Part shown: piece after piece, positions 1-64,000 of the stretch
How the letters are laid out: each line of letters begins with the position of its first letter
How positions within the stretch are numbered: position 1 is the first letter of the stretch
Source: Sialis fuliginosa
Lineage: Eukaryota; Arthropoda; Insecta; Megaloptera; Sialidae
DNA length: 64,000 bases
Assembly (NCBI GenBank): GCA_961205875.1
Contig: OY540816.1
Location: 15,882,701 to 15,946,700 of the forward strand
Reading direction: 5' to 3'
Made by a program: the position numbers and the translations under genes
Notes under the pieces: model-generated
What the model was told of the DNA's origin: nothing
The model's database searches: none
The model's input: only the letters and a program-made list of their open reading frames with translations

Positions 1-413
1 CGACCAGTTTTCATTCAAATTCGCTTATCACAAACATAGTAGGCTCCACCCATTTGATTATTATAATATTTAATGCATATCTCTATGTACCAAACAAAGA
101 CAGATATTTTGAACTCATTTGCTAGATAAAGAAGTGTGATTAAATTATTATAAAATCTATTGAAAATTGTATAAGTAAATTTTGTGGCAATAAATATTTA
201 ATATTCCGAATTTCAGTATTTTAATATGTTAAACTTGATATAAAATTAATTAATGAAATGGACGTATATTTGTGTTTTTATTTAAAATGATGTATCTATA
301 TAAACTCCGCCATAGAAAAAGATAACCGATGATATTTGTCTTAATATTTTCGAATCTGTTGTAAGCGATTCTGACCTTTAGGGTGGCATATGACTTCTTA
401 AGCCCATAGTACA
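1..413 (+). repeat. R1 interspersed repeat, copy 1 (cut by window edge)
   Basis: This stretch recurs at about 9486-10329 (minus), 43746-44139 (minus), 50353-50729 (minus) and 63704-64000 (plus). The copies share a TATA-like segment followed by a GC-richer tail (tataaactccgcc near 299, gattctgacctttagggtgg near 367). Full copies seem to run from TGTACAGT to GTACTATGGGC-type ends, so a TG...CA boundary is possible. The family is unclassified: a short solo-LTR-like fossil or a non-autonomous DNA element are both possible. No coding frame is seen. Confidence 0.75.
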
Positions 414-2430
414 TTATATAGATACTATATTAAAAATTGGTTTTGGTGAAAAAAACAATATCTAATCTAAGTATAACTAAAAAGAAAATGATACATTTTT
501 GCTCGTAACGAATGAAATATAATACTTTTTAGTAATTTATAATTATTACAGAAATATTCAATCATTACAAAAAAATAATGAATATTTATTATGATAGCAA
601 TAAAACCTTATTTTACTTTAAGAATTAATTATTTTCCGTAGCATGTTCATTAACAATCTTCAAGTAACTTAATTTTATTAAGCTGAAGAAATAAACTAAA
701 CTGTAGAAGTGTAGACAATTGATGAAGTTATGAGAATAATTTCGATCGTTCGATAAACCCGGACTGCAGAATGCTTTTAGGCTTCATCGGTGTCAGATAA
801 AAATGAACCAACTCTGTGCGGAACCAGATTCGACTGTTATTATTGAAGAAGTTAATTGGTACAACGATTTATTACGTGGTTTTCTTACGTCTGTTTATTT
901 TCGGATTGGCGGTTTAGTAATTACTCATTCTTTTTGTTTTTGTTTAAAATACACCCAGTGATCGATTTTTATTGTTGAAAATTAGCATTCTTTAATCAGG
1001 GTCGAAGAAATTTAATATTTAACTTTATATGTCTTTTGCTCAGCAGTCAAAACGATAAATAAAAGGTTGAGAAAGTCTATTTCTTATTAGGTAATAAAAT
1101 AATAGATACAAAAATGTGAATTGTTAAAGATTAAGAAATAACATTGAAATCCCTATGCACCGTAATTAAATTATACACCCTGTAGAACATGTATGTCCGT
1201 TTAATAATATTTACAATAGTAACATAATAGATTCTTTTAGAATTATATTTAGATCAATATTTGAATAAAATACCTACATACAAATAAACAACAAAGCAAT
1301 GTTAATGTGATCCGACATTTTGTATCGCCATTTTAATTAAACTTCCCTGTATTAATGAGTCCACTTCATTGGAACCCGTTGCCAACTGTGCGGCCGTAAT
1401 TATTACACAATGACATTCATTAAAAACTCTTCAACACTATCTTTTTGCTGATATTCATATTGACAGTATTTTTTATATCATGTTATTTTTATTGACTTAT
1501 GTCTACAGAGTGTGAAAAAAATATATTCAATTTATAGTCTTGTATGTATTTCTAATTCAAAAATTGTTATCTTGTAGTGATTCTAGGTGTAAGGTGTAAA
1601 CCACATATTGTCCACTACAATGTTCATCATATCAATTTGGTTCGTCAAAAAAAATCAATATTTTTTTCTTCGCTCTCATTACGAAATAAATTAGTTTATG
1701 ACCTAAAATAAATCCTTGCCGAAGGATTACCTTGTAGTTCAATTTTTAGAGTTGCCGCAAAGAGGGTCTCGATTCCCATTTAAATAAATTGATTCCTATA
1801 TATTTTAATTATTTCAATTTTTGCCATCAATTTTGTTGCGGTGGAGATTTAGCCATTTTTATCTGAAAATAACCTCGCAGATTGGTATAATCTACAACTG
1901 TAGACCGCAACGAGAAAAACCTTGAGGGGTTCGTTATAATAATAAAATAAACAGCTGTGTAGCGCTACATGTTATGTAGGTATGTATATCAAGTTGTACC
2001 TATTCTACTACTACGTCATTCTGTACTAAAATAGTGGGTTGCATCGGGAATATCATTAAAACCTACACTAATAAAAATTATAATATATAGTATTAATTCA
2101 AAAATATTGTTTTATTCGTCTTCTTTATTAATGTACAAGATATGCTAATTTTATGCATTTATTAAAAACTGAAAATCCATAATAAAAGTGTTAAACCTTT
2201 TACGTGTACTAGGTACATATATTCATTAATTTTAATCGTGAATAGAGATTTTATTAATTTTATTTAAAAACTAAATTCAATACTTTATTAATATTAACAA
2301 TAATCGCATGATATCAAAGAACCCTATTTAAGGTGCAATAAATACATATTTGTTACTTCTTTTTCCTTTTAACTATAATTGTAGTAGGTAAGTATATTGA
2401 TTAATAATAAATTAGTTGTTTTTTTATGTT
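414..2430. other. AT-rich stretch, no gene seen
   Basis: No open frame or splice-supported exon was recognised. The only repeat-like signal is a 'caccctgta' word near 1178, the kind of end carried by many insect mariner-like elements, and no partner end was found. A tRNA-like word near 1764 (ggtctcgattccc) has no convincing A box. Confidence 0.4.
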
Positions 2431-2585
2431 ATATAATCAATTTTTCGGGATGAAAAGTAGCCTATGCCCTTGCTGAGGATGCAGTCAATCTCTCTGCCAA
2501 ATTTCATCAAGATCGGTTCATCGGTTTAGCCGTGAAAAAGTAACAAACAGACAGAGTTACTTTCGCATTTATAGACATTATCATA
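2431..2585 (+). mobile_element. RTE-type LINE 3' tail fragment, copy 1
   Basis: The segment carries the run 'ccaaatttcatcaagatcgg ... ggtttagccgtgaaaaagta ... cagacagagttactttcgca'. This is the conserved 3' tail typical of RTE-like LINEs in insects. A second copy lies at 11783-11955 and differs by scattered substitutions. Only the non-coding tail remains, as expected for 5'-truncated LINE insertions. Confidence 0.75.
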
Positions 2586-3334
2586 ACTTCAAAACAAAAA
2601 TACCTATATGTTTTATTTACTTTATTTATGTTGGACTACACCAGCAGGCATAAAATGGACCAAAATTAGCGGGTGTTAAATGAATTTATAATTTCTATGA
2701 TGACGTAGCATAATTTTATGAAACTACACAAACATTGGCGTCACAATTTAAATTCTTTTTGTCGAAGTTCTTTTTTGTTCAAGAACCTCGCACAATAGCA
2801 ATGGGCCTTATGGTTGAAATTAACGGTCAACTTTTAAAAAAAATTGCAAATAATAAGTACTTAGAATGAATCAATTAATGCAAAAAAAATGTTTTAAACA
2901 TTTGGTGACATTTTTTTAGTTTTTTGTATGGCACTTTTTTATAAAATTAATAAATGTTATAAAAAATTCTAAAAAATATTTCTTTATATGTATTGTATCT
3001 GGCTAATTGTAAGAAAATTCAATAAGAATTAAACCATATAAATGGGAAATCTTTCATATAAAGAAAACCGCACCTAAATCAGTTCATCTATTAGAGTCAA
3101 TGTACAAAAATATACCTAAAGTACATGTCAAAGCTATAACCTTTCTCTTTTTGTCAAGAGTTAAAAACTTTGAGTAGTGTTTTTTACAAAAATTAATTAG
3201 GCATTATATCCATTATAGCATCATTAATTTCAATGATACATTTACACATTTTTCCTTACACCAAGCGTCACTGGATACCCAACATAAAAAACACACGTAC
3301 ATCCAATACAGTGGTCATCCATCTTGTATTGGTC
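2586..3334. other. AT-rich stretch, no feature
   Basis: No open frame, repeat pair or RNA gene was recognised here. Confidence 0.35.
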
Positions 3335-3440
3335 AGTGGCCCTGGCGCGGCGGCGTCGCCCACACGCCTTGGTGGGTGTGTGTGTGCTGTGGAGTAGCCG
3401 CCAGTCACACAGTCCGGGGTTCGATGTGGGTGATGTTTTT
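3335..3440 (+). repeat. possible tRNA-derived SINE remnant
   Basis: A GC-rich island in AT-rich ground holds an A-box-like word (tggcgcggcggcg, 3344) and a B-box-like word (ggggttcgatgtgg, 3416). The spacing of about 70 bp is longer than in a tRNA, and no cloverleaf can be drawn, so it is not a tRNA gene. Two short overlapping open frames on opposite strands come from the same island and are not believed. Confidence 0.25.
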
Positions 3441-3740
3441 ATTAGCATCATTCGGTACGCTATTTCGCTAATTCATTCTGCAATAATTGCATGGTTGGAT
3501 TTCATCATGAATATACATTTATTATTGATTTGATTATGCTAAAGGCGATAGGTGTTTTGATAAATTTATTAGATATTGCATAGGACCACTACTTTAATCT
3601 TGTTATGGATATTTTGACCTGTTAAGGTTATAAATATTAATTGCATATTTCTTGACTTTTGAGTGTAAGCCGAGTCTTATTTGTATTTATTTCTAACATA
3701 TTGTTGCACGATAACTTTGTAAAAACTGTAATAATAGATT

Positions 3741-3970
3741 AGGTACTGGCACCAGTCTTGGATATGACCCCAGTAATGGCTATTTTTTAATTAAATGTAC
3801 TGAATTAGAAATATTTGTTGATATTTGATTACTACCAATACTGAATATTAATCTATATACATTTAACTGACTTACAGCGTGATTTGATGATAATCGGCCA
3901 ATAGGTGTCAAAATGGTAGACATTTAAACTAATTATTAGTATTATTTATTATTATTATATAATTATTATA
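3741..3970 (+). mobile_element. R2 MITE (Tc1/mariner-like), copy a, left part
   Basis: The copy starts with the R2 terminal repeat AGGTACTGGCACCAGTC and matches the other copies through 'ggccaataggtgtcaaaatgg'. The right half and right terminal repeat are missing; the sequence runs into a 126-bp palindrome at 3971. The other copies are at 16673, 38732, 45580, 51141, 53230 and 58918. Confidence 0.8.
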
Positions 3971-4096
3971 ATCCAAATTTTTGGAATTTTTTGCTTACCA
4001 GTTTTTTTTATTCGAGCTTGAATTTTGGGTTTAAGCTCAAAATTCAAGCTCAAATTAAAAAAAAACTGGTAAACAGAAAATTCCAAAAATTTGGAT
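3971..4096. repeat. 126-bp palindrome
   Basis: The left arm (atccaaatttttggaatttt) is matched in inverse by the right arm ending at 4096. The arms are about 55 bp with few mismatches, and the centre (gagcttgaatttt/aaaattcaagctc) is itself self-complementary. It joins the truncated end of an R2 copy. As RNA it would fold into a long hairpin. Confidence 0.8.
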
Positions 4097-5490
4097 TTAG
4101 ACTATACTCGACCAATACTAGCTGTGTAATTATACGTATAATTTTAACTATATTATGAGGATATGACGTTTATAAAATAAATTATTTAAACAATAATTGA
4201 TGTAATAAAAGATGTAAATACTAATAATTCTATTTCAACAAAAACTCAATTTCCAAAAATTTTAAGGTCATGACCCTATAAGAATATAAAAATAAATCTT
4301 ATCATCAACAGGTGATGTGTATAGATAGTTAAAATACATTTTATATGATGTAATGATTTAAATACAACAAAAAAATGTGCATGATATTGACGACAATTTG
4401 GTTCGAAGGAAATATTTCAGTAATTTTTAAGCTAAATTGTTTTCATTTACACTTAAAACGTTCGTTACGGTTGTTTTTATTGAACATGTTTTGGTGAGAT
4501 TTCCATAAAAACTTTATAAGCCTGCGGTGGGGTATGTATTAAAATAGCATTTTATTATCATATGAGTCATTTTGCATCAAAACTTCATTAAAATGTAATG
4601 GTTAAAAAATAAAACATAAAAAAATATGCAAAATAAAAGTACCGAAAACTATCAATTTAAAAATGACGTTGTTTGTACTCTTATACATAAAAGGGGGGCC
4701 ACCTTATATTTTCGGGCCCTTACAAAGGAAGAGGGCGAAAATTTCGAAAATCATCCTTACGTAATTAACATACGCTCCCTGACTGAAAAAAAAATCTGAT
4801 AGCTTTGATCGATATAGCATTTATTATATGTATTTTAGGTTTTAGCCACCATAGTTTATCATTGTAGGATTAAAGATATCACTTTACTCCTCCCCCCACT
4901 CTGATATATTGATATTGTTTTTGGATGTCACGATCACATAAATTCAATAACTCATTGTTCTTTATAAAATAAAATTACATCGAATATTAAACACATTGTG
5001 TTAGGTTGTACAATGAAAATATTTACCACACCTTTAAATTTAGATTAATTTGCGACCGTACACTTGTTCTGAGGATGAAGAATGTGAAACTAAATTATAT
5101 CACGCATGTATAATATAACATATCGACACTCATCGTACATATCATAAATGATCTATATATCGATGGACTAAAAAAACTCAAAAATTTCAATATCGAAATT
5201 TTAGTTGAATTAAAATTATTACAATCTAATTTTAATATTTTGATGAAGTCATTATTTAATTATATCAAAAATGTAAATAAAATGAAGATCAATACAAAAT
5301 TATACATAGATATCAAAAAATTATTATACTTTATATGTCATTGCACTGTCTAAATTATACTAACAAGGGGACCACCAGACTCTTGTCGCACCAATTTGCT
5401 TTAAAAAATTAGGGTTGTAAAAGTGGCATAGACGAACCTACATACCAAGCTGTTTGACGGAAAACTCATAAACAAACGAGAGAAAAAATT
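4097..5490. other. AT-rich stretch, no gene seen
   Basis: No coding signal was seen. At 5361 the words 'actaacaaggggaccacc' resemble the outer end of the foldback element at 12006, which may mark a solo end of that family. Confidence 0.35.
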
Positions 5491-5656
5491 ATGAAATTCC
5501 TCTGTATATTCGCTTAAACATATGTACCTATCCTAGCGGTGGCTCGGTCGTTAGTGCTACGGGCTGACAATCGTGAATGGTCTGGTTCGATCCTCGGTGC
5601 GAACGATTTTTTTGAATAGATACGTATGTTTAAGCGAATTTACAGAGGAATTTCAT
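5491..5656 (+). mobile_element. palindromic element with tRNA-like core
   Basis: The ends 'atgaaattcctctgta...' and '...tacagaggaatttcat' pair over about 40 bp, including the shared word 'cgcttaaacata'. Between them is a tRNA-like core with an A-box-like tggctcggtcgttagtgc (5541) and a perfect B box ggttcgatcc (5583). Spacing between the boxes is near that of a tRNA, but no full cloverleaf forms. This looks like a short hairpin element that carries an internal Pol III promoter, rather than a working tRNA gene. Confidence 0.6.
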
Positions 5657-8161
5657 ATTTTTTTGTAAGGTTGGTACCAAGAATGACAAAGTAGGTAACT
5701 ATCTCAAAATAGCATAATTTTATCGTATCTTATAAAATTTACTCAATGCACGAGAAAGAAACAGCTGTTACACAACGATATATGTATAATAAAAATATCG
5801 AATTCGAAAAAAATCGGTTTTACAACAGGTACTTTCTTATACATATTAATTTCATACATATGACCGTATAAGAAAGTAAAAAAATATTTACATGTATATT
5901 AACAAAAATTTGGTAGTTATAGATTTGATACACTGACACACGAGTCACTTATTTAAACAATGCTCTAAGCTTTAAAACCACTAATATTTTGAGGGTTACA
6001 TTCCAATAACCACATACATATTATATTATTATTATCCAGTCATATTTTGATGGCTACGTCAAACCAAACAAAAAATCAGTTCAAAATTTCGTTAACACAA
6101 TAATTTACGTATCTAATTAATACAAGACATAAAAATTTAGATTGGAAATAACGTGACGTGTTAAACGTTTAACTATTATAATAACTGGGCAGGTTTTTGT
6201 ACATTTGCTTCTGAGAAATGTGTAGATCTTCAAAACATGTCAAATTATACAGTAGCGAAATTAAAGCAAGCTAATATTAATGATCATTTATATGCAAGTA
6301 TTTATTTATTTTTTAACGTTTATTAAATCATATTTTATACTGTTTATTACTTTCCTTGTTGCCTATATGTGAAATCAGTTTAGTTTTTTAAATATTGAAT
6401 AAAAATACATCTCTCTAGAGCAGAAAATTTTGCACACCTCTGCTCATATATACTCAATTATGCACATATGCACAATTTTCAACTATATAATATTTTTTCC
6501 AAAACAACTTTTGTATGAATTGCATGGCTCCCACATCTTATCGCGGACCCTCTCCTGTCAACGCAGTCAGGTTTTTTTTAGAGGGGGGGAGGGTATAATA
6601 TAAAATTTCAAATTACTTTTTTGCTCTTTACTTTTCTAAATTTTCGCCACTGTCTCTTGCAAAAAAAATCTAACACATTTTTTGACGACGACCAAAAAAA
6701 AGCTTGTTGACTCGCCACTCCAGACCCTCAGACTAAAGCCTTGTTGTCACCCCCTCCCCCCTTCCATTGTTTTTCATTCTTCAAAACAATAATTGACGCT
6801 AAAGTTGGCGTTAATATAATAAATAATAGTCAACAAAATGTTAATGTTAATTTTATTTTTTGAAATAGATTTTATTCATTTATTAGAACGAGTAGCTTAA
6901 ATTTTGACAAGATGAAACCAAGACGATTAAATCTAGTATCGTCTTAAAACAAAAATGAATAGTCAATAGACATATAAATAACTTTATATTATCAAATGTA
7001 TACAAATATTATTCAAGAAAAGATTTTCAAGATTTCAACAATATATGAAAAAATAATTTTAGAATACAGATATCCAAGTATGGCTTTAAATAACATCGAA
7101 AGGGTATAAAACAGTAAACAAATTCCTGATCAAGGGGAGTTTCCGCAGCCCAAAGGTGAACAAACTCAGATATGTAGAGTTTTGGTATCATGTATAAAGA
7201 ATTCAATATCTTTCAATATCAATATTTTCGTTGCATATTTAAACATACTTTGCAAATGTTTATTTTCTTTAAATTTTTATAAAACATTTTTGTTGAATAA
7301 TTTACATAATTCTTACGGTTATTGGGTACTGTACCGACCATAAATGATTAATTGCCCAGTTGAAAATACTGTGTGAAATGTAATTTTGTTATAAAAAAAG
7401 GTGATACTACAATTCCACAAAACTTGCTAAAAAGTCGACCCTATGTTTTCTTGCAGTTGTTTTTAACATAGTTTTTGGGAATTACCAGAATTATTTTTTT
7501 ATTCTGTTTGAAGTGGTTGTCTGAAAACCGCTACATGTTTTTTTAATTAAATAAAATGTAATCTTTCCACTGTTTTCTTGGAAGCTGTGAATTTGTTTCA
7601 ATGTAATATAATATATTTTATATTTCATTGTAAGATAATGTCATTTTGAAAGAAACTGCAAATTTATTATTTTTTAAATATCTTTTACATTGACATTTAG
7701 ATTAATTATGCTATTATATTTAAGTAATACATATTTGTTATTTGAAAACAACAATTTATTTATTATGCATACATTCAAACAAACAACTTCAGGAAGAAGA
7801 AAAAAATGTTAAAATTAATTAAGATTGCAAAATTTATACTTAGAATTCTTCATTATCTTTTTTTTTAGCTTATAGCTTATGAGATACTCTTTATCTACTT
7901 TATTTATTTATTTTATATTTATATTTAGAAATATAGGCATCTCCTTTTTCGGAGAATTGCGATGTATCTATTCAGATACGTAAAGGAGAGACCGAAGGAA
8001 TCGCGCCACCTTAAAGAAAAATGTTTTCCTATATTTTAAAGTAACATAAAAGTTTAAATAAGAGGACTATTTAATTATACAGTTTCTCACGCATTGCACA
8101 AATACTTTGACAAAGCTTAAACGGAATTTAATTTTATTTAAAAATAAGTGTAAAAAAAGTT
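5657..8161. other. AT-rich stretch, no gene seen
   Basis: There are homopolymer-rich, low-complexity patches (for example 6560-6600 and 6730-6775, with G- and C-rich runs). No open frame, terminal repeats or RNA gene could be supported. Confidence 0.35.
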
Positions 8162-8539
8162 TCACAGTGACGTGATTACTCTGGTACCAGGGTAATTCCA
8201 CCACACCCTGATTTGTTTACCTGCCGCAATTGGGATTGGAGATAAATTGTTCAGTGCTACATTAAAACTGTCATAGGTTGTTTTTGAAGATGTACCCGAT
8301 GTTTCGGGAACTCCCAACAGGCCATCTTGGCTATAGATGGCCAGTTTTTCTGTTATATCAACTTTGGACAGGTTTCTGCTCTTACCTATGTTGTTTTGCC
8401 CAAGACTGAATACCTCTTTAACTTCTTGATCGTCAATAACTATAGAGGTTCTAAGTTTTAATCTGTCAGGATTTACAATATTGCCTCGATTATAATGGCG
8501 CCATTTCCCCAGTGTGACAATATGGCGAATGATCCTAAT
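8162..8539 (-). CDS. unidentified open frame, 125 codons, no ATG
   Basis: Read on the minus strand, the frame is open for 125 codons from just after a stop at 8540-8542 to a TGA at 8162-8164. That is long for sequence this AT-rich. It has no ATG, GTG or TTG near its start. It could instead begin at a splice acceptor, since the minus strand reads 'attag' just before 'gatcattcgcc'. The protein looks ordinary: mixed charge, a K-W-R-H-Y-N-R-G segment near the start, an I-V-I-D-D-Q-E-V segment, an S-P-I-P-I segment, and the C-terminal end V-W-W-N-Y-P-G-T-R-V-I-T-S-L. No cysteines, signal peptide or membrane segment are seen. I do not recognise the family; it may be a last exon or a fragment of an old inserted gene. 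A short related stretch lies at 8967-9071. Confidence 0.45.
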   Translation of the reverse strand: MRIIRHIVTLGKWRHYNRGNIVNPDRLKLRTSIVIDDQEVKEVFSLGQNNIGKSRNLSKVDITEKLAIYSQDGLLGVPETSGTSSKTTYDSFNVALNNLSPIPIAAGKQIRVWWNYPGTRVITSL

Positions 8540-8684
8540 TCACGACTAATGAAGATGCTTACACATAAAAAAATATGATACAGAAATGTAGCTGAATATT
8601 AGATGAATGAGTACATATATTATAAATTAATAAAGAAAGACACTTAACTCGATTTATATAAACGTCACAAATTATAACGAAACG

Positions 8685-8853
8685 CTTAAACTAAAAATAT
8701 ACACCTTAACCACAATAAAACAATGTCACTCGACACGTGTTTCGACTTCCAGACTGGAACTGTTAGGCTCCTGATGAGGACTTCTTGTGAAGTCGGAACA
8801 TGTGTCGAGTGACATTGTTTTATTCTGGTTAAGATGTATATTTTCAGTTTAAG
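8685..8853. repeat. 169-bp inverted repeat
   Basis: The left arm 8685-8750 (ccttaacc, aataaaacaatgtcactcga, cacgtgtttcgacttcc) pairs with the right arm 8788-8853 (gaagtcggaacatgtg, tcgagtgacattgttttatt, ggttaag) with few mismatches and a loop of about 37 bp. It lies between the two related minus-strand coding-like segments and is probably a small foldback insertion. Confidence 0.8.
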
Positions 8854-8966
8854 TGACTAAGAAACCACAGTTTCTTCGTTTTTCCAGTAGTATAATGAAA
8901 CAGTAAAAAAAACACAATTCTCTAATTAGAACTTTGATAATATTAAAACAGTTTTTCTGTTACTCG

Positions 8967-9071
8967 CTAAAGTACAGCATTTATTGCGACCTCTCCATCG
9001 ACTATCATTTGCTGTTTATAGGCTGTTAAGGTGACGCCATTTCCCCAGTCTCCCCTAATATCAATTATCAA
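8967..9071 (-). other. short coding-like segment related to 8162-8539
   Basis: It shares the words 'gccatttccccagt' (9036-9049 here, 8500-8513 there) and the following bases with the start of the 125-codon frame. On the minus strand a 34-codon frame contains R-G-D-W-G-N-G-V-T-L. It may be a partial duplicate or an alternative exon. It is too short to name. Confidence 0.3.
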
Positions 9072-9277
9072 CTATAATTTTATATTTTACTAAAGCTACA
9101 AATATTTAAATTTACAACTACAAAAAATATACACCATTATTTTTCACAAAAAGCAGTAAATATAAATATATCACATTACACCCAAAAAAACTGCATTCTG
9201 TAATAATTTCCAGTAAGACCCTCAAAAGCATAAACTCATATTCTTTACCTTTGCATACCTCCCACATATCATATTCA

Positions 9278-9314
9278 CACACACACACGCATAAGCTGAC
9301 ACACACACATTTTG
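9278..9314. repeat. (AC)n microsatellite
   Basis: Two runs of alternating A and C are separated by 'gcataagctg'. The short frames read across it on the minus strand are artefacts of the repeat. Confidence 0.85.
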
Positions 9315-9485
9315 ATTCGTACCCGCGTAATAATAGCGGTTCTGCAAAAGATGTATCTCTCTGCGTGCAGAAATGTGGCCACAAAACCCGTACCGCAGGT
9401 GGCTGTCACACTCTCTAGATTCGTTTTCAGGATGTAATAAGCTCATTGTAGTGTTCAAGCTCGCATGAGATAGTAAGGTTCAGAT

Positions 9486-10329
9486 GTACTATGGGTAAAG
9501 TGACCAGAATTCTAAAATCCTGATGCGGGACACCTCCCCCCCCACATACACATACGAAAAAAATATTGTTAACAAAAATAAATTTAAAAAAAAAAAATGT
9601 AATAAAACTAATTTTTTTATAAAAATTTAAATAATACCTACAGTTTTTCAGTTTTTTTTAATAAAATTAATATTTTACACTTTGATAAAATCTAATGACC
9701 TTTTTTTTAATTATTTTATAAATAAACAATATACTAAAAAAAAGGTCTTCACATTAAGATGTCAAAAAATTTTGTAAACCGCACAATCATGATAATATAA
9801 TGTTATAAATGTCTAATCCGGGACGATTTCCGGGACAATTTGTGATGCGGGACAGGCTACTCAAATCCGGGACTATCCCGCACAATCCGGGACGTCTGGT
9901 CACTTTAACTATGGGCTTCAGAACTCGTCTGCCACCGTAAAGGTCAGAATCGATTACAACAGATTCCAAAATATTAAGACGAACACCTTTTCCTAGGGCG
10001 GAGCTTATATACTCGTAGTTGTATCATTTTAAATAAAAACACAAATATACGTCTATTTCATTAATTAGCAAGTTTAACATATTTAAATACTAAAATTCAT
10101 AAAAATTTCAAATATGACATATTACATAATAATTTAATCACACAAATATACATATATGAGAACTACAAACGAAGAGTACTTCTTTATCTAGCAAATGAGT
10201 TTCAAAATATATTTGGTACATGGAGAAATTATTTAAATATTATAATAATCAAATGGGAGGAGCTTACTAAGATTATGATAAGCGAATTTCAATGAAAACT
10301 GGACGATCACTTCTACATTTAACTGTACA
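9486..10329 (-). repeat. R1 repeat, copy 2, split by a hAT-type insertion
   Basis: R1 starts at 'tgtactatggg' (9486), is interrupted by the element at 9496-9907, resumes with 'actatgggcttcagaactcg' and ends near 'aactgtaca' (10329). The insertion duplicated eight bases of R1 (actatggg), so R1 is the older of the two. A copy of the uninterrupted junction is seen, inverted, at 395-413. Confidence 0.8.
9496..9907. mobile_element. hAT-type non-autonomous element with 8-bp TSD
   Basis: The ends are TAAAGTGACCAGAATTC and GACGTCTGGTCACTTTA (13-bp core terminal repeat). They are flanked by an exact 8-bp duplication, actatggg, at 9488-9495 and 9908-9915. The length is 412 bp. The subterminal gacgtcccgga-like words resemble hAT (Tip100-like) ends. 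The interior is A/T runs with no transposase frame, so it depends on a partner for movement. Confidence 0.85.
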
Positions 10330-10889
10330 ATGTGACCAACAATAAGTCAAAGTAAAAAAAAAAAATTTTTTAGGGTTAACGCACGTATTTCTACAATGTT
10401 TAAAGATATTTTTCTATAATAATTTGACAATTTAAATGCTATTTGCCTTTCCTTAGGCTATCGCTATCATAATTATGTCAATTAATTTCTTAGAATCTGT
10501 AGATTAAAAAAAATTAGATCAATACAAAAAAATATTTATAACTTTCAATAATTTGATTTAATAGCTGTAATTTTACTCATTAAAAATTATTTTATCTAAT
10601 AAATATCATAGGCATACTCAATGTAACTTCCTTAATTTTATAAATATGTATTGCATTTAAAAAAAATTGTATTTAAAATACGTCTTTGAAAAAAAATTCA
10701 CTCTATTCTGTTTGTCACTTGAAATTAAATATCAATAAGGCCAATTAAAATATTTAATTGGATAAAAAATGCATTTTTACCCTGTCTATAATCTATAGAC
10801 TTACAACAATCAAATAATCCTAGATTTGTAAAATTATTTGCATCAGAAGTATTTTTTTAATAACAAATATACATTATAATATGATGACA
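10330..10889. other. AT-rich stretch, no feature
   Basis: No open frame or repeat pair was recognised. Confidence 0.35.
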
Positions 10890-11045
10890 TTCCGTGGATG
10901 GGTGTAAGCCGCATCGATTCGGTCGTGTTATCGGTCAACATTTCGTCACACATTGCAGTGGACCAAGAAGCCTAGATCCATATCAAGATCACCACGGAAG
11001 CCTCTAGACTTTATGACATTCCGATCATGGTTGGAATACATTCGA
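10890..11045. repeat. dispersed repeat R10, copy 1
   Basis: The stretch 'gtaagccgcatcgattcggt ... tcgtcacacattgca' followed by 'agatccatatcaagatcacc' is found again at 54402-54505. There the second block lies on the other side and is inverted. The words 'gacattcc' at 10885 and 11030 bound it. The family is unknown; GC content is above the surroundings. Confidence 0.55.
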
Positions 11046-11782
11046 TGACCTAAGAGAATTAAGAAATATAATAAAAAAGAAAACAAAATATTTTTGATCA
11101 TAAATTATTTTAATAGCATTTTATTCCTATACATTAAACACACATCGGTATAGGTCCACTTCCCACTATATCAGATTAGTTCAATAAATCTCCAAGAATG
11201 CGTATTATATAAATTGTTGATTAAGCATCAATACATCATGTTTTCTTATCATGTTTTGTATGGTCATCGACACTCATCGATCACCCACACTGATTTTAAT
11301 TAAATATTTTTTCATAAAAACTTTGGTAGACCCTCTCTCTAAAACTGAATTATTTAAAAATCACTTACTGATACTGATAGTGAATATTCACTAATTGAAA
11401 TAGTTAAAAATATACCACTATGAATTAGTGAATATTAACTACTTGAATAAGTGAACAACAGTCACATCTTAAGCTATAACATAGAATAATAAATAGGCAG
11501 AATCTAAGGTTTTTATTAACTTCCCAACAGGAAGTTATTTTATTTATTTTTGATGTTAAAAACTGGATATAAAAAAATCATTCATTATTTAATAAGCATA
11601 GATAAATAGAATTATATTGTATATAATTTGTTATCAAACTATAAACATTAAGTTTAGAGACCCTAGTCCTAAAAAATCGAAAACAGAAATTTCAAATGAG
11701 GGTTCTTGAATTTCTGTTATTTTCCTTTACAAAAATTTTAGAACCATTGTTCTAGAATTTTAAACTATGTATGTATTTTTGT
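11046..11782. other. AT-rich stretch, no feature
   Basis: Short near-repeats of 'cactaattgaaatagt' type occur around 11385-11450. Nothing coding was seen. Confidence 0.3.
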
Positions 11783-11955
11783 ATATACCCGAGACTTCGT
11801 ATTTTTTATCTAATCAATTTTCAGGATACAAAGTAGCCATGTCCTTCTTCAGGATTAAAGCTATCTATCTGCCAAATTTCATCAAGATCAGTTCAGCAGT
11901 TTAGTCATGAAAAAGATAACAAACAGACAGAGTTACTTTCGCATTTATAATATGT
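11783..11955 (+). mobile_element. RTE-type LINE 3' tail fragment, copy 2
   Basis: It matches the tail at 2431-2585: 'ccaaatttcatcaagatcag', 'caaacagacagagttacttt', 'cgcatttataatatgtaa'. The head 'acccgagacttcgta' is also typical of such tails. Only the non-coding tail is present. It ends about 50 bp before the foldback element at 12006. Confidence 0.75.
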
Positions 11956-12005
11956 AATTGAAATTATCTTTTCTCGTTGAGAAACACCATATACATATTG
12001 AACTA

Positions 12006-12850
12006 ACAAGGGGAAGCAACAGCACGATTAATGAGAATTTCAATGAGCTTGTGATATGTCAAACTAGAGCAAAAATAAAAAGACACGTGTCCAACAATTT
12101 GATCTCATAGGCCTTAATTACAAAGATAATTAACTTTGAAAATTTGTGTATTCAATATAACCGTGTATTATGTTCGCTCGAAATATAAGTGTGTTGGCCC
12201 TACGGTCAACGCGCTGGCGTCTCGCCTGGTTTTAAGATTTTGATTTTAATATTAATTTACAATTATTTTTTATTTTTTTGTACACATTACCTCTCCCACT
12301 TGCGTAAAAATCGATAAATTAGACATAAATAAAACATATATTATTATTGACAATAGATGTTTGTGGTTTCTTTCAAGTTTGTTTTTTATTAAAACTTTTC
12401 AATTTATTAATTAAAAACTAATGAGTTGTGTCAATAATAAATTACATTTACTTTAAAACAAATTAATAATTATGTACTGGCGTATATATCAATATTTTCA
12501 TTGTCAATAATAATATATGTTTTATTTATGTCTAATTTATCTATTTTTACGCAAGTGGGAGAGGTAATGTGTACAAAAAAATAAAAAATAATTGTAAATA
12601 AAAATTAAAATCAAAATCTTAAAACCAGGCGAGACGCCAGCGCGTTGACCGTAGGGCCAACACACTTATATTTCGAGCGAACATAATACACGGTTATATT
12701 GAATACACGCAAATTTTCAAAGTTAATTATCTTTGTAATTAAGGCCTATGAGATCAAATTGTTGGACACGTGTCTTTTTATTTTTGCTCTAGTTTGACAT
12801 ACCACAAACTCATTGAAATTCTCATTAACCGTGCTGTTGCTTCCCCTTGT
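12006..12850. mobile_element. giant foldback element, 845 bp
   Basis: Two arms of about 350 bp (12006-12355 and about 12500-12850) are inverted copies of each other at very high identity. They start and end with ACAAGGGGAAGCAACAGCAC and its complement. Each arm carries a GC-rich block (ggccctacggtcaacgcgct, ggcgtctcgcctgg). The central 150 bp is AT-rich and unique. There is no coding frame and no clear target duplication. The near-identity of the arms suggests a young insertion or gene conversion between arms. Short open frames starting in the right arm are read-through artefacts. Confidence 0.9.
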
Positions 12851-12936
12851 AAGATTCTTTCAATCATTCTTATAAATTTTATTCACATTTTCTACACAAC
12901 CGCATGGCAACCTACCTTTACTACACCGTGGCCGAC

Positions 12937-13104
12937 CTATCCAAATTGGGAAGCATCCACTCGATACACACTTGAATTTATTGAAACTGATTTCGGGTTA
13001 TTTTTCCGTACAATGCTGCACCGGGGGTCTTCTTTATTTGCAACAAAAGGTTCAACAACACCAGGAAGATCGAATGACACGTGGAATTTCGCAACGTAAC
13101 GCAT
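12937..13104 (-). other. possible short coding segment, unknown
   Basis: The block 12890-13110 is noticeably less AT-rich than its surroundings and is open on both strands. On the minus strand an ATG at 13102-13104 opens a 55-codon frame ending at 12937-12939, starting M-R-Y-V-A-K-F-H-V-S-F-D-L-P-G-V-V-E-P-F. On the plus strand a frame runs across from the foldback arm to 13099. Neither matches a family I know. The composition, more than either frame, suggests old coding sequence or a transposon remnant. Confidence 0.3.
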
Positions 13105-13589
13105 CGATGTACATATTATTTAATCTTTTGACCCTATACGTACACTAACATCTATTGAATCCCGTCACCATTGTTCTTAAGTGTTTCAACTACTATTTGA
13201 GTTCAATATGACATGTCTTTTATGTCAAAAGATAAAATTAATTGAATATAGTATGTAGTATATTGTTAGAATTATATGTACATACATTATTTCTAAGTGT
13301 AGAACACATATGTACGAGTAGGGTAAAAAAAATTATAGATTTTTAGGTGTCAAGTTGTTATGTGCATTAAAATGTCTAAATTAATGAAGCAATTGACAAC
13401 TAGCGCCGGTTTAACAATTAAAGTTTTTATGTTTCATTGACTCAATTATATTTTAATTGCTATAAAAAAAAACTTTTTCAATATTGCTGTTTTTATTTCA
13501 ATTATAATTACTAAGCAATTTTGCACGCTTCTAAAGTTTTTTATCAAAAATAAGGCTGCACGCCGAGGTGATATTAGCTTGTAATTAGA
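13105..13589. other. AT-rich stretch, no feature
   Basis: No coding signal, repeats or RNA gene was recognised. Confidence 0.3.
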
Positions 13590-14165
13590 TTTGAACGAGA
13601 CAAGACCAACTTAATTTGTAACGAAACGAGAACGATACGATATCATTTTTAGGGTTCCGTAGATAACTAGGAATCCTTATAGTTTCGCTCTGTCTGTTTG
13701 TATATAAAAATTGTATACTTATTAATTAAAATACGGACGTAGATTGATGACTCAAAAACAGAAATGATAAAATTTTTGAAAAAAATAAGTTTTTTGGACC
13801 CCCTTCTCATAGACCGAAAAATATATTCAAGCCTTGGTACTTTACAGAAATGGTCTCCGTCACCGCTTCGACCTTACAAATCTATTATATGTGATATAAT
13901 ACAAGTGGCATGTTAGCTGCGTCGAAACGGCGCTGCGTTTTGACGCAGCTAACATGTAATAGATTTGCAAGATCGAAGCGGTGATTCTGTAACATAATAA
14001 ACAAAATTACTAAGTATTTCATATTAATCTTTGAAATAAATAATTAAAACATAATACCTACAAGAGATTCGTTAAAAATTAAAACTTCTGTAATAGACAA
14101 AAATTCACAGACGAGACTGGATTTTTTTTTTCAAGACGAGACCGGGACCAATTTTCTTCTCGTCC
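13590..14165 (+). repeat. GAGACGAGAC-rich composite repeat R9, copy 1
   Basis: Blocks rich in 'cgagac' (13595-13640 and 14105-14160) flank a segment with 'tagggttccgtag' and 'gacgtagattgatgactcaa' (13650-13800). The same order, inverted, is found in intron 1 of the CBM14 gene at 27525-28300. A third copy without the middle block lies at 38262-39060. The conserved order suggests one composite element. A palindrome (13828-13992) sits inside this copy. Confidence 0.6.
13828..13992. repeat. nested palindrome R5
   Basis: The outer arms 'accgcttcgaccttacaaat' (from 13862) and 'atttgcaagatcgaagcggt' (to 13982) pair, and an inner perfect hairpin sits between them (catgttagctgcgtc 13909-13923 with gacgcagctaacatg 13942-13956). 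One outer arm with its flank occurs alone at 52616-52680. A small foldback family is likely. Confidence 0.8.
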
Positions 14166-15119
14166 CGTGTTGAACCCAAATAAAAAATTACAACTATAGA
14201 AATAAATATCACTGACAACTCAAAAGCCACACATTAACAATCGGTAAGTATGAAAAATACATTTATTGCCCTTTCATGACTCACTGTTTTATTTTATTTT
14301 TTAAACATTTACAGGCTGGTACAAATTCTTCACATATAACTTACATGAAACGTGCAAATTTACTCTGCTGTATGTGTGTGTGTGTGTTCACAAAAAAAAT
14401 ATAAAACTAAAGTGGTCGAGGACTTCGAAAAAGCACCGTTATTTTTGTCTGCGTAGATTTAACTAAAGCGTTCTTTAACGGTAAAACATACATAAGTAAT
14501 TGTTAACGATTTTATCTTCTGCAGATAAGATTTACTTATTTAGAAATGTCAAAAACAACCAATGCAAAAGGTATTGTTTTATTTAACGAAAAATTTGCAA
14601 TTCAGTGTGTGTACACATTTATGTTTAAAATATGTATCTAGGTTTCTTTATATATGTACATAGATCACTTCTTCCTAGTCTTCATTGACAATATTTTGTG
14701 GCGAATATCTTTTAGAAAAAATTCATGTCTCTTTATAATTTATTTTTTTTAAACCAGTTTGGTTATTTAAAAAGGAATTACGGTAAAATAATATTAAAAC
14801 ATTTTTGTCACTGCTTATTGAATTTACTCGCAAATCATTTTCCAGCTTGATTGTATTTTCTCATCAACTATTTGTTTATTTTATTTTTATTTATATAGTC
14901 CCATTAAAATCGTTTAAAGATGAAATTAAATCAATATAACATTTTATCAATTACTGTGTCACTTCTGTCGGCGTTACACATAAAATATAACCAACCCACA
15001 AAAGCTGTCTTTATAGTAAGTCAAAGAAACCGTCAGGTAACACGTTTGTACAAATTTATTTTGATAAGCACATATCCAGTAGCGCAGTGAAGAAATATTT
15101 ACATCCCTGGATATAGGTA
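14166..15119. other. AT-rich stretch with (GT)n microsatellite
   Basis: A run of alternating T and G lies at about 14371-14388. Nothing else was recognised. Confidence 0.4.
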
Positions 15120-15347
15120 CAGTGATCTTCAAACTGTACCTCTCAGGGGGTTCCGCTAGTCAAAATAAAAATTCGAAAAAAAAATAAAACACTTACACTA
15201 GTTGACTAGTGTTTATTTTTTAGATATATTTGAAAAAAAATGCCTTCCAAGAAGCTATAATATATTTTTCTAAGGGTGGGAAGGGGTTCACCGAAAAAAC
15301 GATACAGTTCTAAAGGTCCGTGAGTCGACAAAGTTTGAAGACCACTG
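15120..15347. mobile_element. hAT-like MITE, 228 bp
   Basis: The ends CAGTGATCTTCAAACT and AGTTTGAAGACCACTG form a terminal inverted repeat starting with CAGTG, as in many hAT elements. An exact 8-bp target duplication is not visible, so the copy is old or its edges have drifted. There is no coding content. Confidence 0.65.
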
Positions 15348-16478
15348 AGATAGACCAACGAACTAATAAGTCATATCTAAAGAGCTATTTAACATTTAAA
15401 CAAAAAGGAAGATCATACCAACATAAAATATATAATATATGTATATACGCATTAATGAAAAAATAAAATTAATTAAGATTTCGATTTTTTAACACTCATC
15501 TCCTAATTTGTAAATCATGTCGTATGTGGTCTACAGGAGATTGAGTATCATTTTAACGGTCGTACGATAAGAATATTCATAAATTTATTACATATTTATC
15601 CAAATTTGACGATTCAAAAAGTTTGATATAATTTTAATAATGAATCGGTACTTAATTTTTTTTAGTAGCACATCCCTGTTTAAATTATATAGTAGCGTAT
15701 TCAGAATTATATTATATAAATTATAGTTATATTAGATATAAAATAATTTATTTTTTAAAATGAACAAATCCATAAATTATTTACATTTTTTACGCCACTG
15801 GATTGTAAATGAAATTACAAAAAATGTAACCAAATACTGTAATGACTAATGACATGTACTTTTATGGAATCTTGTTATCATTTATCCAATACTTTATTTA
15901 ATTATATAATTATACAATATGTAGAGATTAATTCTAATGTTAATGCGTTTTTAAATATGTCAATTAAGTGTATATTGTTTGAAAACGTTAAAGGTAGTAA
16001 ATTAAATCGAAAAAAATCAATTTCAAAAGTACCAAATATATCAAATATCTTCATAATTTTCGTTGTTTCATTTTATAACTTTAAAATTACATTAGGTACC
16101 CTACAACGGGCCTTATTTTGGTAGTGATATGTAAAAGAAAACTAAAATATCCACATGATAAACATAATTTTCCAAATCGAATAATTCAGAAACTATAGTA
16201 AGTAAACCAACTAATTTTGTTTCTTAAATTTTAATATCCGAATATTGATTTTTCTACTATATGTTTTAAAGAGTCTAGAGTGGATTTCTTTGGCTTTTAA
16301 ATGACATATTTAAATATAAATATATTATATTTAACATAGGGTACCAGTTACCCATTAAAAATGCAGTATTTCATATTTTATATTGCTTTTTTATAATATT
16401 ATTCACTGACTCTACCAGATTTATTGGCTGTATTGCTGGACTTAAATACAACATAAGCTTATTATAAATCATTCTTAC
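15348..16478. other. AT-rich stretch, no gene seen
   Basis: A 91-codon open frame at 15849-16124 has low-complexity Ile/Asn/Lys composition, typical of chance frames in AT-rich DNA, and is not believed. Confidence 0.35.
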
Positions 16479-16612
16479 GGTGGGCTTACACCAAAAAAAT
16501 AAAATACCAGCACGGTGTTTTTTTTACAAAATGGCAACGAAACCTAGTCATTTTTAAGTACAAATTGTCTTAAACTTTATGTTTGTATTTTATCTTTTTG
16601 GTTCTAAACCAA
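16479..16612. mobile_element. R6 MITE, copy 1 (diverged)
   Basis: It shares 'cacggtgttttttttac', 'aaaatggcaac' and the ending 'ctttttggttctaaacc' with the copies at 18607-18732 and 20567-20689. The terminal repeats are weaker here than in those copies. Confidence 0.6.
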
Positions 16613-16672
16613 CATTACATTACTTAAAAGTAATCAAATTATCACAAAATAGCCAACCTAATACATGATATA

Positions 16673-17156
16673 AGATACTGGCACCAGTCTTGGCCTCTAA
16701 GAGCATTGTAATTCTGATATTCTCATGTTACTAATAAATTATTAAATCAATTTATTTACCAAAGTCCGTAAAATATAGTTTTTTTTAAATTATAGTTTTT
16801 TATTATATTGATGTGTTTTCTCTATAGTAATGAATAAAGTAAAACCAGTAATGAGCACGCAGTGATGGACACTTACTAATGATTACAAAATGATAAGTAC
16901 TACGATACAAAAGTTATAAAATAAAGAATCTTAAAATTTGAAACAATGCAGATTATATGATAATATAATAATTATTAAATAGATTACACTAATAATTAGA
17001 TTAAATATCCACCATTTTGACACTCAGAATTAAGTGTCTATAGATTATTATTCAGTAATGGCAGTAATCAAATATCAACAAATATTTTTAATTAAGTACA
17101 TTTAATTAAACAAGAATCCAACACTGGGGTATGATCCAAGACTGGTGCCAGTACCT
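16673..17156 (-). mobile_element. R2 MITE (Tc1/mariner-like), copy b, full length
   Basis: Both terminal repeats are present: agatactggcaccagtc on the left and gactggtgccagtacct on the right. The interior carries the family words 'aaaatgataagtactacga' and 'caaatatcaacaaatattt'. The length is 484 bp. Only the left flank shows the TA expected of this family. No transposase frame is present. Confidence 0.85.
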
Positions 17157-17541
17157 AAGGTTGTTTTTCTTCGACTTGCATCACAATTTTCTTTACAGCT
17201 TATCAATAATAAGTACAGTTTGTTGGTGGGAGCCAACATGAAATTGGTAAATGATATGTCCCACGTAGCGAGTTATCTATTCATGATAGAGATATGCTGC
17301 TCTTAACGTATATGTAGAACTAATTAAACCTTACATAATATCAATTCATGATTTTGGTACATTTCGATTTGTTCAACATGTTTGTTCACTGCTCAGCCTC
17401 TTAATGAGATAGCGTAATTAAACATATCCTATGTTAGTTCAAGATCCAAAAGAATTTTCCAGTGAAAATTTTATAAAAATCAGTGGTTTTTGAGATAGAA
17501 GGCAAACAATATCTGTTTGTTTATTTAATTTACAATATTAC

Positions 17542-18000
17542 GTACACGGAGAAAAATGGAGTCGATTGTTTACAATTATAAACACAAGTTAAGATTCATC
17601 CGTACTGTGTTTTCAGTTTCTGTGTATAAGATTTTAGAAGAACCAAACAAATTATAAGTTACAATACATTTACTTATATTAAAGTATACATTACTTAAAT
17701 GTATTTAGTTTCCCGCAGCACCAGTGCAACTATATACATAGTGAGGAAGAGAGTGTGGTGTGTGTAAGACAGAGATACATATGTCTATACTGTTCATTGC
17801 TGAATAAAGATGGGTAGACAGTCTTGTCTCAACAAATGTTTTTATATACAATACAACGTTTAATTTTTACAATGCCGCATAGTAAAATTTCAATATGAAG
17901 GAATTACAAAATTGTCTCCCGTTTTAAGAATACTGAATCAAATAGTAATTTATTTCTTTAAAAATTGAATGATTGTTATGAAATATTTTTCTCCGTGTAC
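17542..18000. mobile_element. MITE with GTACACGGAGAAAAAT ends
   Basis: A 16-bp perfect terminal repeat (GTACACGGAGAAAAAT at 17542 and its complement ending at 18000) bounds 459 bp. The middle is GC-richer (17710-17830, including 'gaggaagagagtgtggtgtg'). The superfamily is not settled, since no clear target duplication is visible. No coding frame was found. Confidence 0.65.
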
Positions 18001-18049
18001 CCGTATGTTAAAAAAATCTTGAAATCGGTAAAACTAGATCTTACTAAAC

Positions 18050-18200
18050 TGTAAACCACGTGTCAATATCCCTGAACAAACCTTATTTGGTGAAGCGCGA
18101 AGGTTGTGTATGCCTTTATTAAGTCATCTTCGGCTCAGACGACCTCACCGCCGAGCAGTATCCGAGTTCATGCGAACCTGTGAATATTGATATCTGTAAC
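18050..18200. other. CpG-rich patch of unknown role
   Basis: This patch (gaagcgcgaaggttg, cggctcagacgacctcaccg, ccgagcagtatccgag) is far richer in G+C and CpG than its surroundings. No frame, splice pair or repeat partner was found in the window. It could be a 5' exon or promoter of a gene elsewhere, or transposon debris. Confidence 0.3.
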
Positions 18201-18606
18201 AATTCATTTGTTATTTATATTGTCATGTTCAACACTCTCAGATTATTCTTGGAAAGACTTCTCGCTCCTGCTGTGGCCAATTATTGTTATTATGTTTATG
18301 TTTAATTCAATCGCGTATTTATTATTTTATTACGTTAATTAATTTATGAGTTGTTTAAATGCGTAAAGGTCTATTAAATATACCTTATGTTAATTTTTAA
18401 AATTTATATTTAATTTTTGTAATTTATATTAATATAATGTATCCTCTGTTTATATAATATAAATATTTAAGTTTTTTTTAGTCTATACGTTGTTTTACAG
18501 GTAATTGATAGTTTTTAGAACAATTTTCATCTGCCAGTTTGTGTATTCCGGCTTGATACTGAAACTATATAATCGATTTAATGACATTTTCACTGTCAGC
18601 AAACCT

Positions 18607-18732
18607 AATTTCGTGTTTAGACCAGAAAGACAAAATAGTAACACGGTGTTCCTGGCAAAATAGCAACAAACTCTATACGTTTTTAAATATATACAAATGT
18701 TGTTTTGTCTTTTTGGTCTAAACACGGCATAA
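18607..18732. mobile_element. R6 MITE, copy 2
   Basis: The ends 'cgtgtttagaccagaaagac' and 'gtctttttggtctaaacacg' form a terminal repeat of about 20 bp around a 126-bp unit. The same unit occurs at 20567-20689 and, more diverged, at 16479-16612. The open frame overlapping it on the minus strand is a by-product of the inverted repeat. Confidence 0.8.
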
Positions 18733-19258
18733 GATTGGAATTACAGCCGTGAAGTTTGATGTAATTAAACCAACAATTTATATTGAATATTTATGATAAT
18801 ATATACCAGGCATATGTTAAAAAAAAATTACATTTGATATTAATTAAAATGTATAAAAATTAAAATAAAATTTTATATTATAAATTATTTATTTCGAAAT
18901 AAATATAGTATAGGTTTGTTTAATTAACTTTACTTTTCACGTTTTATGAAATGTGGGTATTCTTTTATAATTCCAAGTAATTGAATATTTTGTTAGTGTA
19001 ACATCACCTTGAAAGACGTAGGTTTACATCCCACAAACAAATAAGTATGTAAGTTAATATATGTTATTAACTGTCAATGTATATAATTTTGAATATTAAG
19101 AAAACATCAACGGTTACAGTAGGATTTAAATTTGAGATGATATAAACGCCACCGCTATCAAACTTTTATTAATGTATTTCACAGAAATCTAAAAGAAAAT
19201 ATTAATGAAAAATAATAATAATTTCTATAACGTTTTTACATAATCTTATATACACGTA
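18733..19258. other. AT-rich stretch, no feature
   Basis: No coding signal or repeat was recognised. Confidence 0.3.
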
Positions 19259-19839
19259 GGGGAAGGTCGGGTAGCCCCGGACATTTAAATTTCTAAGAAA
19301 CCAACTACGTTGCGTAGGTAAAACTTTATTTTAAATGTGCGCCCTCTAGAGTAAAAACAAATCCAACTCAGTTGCAAAAAGGTAAAGGCGCTAAAGAGAC
19401 ATTGATTACAAAGAAAAATATTCAAAGTCTTTCCGAAGAAGATCGAGGAAAAGAGACCGAATGTATCATATGTGAAGAAACTTTTGAAGAAGACTTGATT
19501 CAGTGCTATGAATGCAAAGACTGGGCCTATGAAAATTGTGTTTATATAGATTCTTCCGAAATTCATTATTTTTGTGATGTTTGTAAGGTCAAGAAACGAT
19601 TGGGACACCATTGATTACTATGTCCGGGGCTTCCTGCCATCTTTTGAGTTACCAAAAAATTAAGGCCAAAGTATTTTTAATATATTTCTTTAGAAAATTT
19701 TCTATGATTACCATTTTTTAATTAATATGATTGAAAATGTTCTTAGTTTTATTTTAAGGTTAAAATAAAGACAGAAAATTTGTTTATTGTATTTTTATTT
19801 GCAATTCATTTAAGTGTGCGGGGCTACCCGACCTTCCCC
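19259..19839 (+). mobile_element. pogo/Tigger-like deletion derivative, 581 bp
   Basis: Terminal repeats GGGGAAGGTCGGGTAGCCCC and its complement are flanked by TA on both sides (19257-19258 and 19840-19841), as in Tc1/mariner/pogo insertions. Inside is only the 3' end of a transposase-like frame with a PHD-like zinc finger, so the element looks like an internal deletion of a longer autonomous copy. The near-perfect ends suggest fairly recent activity. Confidence 0.85.
19318..19614 (+). pseudogene. C-terminal end of pogo-type transposase with PHD-like finger
   Basis: The frame is open from 19318 to the stop at 19612-19614 but has no ATG, so only the C-terminal end of a protein remains. It ends in a cysteine-rich module, E-C-I-I-C-E, I-Q-C-Y-E-C-K-D-W-A-Y-E-N-C and F-C-D-V-C, that is C-x2-C ... 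C-x2-C ... C ... C-x2-C. PHD-like fingers of this kind are found at the C-terminus of many insect pogo/Tigger and jerky-like transposases (family knowledge). The preceding 35 residues are Lys/Glu-rich. The DDE catalytic region is absent, so it cannot act as a transposase. It sits inside the TIR-bounded element 19259-19839. Confidence 0.7.
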
Positions 19840-19841
19840 TA

Positions 19842-20069
19842 CATCTAGTACTGAGGAGTTTCAAGATAAATGAAGGGAGCTCGAGGTAAGTGTAGGAGCC
19901 TCAAAGAAATGGAGAACAAAAAAAAATATCTTACAATATTTCTGACGAAAGTTTTTTAGTAAAAGTAAAAAATAAAATAAAAATGTCTGACAATGTTTTT
20001 TATTGCAAACATTTTTAGCGCCTTGTTTTTCATTTGCGCCTCGAACCTCAAGATGTGTAAGTACGGCCC
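19842..20069. mobile_element. right end of a hAT-like element
   Basis: The sequence ends 'gtgtaagtacggccctg' at about 20069. Its complement, CAGGGCCGTACTTACAC, is a typical hAT terminal sequence. No matching left end is visible nearby, so only a fragment is claimed. The left limit is a guess. Confidence 0.4.
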
Positions 20070-20566
20070 TGCTAATACCTAATTATATTTCCAATTCTAC
20101 ATCATATTATAAAAAATTAACGGAACTATATGTTTATATTGTAAATAAAAAAATGTACTTAAAAGATTATTCATATTTATATTCAAAAATAGACCAAACG
20201 TATAAATACCACTCTAAAAACCTACATTTTCCATTCCAGTTTTTCACAATTATAATAAATAATACATGAAAATGTCACATCTAAATAAAATAAAAAGAAA
20301 CATAAGTCTCACATGCGCAGACATGACGAATGCAATTAATTATTTTCTTGTTAAAAGTTAAAAATTTTCCGTGGTAACTGTTTTTCAGATCGCTATCTCT
20401 ATGACTGTACATGCTCAAGTTCTGCATCACGCGTGACATTTCTGATGCCCTTTCTTGTCTATGTCGTATAAACAGTGTCGGGATTATCACGGGGATAAAA
20501 AAATAAAAAATAAAAATAAAACTTTATTGCATCGCTCTGAGCGTTATTTTATTAAACGTTTCGTTA
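20070..20566. other. AT-rich stretch, no gene seen
   Basis: Short frames on both strands (20003-20269 and 20281-20490) have no recognisable domain and are considered chance. Confidence 0.3.
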
Positions 20567-20689
20567 CACATAACTGTGTTTACACCAAAGAGATAAAACA
20601 GCAATACGGGTTTTTTGACAAAATGGCAAGAAAACCTATACATTTTAAAATTAGAATTGTTTTGTCGTTTTGGTCTAAACACGGCATAA
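20567..20689. mobile_element. R6 MITE, copy 3
   Basis: It matches copy 2: 'tgtgtttacaccaaagagat' at the left, 'ttttggtctaaacacggcat' at the right, and 'gacaaaatggcaagaaaacc' inside. The 94-codon open frame across it is a by-product. Confidence 0.75.
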
Positions 20690-21717
20690 GAGTTCTTCAA
20701 AGGGTACAGTTCTTACAATACTACGTATTTTTTATGTAGTTTTTCCATATGTTTTTGATATTTTATGAAAATGGTTATAGCAAAAAAATCAGTGTACGAA
20801 TACAATTAAAACTTTGAAAAATAAACATTGAAATAATATAAATAAAATAAATTTTTTATGGGGAGACTCAACTTTTAAATTACGATGTGTACGCTAAAAT
20901 TGTAACTGGAAAAATAAATTGATCAAACATTTGAACTATTGAAGAAAAACAATTGATAAAAAAAATTGTTCACTATCAAATATTATTCTTTATTTTTTTT
21001 TAAATAGGAACCATTTACCCCTACTACTATCGCACATAAAATATAAAAATAAACTTTTCGTTATATTTTTTCAATATAACAAATACTATTTTCATATTTG
21101 TATAAATCAATTTTACATTTCCCGTCATATTTTTATCACGGACTGCACTGTTTACCGACACTCAGCTCGTTTGTTTCGCAGAGTTGAAAACCCTCGGCAT
21201 TTAGATCAACAGTCGATGTGAGAAAACAAGGCATGCGTGAAATATAATCATAGACACCTGCGATAATCAGTGTACTGAGAAAAACCTCACATCATTGGTT
21301 ACGAAATTATATTCTGAAAAAATACTTGTATTTGTGATGATTCCAAAATGATATATTAATTTTATGTTTTATGTAAACTTATCTATATTTTCATTTCTAC
21401 TTTAGACGAAGAAGCCAAGTGATAATATTAAATTACCACAGAAACCTTGCTTATAACTTTAGTAAAGAAAATATATAGGACTCATAACACGCTTCCTAGC
21501 ATTGTTGCTATTGTACTCCGCAAAAATGGGCTCCGTAAAGTCAGTTGCTTATCATTAGGATCTTAAAATGAATATCAATTGTTTTAAATTATAAAAATTA
21601 ATTATTAATAGGTGCTTTAAGATGCCTTTCAAAGTATTTTAGAGATAAATCATTAACTGAGAAACGTTTATTTGGAATCATAATTTCTCTTACTAATCAA
21701 TATAATATACATATTAT
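20690..21717. other. AT-rich stretch with a CpG-richer patch at 21140-21300
   Basis: The patch (ggactgcactgtttaccgac, cgtttgtttcgcagag, aacagtcgatgtgag) stands out in base composition but gives no frame or splice pair. The rest has no recognised feature. Confidence 0.3.
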
Positions 21718-21923
21718 CATAGACATAGAGCATGGACCGCGCATTCTGTATTAACATAATGGTATAACATTTCTCCAATTTATATCTATCTCTTTTTCTA
21801 ATAAAAATAAAATAGACACTCCTGTTTAAAAAAGGACAAGTATATCCCAAACCTATTTCTATCTCTTTCTTTTGCCACAACTCTGTTTTCGAGTCAGATG
21901 CGCGGTCCATGCTCTATGTCATG
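21718..21923. mobile_element. R8 MITE with CATAGACATAGAGCATGG ends
   Basis: Terminal repeats of about 25 bp read ACATAGAGCATGGACCGCGC on the left and the complement on the right, bounding 206 bp. A partial copy lies inside the hAT element at 46189-47159. The open frame on the minus strand (M-D-R-A-S-D-S-K-T-E) is a by-product of the right arm. Confidence 0.8.
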
Positions 21924-23330
21924 TTATAAATTTCAAACCGACGCTTATGGAAAATATACATTGAATTTGACAATTGATAATGAATTTCTTAATCTAAGCT
22001 TGTAACAAATGTATGAACAATAATCCTAAATATAAAATATTTGGGTGAATAAATAATAAAGTAAAGACATGTCTTTTACCTTTACCCAGAAGTAAAAAAA
22101 AAATTCAAACATTTTTGTTTCTACTTTATTCAAAATCAAAATAGTTAAATAATTCATTAAAATATATTATCTTACGACGTGCAAATTTCTAACTTCCTGT
22201 CATAATCAGTTTGGTAACTGAGGGAAACCGTCGCAGTTTAACATTTATTTTTAATTATGTATAAAATAGATATTTCCAACATTTTACACGCCAATTCAAT
22301 ATCCATGAACTATAAATTTTGTTTAGAATGTATTACTATTTCCTCTAATAGTCAGATCTATTACATTACTATTTTTTAAACTAACGGAAATGTATTTAAT
22401 TATGTAATTAAATTCCAACAATATGACTTTTAGTAGTCAATTTAAAAAATATATAAGATTTGTTCTTAAAATTATTTGAAAGACCCTTCCACAAGAGAAT
22501 ATTCACCCCTGATAGAATGCTAATTTTAATTTTATATTTTAACTTATCAGTTACATAATGCAAACCAACAAAAAGATAAAACCATGATGCAGTTCTTATC
22601 TTACTTGTGGTCATTCTACATCTATGTACATATGTAATATATTACATTATATGGAATACATTACGTGTATTAATATTTACTTATAGATTACTCTATGTAT
22701 ATCCTGAGACTATTATAATGTTTTGTAATAATTCATGATAAACAAAGGCATTGATTAATGTCTACTAACTACCTTACATAAACTATCTTAACAGTGTATC
22801 TTACATGTAAATATGTATATAAAACTGAATCTATGAACATTTTGTAATTAGTAATTCAATAATGATGATATCGAACCTTAACTTGTTCTAAAATCTTAAG
22901 TGAATAGATTGTAAAAAATAACAAAATGGATTATATTGCTTATGAAATGACGCTCATTTAAAAATGTCAAAACATTTTAGACTTCAAAGAATTTTAGAGA
23001 AAAAATTTAAAAAAAACAAAGAAATGTTTGTTTTGCTACTTTGCAATTGTATTTTCTTTTTTCTTTTCATAATACTGCACTGAAAATTATATTAATGCTT
23101 TTGTTCTAAATACAATCTTGGGAACAAATACATATATAAATTTCAGAAAAATCAACAAAATTTAGAGTTAATTGTTTTGACAATAAAACAATGATATCAG
23201 GAAAAATATAAAATTCGTATAAAAATAGACAAACTACAAGTCTATGTGGCACAAAATTTCCATACATCGCGTATCGTATACATATATCCTCGATTATGAC
23301 ATTTATTATATTTGTAATATCACGAGTGTA
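21924..23330. other. AT-rich stretch, no gene seen
   Basis: No coding signal, repeat pair or RNA gene could be supported. Confidence 0.3.
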
Positions 23331-23530
23331 GCACGGTTTATCTGATCATGTAGTCCGGTGAACCTGAGACCGTCAAAACGTCAAAAACTCGCACAATTTT
23401 CATCCGGACGTGAGTGCAAAGCCAAGAATAGTTTTGCAAAGATCACCGAGTCAGATATATTCGTATGCGCGAGTATTCCAGCTATTGTAGAGTAACTAGG
23501 GGTGACAAACGTGTGACAACCACGAAGGTT
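23331..23530. other. CpG-rich patch upstream of the CBM14 gene
   Basis: The stretch 'gtagtccggtgaacctgaga ... catccggacgtgagtgcaaa ... cgtatgcgcgagtattccag' has many CpGs in otherwise AT-rich DNA. It lies about 1.2 kb upstream of the proposed promoter. It could be an enhancer, an alternative 5' exon, or the promoter of the small transcript ending at 24291. No frame supports a coding role. Confidence 0.3.
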
Positions 23531-24116
23531 TCTTAACCACAATGATTCAATGTATTTCTTTTAGCGCAATATTTTAAAATTAAATAAAAAAATTAATTAA
23601 TAAGTCAATCGTTATCCAAAAAATTATATGATTTATTTAAATTATTAAGTAAATTGATTTTTTTGTTTTTATAGATGTATTAATTTAGTTTAATTTACAG
23701 GGTGAAGTAAAAAGATCGAATCCCTTAAATAAATCGAAATCCAAAAATGTTAATTGTAAAAGCTTCGGGGTTTAAAAACTCTACTTTTTTTATAGAAATT
23801 TATATTTTTTTATTACGGAATTTTATTTTCTATAAGATAACAACTTTTATCTTAAACATTTTTTCATGCGACTTATTTTTTTTTATATATTTAACAAAAT
23901 AAATAGAGATTTTTAGATTGGAAAAAAGTTCAGGACCCCGAAATAAATCGAAGGAATCAGGATAATATATTTTTTGAAATTTTACCACTTTAAAAAAAAT
24001 ATGAAAAACACATTGATTGCCCCTTGTATGTATAAGTTACAATGTTGTTTTTATTCAAATTCAAATTGAATTCTATTATTATTTAGAAGTTTTTTGGGGA
24101 TTTTTTTTATACCCAG

Positions 24117-24274
24117 ATTGTGAGATAGTATTTGACTGTCACCGTTGCAAATTTGATTTGTATAAATGTACGACTACCGTAGGAAATCAAAATAGCGATT
24201 CAAATAATGAATTTATAATAAAAAATATGTTACCAATCTTACAACATGTTAATCAAATTATGCATATAAATTAG
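24117..24274 (+). CDS. possible terminal coding exon, unknown gene
   Basis: A pyrimidine-rich tract and acceptor (ttttttttatacccag) precede a frame that is open for 52 codons to a TAG at 24272-24274. An AATAAA at 24286-24291 follows 12 bp later and an A-rich run after that. The frame contains F-D-C-H-R-C-K-F-D-L-Y-K-C, a Cys-rich segment that could be the end of a zinc-binding module, then a polar Asn/Ser stretch and a hydrophobic end. The frame also stays open upstream of the acceptor. Acceptor, stop and poly(A) signal in the right order suggest a real last exon, or the 3' end of a retroposed gene. No upstream exon was identified, and I do not recognise the protein. Confidence 0.35.
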
Positions 24275-24651
24275 TTCATAAATTTAATAAAGTAGATATT
24301 GATAAAAAAAAATTTTATTGTTTTTCTAATTTTTTACTCAAGTTATAATAAAATGCATAGATCAATTTTGTTCAAAAATACAAAACCGAATGAATATAAT
24401 TTATTTATTATTTATAAGACCAAAATAACATAGCATTTTCATCAAAAAAATATACATACCGCCAAAAACATGAATCAGTCATAGCAACATAAAAAATACA
24501 GGAAATTCGAAAACAACTTTTTTTGTACAAGTTCATATACAATCGGTTCATCAACTTTGCAACGAACAGGAATACACATAAGGGTCCTCCAACGCATGAG
24601 TGGAGGGGAGGACGCCGGGAGGTCGGCTGCTGTATCATTATTACCCAACTG

Positions 24652-24689
24652 TATAAGAAGACCCTAGGACCGTGACATTGAGATCATTC
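24652..24689 (+). promoter_or_regulatory. candidate core promoter of the CBM14 gene
   Basis: A TATA-like box (tataag, 24652-24657) lies 34 bp before the A of an insect-style initiator (TCATTC, 24684-24689). A GC-rich patch (24590-24635, ggaggggaggacgccgggag) lies just upstream. The placement, about 0.9 kb before the ATG exon with a good donor in between, fits a promoter followed by a short non-coding first exon. This is inferred from motifs only. Confidence 0.45.
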
Positions 24690-24749
24690 TGCAATTCGGC
24701 CACAGCTAGTGGGGCTGTACGTTGGACGGTCGGTTATTTTGATCTCACG
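24686..24749 (+). other. candidate non-coding first exon (5' UTR)
   Basis: From the putative start at 24686 a G+C-rich stretch runs to a donor (cacg|gttagt, 24750). The ATG-bearing exon has its own acceptor (ttttag|agtgtgcatc, 25563), which means a spliced 5' exon must exist somewhere upstream. This is the best candidate in the window. Confidence 0.4.
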
Positions 24750-25609
24750 GTTAGTCCACTGTTTTAATTTTTTGTTTTTAATTGTTGCATTTAAAAAATT
24801 CATTGTTGAAAATTTTGGATATAATTTTTTGCAATTTTTTTAAATTATTGTGAAATAGGCATTATTTAATATTAAAAATATAATAAAAATGGTTGAAATA
24901 TTTTATTTATTTAAAATATTTAAATAATAATAATACAAGTGATTAATAAATAAATAAATGTTTTTGTTTATAGAATATTTTGTTTAATTTAAAATAAATA
25001 ATATTTGAATTTTCTACACTAATTATTTTGTATATAATATTATAATATAACAAATTAAAACATGTAAAAAATCAAAAATGGATATTTTTACTATGATCTT
25101 AAATTTTTTTTCTGGATTAAATAAAAATCGTGTTTACATAAAAATTAATCTGTAAAAACTTAAAAAAATATTTGATTGCACAAAATAAAAAACAAAAATC
25201 ATTATTCGCCAGATAATTAAATAAATATCAATTAAAATAATTAATTGGTATCTACATAAAAATGTATACCGTAAAATAAAGAAATTCAATTATATTCACA
25301 TAAATGTCAAATTGATATCACGGTCATTAAGTCATTTTTAAGAATTGCATACAAACCATATTTTAAACATCTTCATTTTCATTTATTTTGTTTTACATTT
25401 TTTAATATTATTATATTTTAAAGATTTAAAAATTTTGTTAATAGATATTTAACTTTTTGTAAAATTACATTTATTTAATAAAGAACACACATAAATTAAG
25501 AACAACCACTTTAGTTAATTTAATAAATTGTATTTCTACATTTCTGTTTTATTTAATTTTAGAGTGTGCATCTAGATTCTGTGATAATCACTGAAAGACG
25601 ATATTGAAA

Positions 25610-25733
25610 ATGAAAGTTCACGTAATTTTCTTAACAATAGCTGCGCTTTGCGCGGCCGCTGAAGATGAAAACACAGTTCGAAGGTCACGACAGTTCAATC
25701 CGTTCATTTATCAAAGTGAGGTAGTGCCAGCCG
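25610..25733 (+). CDS. CBM14 gene, coding exon 1 (signal peptide)
   Basis: The ATG at 25610 is preceded by 47 bp of untranslated exon after an acceptor at 25561-25562. The exon encodes M-K-V-H-V-I-F-L-T-I-A-A-L-C-A-A-A, a standard signal peptide, then an acidic stretch and R-R-S-R-Q-F, a likely processing site. It ends at the donor ccg|gtgagt in phase 1. The next intron is 6.4 kb, as is common after signal-peptide exons in insect cuticle genes. Confidence 0.9.
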
Positions 25734-28700
25734 GTGAGTCATATTATATTAATCTATTTTGTTTTGTATTTTAGTCACTTGGGAAACCACAGTTTAAAAA
25801 AAAAAATTCTTATTTTGTTTACAAAATTATTATTTATAAAAAAACTTTAGATCACCAGGGTAATGAAAAATATGTGATTTTTCCCTTACAAAAAAATTCT
25901 TACCTAATTTTTTAATATATTTTTTTGAAAATTAACTAACTTAATTATTTCAATTTAATTATGATAATTTTTTGTATCATAATAGGCATAAAAAACATAG
26001 AAATAAATTCGTAATAATATAGTAATATGTATTACTTACATTTATATTTCAAATAAAATATTTCATGAAAAACTAGTTTCTCTGAAAACAATATATCATA
26101 AAAAATGATAAAATCTTTCGGAATACATTAAAAGTACTTTTAAAGAAGACAAAATGTAAAACAAGTAGGCTTAACTGTTTTTATGTTATACTTACCAGCT
26201 ACTAGCTATTACGAAATACTGCATTCTGCAGTAATGTGTAATATAGCTTTATTGAGCCCCAGGAAAATTTGAATTTAGAAACTCCATGTACATGAATTCA
26301 GATATTTTTCTTCGGGGATAATTTTTTTTCTTACTACCGTTATAAGTTTATAAAAGATTGATTTGGTCGTTAAATTCTTTTTTGATGCTTTACAAGTTTT
26401 TTTCAAGGCTTGGTTAAATTGTAGTTAATTTGATCTGAGATTATAAAAGTTAATTTTTCTCAAAATTTTTCGTTTGCAATCTCATTAAAATTTGACAGGG
26501 TTGTATGCAAAAAAATAAGATCTTTTCATAGAATGGATGCTATAGCAACGTAACTGATAGCACCAATTTTTTTTTGAAGATTAGCATTACATAGGAAATA
26601 ATTACTCTAAAAATTTTAACAAAACATTTTTTTTTTAAATAGTGAAAATTTTATAAAATATAAGCAATATTCTATAGTTTTTACTCACCCTGTATAGGTA
26701 TAGTTAGTCGAAAATATTAAAACCCATACATTTTGGTATATTTTTATAAAAATCGAACGAACGAAAAAGAAGACTTAAATTAAAAAAAATATTTAAATTA
26801 TAAATAAATAAAAAATTATAAAATATAATTTAAATAACTACATATACAAAATATCAATCCTTAAAAACAATATTAATTATAGGTTTTACTCCTATCTCCT
26901 TCACTATACTTACCAACATTTAAAAAAAATCTTAACAAGTATAAACAATGGACAATTTCAAAATGTGATCCTAACTACACAAAAAAGAAAAGTTTATTTT
27001 TAATATTACAAATAAAACAAGTACGATTAATCGACCCATTTATCAATGACTTGAAGGACGTGAAATTAGTCATTAGACCAGTTGATGTATTTCAAACAAT
27101 GTATAATTGGTAACAATAGAGACCCGACCTCACCTACACACGGTAATCTGTTCATTGCACTAATAATGTGTTATCTCCTACGCTAAAAACAAAATTCACA
27201 ATGTTTCGTAATTAAAAAGTCAGCAATTATCAACCACGTTATGCTAAAAAGTATAATAAATTAAATAGAATAAAAAATTATCTGTTAAGTAAAATAGATA
27301 GAATCAGTTTTAATTATAATAAAATAAGTCGGAAAAGTTTAAAAACATATTTTATGGGTGCTAATTAAGTCTTTAGGTTTTAGTAACGTGAGATAGAAAA
27401 AACGCTCTAGTTTTAAAAAGCCGGTAGTTTTTATTTAATTAAACTTTTTTTTTTTTAATAATCATAATCAAATAATATTTTTTCCGAAGATCCAAATCTT
27501 GTAAATCAAAAATGCCTCGTTTCTAAGCAGTCTCGTATCAGTTTTATCTCGTCAAAATTTAAATCTGTCTCGTCTCGTTTATGTGCGAATTCTAGTTTTT
27601 TTTTTATAGAAAACAAAACTCAATTTTATACATTTATTAAAATTATATATACCAATCATAAATGGACTGTGTAATGCACTAATTCATCAACCCACACAAA
27701 AACTCATTTTTAGATATTAATGTTTTTGATGCAAGCAGATAAATACAATTGGTTTTGTTACATTTCTTACATTCTGTTTTCAATCAAAAATAGTGTTCCA
27801 GTAAATATTTTTTATTAATTAATGCCACCTCAATTAATAACTAATTAATCTAGAGACACCCCACTCAATTGGGTAAGTAAAAAAAAAATTTAGTGCCTAC
27901 ACTTTTCAGTCCAAAAAAATCTATATGTATTTTTTAAATCTCATCATTTCTGTTTTTGGATCACCAATCTACGTCTATATCAAATTTCATTTTAATGTGA
28001 ATATAAACGAAAGAATGGGAGGGCTGTGACAGACAGACAGACGCGCAATTTTGTGTTTTCTACGAAATCTTAAAAATTATATTTTTGTAAGTTGATACAT
28101 TAATGCATAACACAGTCCAAATAATGTTTACAAATTTATTTACAATTATCAACGAACGCAAAATCTTGTTGAAAAAATACTATTTACAACTTATAAGACC
28201 AAAATTCTCGGGAATTATCTCTACGAGACTTATCATGAATGTTGGCATGGTCTCGATTCTGTCTCGTACAAACTTAAAACGGTCTCGTCTCGTTAAAATT
28301 CGGATATCGAAAAGTTCGCTTTTCGATATCCTTACAACAAAAATAAATACAAAACATTATAAATGCTCTTATACCGATACAAATACAAAAAAAACACTGG
28401 GTGACTGAAGACCAAGAAATCTGTATTCAATTCGTAGCGGTGACCAGTAATTTTTTTACCTTTTTAGTTAAAAATAATAAACGTTCGTGTGAACGTTCCA
28501 ATTGCATAACTGATTAGGTGGGCGCCGCGAAGATACCTGTCTATGTAAAGAAACCCGCGTTCGCCCACCAACAACTCCTTTTCTGTGATGCTCCTGGACA
28601 TTGACTTCTTTAAAATCGACGTGTATTTATATAGATAATTATTATTCGTTTTACAACTTTTTTGTACTTTTCATACCATATTTAATTTACCAGTTCAAAA

Positions 28701-31700
28701 CAAAACTACCGGCGGCCGTTGACTTTTAGTACCGTGTTTTTATTATTCAATTTAGAATAATTATTATTATTAGTAACTGACATGAATACCTGTCATTCAA
28801 TTTGAATATTAGTGATTTTATTTAGCATAAATATTAAATATTATGTTGTAGGACTTTTTGAATATTTTATGAATAACAATTAATTATATAATTGGTTTTT
28901 AGAGTGCTAACTGTATTAGATTAAGCTCGATAAATATTTTTACAGTGAATTTATTGACCCTACAATTTCAATTAAATCTAGAAAATAGCTAAATATCATT
29001 TTACTTAAATTAGTGAGAAATTGTTTTCTCGTCAAAAATTCCAAGTTAAAAATTGAACCGTTAAACATCTACATATTAACAAAATTTTATTTTTTGTAAA
29101 CAAAATTATTATCCTCACATAAGTTTTTACAACGCCTATGTCAAAAAATTACGATGTTAAAATATATGTTAGATGTCATTGGATAGTACATAAGACGCAT
29201 CGTTTGACCTATGAGAAAAAGATCTGATTTAACTTTTATACTTATATTTTATATTTAAGAACATTCAAAATGTTTGGGTTCTGATTACGTGGACTTATGA
29301 CCTACAAAACATTCATTCTTATCGAAATAAATGATTTCATCGTCATAAGTACTTAATGTAGATAAAATTTACCCTTTACAGCATCCAATTTGGTCTTTTA
29401 GTTTAAGAAATAACTTTAAATAAGTTATATACGGTAAAATATTATTTAACTCGCGAACTAAAGAACAAGTGCTGCGTCGGAGCGAGGCAGATGGAACGAT
29501 TCGCATGCACTCGGCCGCTATTCGGACTCCTTCGGCTCGACCATTGTCTTTTGATCGTCAATTTTTTATTTTGTTTTCAATAATTAACTTTTATATTTAA
29601 ACAAAACAAAAATTATTTGTACTTTTTGTTCTAATTCGTTTTTGTTAAATAATTTAGGTGTTGATTTGTTATTATTACAATAATAACTAATCATGTTTGT
29701 GCGAAGCCGCGAGCATAGCTAGTTTAATATAAACTCAAATATGTACATTTACATTAAAACATATGCGATGCGACGAAAATAGAAAAAAAAGATTCATGTT
29801 ATTTAAATTTATTCATCTGCTCTCCAAATAGCAAATATTAATAAACATCTAGATCATTTGAATACAAACAAAATTCTAAACCATATTACATAAAATAATA
29901 AAGTACGAGAACAAATAATTACATAACAAATTGCAAATCATAGTGTGGAATTGAAAATGATTACATCTGCCTTGTATAAAGATTAGTTAGCGGAGTTAAA
30001 AATCAATATTGTATTATCTAGAATTTTTTCAAGGAAGAATAAATAAAGGAATTAGAATTGTAGATGACATTCTTTATTAATTTAAAAAATGTAGAATAAA
30101 TAATAAAAATTCATTTGGAAAAAATGAGTCATTCAGGTGTCAATGCGACTAATGTAACTCCACCTAAGAAAATTATTTAATATACAGAATGTCCAAGATA
30201 CAGATTCGGTAAAATGAGATTAATTATTTGTAAGGAAGGGGTGAATATTACTACATCAAAAAAATATTAATAATTGTATGTGGTTTAGGCGGTATACCCA
30301 AAAATCTGAAAACTCGGAAATTCTTTAAATAGCTATAACTTTTTTGTTTGCGGTTTCTTAAAGCACTTTTTGTGTAGAATTGATTGGTATATTTAGAATT
30401 TTTATATCATTTTCAGTCTCCGAGTTAAAAAAATTACTATGAAAAGTTGTTTAAAATATAATTTTGGCACCTCATACCCAATTTCAGAAATAACTTTAAA
30501 AAATTGAAATGAAAAAAATAAATAAATTGCATTTTATTTTGAACAATACAATAAAAACAAACATTTCCTCTTTATTTAATGTGTCTCTATTGTTGTTTCC
30601 ATATCCTACTTCTCTCTTCATAATTAATATCTACTTAAATTTTTAATGCTCTAAAATTCGGTATGGGGTAGAATATACCAAAATAGCTTGTTTTTGATTA
30701 CTTTTACAACGTTGCTTATAAAACACCCTGTAGAAGACCAAATGGATTAATTATTAGTATACCTTAGTTTTACATCAAACAAGACTCGATCCCTAAATGT
30801 CATTCCGAAATTCGAAAAAAAAATTGTTGTACACCTCTTGTTACATCTATCCTGAGACACACTGTATAATAACTTTATTTTTATTTTAAAAAAACCTACA
30901 ATTTTAATCTAAAAACTTTCCATAGAATGTGTCTTATATGAATGCATAATAATCCAATCCTAACTACACATATTTACTGATGTTTTAGATGATTAATTAA
31001 TAAAATAAATAAAACTGTTAATCATGTCTACCGTAAGCTCTTACAGTAAATAAATCTTCACGTTTATAAGACATATATATAGACATAACGGCGACGGCGT
31101 TACAAATTGCACGCACGTTTCGCCCACATCCTACCCCCGCGGATTCGAACCCGTGACCCTCGGCACTGCATGCTTGTTCACAGCCGCCTAAACACGGGCG
31201 CGGTTTATATCTGATGTCATATCGCTGTATCTCTCACTCTATGACAATATAAATTATCTGATCTCACAATGTAGGTGTCGTTACGATTACTAGTGATTCC
31301 AATGCTTGTATAGAATAGTGTCCCTCAACTTTAGTGACCGTTCGACCCAGAAAATTTTGTTATGGGATTATAGAACAAACGGCAGTTTTTTTAAAATCGA
31401 GTAAATTGAAGTCAAAGTTTAAGCTGTTTTATAACAATGCTTCATTTTCAATTACAGATAGCCTATTTTTCTTTGTTTAAGAAAACTATAAGCTTGTTTT
31501 TATCATTTTTTTATTCGTGTTTCATTAGTTATTCCATAACTGAGTCCAACTATGTATATTTTAACTTCTAACGTAGCCTAATCATGATTTGTTAAGAAAA
31601 TCCCTTCGTAAGTATCTTAGTACCCCTTGAAATTCTTGTTAAAGTTTGTTGAACTATGATATAGGTATAATAAATATTGGTACCTTCATCTTTTCAATTG

Positions 31701-34700
31701 ACAAAGTGTTTTAATAATTAAATGTCCTAAGGTCCTTTGACATACCTATTACATGATAAATACATATATTATTGTTGAGAGACTCTGATATAGGAAGTCT
31801 GGTTGAATGGCATAAATGGAAATTGGTACAATATGGTTCGTTTAAACGTGATGCCTACATTCACAAATAAAAGATAAATTATGATGTATGTACATTTTTT
31901 TAAGTGTAAATATTAATGCAATAATAACACACATACAAGGTCGTTGTGATTTTTATTAGTCGAAACATTCAATCATTTCTATGCAAATCTTGCATTTATA
32001 ATATTTTTAGTTTTCTAAAACTAAATTAAAAACCAACCTGAATAATTAGATTTATATTTTTTATAACCACATTGAATAAAATTGTATTTTCATAAAAATT
32101 TTCCTCAACATTTCTTATAAAGTTATAATTATAAAACATACATTACATTTTAGTATCGCCAGTCCAAGCAGTGCCATATTACGCTTATCCTAGTCTAGGA
32201 ACTGAACAAGCAAATCAAAATATTCAACAATGGCAAGTGCAAGCACGTAATGGAGGTTATCCCAATCAAGGGGCTGGAGTTCCACCCCCACCAGGAAACA
32301 TTTGGATACAGGTAAAAAAATTATCATATATTTTGCAACTTTATTATTATAAACGAAGACACCTAACTAAAATATTATAAATCATTTTTCATTTTGAAGT
32401 TATAATAAAATGTAACAGAAATAATTACTTATTGTTTACTGTAAAGGCAATAGTTTTTTGAAAGCTTACTTTTTCAAAAACTTAAGTACAAACTGAAACT
32501 AAGTACTTTGTAATATCTAAAATTGAAAGAAAGAAAACATGTACTAACTTAATTTGCATTTTATGTAATGACAGAGAAAAATACGAATTTGCAAAATCAA
32601 AAATGTTTTATCCATATTAGTAATAGACTTTACTTTCAGAAACTATAAATCTAAATAAAAATATATTTAAAATATTTTCAGGTTCCAAGCTACTACCCAC
32701 AGCCTCCACAACAACCAGTTGCACCTCCAAGTGGATACCCAGAAATACCTTCACCAGGAGGGTTATATCAACCTGGGCAGACTGTACCAACACCGAAACC
32801 GTGGCCCGTGAAACCAACAACCCATCCTACGCCAATAATAGAACCCACCACTCTACCTCCACCACCACATCACCCACCCACACATCCTCCAGAGATTATT
32901 CATCCTCCAGTGGATCCAGCTGTCGGTAAGATATTTTAATAAACTAGTTTTGAAATACCTACAGTATTAGTGTCTTATTAATATTTGTCATAATCCAAAA
33001 AAATTATTAACTGATAATTAAATCTTATCCATGAAGACGTGACTTTTAATCTGAAGTAAAAAATATAATATATTTAAAAGTGTATATATGTTTTATTAAA
33101 TTTTCAGAAGCGTTAAGAAAATGCTGCTTAAAACCACGCGGTCAGTTCCCAAGCCCCAACTCTTGCTACAAATTCATCAACTGCTGGGACGAGACAGTTG
33201 TCGAACAAGATTGTCCCGATGGTCTTGCGTTCAATCCCAAAGGATACTGCGACTTCCCTGAGAACGTTCCTTGTGCAAATGTTCCAGGAAGTGGTGGACA
33301 TCCTGCTACAATCCAACAACCAGGAGCTGGTCATTATCCTGGACACGGAGAACATCCTTCCCATGGCAAACCAGTTATCCCTGTAGATCCTGTACCTGTT
33401 CCTACGCATCCTACACACCCACCTACTTATCATCCTACCCATCCACCTACACACCCACCAACACGTCCACCTACACACCCACCTACAGCACGTCCGCCTA
33501 CTCACCCAACTCACCCACCTACCCCTGCACCTGGTTATCCATCTGGACCAGTTCATCCTGGTTATCCTTCAGGACCTGTCAATCCAGGTTATCCTTCAGG
33601 ACCAGTTCACCCCGGTTATCCTTCAGGTCCTGCTAATCCTGGCTACCCTTCAGGACCAGTAAATCCTGGTTATCCTTCTGAAAATCCCAACCCAAATTAT
33701 CCTTCTGTTGTCCCACCTCCTATTAATGGTGGTTATCCTGGACAAGGACCTCCAGTCACTATTGGCGTTCCTGGTAAGTAATTAAATATTTGTTGTCTTA
33801 AATACTACCAAAACAATTTTTTTCCGTTTATTTTTATAAAAATCTCTTCGGACCCAATTTTAGTGACAGAAGCTAAAGGAAATTTTAATTTAAAACGTGG
33901 ACTCAATCTCTACCACAACCTTAGATTAGGAAAGACTATGGATACATAACAACCAATGCTAGTTTGTGTATGAAACTGTTACCAAAATATTACGGCGGCC
34001 ATCTTTTTTTAAATGTCACAATCGTCATTTGCGTGCTTTTTATCCCAGAGGCATCGGTTGAAAATTTATAATATGCAAATAATAATAATTCAAAACAATT
34101 AATATTTATTTTAAAATCTGAATGATACGCCAATGACTCGTGGAGCGATATGGTAACAACGCTAGATAATGTGTTATTTGTCCTTTATCTTTCCTTGTCT
34201 AAGGACACAACGATCAGTTTTTTAATAGTCTTTAAATTCTAGTTTCTAGTTTTGCTGGTAACATATAAATATCTATGCAATTTACTTGTTTGAATTTGCG
34301 AGTATTGTGTAAGAAAAGCAATTATACCTTATATTGAATATTCCAGAGCCTAATTTGCCAGCACCCACAGCCGAGTGTCCGAATCTGTTCGACCGTTATA
34401 GGAACCCACACAACTGCAGTGAATTCATTGTTTGCAATAACGGTATACCGATTGTCTTCGAATGTCCTCCAACTCTGTATTATAATCCTGTAAGTTGTAC
34501 TCATTTGTAATTAAAAAAAATATTAAATGTACAGTAATTTAATTTTTTTTAAATTTATAAAGGTTTTTCTAGATAGGAATGAATTTATTTGAAGTCAAAT
34601 ATCTAGTATTAAAGATAATTTATTTAATAAATACTATTACTATTCTAAAACTAAGGCCTTTATTACACTTGTCAATTTTAACATCAATTTGAAGTACTTA

Positions 34701-37149
34701 AAATTAGTCAATTTTCTTGAACTTTCTCAGTAATACCAACATAGAGAAATTATATACATAGAATAACAAAACCTTAAATAAACTCTTTTCTTGTTTAAAA
34801 ACAAAATGTACAGAATAATAATTATAATTATTGATTAATAATTATTAATCATTAACAAACATCTAAATCAGCACAAATTAACTAAATAGTAATCTTGTAT
34901 TGTAAAAATCCTAATTGGTGAACGTTAATATCCCTAGATATTACCAAAAATTGATGGAAAAATAAAACTTTTGGAAAAATTAACAAATTTAATACAGGCA
35001 AAGTTAGAACAGCAATATAACCATCATTTAAGACGACTTAAACTAAGAAATCAAGAAATAGTTTTTTGTTTTTTTTTTCAATCAACTCTGTATTTCAAAA
35101 ATAATCAAATGTCAACTTAAATGTGTATGTAATAAATAAATCAAATTATTTTTTTAGGAAATTGGAGTCTGTGACTACGCTCAGAATGTTGATTGTTCAG
35201 TAAATGGTCAAAAACCAACGCATCCTCCACCGCCTCCACCATACAACAACGGTGGTTACAATAACAATGTTGGTTTAGTAAATAACAATATTTATGCGTC
35301 ACATGCTGTTATATCAGGAAGTAAGTTCTTAACTCGTATTTATTTATTTTTGAAAATATAAAATTAATTAATTTAATATAATTTAGTATAAATTCCACTT
35401 GGGTATTATTATTATTATAATAATTATTTATTATTATTATATAATCTAATTCTTTTTCAGTATGGTAACTTTCTTTAAAATAAATAATATTTTGCTTCCT
35501 TGCAATATCGAAGATACGAGAAGCTTTGTGTTCGTTTTAGAATTAAATTATTCAATAATCAACTATCTTTAGTGCATTTAGCACGAGGAAGCACTGTGCA
35601 GATGTTTTTTACAATTGACTCATTCAGGAGCCAAAAATCAATCAATCAAACTTTTTTCGTATTTTATTTATAAAATAAGCGTATTAATTCTAAAATGTAA
35701 TTTCAGACGCTCCAGCTAATTGTCAACCTGGAACTGTATACAGAATGAACCCGGAATGCTCTTCGGTAGCCCTCTGCAGAGAAGGATATACGGAAGTCGT
35801 TCACTGTCCTCCAGGATTATCCTACGATGTCAATCGTAATGGGTGTTTGTTACCGAGTCAAGCGAAATGGTAACAATTTTTTTCTTAACTATAATAGATT
35901 GTTTATTTAAAAATCAGTGGCGAGGCGTGAAATTTTTAATAAGGGAAGCATATTTTGTCAATCCTCTCCCTCCTATTAACAACAAAACTAGTTATGTTAA
36001 GATCAAGCTTTTACTTTAATAAAATCCTTATATATTTATATAGTAACTAAATGATTCTACGTCTTATTTTCTTGTATTTTAGTCGATACTTGTATAACGA
36101 GTTGAAGTTCACCGCAGGAAATTTCACTAAAAATTTTCGAATTTTTGATTTCGTTAAAAGTAAGTTTATTGTATAGAAAATGACGTGAAAAGTTGAAATT
36201 TTCAAACCGCAGGTCTGTATCTTAAACCGTTCTCGAGATATAGCCTCTCAAAGTTTTAATTTTTTCAAATTTTTGGAGAAAATAGGCTATAACTTTTGAA
36301 CGAATGGTCGGAATTGATTTTAGTTGCCGGATTTGAAATCAGCGTGTCAAAATCTATATAATGACATGTATAATACTTTAAAATCCGAAAAAAAAAATTT
36401 GGTCAAAAATCGACATTTTTTTTAAGGTATACCCCTTTGAATTTTTTCGATTTTTCGCGAAATTTTTTTTTTCGAGTTTTAAGGTATTATACATGTCATT
36501 ATATATATTTTGACACGCTGATTCCAAATCCGTTAACTAAAATCAATTCCGACCATCCGTTCAAAAGTTAGGGCCATTTTTCTTCAAAATTTTGAAAAAA
36601 CTGAAACTTTGAGAGGCTATATCTCGAGAACGGTTTGAGATACAGACCTGCGGTTTGAAACAAACAACTTTTCACGTCATTTTCTATACAATAAACATAC
36701 TTTTAACGAAATCAAAAATTCGAAATTTTTTAGTGAAATATCCTGCAGGGAACTTCAATTCGTTATACAAATATCGACAAAAATAAGACGTAGAGGTATT
36801 ATAGTTTTATAATTGAGCGTGTAAATTAATATTAAATGCTATTTTTGGTTAAAATTTATGTTGAGAAAATACAGATTTGTATTAATTTACCCACAAAGTA
36901 AGGGAAGCACTGCTTCCCCTGAATCCATGGACGCTTCGTCACTGTTAAAAATATATATGAATATGAAGTGTATTGTAATTAATTATTGCATTGTTACTAC
37001 ATACTTTCAAATTTTACAATATTTTTAACCTATGCAACACCCACAACAACTTTGTAAATTTAATTGTCTATACAATCAATTTTGAATTCCTCACGTAACT
37101 TTAATTTTTCATGGTTTCATTCTTAATAATTTATTTTTGTTACAGTTAA
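25610..37149 (+). CDS. secreted three-domain CBM14 (peritrophin-A) chitin-binding protein
   Basis: Eight coding exons: 25610-25733, 32154-32311, 32682-32925, 33108-33773, 34347-34489, 35158-35320, 35707-35869 and 37146-37149. All introns are GT-AG and phases agree throughout, giving 554 residues. Residues 1-17 form a signal peptide, followed by a basic R-R-S-R site (24-27). A Pro/Gln/Tyr-rich stretch (42-175) precedes CBM14 domain 1 (Cys 182, 195, 201, 211, 223, 231). A His/Pro/Thr and Gly-Tyr-Pro linker follows, then domain 2 (408, 421, 427, 437, 450, 458), an Asn-rich linker, and domain 3 (505, 517, 523, 533, 546, 554). Each CBM14 fold has three disulfides and binds chitin, so an extracellular role in cuticle, trachea or peritrophic matrix is likely. 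CPAP3/obstructor proteins also have three such domains but much shorter linkers, so this may be a mucin-like relative. Exact orthology is not claimed. Confidence 0.93.
27525..28300 (-). repeat. GAGACGAGAC-rich composite repeat R9, copy 2 (intron 1)
   Basis: This is the inverted counterpart of 13590-14165. GTCTC-rich blocks at 27525-27595 and 28200-28295 flank a middle block (27885-28080) that holds the complement of 'gtagattggtgatccaaaaa' and a 'gacagacagacagacg' run. The 101-codon open frame at 28103-28408 is a by-product. Confidence 0.6.
28302..28331. repeat. perfect 12-bp-arm hairpin in intron 1
   Basis: ggatatcgaaaa pairs with ttttcgatatcc around a 6-bp loop, directly after the last GTCTC block of repeat R9. 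It may be the terminal structure of that repeat. Confidence 0.7.
28517..28569. repeat. GC-rich hairpin in intron 1
   Basis: ggtgggcg (28517-28524) pairs with cgcccacc (28562-28569) inside a short GC-rich patch. The role is unknown; it is probably transposon-derived. Confidence 0.5.
29440..29735 (+). mobile_element. LINE-like fragment in intron 1
   Basis: A GC-rich block (gtgctgcgtcggagcgaggc, ggactccttcggctcgacc) is followed about 140 bp later by 'gaagccgcgagcatagctag', a sequence typical of RTE-like and related insect repeat ends. No coding region is seen. Confidence 0.4.
30180..30872. mobile_element. possible degraded mariner-like element in intron 1
   Basis: 'tatacagaatgtccaagata' at the left and 'tatcctgagacacactgtat' at the right look like imperfect TACAGxxTGTC-type terminal repeats about 690 bp apart. 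The match is loose and no transposase frame is present. Confidence 0.3.
31085..31215 (-). mobile_element. tRNA-derived SINE remnant in intron 1
   Basis: On the minus strand the block contains a perfect B box (ggttcgaatcc, near 31148) and an upstream word ggctgtgaacaagc as a degenerate A box. 'ggggtaggatgtgggcgaaa' follows, a tail seen in insect SINEs. No cloverleaf is formed, so it is not a tRNA gene. Confidence 0.5.
32154..32311 (+). CDS. CBM14 gene, coding exon 2
   Basis: Acceptor cattttag|tatcg, donor acag|gtaaaa; phase 1 in, phase 0 out. It codes for residues 42-94: a Tyr/Pro-rich start, a Gln/Asn-rich Q-A-N-Q-N-I-Q-Q-W-Q segment, and P-P-P-P-G-N-I-W. No cysteine is present, so this is a flexible spacer. 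Confidence 0.88.
32682..32925 (+). CDS. CBM14 gene, coding exon 3
   Basis: Acceptor attttcag|gttcc, donor gtcg|gtaaga; phase 0 in, phase 1 out. It codes for residues 95-175, about one third proline, with P-T-T-H-P-T-P and H-H-P-P-T-H-P-P words. This is a spacer of the kind often found in extracellular, possibly O-glycosylated proteins. No cysteine is present. Confidence 0.88.
33108..33773 (+). CDS. CBM14 gene, coding exon 4 (domain 1 and repeat linker)
   Basis: Acceptor ttttcag|aagcg, donor cctg|gtaagt. It codes for residues 176-397. CBM14 domain 1 has Cys spacing C-x12-C-x5-C-x9-C-x11-C-x7-C and the aromatic residues usual for chitin stacking (Y-K-F-I-N-C-W). The rest is a low-complexity linker: His/Pro/Thr repeats and then G-Y-P-S-G-P units. 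Long open frames on the other strand and in other frames here come from the repeat. Confidence 0.93.
33401..33526 (+). repeat. His-Pro-Thr coding microrepeat
   Basis: Imperfect repeats of a 12-bp unit encode P-P-T-H, with variants P-P-T-R and P-P-T-A. The unit is likely to change in copy number between individuals. Confidence 0.85.
33533..33706 (+). repeat. 27-bp tandem repeat coding G-Y-P-S-G-P-x-x-P
   Basis: Five to six 27-bp units, each encoding G-Y-P-S-G-P-V/A-H/N-P, are followed by two decayed units (N-Y-P-S). Alternate H and N variants suggest expansion by a two-unit (54-bp) step. Confidence 0.88.
34347..34489 (+). CDS. CBM14 gene, coding exon 5 (domain 2, first part)
   Basis: Acceptor atattccag|agcct, donor aatcct|gtaagt; phase 1 in, phase 0 out. 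It carries the first four cysteines of domain 2 (408, 421, 427, 437) and ends at L-Y-Y-N-P, just before the fifth. Confidence 0.9.
35158..35320 (+). CDS. CBM14 gene, coding exon 6 (domain 2 end, Asn-rich linker)
   Basis: Acceptor tttttttag|gaaat, donor ggaa|gtaagt. It gives cysteines 450 and 458, completing domain 2 with a 7-residue gap, then P-P-P-P-P-P-Y and an Asn/Gly linker with N-N-N-V and N-N-N-I. Leaves in phase 1. Confidence 0.9.
35562..35603 (+). repeat. short repeat in intron 6, shared with 63649-63690
   Basis: 'gcacgaggaagcactgtg' and its left flank (ctttagtg) are repeated at 63649-63690, where the block abuts R1. This may be the end of a larger repeat family whose body is not visible here. 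Confidence 0.5.
35707..35869 (+). CDS. CBM14 gene, coding exon 7 (domain 3)
   Basis: Acceptor taatttcag|acgct. It carries cysteines 505, 517, 523, 533 and 546 of domain 3 and ends S-Q-A-K plus the two bases tg. The donor is aaatg|gtaaca. Without splicing, the next codons read TGG TAA, so the frame would close at once with Trp in place of the sixth Cys. Confidence 0.9.
35915..36944. mobile_element. hAT-type non-autonomous element in the last intron, 8-bp TSD
   Basis: Ends CAGTGGCGAGGCGTG and (inverted) CAGTGACGAAGCGTCC are flanked by an exact 8-bp duplication, ttaaaaat, at 35907-35914 and 36945-36952. The length is 1030 bp. There is no transposase frame. It contains a foldback element (36057-36794) and an AATAAA at 36018-36023. 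It starts 45 bp after the donor of the last intron of the CBM14 gene. Confidence 0.88.
36057..36794. mobile_element. 738-bp foldback nested in the hAT element
   Basis: Arms of about 360 bp run inwards from CTACGTCTTATTTT (36057) and its complement (ending 36794). They match over nearly their whole length, with a short loop near 36420. The arms carry 'ctcgagatatagcctctcaa' and its inverse. In the pre-mRNA of the gene this would form a very long double-stranded hairpin. Confidence 0.88.
37146..37149 (+). CDS. CBM14 gene, coding exon 8 (one base plus stop)
   Basis: Acceptor ttttgttacag|ttaaac has a pyrimidine tract and a cttaat branch-like word at 37122. The first base, t, completes TGT (Cys 554) and the next codon is TAA. 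The resulting C-x7-C spacing matches domains 1 and 2 exactly, which is the main reason for preferring this splice. Confidence 0.85.
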
Positions 37150-37226
37150 ACAATGATTTCTTCACAATGAAGATCAGAGTGTTGATAGTCAACTAATTCG
37201 ATACATTATTTGGACCAGTGGATTTT

Positions 37227-37251
37227 ACCACGAACTGTTAAAATTCGTGGT
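37227..37251 (+). other. stem-loop in the 3' UTR
   Basis: accacgaa pairs with ttcgtggt around a 9-base loop, 78 bases after the stop. It is a candidate structural element for mRNA stability or localisation; no function is known. Confidence 0.45.
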
Positions 37252-37396
37252 CCGAATTTTCGGGGATTATTTGGTGATGGTATTAAAATATTTTATTTTA
37301 AGTGTAAAATTTAAATATATTTTATTTATATTGAATGTATCATTTATTTTAACTGTCCTCATATTTTCTGTTTTTTTTTTTGTGCTTTCCGAAGTA

Positions 37397-37402
37397 AATA
37401 AA
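37397..37402 (+). terminator. poly(A) signal AATAAA of the CBM14 gene
   Basis: Canonical AATAAA about 250 bp after the stop codon, followed by T-rich sequence (tttataatttattattattc). It is the first such signal downstream of the stop. Confidence 0.65.
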
Positions 37403-37425
37403 CATTTAATAATTTATAATTTATT

Positions 37426-38261
37426 ATTATTCGTGAATTAGTCTACCAATTGTTCGAATGTCCATATTAGAATATAAATTTCAACTTATAGTTTTAATTG
37501 TTATAAAAACTACTGATTTTGACATCTATATCCTTATTTATTGACAACAATCAGCGACTTAAAGTAAGTACTGTCAAGTGTACCTCATAAAATACATAGC
37601 ATTTACATTATTATACATTTATTACCACTGCTTTCAAATATCGAGCAATTTCATAACAATTTGACACCTAGCAGATAGTGTTAGCTGGAAGCTAATTTGC
37701 ATTTACACTCAAGCAAATTCTTTATAATACCGGGCATTAAACATTTAAACGATATTACATATTTCCAAAAACTGCCGATCCAATAGATTTTGAATTCTCA
37801 AACGAATAATTTAAAATACATACAATACATTTTAAATTTTTTGGGACCACTGTAATAAACCAAATTACATTACATCTTAGCCAAACGACAGTTTAAAGAA
37901 TTCGGATTGATTTCCAAACCAAATCATCTACATATATTTAAATTAACAGATAGTGCCTATTTCGGTGAAAGTGTTTTCGAGGGGTTTGGTATGCACCGCG
38001 CGCGCCTGATCCCCTCTTCCCTCCCTCTCGGCACCCGCGGCACAGGCAGGGCACTTTCACTCTCTTTCTCTGCGAGGCCCTCGTGCTACCTAACAATATG
38101 CCCACACATACGCATACACCTGCTTGAATTAATTTTGGGAAAAATGTAATATTTAATTGATATATTAATTGTTGCGAATATGTAATAGTCAGGGACGTAT
38201 TAAAAAAATAGAGTGTTCTTATTGTGATTATCTACGAAAATTTATTACTTATTAGGCTACA
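37426..38261. other. intergenic, with a GC-rich patch at 37985-38100
   Basis: The patch (caccgcgcgcgcctgatccc, ctctcggcacccgcggcaca) is unlike its surroundings. The 80-codon open frame across it has no recognisable domain. It may be a transposon fragment or a regulatory patch. Confidence 0.3.
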
Positions 38262-39060
38262 CAAGAGATGAGACAAGAATAAAGTATGTCTCGTCTAATC
38301 TCGATTTTTGGAACTGTCTAGTCTCGGTTTCAAATTTTACAACTGACATATCTATATTGAGTGTCCCAATCCTGAAATAATATTCCTAGTTTAATCAGGT
38401 CAAAATAAACATTTTTTGTTTTTTGCACTTTTCCTCTCAGGTTGACGATTTCCGAGTAAAAAATTCATGAAAATCTCTTAGTTAAATGTCAAAAAAAAAT
38501 TAAGTCATACTAAAAATTATTTAAGACAAAATTTTCCATAAAATAAGATACCATAATAAAAAATATAGGTTTCCATTTTCTAGGGAAAATTGAAACCATC
38601 TTGTCTCGTATTCGTGACTAAGGCCAAAACCAAGAAATATGTCAATCTCATATGAATATTTTTACAAAAAATATTATTTCCATTTACTTAATATCAAATA
38701 CACTTTTCTTGATAATCTGCCGAACCGCGAGTTTATTTGTCCACTATTTTTAAACAAATTCATCAATTGTCATCAAATCACGTTGTAAGACAGTTAAATG
38801 TACATATTTAGATTAATATTCAGTAATTGCAGTAATCAAATAACAACAGATATTTCTATTCAATACATTTAATTTAAAAATGTTCACTACTGGGGTGTTG
38901 TTTAAGATTGGTGCCAGTACCTTAGTACATTTTTACTAATTATTGATAATCTTTTAGACACTCATAAAAAAGTTGATATTGTTTCGGTCTTGACTCATCC
39001 GAATCTAAGCCAATCTCGTCTCGGTTCCGATCTCATTTCGAGACCGAGAAAAATCTCATA
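38262..39060. repeat. GAGACGAGAC-rich repeat R9, copy 3, split by an R2 MITE
   Basis: 'gtctcgtctaatctcg' (38287), 'cttgtctcgtattcgtgac' (38600) and 'caatctcgtctcggttccg' (39010) lie on both sides of an R2 insertion at 38732-38922. R9 was therefore in place before R2 arrived. Confidence 0.5.
38732..38922 (-). mobile_element. R2 MITE, copy c, partial
   Basis: It matches R2 from 'tgtcatcaaatcacgttgta' to the terminal repeat 'ggtgccagtacct', followed by TA. The other half is missing. Confidence 0.75.
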
Positions 39061-39095
39061 TATAGGTATAATATAATCCAAAAACATAGAATGTA

Positions 39096-39254
39096 CAGCA
39101 ATCCCTCCATTTACACGGTTAAAAAAGTTTGGAAAAGGGGTGGAAAGTCTTAAAAAACACAACGTAATATAGCAATTTCTATTACTCTTGTTACGCATTT
39201 TTTTACACACTGTTTTCATGGAACCAATTAACCGCGTAAATGGAGGGATTACTG
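39096..39254. mobile_element. pogo-like MITE, 159 bp, TA-flanked
   Basis: The terminal repeats CAGCAATCCCTCCATTTAC and GTAAATGGAGGGATTACTG are flanked by TA on both sides (39094-39095 and 39255-39256). Close ends and small size fit a Tc1/mariner/pogo MITE. Its right end is echoed at about 61530-61576. The 88-codon minus-strand frame covering it is a by-product. Confidence 0.85.
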
Positions 39255-42200
39255 TATACAAAAATATTTAAAATATCCATTTTATCACGCATGAAATTAA
39301 TATACAGCTAATAACTCATGCAGAAGAAGATTTATAAATGTGACATTTCTAATTAACGACAATAGTAAATACATTTATCTCACAGATATTTCATAATACA
39401 ATAAATTTACATTTGATTTCTCTATTGTATGTGTATTTAATGAAATACAATTCAATCTAAAATAACATCTAACGCAACGCCAATGATGTATAGTGACACT
39501 GAACTTAACAGAATGATTTATTAATGAAAATATATATATAAAAACATGCATTGACATAAGATTCAATCGGATATTTGATATGAATTTAGAAAGGTGTTAT
39601 ATGGTCATTTATTTTTGGGAAGAGAAATTTTGAAAAAATGCACTGGTAAAAATTTTTACTTCATGTAAAGAGTAAAAATAAATTAAATATTGGTACATTA
39701 CATTTTTCAAATATATGCAATGGCAACATATTTTACTAGATACTTTCAAATGGGGTATTCATTCTATCATATTATTTATAATTAAGTGTGTATAGGTACT
39801 GGAATTCTGATCCGATCGGAACTAGTAAATTTCATGTATTAAGCGTACATATATTATTTTAGTTATTATTATTGACTAAAATAGAATTTTTTGAAAAAAA
39901 TTCCCGTTCCGGTACACCCTAATCTATAATCTATGGATTTGTTTTGGAATATAGAGCAGTGATACTTCAATTTATTATAACACAGTTGGCAACTCTGACC
40001 ATAAAAAATAACTTTCATAATATCACCTCTGTTTTAATACCGTGCGAAACTTGTCAAAAACTTCATGAAACTTCAAGGGAACTGTCATATAGGTTTGATA
40101 CCCCATTTGAAAGTGCTTACTTGCTAGCAAATTTTGTTAGCTCATTTATAATACCGAAAATATTATTGAAGTACCTTTTTTTGCTAAGAAAGTTTATTTG
40201 CTAATAACTCAATCGGAAGTTAAGGATCATTAATTCTTATACTGTATTCGTAATCACATGTCATTCACATGTACAAAAATTACCTAATAAATAGTAAATA
40301 TAAACCACATATTTTGTTTTTCCATCACACATTATTATTCAATACCCACAGAAAACTTTCTATATGAATTTAAGAAAAATATTACCATAATATCTTACAT
40401 CGGAAGAAAGTGAACAATACTTATGAATTTGTAGACATATCTATTAAATAAACAAATCGCCTTAAGGCGCTGCTTAAAATAATATCTGCATACAAATTAA
40501 ATTGTAAATGATGATACATAAAATTTTATTTTAGGACTATATTATAGACTAGAATTTTTATATCAATAAGCGAATAAAAGTAGAAATGTTTTATTTTAAT
40601 TTATCGTCAAAATATCTAACCTTCATTATTAATCTTTAATTAAACCAATAAATATATAAAGTCTTCGTCAGACTTTAAGATTAGGAACATTTATAAATAC
40701 ATAAAGAGATACACACAGATATTATGATAAAAATAGTTAGAATTAATTCAGGGAAGATCAAAATTATTTCCATCAAAATCTGGAATTCGAAAAAATCGAT
40801 TTTACAATACTTTTTTATACTATAGGGTATTATAAAGAAAACAGTATCACAGACAGCATGTTCCAGTTAAGGGTAAAGCTACTATTACATAACTGAAATT
40901 GATCTAAAATAACATTCTAGATTACCGAAGAATCCTTCAATCTTGCATATACCTATAAAATGACAATATTTTTTTTAAATAATACAAATAATCTATTATT
41001 ACAATATAGATGTAAATGACACATAATAAGTTATTAGAAAACAATTATCACATTACTTACTCATGGTCAAACGCTATTAAAGTCAAGGTATCCCCTAACA
41101 AGGGCTGGCGTTACGGTAGGGGTTTTAACAAGGAATAGGAAACTTGAGAGTTGTGGTGTGTTTTTACATTGTAATAATAAAAAAAAACATCAACAAGGTT
41201 AGGTATCAATAGCTCATATCCTGATTACTTATAATGATATTATAAGATTGTATTTTTTAATAGTTTAATCTATTTGATAACAAGATCCTTGATTTGTATT
41301 TTGGAACAAAAGACGAAAACCAAATTGAAATAATTGACATCCAATTTTTTTTTCATTTTGGTACTACCATTATACATAAAATCTATAAAAAGAATAATGA
41401 GAATATCTTAAAATGTACCTACTTATAATAATATATTTAGTTTATTATAAAAATCATTAGTTCACAATTATTATATTTATATATATTTTTTAAATATATT
41501 TACCAACAATATTGAATCACCAGGAAATATTTTTCGATTTTATAGATAGCAAGCAAAAAACGTTTGGAATGTCATGGATATTTGCGTCTTCTATAATTAT
41601 AAAAGACATATTATGTATGTACAATGTTAATACATACCAATCATAAAATGCGTGAAAATTCTTACATACCTACTTATACTACATTAAAATACCTAAGTAT
41701 CAAATCTATTGTGATACTTTGTAAAATTTAATATTGCATTAAATAAATTATTTAGAAACTAAAACCATATAATCTATATTTGCAATTTTAATTCTAAACT
41801 TACAATGCAAAGAATTCCAATTATGTTTTTACGACTTGACTTTCCACAAAAATATAAATCAATTTAACAAAGATTTCAAATTTCGTAATCAAAATTCAAG
41901 ACGTTTATTTATTGAATACAAAACACATTAAAATATTAAGACTTCCTTTTGCTTTGTCAACTTTCATTGGGATGTGTTCTATTCAATGCATATTTGTTGT
42001 AAATAAATGAGGGTTTCCCAACCACTGGGAACGATTATATACAAATTTATTTAATTAAATATATCATTAAATATACATTAAGATTTTTTGGGGCAATCGA
42101 TTATTATTAATTAAGTATAATCATAAATGGTATATGTATTTAAAATGTGTCAATATCGCAAAAAATAATCAACTTTCTGCTATATAAAATAACAAATTAT

Positions 42201-42837
42201 TATATTTATTTCTAGTGAAAAAAAGGACATATTATTATTATTCTCATCGTTCATAAACTATGGTTTTAATAATATGTATTATATTGTTTCAATCTGTATA
42301 ATTAAAACTGAGAGTATTTGGGTCAAAAACAAGCAAAAAGAACAGAACAAATCTGAAATAAAATCAAAATAAAAAAACAGTATACGGTTTCAATAATTAA
42401 AATTAAAATATACATAGTAAAGCTCAATGACCCAAATTAAGGTTAAGCCCTTCAAGAAAGAATAATAAAATAATGTATGGGCCCCCTTTTTAAAAAATCC
42501 TTAAAAAAGAAAAAAAAGTTCGAAAATTTAATTTTCCAAAAACAATGTCTGTGTTGTACCCCCCCCCCCCCCCCCCCTTCTCCCTTTAATTCGAAACAGA
42601 CACTTGCTTAACTGTATTAACGACTTAAATACCCAATAGTTACTTGTATTGTTCTTTTATTTTTTTCCCAACGAATTAATTGCGTGACCGTGGTCTAAAT
42701 TAATTTATAATCACCAAATTAAAAGTAATTAAACATACTATCAGTTTCCAATTATCATTTGATATGTTTCCCTATTGATTTCCAGGTGTGTCTGACAATC
42801 GTCTCATTTTCACAAAATAAATTATACAATTAGAGAA
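39255..42837. other. AT-rich stretch, no gene seen
   Basis: The only structure noted is a pair of 17-bp inverted repeats (actttcaaatggggtat 39742-39758 and its complement 40098-40114), which may bound a small element. The open frame at 39944-40204 overlaps the right arm and has no recognisable domain. A run of 19 C lies at 42559-42577. Confidence 0.4.
42559..42577. repeat. 19-base C run
   Basis: A pure C homopolymer, exceptional in this AT-rich window. It is prone to slippage and to sequencing error. Confidence 0.9.
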
Positions 42838-43010
42838 ACCATCGGGCGGTTGTCTCCTTTGACATTTCGCTCGGTTTTTGACCCGAGCGTGTGACACAAC
42901 CACAACAACACCGAGAAGAAGAAAGCAGTGAAGTGTGCCGTCAATGTTCAAATGTTTTACAGAGGTGTTAGTCAGTGTCGTACGAACACGAAAATCAGTT
43001 TAAAGAAAAT
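42838..43010 (+). promoter_or_regulatory. CpG-rich patch, candidate promoter or 5' exon
   Basis: 'ccatcgggcggttgtctcc', 'ttgacccgagcgtgtgacac' and 'ccgagaagaagaaagcagtg' form a G+C- and CpG-rich block with a purine-rich stretch and an initiator-like tcagt (about 42974, before gtcgtacgaac). This is what an insect 5' UTR or promoter often looks like. No coding exon of a matching gene was found downstream in the window, so a long first intron would be needed. Confidence 0.35.
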
Positions 43011-43077
43011 AATTAACAATCAAATAAAATAATACAAAAAAATTATAAATATGGAGTGTTGAAATGTAGATCTCAAT

Positions 43078-43420
43078 TAGTAGAATATGACCTTTTTTCT
43101 AACTCAAAAATAGTGCCTGTAAGGGGCTCCAAGTAGTAATTTATTTTTTCCACCCCCTTCTAACTCGGTAACTACTGGTTCAAAAAATCTGAAAAAAATT
43201 GGTAACGAGGTTTTGGTGGGACTACCAACCACAAATACTAAAGTCAACAATATCAATTATTTTTGGAGTAATAGGAAGGGACGTCATAGAATTTTTTATT
43301 TTTATTTTTATAGCTAGGCAAGTGGGGTGTCATAATATTGACCTGTATTAGTACAATATGAATATTTTTATATTTTTTTCTAATTCAAAAATGCACCTGT
43401 AAGTGGCTCTAAACAGTCCT
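43078..43420 (+). repeat. diverged direct repeat of about 65 bp
   Basis: 'tagtagaatatgacctttt ... gtgcctgtaaggggctcc' at 43078-43140 is echoed by 'tagtacaatatgaatattt ... tgcacctgtaagtggctct' at 43348-43412. This is an internal duplication of an unidentified repeat. Confidence 0.55.
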
Positions 43421-43615
43421 CGTGTACTTCGTAACCCTTGTGGCATACACCCGGGTATGTCTTGACCGATTTTTTTTTAGGATTTGGTTATATCATATCT
43501 CAACCAATGTTGCCCTTTATAATTTATTTAAAAATCGTTCTTCTTAAGACAAATTATAGTTGTTTTCTAATTTTCAACTAGAATGTTGAAAAAATACAAC
43601 TCGATACAGTATATA

Positions 43616-44324
43616 CAGTCGACTCTCGATAATTTGAAACTCAAGAGACTAGAGAAAAAGTTCAAAATAATAAGAATTCAAATAACCAAGAGGAAGTTAG
43701 GAAAAAATTCAAATAAACAAGAGTTTGACTAAAAGTACGTACATATGTACAGTCGCCTGCAGAACTCGTCTGGCACCCTAAAGGCTAGAATCGCTTACAA
43801 CATATTCCAAATTTAAAGACAAACATCATCGGTTATCTTTTTCTAACAAGTTTAATATATTTAAATACTAAAATTAGGAATATCAAATATTTATTGCCAC
43901 AAAATTTACGTATACAATTTTTAATAGATTACATAATAATTTAATTGCACAAATATATATGAGTACTATAAACGAAGAGTAGTTCTTTATCTAGCAAATG
44001 AATTTCAAAATATCTGTCTTTGTTTGATACATGGAGAAATGATTTAAATATTATAATAATCAAATGGGAGGAGTCTACTAAGTTTGTGATAAACGAAAAT
44101 TAATACAAACTGCAAGACCATTAATGCAGGTGACTTACAACGTGGTCTTTATTTAAAAAGTAATACATATACTATGTGATTCAAAAGACTTCAAATTATA
44201 GAGAGTTGGGGACCACTGACTTCAAACTATAGAGTGTTGACGAACAAGATGCTGTTACTACAACTTCAAATTACCGAGGGTACGATGATATATGGATTTT
44301 TTTCAAATTATCGAGAGTCGACTG
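43616..44324. mobile_element. pogo/Tigger-like element, TA-flanked, interrupted by R1
   Basis: Ends CAGTCGACTCTCGATAATTT and its near complement, flanked by TA (43614-43615 and 44325-44326). The subterminal regions repeat a 'ttcaaattatcgagagt'-like word at least four times on the right and in decayed form on the left, as expected for transposase binding sites. No transposase frame is present. R1 copy 3 (43746-44139) is inserted in the middle. Confidence 0.85.
43746..44139 (-). repeat. R1 repeat, copy 3
   Basis: It matches R1 from 'agaactcgtctggcacc' to 'tgcaggtgacttaca', nested in the pogo-like element, which fixes the order: pogo first, R1 second. Confidence 0.8.
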
Positions 44325-44850
44325 TAGCAACAAATATATTTTATAGGTTAGTTTAACCACAAATTGTATTTAATTAAATGAAACTACGCATCCCCCTCAA
44401 AAGTATCAACTACGTCTCTGATCTATGATGGTTGATAATCTTCACAATTTCTCCGTTACACAATTCCGCGTCACTGCGTTATGCGAAATTGTAATTCTTC
44501 CCAGTTATTTAATTACCAATGTTGATTACGTAAGACTAGGTGTCATTACATGTTTTTGTTGTCATAGAAAGCGGATATGGATATGATTATGTTTAATTTG
44601 TCCAAAAAACGTTTCACTTAACTATTAGCAAAGGTACACACATATATACATCGCGTGTTTGTTTTCATAATCTATTTACTAATATATTATCTTTTGGTAA
44701 CATCTTTATAAGATAGCAGGGTTATTTGGCTTGTATGTAATTAATTTTCGCTAATAACTGACATTACAATAATTATCTGCATAGCATAATGTATACTTCT
44801 TATCTAACAATATATACATATGTAGGGATATGCAAACCTTTTAACACGAG
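44325..44850. other. AT-rich stretch, no feature
   Basis: No coding frame or repeat pair was recognised. Confidence 0.3.
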
Positions 44851-45114
44851 CAGTGGCGTAACCAGGATTTTTTAAGGGGGGGGAAATTTTTTTATGGAGG
44901 GGTATATGAGGAGATGAGTTCCAAAACTCGTTCGTTCCGTTTTTAAAAAACTCGAGATAGTATTTTGGATTTTGAAAGAATTTATGGCATTATTTTAGTT
45001 TTTTTGTCAGTTTTGAACAAAGGTCTATAAATCATATTAAAAGTTTTGTAACTTACCTCCTCATATGTATTATATATTATAACAATCTGCTCACCCCCCC
45101 TGGTTACACCACTG
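44851..45114. mobile_element. hAT-type MITE, 264 bp
   Basis: The ends CAGTGGCGTAACCAGG and CCTGGTTACACCACTG are hAT-like. The flanking octamers aacacgag (44843-44850) and aatactag (45115-45122) match at 6 of 8 positions, a decayed target duplication. G- and C-rich runs sit next to the ends. Confidence 0.8.
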
Positions 45115-45579
45115 AATACTAGTTACAAGTAGAATGATAAAAATGTACACATATTTCATTTAAAAAAATATAATATTTAATAGTCAAAATCGTATTCCTC
45201 GAACTTTGTGTATATCACTTACTTCTATCTTCTATCTAACTAATAACATTATCAAGTTTCAAAATAAATACATACAACACAACAAAATTATAAAAAGTTT
45301 ACGCTAAATTTAATTATTATACTTTTCTTTTCCATTATGTGAAAGTTTTGAGGCATTGTAACTCGTGTTAAAAATATTTGCAAATAGCACGTTTTACAGC
45401 AGATATAATATTTAACATTAAAGAGTGATAAAGAATATTTACAAAGATTACCAGTAAGAAGTACCTATATTAATATTAGAAACTGTTACAAAATATTTTA
45501 TAAATGCGTTTCTAATTAAAGAGTACATCTTATCTCAATTGTAATGTCTATGTAGTAAAAGTAAGTAGGATTGTAAATA

Positions 45580-46091
45580 AGGTACTAGCACCAGTCTTGG
45601 CAAAGACCCCAGTAATGACAATTTTTAAATTAAATGTACTTAGTTAAAAATATTTGTTGATATTTGATTACTACCATTACTGAATATTAATCTATATACA
45701 TTTAACTGTCTTTGATGACAATCGGCCAATAGGTGTCAAAATGGTGGACATTTAAACTAATTATTAGTATAATTTATTTATTACTTATTATATTATCATA
45801 GCAACTGCTTTACATTGTTTCTTTGACGATTCTTTCTTTTATATATTTTGTGTCGTAGTACTTATCATTTTGTAATTAATAGCAAGTGTCCTTCACTTCC
45901 AGCTCATTACTGGTTTTACTTTATCTACTATAATTTAAAAAGCAAACTATATTTGCGGACTTTGATGATTGAATTGACTAAATAAAAAGTTACTTGTTTT
46001 ATTAGTAATATGAGTTCATGAGAATTACAAAAAAGAAGCCCGTCAATCATATGTAAAAACAGTTAACCTTGCTCTTATAGCGGCCATAACT
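45580..46091 (+). mobile_element. R2 MITE, copy d, right end missing
   Basis: It starts with aggtactagcaccagtc after TA and follows the family to 'tatagcggccataact', where the right terminal repeat should begin but does not. The interior matches copies e and f. Confidence 0.8.
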
Positions 46092-46188
46092 TCTTCTATC
46101 TTTGTATTCATCGAAAAATTAATGTTCAATGAATATTATTCATACATCCATAATTAAATGTATATAGGTACTATTAAAGCCACCCAAC

Positions 46189-47159
46189 CAGGGCCGGATT
46201 AAGCAAGCGCGGGGCCCGTAGCAAATGTTATAAAGAGGTCCTTGGTAGTGGCGTCGCTGGGGGGGGGGGGGGTGAAACTCGGGGAGTCAATCGATATCTT
46301 CACCCACTCCCTCCGAAAAAAGTCAATAGGTTTTTTTGCACATTAAGCGGGCGTCACCCCTTGTGAATTTTTAATGACATAAAAATATCAGTGGCATCTA
46401 TTTTTTAAATAAATTAGATGGTCATCACCTATATATAGACTTTAAATAATAATAAAAGTCAATTCACTCAATTTATTTGACATTTTTCCCATTGGAAGCT
46501 TTAAATAACCAAAAAAGAGGTAAATATTATACCATAGACATAGAGCATGAACCGCGCATCTAACTCGAAAACAGAGCCGTGTCAAAAGAAAGAGATAGAT
46601 ATATCCCAAACGCCACTGTATCTCTCTCACTGTTTTGAAGAAATATTACACCATTTTTTTCGGGATACAAATATAAATTGATAAGTTAATAAAAATTTAA
46701 GGGATATTTTTTTGAATTCTTAACCCTTGGCAAAGAACGGAAAGGGATGATAAAATTTGTTGAAATTTTTATTCAAAAATTAGAAAGCGCAAACTTTTGA
46801 ATGAACTTTGGGACACGCAAATCAAATGAATTTTCGCGGAAATATAACTGTTTGAAAATTTGAATTTTTTGTTTTGCTTATTTTTTAATTATCCTTTAAT
46901 TTTTTTGAGGCGTGTATAATAAAACACCACTTTTACAAACAAAATTTTCTAGATTTGATTTGAGAAAATTTAGATAAATCGATTTTTCGATTAAATCGAA
47001 TCGAGATCGGAAACCCTAAATTTAAATTATTAATTACTGTAGATTTGAACGGTAAGTGGTAAGTCCAATAAGAAATATTTTTCCGCACAGTCGCGGGGCC
47101 CCCAGGGACGCGGGGCCCGTAGCATTTGCTACTCCCGCTACGTTGTTAATCCGGCCCTG
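46189..47159. mobile_element. hAT-type element, 971 bp, exact 8-bp TSD
   Basis: The ends CAGGGCCGGATTAAGC and its complement (ttaatccggccctg) are flanked by exact duplications cacccaac at 46181-46188 and 47160-47167. Next to both ends lie longer inverted words (ggggcccgtagcaaatg / gcatttgct). A run of 14 G is at 46259-46272. No transposase frame is present. A partial R8 MITE sits inside at 46543-46635. A second, one-ended copy is at 49313-49640. Confidence 0.9.
46543..46635. mobile_element. partial R8 MITE inside the hAT element
   Basis: 'catagacatagagcatgaac' and 'ctcgaaaacagagccgtg' match the right arm of R8 (21718-21923) in inverse orientation. The other end is not seen. The short minus-strand frame here is a by-product. 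Confidence 0.7.
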
Positions 47160-47167
47160 CACCCAAC

Positions 47168-47392
47168 TACCTCAGCATTTACGTTCACTTGGTCGGTAAA
47201 TTCGTGACTTCCTACGACACATTGACGAATCCTATATTTGTAAGCAATACAGCTACGCGAAGGGACAAAGAGCACTATTTTGACGTCCCAACACATTTGC
47301 ATTCAAGCGACGGCCGAACCCGGGCGGGCGGTTCCAAAACGTTGGCGTCACGTAATTCGGACAGTTATGTAATGATAATAATCTATGAATAA
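47168..47392. other. CpG-rich patch after the hAT element
   Basis: 'caagcgacggccgaacccgg', 'gcgggcggttccaaaacgtt' and 'ggcgtcacgtaattcgg' are CpG-dense. A 67-codon plus-strand frame (47189-47392) spans it but shows no recognisable domain. It may be the remains of a promoter, a 5' exon, or an old element. Confidence 0.3.
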
Positions 47393-47631
47393 AATATTCG
47401 GAGTAAGACCGTGAGAATATCGCACATGGACAGTGATATGAATTTTAATATTTTTTTTGTTCTGCGGTTATTGTCATGTAGTTCGAATATAATACAAAAG
47501 AATGTTTGTGAAACTGTTGAAAATCTTGATGTTTTTATAAAATAAACTATTAAAAAGTTAAATATAATACATATATTCCTACAAACGAGTATTATAAATT
47601 ACAAGAAATGTTAAGGGTGTATAAACAAAAT

Positions 47632-47954
47632 TAGAGTCTGTAGGATAGCGCTGAGATATTAACTATTTAACTTATTTGTTAATTTATCAATTTTAATTTG
47701 ATAATAATAAGGGAAAGGTGGTCTCGACGGTTTTAGGGCATTTGATAGTCTTAAAGTTAATTATGTAAGCTATATTTTAAAAAAAGTTTGTGTCTGTAGG
47801 ATCGCGCCAAGCTGAGATATTAACTATTCAACTTATTTGTTGATTTATCAATTTTAATTGACATTTTCGGTGATTTTTGAAAAAAATTTTGAGGGGAGAG
47901 AGGGCAGAAAAATAAATCTCGCCCTGGGCGCCAGACTTGCTAAGGCCGGCTCTG
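47632..47954. mobile_element. right part of a hAT-like element with internal direct repeat
   Basis: It ends in 'gctaaggccggctctg', whose complement CAGAGCCGGCCTTAGC is a typical hAT end. Inside, a 70-bp unit (gtctgtaggatagcgctgag..., 47636) is repeated at 47790 with a few changes. The left end was not found. Confidence 0.5.
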
Positions 47955-48494
47955 GGTAGATATATGTGGTACTTGAACTATGAGTCATTTTTTCATTAAA
48001 AAAGAGAAGAAGAGCTTGAAGAAAATCTATTATTTTAAAAAATAAAAAATTGAAATAATATAATATGTATTATAACTTTTTTTTTCTTTGTCATAATCTA
48101 TCAATTATATAACTAACAAGAATCAGATACAACCCAATAATTTATTCGACCTTTAGAAGATTCTAACATTTTGGAGCAGATAAAAGCTACATTAATATAT
48201 TAAGAAACCGAAGATAATGTTATTGAGAAATACATTTTTTTTTCAATTTCGCGACTCGAGATGTATAATGTATAACACAGTTACACATAACTTTCTTATT
48301 ATTTTAACAAAATAAAATTAAAATTTCACAATAACTCCCACATATATGTCTGTCAAAAAATGACTAACAATTATAACATTATTCGTACCAATCTAGAAGA
48401 ACAGATATAACGTTTGCTTATTTTTATTTTTTAATTCGAACTTATACTCTTTTATCGTGTTTTTAATTGACATTCTTGATTCTACTAGGAATAA
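47955..48494. other. AT-rich stretch, no feature
   Basis: Nothing recognised. Confidence 0.3.
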
Positions 48495-48990
48495 CAGGAG
48501 TCAAAACTGGTCAGTAAAATCAGTAAAAGTCAGTTTTTTGGAAAAATGATCAGTTTTGTCAGTTTTTTGGGTTTGGCACTCAAAGTTTTCACATCAGAGC
48601 CCTATTTATCGTGAAAAAACTCACTATTTGTTTTCAAAACGACACAATTATCGTGAAAAATATATTCAAATTATAAATAATGTTCTATTCTGTTTACTTA
48701 TTTGTATTTATTACCAACTTTTAGAAGATATTTTATGACATAGTTATAACGTATGTATAGCACTGGATATGCCAAATTCGGTGAGAAAAATTAACAAAAA
48801 TTAACTGTAATGTTCGTTACTTTTGTTATGAACATAATAAAAAAGTGCTGAGGGTTGGCTATGGGGATGGTGGAGGCTAATAATTAAAAAAGTATTTTTT
48901 TAATACATAACACCTATATATGTCAGTATTTTTAGATTTCTGTGTCAGTAAAATCAGTATTTTTGAAAACTGAACTTGTTTCGACCTCTG
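48495..48990. mobile_element. possible hAT-like element, 496 bp
   Basis: 'caggagtcaaaactggtcag' on the left and 'ctgaacttgtttcgacctct' on the right form an imperfect terminal repeat (CAGxxGTCxAAAC). 'cagtaaaatcagta' words lie at both sides. The flanking octamers do not match, so this is tentative. The 60-codon frame inside is not believed. Confidence 0.4.
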
Positions 48991-49019
48991 GAATTATAAT
49001 CTAAATTGGAAAACAGTGT

Positions 49020-49310
49020 AAGATCCACTCCCAGTTTTGATGACACGTTCGTTCGAACAAACGGACCGTTAACAGACATAACGTCAATAAATCACAGACA
49101 GAGTCCCACATCCAATTGCGGCGTGGACACGTCCGCGTCGTCGCGCGGATGGCCGGTTATGCAACAATAGTCCTATCGCTTATTGGTATTCAACGGTAGG
49201 CGTCGAAAAGGAAGATGACGCGCGCAAATGCATACACCGGGCGTGTGTACATATGTGACTGCCATGTGCATCGTTTCTTACACGTGACGCATAGGTGAAC
49301 GGACCTGATA
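49020..49310. promoter_or_regulatory. CpG-dense island, candidate promoter
   Basis: This is the most CpG-rich stretch of the window (ggcgtggacacgtccgcgtc, gtcgcgcggatggccggtta, gatgacgcgcgcaaatgcat). It gives no long frame on either strand and shows no terminal repeats. It may be the promoter or first exon of a gene extending beyond the window, or a rare unmethylated region. Confidence 0.35.
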
Positions 49311-49312
49311 GG

Positions 49313-49640
49313 ACCAGTACCGGATTAAGCCAGCGTGGGGTCTGTAACAAATGTTATAAAGAGGCACTTGGCAGTGGCGTCACTAGGAAAGGGAGGGGTG
49401 GAAATCGATAGTGTCATCCCCTCAAAAATTAGAAAGTGCAAGCTTTTGAATGAGCTTTGATTCATGCCAATCTAATAATTTTTCGCGGAGATATAACTGT
49501 TTGAAAATTCGATTTTTTTTTTGCTTTTCTTTAATTATTCCTTAATTTTTTTGAGGAATGTTTAATAAAACACCACTTTTACAAACAAATTTTTCTCAAT
49601 TTAATGTGGGCAAATTTAGAAAAATCAATTAAAAATTTAA
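49313..49640. mobile_element. second copy of the 46189-type hAT element, partial
   Basis: The left end 'ccggattaagccagcg' and the body ('tttttcgcggagatataact', 'ataaaacaccacttttacaa') match the 46189-47159 element. The central part and the right end are missing. Confidence 0.75.
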
Positions 49641-50352
49641 AGAAAGCTTTAAAAAGTGAGTAGTAAAACTGTACCTAAAAATTCCTTTTTGAGGTACTTT
49701 TTAGCCTAGACTAGACAGCCTGGACCAATAAATTATCGAACGTAAATGTTTGCGGTTATTCAATTGATTGAACTTTGAAATATTTTATAATCGAAAAAGA
49801 CAGTTTTGCTCATTGAATAAAGATATTATTATATAAACAAGATTGTTCCATGTGAAGGTTTTTATTTAATATATCGTGTAGTTATAGAAGCAATCATCTA
49901 ATTTTTTGTCGATTTTGATTGTTTGAACCGGAAGCATTATGTATCTTGATAAATTTTAAAAAGTTGTTGACATGGTATAAAATTAGACGGTAGAAGTTTA
50001 ATAAATATTCTCCTGGCTACAAATTCCAACAGATAAAATATATACAAATACATACAAATGTACATTTACCGGATGGGTATATGTATATACAGGTTGTACA
50101 TTATTAATCTGAACCCCGAAATAATCGAATTTCGAAAAAAATGTTAAATACAAAAGTTATGCGTTTCGAAGTTAGTTATTTAGATTATAATTCCAGGGCC
50201 CTATTTGACCTGTACTTTTTACCGCAGAGTCGTGTTCAGCAAAATTTGGAAAGAAGTGTCTTTAGGACTCTGATGATGATATCATTGCTATTGAAACACG
50301 TGTAAGTCTAAACTCTTACAATTTTTATGGTTAGGGGATTTGTATTTGATAG
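49641..50352. other. AT-rich stretch, no gene seen
   Basis: A word 'tatacaggttgtacattatt' at 50091 looks like a mariner-type end, but no partner end was found. Confidence 0.3.
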
Positions 50353-50729
50353 GTACTATGTACTTCAGAAGTCCTCTACCACCCTAAAGGTTAGAATCGC
50401 TTACAACAGAATCGAAAATATTAAGACAAACATCATCGGTTATCTTTTTCTAGAATGAAGCTTATATAGTTTTTAAATAAAAACACAAATATACGTTCAT
50501 TTCATTAATTATTTCTATATCAAGTATAACAAATTTATTTAAATACTAAAATTCGGAATACCAAATATTTATTGTCGCAAAATTTACTTATACAATTTTC
50601 AATAGATTACATAATAATTTAATTGCAAATTGATTTAAATATTATAATAATCAAACAGGAGGAGCCTACTAAGTGAATTTGAACAAAAACTGGTCGACGG
50701 GGTCGACCACTTCTGCATGCGACTCTACA
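50353..50729 (-). repeat. R1 repeat, copy 4
   Basis: It matches R1 from 'cttcagaagtcctctaccac' to 'cacttctgcatgcgactcta'. The middle is shorter than in copies 2 and 3. Confidence 0.8.
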
Positions 50730-51140
50730 TCATTCAATAAAAACAAAAGAATCATATATTGCAACACAACTTTAACATAACACAGAAATGACATACTAAA
50801 GCATATAAATCAAACGATCCATCCTTTCAAAACTACAAGATGCGCCAAGTGTGCTATGAAATGCTAAGAATGTTCATTGAACTTTACTGAAATGTCGAAT
50901 ACATGACCATTCGAATCCGCTCCAGCGTAACATCACAAAATCAGTAATTAATCATGATCTCCTACACCGTTAATTAACGTATTTATTGCTATTAAAACCA
51001 GTGGCGGCAAGTTTTTGATAAAATTAATATAATCAGATCCATAATCAAGTTTTGCACATCGGACAACAATCACGTTTGTAAATTTTCATATTGGCCTTTA
51101 ATCGCACGATTTTTATTATGCAACTAATAACTGATTCAAG
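50730..51140. other. AT-rich stretch, no feature
   Basis: Nothing recognised. Confidence 0.3.
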
Positions 51141-51642
51141 AAATACTGGCACCAGTCTTGGATATGACTACAGTAATGGTTATTTTTTAATTAAATGTAC
51201 TGAATTAGAAATATTTGTTGATATTTGATTACTACCATTAATGAATATTAATCTATATACATTTAACTGTCTTACAGCGTGATTTGATGACAATCGGCCA
51301 ATAGGTGTCAAAATGGTGGACATTTTAAACTAATTATTAATATTTATTTATTTTATTAACTGTTTCAAATTTGATGATTCTTTCTTTTATATATATTTTG
51401 TGTCGTAGTACTTATCATTTTCTAATCATTAGCAAGTGTCCATCACTGCGTGCTCATTATTGGTTTTACTTTATCCATTACTGGAGAAAAAATATAAACA
51501 AAATAAAAGGCTATAATTTAAAAAATAAACTTTATTTGCAGACTTTGGTAATTAAATTGATTAAATAAAGAGTTACTTGTTTTATTAATAACATGAGTTC
51601 ATGAGAATTACAAAAAAGAAGCCTTAACTGGTGCCAGTATCT
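51141..51642 (+). mobile_element. R2 MITE, copy e, full length
   Basis: Both ends are present (aaatactggcaccagtc and taactggtgccagtatct), 502 bp, right flank TA. The 65-codon frame inside is a by-product. Confidence 0.85.
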
Positions 51643-52615
51643 TACTAAAAGAGACATTTTTTTAAACTCTTCTAGTATGAACAAAATCAACTTTTTTTTA
51701 ATGCAATATTTAGTACGAAACCGAATTTTATTTTCTGCTTTTTAGTCGGTTAAGGGCAAATTATTTTTAAAAAAAGTTTTTTTATATTTTTTATTTATTA
51801 TGTACTATTGATATTCGATATAAATAATCATATGTACCTACATACATAATTACATGAAAAGTTATAAATAAAACAACAAGATGAGTACCTGGAGAATTCA
51901 TATGAATACATACACATAAATTATGAACCCCATGCAGTTTTTTTTACGACGAACCACTACATGCAATAATATATATGTAATTTTTCGTTCCAATGATTTT
52001 CCTTATAACGAACAATATATACAAATTGTTATTTGTTTTGAATTACAAATTAATTTTATGATTATGTTCCTTACTATATGACACATAATTAAAGTAAATG
52101 TATGGGCCAATGAGTTAACTATTTTGTATTTTATTGCAGTTTCTAATTAGAAATTGCACACGGAAACTTTTTGAACAAAACTAGTACATTTATTTTACTT
52201 TCGGAAGTCGTTAAATCTAGTTAAAAATAATCCGAAAGATGAAGCTAATCAGAGTTATTACCTTTGAAGCTTAATTTTTATTTATTGCATTATACAGGGT
52301 GGCCAATTTAAGATGACCACCATAGTTATCTTTATAGTTACTGGTGATAGAAGGATGGTTAAATTTTTTCTGACTATTTTAAATATTGTTTTTCTTTCAT
52401 TTCTAGTTAGAGTTAAAATGACAAATTACGATATTAAAATAGTCGAATAAAAAATCTACTGAATCTTTATGTATGATATATCCACTGATATCTCCAGTAA
52501 CGAAAAAAGCAATAGTGATTAGTGACCATCTCAAAAGGAAAAAAAAAATTTATTTTTTGATACTGTAAATTTGTAAAAATCGAAAACGTTTCACACATAA
52601 TAATAATAATCACAT
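51643..52615. other. AT-rich stretch, no gene seen
   Basis: 'tatacagggtggccaattta' at 52295 resembles a mariner-type end, but no partner was found. No coding signal was seen. Confidence 0.3.
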
Positions 52616-52680
52616 ATAATAGATTTGCAAGGTCGAAGCGCTGACGAACACCGTTTCTGTAAGGTGCCAAGGCTTAAATC
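52616..52680. repeat. solo arm of palindrome R5
   Basis: 'aatagatttgcaaggtcgaa' to 'gtaaggtgccaaggctt' is the inverse of 13828-13890. Only one arm is present. Confidence 0.7.
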
Positions 52681-53229
52681 CCGATAAGTTCTGTTTTTTT
52701 TTTTTATCAGAGACTTCAAGTTGAGTTAATATGAACAAAAAAATAAACATAATTATTCTTGCGCATCATGTATCGTATTCATAAATTCATTAATTTTAAT
52801 TTTTTAATTAATTTCACCAATGCATACTTGGCATTTCATGTATGACTGCAAGTAAACACTAAACTATAATTATATTGTATCTAAAAATGTAATTTCAATT
52901 GAAAAAGCCAAGGAAATGAACCCTGAACATATGAATAGGTATGTATAAAAAATAATTCTATTTCTATTCAAAAATACCAAGTGAGAAACAAGTTGACATT
53001 TGAAAACAAGACATCTATAGTATGAATAGTAAACTAACGGTCTGGCCAAGTTAATAAGGTGAACGTGTCCAACAATAACTGTTTATATGTTCATGTGTAT
53101 GTGCATTTGTTTGTTTATTAATTATAACAGTATTTGTCAAAATGTTTTGTTTGAATTCAATGTTTAAAAAAATATTATACGACTTAATTAAATATGTTAT
53201 AAACCCTAAACTTAAACCAAATGTGTTAC
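52681..53229. other. AT-rich stretch, no feature
   Basis: Nothing recognised beyond low-complexity AT sequence. Confidence 0.3.
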
Positions 53230-53689
53230 AGGTACTGGAACTATAATTTCTGAACATTAATCTATATACATTTAACTATCTTACAGCGTGGTTTGATGAC
53301 AATCGGCCAATAGGTGTCAAAATGGTGGACATTTAAACTAATTATTAGTATGATTTATTTATTAATTATTATATTATCATAGCAACTGCTTTACATTATT
53401 TCAAATATGACAATTCTTTTGTGTCGTAGTACTTCATTTTGTAATCATCAGCAAGTGTCCATCACTGGTTTTACTTTATCCTTTACTGGAGAAAAAACAT
53501 AAACAAAATAAAAGGCTATAATTTAAAAAGCAAACTATATTTACGGACTTTGGTAATTAAATTGATTAAATAAAGAATTACTTGTTTTATTAGTAACATG
53601 AGTTCATGAGAGTTATAGAAAAAGAAGCCCGTCAGTCACAAAAACAGTAAACCTTGTTCTTATAGCAGCCATAACTGGTGCCAGTACCT
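53230..53689 (+). mobile_element. R2 MITE, copy f, left side shortened
   Basis: The left end reads aggtactgg and then jumps to 'gaacattaatctatatacat', missing about 90 bp that other copies have. The right end (taactggtgccagtacct) is intact and followed by TA. Confidence 0.8.
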
Positions 53690-54401
53690 TATTAATTAAT
53701 TAATCAACAATCGAGAAATACAATTTAGGGTAGATGGAGTGAAGTAAAAGTAATAATGGTTTATAATTTTTTCTATACATATAATCAAATCAATTTAAGA
53801 CAATTTTTCACTTCTTTTCTTTCTTTTTTTTGCTCTACACAACACACCTTTTTTTTCGACCACTGGTTAGTGCCTCCCCCCTACTTTTTAATATCATAGC
53901 GGTTCGCTATTGATCCGCCATTTTAATATCGCTTCTTAGAAAAATTCATATTTTAATTAGGCAATACATATAAATCGCATGTGCTATTCCTTTAGTGCAA
54001 GTCTTTTGTTTTATTGATAGTTCTTTTATAGACAAAAAACCTGTAGGACCTACTCTGTATTTCCTGGAAATAACTGATAAAACATACAATAAACATATAC
54101 TGTATAAATGCTTTTTGGAAATGAATTTTTATTACATCCTTTAAAAACAAAACGGAAAAAAAATTAAGATCTTTATCGCATCATTTCAATAGAAATTTTA
54201 GGATTGGTAAAATATGTATGTGATTGTTTAGAACGTTTAAGTATTTGAATATCAATATGCTTATTGGAAACTATAAAAATTTATGAAAACCTTGAACGTT
54301 GCAGGATTTGTGAAATTCATAATAACATTATTACATGTATTAGGTACTTTTTGTGTTTCAAAATTTGGAAATACTTAAATGGTTTATTTATTTTTATAGT
54401 C
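53690..54401. other. AT-rich stretch, no feature
   Basis: No repeat pair or coding signal was recognised. Confidence 0.3.
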
Positions 54402-54505
54402 TTGAGGCTTCCGCGGTGATTTTGGTATGGATCTTGGCTTCTGGATGTAAGCCGCGTCGATTTGGTCGTATTATCGACTAACGTTTCGTTACACATTGCA
54501 CACAT
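54402..54505. repeat. dispersed repeat R10, copy 2, rearranged
   Basis: It shares two blocks with 10890-11045, but one block is inverted and on the other side. The short minus-strand open frame here follows from this block. Confidence 0.55.
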
Positions 54506-56576
54506 TGACTATTTCATAGTGAAATCATTCTACATCTTTAATAAAAACAAAAGAAACAACTTAATTCATGTAACTCTCACTTTCATTAAAATATATATTT
54601 TAAAATTAAAGACTATAATTTGAAATAAAACACAAAAGGTGTGTTAATTTTCTGCGTGAGTAAAACCCAAAAACACCCAATTAAAGCAAATGAGTTATAG
54701 AAAAATGTGCTCCCAAGTCGAAAATACATGATTTTACCAAACATAATTGAAAAATTTGAATAAGTATCAAATTATAACAATAGAATAATAATTTATTTGA
54801 AAATGATTTATACCATAAAATAACGCACTATCCGAATAAACTCAACAAATAGAGCGTTGTAGAAAATAGAAAAAGAAACAATAATTTACATTAATTCCCA
54901 CAATACCTTCATGGCATCTACACTTGAAATCAGAAAGGTCAAGAAGTAGGGAATTAGTACATTATAATTATAAACATCACGAATAGAGTATACGTTTATA
55001 CATTAATAATGAATTTTATGTTATAATTGTTTTAACAAAAAAATATGCTAATGTCACGATTCTTTCTCACCATTTAGACGAAATAGAAGAGACCTAAGCT
55101 TTCTTCAATGTATTGATGATAATATATTAAATTATTTTTCAAACTTTATATTTTGGGTATACCTTCGCACGAGACTGAGACGAGGCTAGGTAAAATGTTT
55201 TCAAGACGAAAGCAGTTTAATTACTTCCATGTTCTGAAAGAAATTGAAGTATTGTAATACCGTCGAAAAATCGTGTCCGAGATAAGAGCATATTCTGATT
55301 GTACTACCTTCAAAGCTTAAAGAAAAGTTAATTTCCGCATGGCGACTGTGTCTGTGTGTTTGTGTGTCTGGATGTAGAAAGTTCTTTCGTTCACGATAAC
55401 TACAGTAAAAATTCACCGATCTGAATTATTTTTAGGAAAAATGTTTGTCTCAGTGAGTACTCCAGACCTATTGATTTTGGTGCTAATCGGATTAGGGATT
55501 TTGGAAATACTCGAAATTTTGTAACTTTTATCGTCTAAAAAGTGAACGTTGCGAGTATTATCCCACTAATTTTGATAAGAATTGGGAAATTTGCAGGTCA
55601 ATTGAACCTTATGACTTTTATTTTTTGTACCTTAGAATTTAAAAAATGGCAGTTTGGTAAATCAATTTTGTTATAACTTATTTAATTTCTATAAATGCAA
55701 TAAGTTGGCTACTATCAGTTACACGCCTGTATGGAAAAAGGAGGATTGAAGACTAAATATTTTATTTAAGGAAGCATTTTCTACCATTATTTAAAATACA
55801 TGCATTATGTACTTTTAGAAAAAATCGTAATTTAATTATTATTATTTTAAATTTATATGACTGCTGCTATTTTTTAATCCAAATGTAAAGACTTTAGTTT
55901 CTAAATTGCCTTATTCAGACCAACTACCATAACTCTGCATTTTATTTTAATCTTATTAAATATCCTTTGAAGTTACACATTTTGTCAGAATAAATAAATC
56001 ATAGCTTAATTTTAAGCCAGCCCTGGTTACAATATTCAAACGCCTCATTCATTTAAATAAACTCTCCATAAATACAAAGATAACAGCAAGTATTTCAGTA
56101 CAACAAGACCAAAGCCAACTTCGTTTTTATACACTGTAAATTATTATTTAAAGTAGCATTCCACACAACAGAGAAAGTCTAATTACGTTTTAACATTAAA
56201 CATAGCTCTGTCCTTTTTCTGCAGAGTACGTATGTAAAACCGATATAAATAAAAGGATAAAACAGACCATTTTCAACTGTAATGTTGAATCTATAATTGG
56301 CGTTCGGTGAAAATAAAAGTAGCTAACCTTGGATCGGTAAAGATACTGTCTTTAAGATGGCTGAAATTCTTGATCAATGTGTAGATGTAGATGTACCTTA
56401 TAAACTATGTATATTTACAGTTATTATTAAAAGAGGCGTTAATTATTATGTTATTTATATTGCATCTTTGATATTTTAAAATGTCGTTTGCCAAAAAGCT
56501 TTCCGTCATTGATCTTTTTGGACATATTTCCAGTTGCGTAAATATTTATGAGTATAATAAAAATTATGTAAATTAA
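54506..56576. other. AT-rich stretch, no gene seen
   Basis: A short R9-like word (gcacgagactgagacgaggc) is at 55160. Open frames at 55201-55416 and 56451-56879 show no domain, and the latter runs into the foldback element. Confidence 0.35.
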
Positions 56577-57181
56577 GGTAGTTCTCGTGCTACAGTACAA
56601 AAAAAAAGTTACGCTCATAATACCATAGTAAAATATCGAAAATAATTGCGTTGCTACAGAGAATTTTTGATCAAGTCTATACCCAAAGCACAGATTATTA
56701 TAAACACAATCATACTGTGAATATATTTTCATTATTTTATGACTAAACGCTTCGACAGATTTTGATAAAAAAACTACCAAACAGTAAAGGGTTATTATTA
56801 TGATATGTGATAAAAAATTCAAAATGATTGACCGTTTTGTTTTTGAAATATAATTAAATTTCAAATATGAAACGGTCAATCATTTTGTTTTTGAAATACA
56901 AGGTCAATCATTTGGAATTTTTTATCACATATCAGAATAATAAACCTTTATTGTTTGATAGTTTTTTATCAAAATCTATCGAAGTTTTAGTCATGAAAAT
57001 GGACATAATACGAACTTGATATAGCGGATACGTACAAAAGTGGCAAACTTTGATGACAATTATCTCGAGTTTAAAACGGTCGATCTCTTTAAAATTTCAC
57101 GATTGGATAGATATCATTATTCTTTTTATGCCCTGATTTTTTTTTTAATTCTATCGAAATGACGTTTGCACGAGAACTACC
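56577..57181. mobile_element. TTAA-flanked foldback element (piggyBac-like), 605 bp
   Basis: 14-bp ends GGTAGTTCTCGTGC and their exact complement are flanked on both sides by TTAA (56573-56576 and 57182-57185), the target of piggyBac-type elements. The centre is an inverted repeat of about 150 bp per arm (tatgtgataaaaaattc and flanks, 56700-57000). No transposase frame is present; the 142-codon minus-strand frame starting in it is a by-product of the palindrome. Confidence 0.85.
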
Positions 57182-58917
57182 TTAATACATTAAATTATTG
57201 AAAATTGAAAAATCTAAGAAACATAATAAATATTGACCTAAAGTTTTGATGTAGAACTACGTCTTCCCCGACGCAACGATATTGGGTAGATAAAGTGAAC
57301 ATGATGCAGTTTGAAAGCTTATATCTCCAAAACTAATAATCGTAGAGCAATAAATAAAACGCTAATAGATGTCTCATGTAGTCCATTTTGTAAAAAAAAA
57401 GTTTCACCCGTCATCTCTTGACCCTTAAATATGGTACTTTGGAACTGAGGTATTTAAAATTTTGTATAATGAATAAATAGCGAAAGTTGCTAATAGAATA
57501 TTTTAGGCCCGAGGTTTTGAATCTTTAAAATTGATGACTAAAATTTATTCAACTTAACATTGTTTTTTTAACTATTAATAATATTTTATATTGAAATATA
57601 ACAAAATAAAATATCTTAATTTAATGAGGTGTGTTTCATAATTCAACGTTCAGTTTTCTTGATTTTTATAAATATCTGTAAATAAACTATTACCCAATTA
57701 TTAAAATGTTTCCAGTTTTCGTGTAAATGTTATATTTTATATTACATATTTCAACACAATTTGGCATTTATTTAACTAATTTGTTTATTAACATAATAAA
57801 ATATATGCATTTGCATTCGAGTTTCCAATTAGTATCATAAAAATTTCCATTGTATTTTTTATACACGACCTTTTTTTGCAATATAAAGTTAATTAATAAA
57901 ATATAATAAATGAACTCAAATTCTTAAATTAATTGTAAAATTCAAACCAGGGATTCCAAAATAGTTAACTACTATTTTTTTTTTCAAATAAAAATGGTAT
58001 TTTTTAGATTTGTAAAGAAAATTCTACCTACTAACATTTAAAGTCAGAACATAAATAAAAAAGTTGGAAACTGATGATTTATTAATTCTTTTAATTTAAA
58101 ATTAAGTGTTCCTATCATATATTTGAATACTTAATGACATCAAATAATTTTATTACCGAAATGTATGGACACAAATAAGTTATTACGTAAATGCAAAAAA
58201 AATCGAGTGAGGCTGATAAAAACTAAAATTATATTTACGACTCAAAGTCGCCGGATCCAAACTGGAATATCTTCTTTTTGCTAACGGCTATGGACCACTG
58301 TGTCAGTAAGAGTGAATAGAATTCACGGATTTACACTTTCAGCATCACGTGGGATAATATCAACATATGATATTTTATCTTAATATTATGTAATTTTTTC
58401 TATATTTATTAATATTGTATTTTATAACTGTAGTATAAAGATTAACCTTTGTTTTTTATCTATATTTGACCAATGTTTTGTTTCAAATTTCAGTGGACAT
58501 CCTCAGAGCTCTGAGTGTGTGAACACAAATAATCGAATTAACCATTTTAGTGAAATAATTTCTACAAGGGTAAAAAATACTGTCGTCATTGTAAAATGAT
58601 TATTATCTGATAATTTAAATTAAAACTGATAACCTTTTTTATCATTTACAAACTCCTTAACTTAAGGTGCAAAAATCTTTCTCTCCCCTTTTTAGGAGAA
58701 AACTGAATAAAATTAACAAGTATGTTGCTGATCAGACTCACTTTTTTTACATCAATGGAAAAACCTTACAATCTCCATTGCTGTATGTAATAGATAATGA
58801 TAATATAACCATATTAACCACGTAATATAAAATATCAGTGTCCCTGATTTCAAGTAAAATCTTATTTATTATTTCAAAGAAGATTGAATTTTGCTCACTT
58901 AAATTTAAAATATAATA
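57182..58917. other. AT-rich stretch, no gene seen
   Basis: No coding signal or repeat pair was recognised. Confidence 0.3.
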
Positions 58918-59435
58918 AGGTATTGGTACCAGTTATGGCCACTATAAGAGCAAAGTTTACTGTTTTTGTGATTGACGGGCTTCTTTTTTGTAATTCTCAT
59001 GAACTCATGTTATTAATAAAACAAGTAACTCTTTATTTAATCAATTTAATTACCAAAGTTTTTCTTCAGTAATGGATAAACTAAAGCTAGTAATGAGTAT
59101 GCAGTAATGGACACTTACTAATGATTACAAAATGATAAGTACTATATATGACACAAAAGATATAAAAGAAAGAATCGTCTTTGAAACAATGTAAAACAGT
59201 TGCTATGATAATATAATAATTATTAAATAAATTATAGTAATAATTAGTTTAAATGTCCACCATTTTGAAACCTATTGACCGATTGTCATCAAATCACGCT
59301 GTAAGACAGTTAAATGTATGTGGATTAATATTCAGAAATGGTAGTAATCAAATATCAACAAATAGTTCTAATTCAGTACATTTAATTAAAAAATAGCCAT
59401 TACTGGGGTCACATCCAAGACTGGTGCTAGTACCT
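58918..59435 (-). mobile_element. R2 MITE, copy g, full length with TA duplication
   Basis: Ends aggtattggtaccagt and gactggtgctagtacct, 518 bp, flanked by TA on both sides (58916-58917 and 59436-59437). It is the best-bounded copy of the family. The open frame 58884-59072 is a by-product. Confidence 0.88.
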
Positions 59436-61064
59436 TATTTACTTTGAGAAAGTAAAGCGTTAATTAATATTTTTATAAATTCTTATATGATATGCAAAAA
59501 TACATATTTGTAATTATGTAACATTTCGAAATGTAATTTATTTCTTATCTAAAATTATAATTGTACAATATTGTACATACATGAATAATCTATTAGAACT
59601 TATTAGAAAAATCTATTCAAACTGGTTACAAATGTAATACCAATCATTATTAATTTTAAGGTTACTATTTAAGTTATGTGTTTAGAAAAAATGCTATTAG
59701 TTTCAGATTCATTCAAGCTTACTCACTCATTTTATGTTTTTATAGCGAATATTTTCTAAATGTCAAATATAAATAGCTGAAATTGTTTTACTATCAATTT
59801 TACTCTAGCATAATTTTCTATACCTATTGGAATCGTTTTATTAATATATATTTAAGTATTTTGTGCTCTATTATTAAAGTTCTTAAGAAATTCTAGCGCG
59901 TTATAAGATATTTAACATTTCCTTATAATAAATTATTTTCTAGCTTATTCTACCATTAATTTTATAATATGGCTAAATATGATCCATATATGGGTCTACG
60001 TTAAAATACTGACAAGGACAAAATAGGCCGACAGAAAATAAAACAATATCCGGAAACTTAGTATTTTTTAAATTAGGACAGGTTCGTACTATAGAAAATT
60101 TACAAATGATTGTTTTATACAAAAATATATAAAAATTCTATAAATGAATACTAAATATCAATTCTAAATTTTTCTTAAAACAGACCTGACCTATTTAAAA
60201 ATTGGCAAATTAACGAATATTTTTTTTCTTTCAGATTTTTATCCATGTCGGCTTTTCGGGATTCGCCCATTTATCCGAATCTTGATATAATATATGTATT
60301 ATTATAAACAAAAAATAAAATGTTTAAATATTTAATTCCTGTTTCTAAATTTATATTTAATACATAACAAAGGATTAAGATAATATGTATTAAAAACAAA
60401 ATGAATTTTAAGGCGTTGTCGTTAAATATATGGGTCATTGTTATTGTTCTAATGTTTCAAATTATATGAATATGCGATACTGTCATTATTTCGAATGCAA
60501 TACATGTTACATATAATTATATGTGGCAGTGTGTAAAACAAGTTTGGTTTAATTCATGAGGAAAGAATTTGGCGTATTCGTTTTTAGAAATATGTACACC
60601 TAACAAAGAAAGTTGCATTTATGTCTTATGTATAATACTTCTACCATTAAACTTGTTTATTTGATCTATAATACATGTACAATTCAATTACAAATATCAT
60701 AACATGAACAGCTATTTAATTGTATCTGGAATAATATTGATTTCCCTATACTCCGTAGGTAAATTCTAGTCCGTATATTTAGAATATATTCAAATTTTTA
60801 GAATTTTGTAGAAATTATTTGTGAGTTATTGCAAAATAATGATTTATATTTGATTAAAAAAAATATATGATTTTTTAAAACAAATTGAGATAAATCTTTA
60901 TAAGGAAATATTTTACAAGAAACGTTGTAGACCTATGATATATTACAGGAATTTGAATGCTCCACAAAAAAGATTCTATAAAATTTTCACGTAACTTGTG
61001 TCGTTCTTGAGATATCTTGAAAAAATCAATATTTCGGGATGTCACCTCTCCCCCTTACACACGA
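59436..61064. other. AT-rich stretch, no gene seen
   Basis: No coding signal was seen. Between about 60900 and 61060 the sequence is likely the inner part of the LINE-like tail that follows. Confidence 0.3.
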
Positions 61065-61210
61065 TTTTGATAATTTTGAAATGGGGCCGTCCTCAAAACA
61101 GACCCAACCATCCAACCAAGTTTCATTAATATCGACTCAGTGATTCACGAGTTATGCATGCGACAAGGATTCAGGGGACAGACACACACGCACACACAGA
61201 CAGACAGACA
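61065..61210 (+). mobile_element. LINE-like 3' tail fragment
   Basis: 'caagtttcattaatatcgac ... gattcacgagttatgcatgc ... cagacagacagacaaacag' is the sort of conserved tail followed by short tandem words that ends many insect non-LTR elements. It differs in sequence from the 2431 and 11783 tails, so it belongs to another family. The 110-codon frame starting here is a by-product. Confidence 0.5.
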
Positions 61211-61529
61211 AACAGCCACGGAACGAAAAGTGTTTATCTTGACTTGAAATGGAAAGATCAATTTATAATTTTGAAATCGAAAAAACATTTTTTTTGTCTC
61301 ATTCTAAAACGATCACAAAGCTTCTCGTATCTTCTATATTTTGAGGAAGCAATATGTATTCACCCAACTCTTTTTTTACGGTCTTTTGTACACAACTGTG
61401 TAATAACACAGTCCGCAAAGAAGAAAAAATACACTTTTTACACGAGAATTTTTTGTTCTAACACGAATTTAAAAAAACAACTTTAAACACATAATATAAA
61501 ATCTTTGATTTTACTATTTCTTTTTTTAT

Positions 61530-61576
61530 ACTGCTTTCATTGGAACGTATCTACCATGTAAAAAGGAGGGGTTATT
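61530..61576. mobile_element. partial pogo-like MITE end (39096 family)
   Basis: 'tgctttcattggaacgtat' and 'gtaaaaaggaggggttattg' followed by TA parallel the right end of 39096-39254. The left end is missing. Confidence 0.5.
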
Positions 61577-62549
61577 GTATATTTTTAAACTTGATTGTAC
61601 TGCGACCACACCAAAATTCAAAAATGACTACGTGCATTTTTTAAACACTGAAAATAGTAATCAATATGTACATATGTATATTATAGACATCAGTATAAAT
61701 AAATTATAATAATTTACTAAATATCTCCATAAATTTAAATTAAATATTAATATCTCCACGTTTTTCTAAATAATATTACAAATATTCCATTATTAACAAT
61801 AATGGGACGAGTTTTGCAAATCGACACTTTCCTAAAACATGATAATCATCAACAAAAACCAATTAACTTCAACTGTAACGCAAATGTTCATTGCACTTGT
61901 TTCCACAAAATATAATTTAAATACGAATAAACAACGATGTGGGTACCTTTCACCCGATTGTGATCGGCATGCCAATGAGTCGAAAGATCCAAGATAGTCA
62001 TTTTCTATTATTAAGACAAAAAACGGTCTAACCGGACAGAATAACAAGTGTGCTACGGCAGCAACATTCAATTCTTCGTATATGAACATTTCTAATAACA
62101 TAAGCTTATGTTATATTATTATTATAACTCATTTTCACATACAGTTCAATATTTTTAGAATTTCTTTGGTACATATTGAATTTTTTTTAATTTATACTGA
62201 ATATCGTTCAAAGAGCCACTAATATTTTATGGAATTCATTTTTGAATACATTTAAAAGCTAGAAAAAACTTTTACCAAAATAAACTATTAATTAAAGTTG
62301 TACAGAAAATTATTTAGGGAAGAAGTTTTTTCACACCATAATAACAAATATAAGATTCTATTTAAAAAAAAGTTCAACTTGAATTGACTTTGAAAACATC
62401 TATCAAATCAAATACTAATAATGCCATTTTATTCTCCCCTCAAAACAACTTTTATTTGAAACATTTGTTTGAGAAAAATATTCAGGTGATTTTCCAAATG
62501 ATTTGTATATACATAGATAGAGTATCTAACAATTTTTCGCAGAATAAAG
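61577..62549. other. AT-rich stretch, no gene seen
   Basis: A 89-codon minus-strand frame (61832-62101) covers a slightly less AT-rich patch but has no recognisable domain and is not called. Confidence 0.3.
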
Positions 62550-62716
62550 GCAAGAAATTTCAAGTCATTTCATCTAGCAATTTCCTAGATTTATTAGACC
62601 AATACAGAGACAGACAGACAGACAAACAGATCACCATTTTGCATAAAACATGTTTTTCAGTATCTATGGCCTTGAAACTTAAAAATCCATCAAAATTGAG
62701 CAAGGTCACTATATAA
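62550..62716 (+). mobile_element. LINE-like 3' tail fragment, second family
   Basis: 'gaaatttcaagtcatttcat', a 'cagacagacagacaaacaga' run and 'ccatcaaaattgagc' again look like a non-LTR element tail. The 110-codon frame over it is a by-product. Confidence 0.4.
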
Positions 62717-63648
62717 ATACAGATAATACCTAATACTTATTGTTAGATGGATATTTAATATTAAAAAAAATTGTCCTCCTTAATAATATAAGAACACGTT
62801 GTTTTTCGAAAAACATTATAATTTATATAGAAGGACAAAGAATAAACCATAATTATTTATATATATATTTTCTATTCTATTTAAAATATAGTTAAAATCA
62901 AAATAAAAGAATATAAACATAATAAGAGACAAATACAAAAATATTAAAAATAAATTTCTAAAACTGTTAAGTTAATAACATTTAACACAACGACGAACGC
63001 CTTGTATTAATTATCATAATATATCAATTCTGAAGAGATGAAATATACAACACTGATTCACCAAAAAGGTTATTTGAAAAGGTCAGAGGAAAAAAAGTTT
63101 TTTGAATGCGGAAATGAAACACGTTTCGATTTCTCGAATATAAATATTCGATGATTTCTGAACCATAACTAAGTCAACAAACAATATCAAGTTTATTATG
63201 AGTTAATTATTATTAATTTCATATTCTTCTATAAATATTTAATAGGAGAATGAACATCTTAATGATGTAATAAAATGTCATACTCATTTCAAAAATATAC
63301 TCTGTCTAATATATCGTTAGTATAAATGATTTTAAATATTTTATCTGTAGATGAAATGCATAGAAAGTATTTATAAATTATAAATTAATGTATTTTTTGT
63401 ATTTTCTATCAACTAGGTATTGATATAATTAAAAACAAAACATTTTTATACGGGGTGTCCCAGCTTCGAATTTTCTATAAAAAGTTTAAACCACCGTAAA
63501 TTTCTTCGTTCACGTGCTTTTCTTATTTTAGATTTGATTTGAAATTATTTTAAAAAACATTGAAAGTATTCGAAAATAATAATCAGGCACGTACACAAAA
63601 AAAAATTGGAATTAATGAAGTATTTATTAAAATTCCTCGATAGTAAAC
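62717..63648. other. AT-rich stretch, no feature
   Basis: 'acggggtgtcccagc' at 63450 is a mariner-like end word without a partner. Nothing coding was seen. Confidence 0.3.
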
Positions 63649-63690
63649 TACCTTTAGTGAATTAAGCACGAGGAAGCACTGTGGTACAAT
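63649..63690 (+). repeat. short repeat shared with 35562-35603
   Basis: 'ctttagtgaattaagcacga' and 'ggaagcactgtgg' match the intron 6 copy of the CBM14 gene. The block ends just before R1 copy 5. Confidence 0.5.
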
Positions 63691-63703
63691 AACTGAGCAG
63701 AGA

Positions 63704-64000
63704 TATACAGTGAAATGCAGAAGTGGTCGCCCAGTTTTCATTGAATTTTGCTTATCACAAACATAATAAGCTCCTCCCATTTGATTATTATATTATTTAA
63801 ATCACTTCTCTATGTATCAAACAAAGACAGATATTTTGAAACTTATTTGCTAGATAAAGAAGTACTTTTCGTTTATAGTACTCATATATATTTGTGCGAT
63901 TAAATTAATATGTAATCTATTAAAAACTGTATAAGTAAATTTTGTAGCAATAAATATTTGATATTCTAAATTTTAACTAACTATATAAGCTCTGCCTTAG
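63704..64000 (+). repeat. R1 repeat, copy 5 (cut by window end)
   Basis: It starts 'tatacagtgaaatgcagaag' and matches copy 1 through 'tttgctagataaagaagt' to 'actatataagctctgcctta', where the window stops. Confidence 0.8.

Follow-up and report, generated by a model that had tools for sequence, protein, structure and literature searches.

The gene and its CBM14 domains

The window (the whole 64-kb stretch of Sialis fuliginosa DNA analyzed here) contains on its + strand a gene that we rebuilt as eight exons in one reading frame (25610-37149), encoding 554 aa and with a protein start of MKVHVIFLTIAALCAAA (Table 1). Exon 1 was predicted by a scan of positions 1-32150 for an ATG that opens a hydrophobic N-terminus and leads into a phase-1 donor; a single ATG passed. 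Apart from the first and the last, the introns of the gene measure 182-668 nt. Judged by its sequence features, this looks like an animal gene for a secreted protein that is rich in proline and carries three chitin-binding domains of the CBM14/peritrophin-A type. The GC content of the window is 28%, which in combination with a secreted multi-CBM14 protein is compatible with an insect source. The Rfam gathering scan and ARAGORN gave no matches.

Table 1. Features of the CBM14 gene and of its last intron (positions in the window)
Feature	Positions	Strand	Description and basis
Exon 1 (predicted)	25610..25733	+	start codon, signal-peptide-like N-terminus; donor CCG/GTGAGT, phase 1; joins in frame
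Exon 2, Pro/Gln/Tyr-rich	32154..32311	+	gene model
Exon 3, Pro/His/Thr-rich	32682..32925	+	gene model
Exon 4, CBM14 domain 1 and Pro/Gly-rich repeats	33108..33773	+	gene model, Pfam
Exon 5, first part of CBM14 domain 2	34347..34489	+	gene model, Pfam
Exon 6, end of CBM14 domain 2 and linker	35158..35320	+	gene model, Pfam
Exon 7, CBM14 domain 3, cysteines 1-5 and TG of the sixth Cys codon	35707..35869	+	gene model, Pfam
Last intron, phase 2, 1276 nt	35870..37145	+	donor GTAACA, acceptor TTACAG; first four bases give TGG TAA if unspliced
Left 8-bp target-site duplication TTAAAAAT	35907..35914		
hAT-like non-autonomous element, 1030 bp	35915..36944		ends CAGTGGCGAGGCGT and, inverted, CAGTGACGAAGCGT
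AATAAA inside the element	36018..36023	+	motif only; possible early polyadenylation of unspliced RNA
Nested near-perfect palindrome, ~0.7 kb	36075..36785		339-nt arms, 91% complementary, 33-nt loop
Right 8-bp target-site duplication TTAAAAAT	36945..36952		
AG-free stretch, 175 bases	36969..37143	+	T-rich at its end, branch-point-like TTAAT
Exon 8, coding part	37146..37149	+	T of the Cys codon (37146) and stop TAA (37147-37149); gene model
AATAAA, probable polyadenylation signal of exon 8	37397..37402	+	motif only

Pfam family CBM_14 (PF01607) matches three stretches of the protein (96.4 bits); scored singly, domains 1, 2 and 3 obtain 43.9, 55.2 and 31.1 bits, respectively (gathering score: 22.1 bits). 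The cysteine spacings are 12-5-9-11-7 in domain 1, 12-5-9-12-7 in domain 2 and 11-5-9-12-7 in domain 3, where the final 7 exists only after removal of the last intron. With that intron spliced, all three domains agree with the spacing CX11-15CX5CX9-14CX11-12CX6-7C published for CBM14 (PMC7663561), while the unspliced domain 3 has five cysteines. The initial annotation had placed the sixth cysteine of domain 3 at the same distance as in domains 1 and 2, and the last gap is indeed 7 in all three. The 31.1 bits of domain 3 belong to its Cys form, which extends to profile position 53 of 53; the Trp form ends at 49 of 53 with 28.7 bits, still above the gathering score. The PDB search returned CBM14 chains for domain 1 (down to E = 3e-08) and weak matches for domain 3, the best of them a lectin (E = 0.56); a CBM14-bearing chitinase (6g9c) was also matched weakly (E = 2.8), with a cysteine aligned to the final Cys. 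A 148-aa stretch comprising domains 2 and 3 had no match in NCBIfam. Domain 3 is devoid of aromatic residues that domains 1 and 2 have at two positions, which suggests that it may be a poor chitin binder and that its role may be structural rather than binding.

The predicted protein resembles the CPAP3/obstructor family in having a signal peptide (recognized here by hydrophobicity only) and three CBM14 domains with the six-Cys spacing. Tribolium CPAP3 proteins are described as having tandem N-terminal domains joined by small conserved linkers (PMC3504105). In contrast, the protein studied here has a long Pro-rich N-terminus, with the first domain cysteine at residue 182, and linkers of 176 and 46 residues. 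A profile of the three domains, run against the window's 2026 stop-to-stop frames (minimum 20 aa), revealed no nearby paralog sharing the intron and no further CBM14-like exon, at a sensitivity that a remote paralog could escape; up to E = 10 it gave four hits, every one an exon of the same gene. Pattern searches yielded 1 and 45 matches in viral contigs and 19 and 35 in genome contigs, none of which was confirmed as a relative; these collections are by description viral, bacterial and archaeal, and have no bearing on insect orthologs.

The apparently split last codon and the probable splice sites of the last intron

The last intron is bordered by ATG/GTAACAAT and TTTTTGTTACAG/TTAA, with the acceptor AG at 37144-37145. 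Exon 7 ends with AAA TG; followed by the GTAA of the donor it reads TGG TAA, and joined from 35869 to 37146 it reads TGT TAA. The C-terminus is accordingly LLPSQAKC in the spliced and LLPSQAKW in the unspliced version, each followed directly by the stop codon. The rebuilt gene reproduced the coordinates and both codon readings of the initial annotation to the base, and its claim of equal-length Cys and Trp products holds: both readings give 554 aa and differ in the final residue alone.

Normal splicing of the last intron is the best reading of the sequence, and we regard it as likely, a grade that expresses our judgement and is not a computed posterior. The intron would be constitutively removed. 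It would interrupt the codon of the sixth cysteine of domain 3 between its second and third base, and splicing would contribute the T and the stop TAA, hence the cysteine needed for a putative C2-C6 disulfide. In EHEP, a protein of solved structure with three CBM14 domains, the bonds are C1-C3, C2-C6 and C4-C5, and a similar motif is reported for tachycitin and others (PMC10619976). By analogy, Cys554 should pair with Cys517, which in the Trp form would be left unpaired. The CBM14 domain of CHIT1 has a bond pattern different from this scheme (PMC4844120), and we therefore propose the C2-C6 bond by analogy only. The in-frame TAA at the donor would be a by-product of the phase-2 split and of a donor starting with GTAA, which by sequence logic place a stop right behind the junction. 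Read through, all seven introns of the gene run into a stop within 1-22 further codons, so the stop in the last intron is no sign of design.

An alternative is that there is no last intron at all: the gene would end in TGG TAA, Trp having replaced the sixth cysteine of domain 3 in the species or in the sequenced individual (or through a mere base-call error). The transposon would then lie in the 3' UTR, and the site at 37145 would be a chance match. This reading gains from the donor ATG/GTAACA, which on generic splice-site weights not trained on Sialis fuliginosa is the weakest of the seven in the gene (0.04 vs 2.52-9.2); 261 of the 3066 GTs in the window score at least as high. It also gains from domain 3 being the most diverged of the three by Pfam score. 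However, the other five cysteines of that domain are canonically spaced, and the literature gives six conserved cysteines as the norm (PMC3504105, PMC7663561).

The acceptor at 37145 has the top score among the seven acceptors of the gene. Outside the inserted element the intron contains three AGs (35897, 36968 and 37145), among which 37145 is the best (3.03 vs 0.37 and -7.9). Acceptor-like AGs are frequent in the window, which favors the reading without an intron: 107 of 2590 AGs score as well as 37145 (with the +1 base left out of the score). We sampled stretches of 1276 nt every 50 bases across the window, the real site included; 0.58 of them hold an AG scoring at least as high as 37145 and followed by T or C, and 0.08 hold one followed by T or C plus a stop. 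With such AGs so frequent in the sampled stretches, the acceptor score together with the Cys-stop ending is only moderate evidence, and given this chance rate we dropped the T-TAA at the acceptor as a proof of splicing in itself. Within 35901-45000, 37145 ranks 17th among 367 AGs. Of the 16 that score higher, two are inside the element (36117 and 36748) and would each end the protein with Trp followed by a tail. The other 14 lie downstream; 43313 alone among them would give Cys and a stop, and so the same protein.

The AG-free stretch before the acceptor, a feature that we examined post hoc, makes the distance from 37145 to the previous AG 177 bases. A gap at least as long precedes 4 of 2600 AGs on the + strand (37145 included) and 4 of 2721 on the minus strand. 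At the six other acceptors of the gene it is 27-96 bases, and 37145 has the longest of the seven; the high score and the long AG-free run are not typical of the introns of this gene. If there were no intron, both the score and the run would have to be coincidences. We consider that reading unlikely, weaker than splicing but alive. The proposal that splicing supplies the sixth cysteine is backed by the domain spacing and the acceptor, and less by the donor.

The inserted element and a possible retention of the last intron

Most of the 1276-nt last intron is taken up by an inserted element, absent from the initial annotation. hAT-like MITEs are defined by an 8-bp target-site duplication and terminal inverted repeats. 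Here the duplication is identical at 8/8 positions and the terminal inverted repeats have 12 matches in the first 14 bases; from the 8-bp duplication and the CAGTG-type ends we take the element to belong to the hAT superfamily. The nested palindrome, folded as RNA, reaches -458.9 kcal/mol, compared with a mean of -129.8 for 20 shuffles. A blastn search (E 1e-3) detected no second copy of the element in the 64-kb window. The element is probably younger than the intron; minus the element and one duplicate, the intron would have 238 nt, inside the 182-668 nt range given above. The AATAAA at 36018 lies 145 nt past the TGG TAA stop, where it could serve a gene that ends without a last intron; however, the signal is inside the inserted element and so arrived with it.

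The weak donor and the element make retention or early polyadenylation of the last intron conceivable. One could imagine that the gene makes the two forms at regulated levels, with Cys coming from spliced RNA, and Trp, with one disulfide fewer, from retained or early-polyadenylated RNA. Besides the donor, such a switch could draw on the lengthening of the intron by an element with a strong hairpin and on the AATAAA at 36018. Moreover, nonsense-mediated decay is as a rule not expected to remove RNA that has no later junction, and no junction follows the last intron, so the retained RNA would not be expected to be cleared. On the other hand, each of the seven introns gives a stop within 22 codons on retention, so that a stop here does not point to design, and the Trp form would probably be defective, given the mutagenesis cited in the CHIT1 paper, according to which each CBM14 cysteine of CHIT1 was critical for chitin binding (PMC4844120).

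The closest precedent for such a switch is the last intron (intron 4; isoforms PA/PB) of Drosophila glass: a stop follows right after the junction, and the intron was kept in 7/7 cDNAs covering it (PMC6655844). Both cases have a stop directly at the last exon-intron junction, and retention in both leaves a complete frame with an altered end. Unlike in glass, where retention truncates the protein at the cost of half a zinc finger and is seen in cDNAs (PMC6655844), here the predicted length is the same and one residue would differ. The precedent also weighs against a regulated switch: the truncated Glass form is reported to be unable to fulfil the function of the gene alone, and its loss was harmless in the eye (PMC6655844). 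Exons 5a/5b of TcCPAP3-C in Tribolium (PMC3504105) provide an example of alternative splicing in a three-CBM14 gene, a likeness that holds here only if both forms are made; there whole alternative exons are involved and were tested by RNAi, while here it is a single terminal residue. Among the literature matches listed, no title or abstract opening described a CBM14 gene in which retention of the last intron exchanges Cys for Trp.

Altogether, production of both forms in regulated amounts appears very improbable. Of the initial annotation's suggestion that retention yields two proteins one disulfide apart, the possibility stands in the sequence, while retention as a real outcome was supported by nothing tested. 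A more specific scenario, to which we give even less credence, starts from the insertion, which lengthened the intron and begins 45 nt from the weak donor. By introducing a large RNA hairpin, at 205 nt from the donor, as well as a poly(A) signal, it would have converted constitutive splicing into a choice between Cys and Trp ends, and the gene would make equal-length proteins whose terminal domain has three or two disulfides.

An ordinary quirk and its consequences for annotation

In the hemipterans Oncopeltus and Cimex, in-frame stops just past the donor are stated to be general, and to be mostly TAA ("data not shown" for the TAA part; PMC6444547). The TAA described here is located in the same way; the hemipteran report concerns introns at large, the present case a terminal intron and the final codon. 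Considering the logic of a phase-2 GTAA donor, the hemipteran TAA stops and the last intron of glass, a stop just inside the donor is therefore commonplace. For the two products to be equally long, the next exon must in addition open with a single base and a stop; this is rarer, but calls for no particular cause. The terminal structural cysteine, apparently built from two exons, is thus a neat but ordinary peculiarity of the gene.

The case matters chiefly for annotation, as an easy spot for error. The expectation of the initial annotation that gene finders would halt at the unspliced TAA seems reasonable. Missing the last intron, a predictor would report a protein that has the correct length, 554 residues, but one incorrect residue and a wrong 3' UTR. 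An error of this kind, confined to one residue at unchanged length, would be easy to overlook, and the absence of the cysteine could be blamed on evolution. If, in turn, retention is real and regulated, the gene would provide a minimal isoform switch for a matrix protein, affecting a single residue and a single disulfide.

The last intron of the CBM14 gene

The last intron of the predicted CBM14 gene harbors a hAT-like element, flanked by a perfect 8-bp target-site duplication, in which a 0.7-kb palindrome is nested and an AATAAA is present; with the element subtracted, the intron would be 238 nt long.

Features of the window
Feature	Position	Strand	Remark
Open frame, 125 aa	8162-8539	-	long for so AT-rich a window
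Frames sharing a peptide	18495-18740, 20524-20712	-	
Open frame, 98 aa	19318-19614	+	zinc-finger pattern, PHD-like
Pro/Gly-rich repeats	33530-33700		
Exon 5 frame past the donor	34490-34510		
hAT-like element, 1030 bp	35907-36952 (with its duplications)		within the last intron

Other open frames

For the 125-aa frame, the Pfam search reported nothing above cut-off and the NCBIfam search zero matches. The 98-aa frame scored below threshold against both Pfam PHD (19.2 bits; cut-off 24) and FYVE_2 (20.7 bits; cut-off 27.2), and we guess that it may represent the end of a protein encoded by a DNA transposon. The similar peptide (YAVFRPKRQNN...) common to the two minus-strand frames suggests that they are copies of an interspersed repeat.

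CBM14 domains 1 and 2

GYPSGPV(H/N)P repeats separate CBM14 domains 1 and 2 and likely form a length-variable linker. Past the donor, the frame of exon 5 stays open for several more intronic codons (GTAAGTTGTACTCATTTGTAA), which add a spurious Cys; an open-frame reading would therefore get domain 2 wrong as well.
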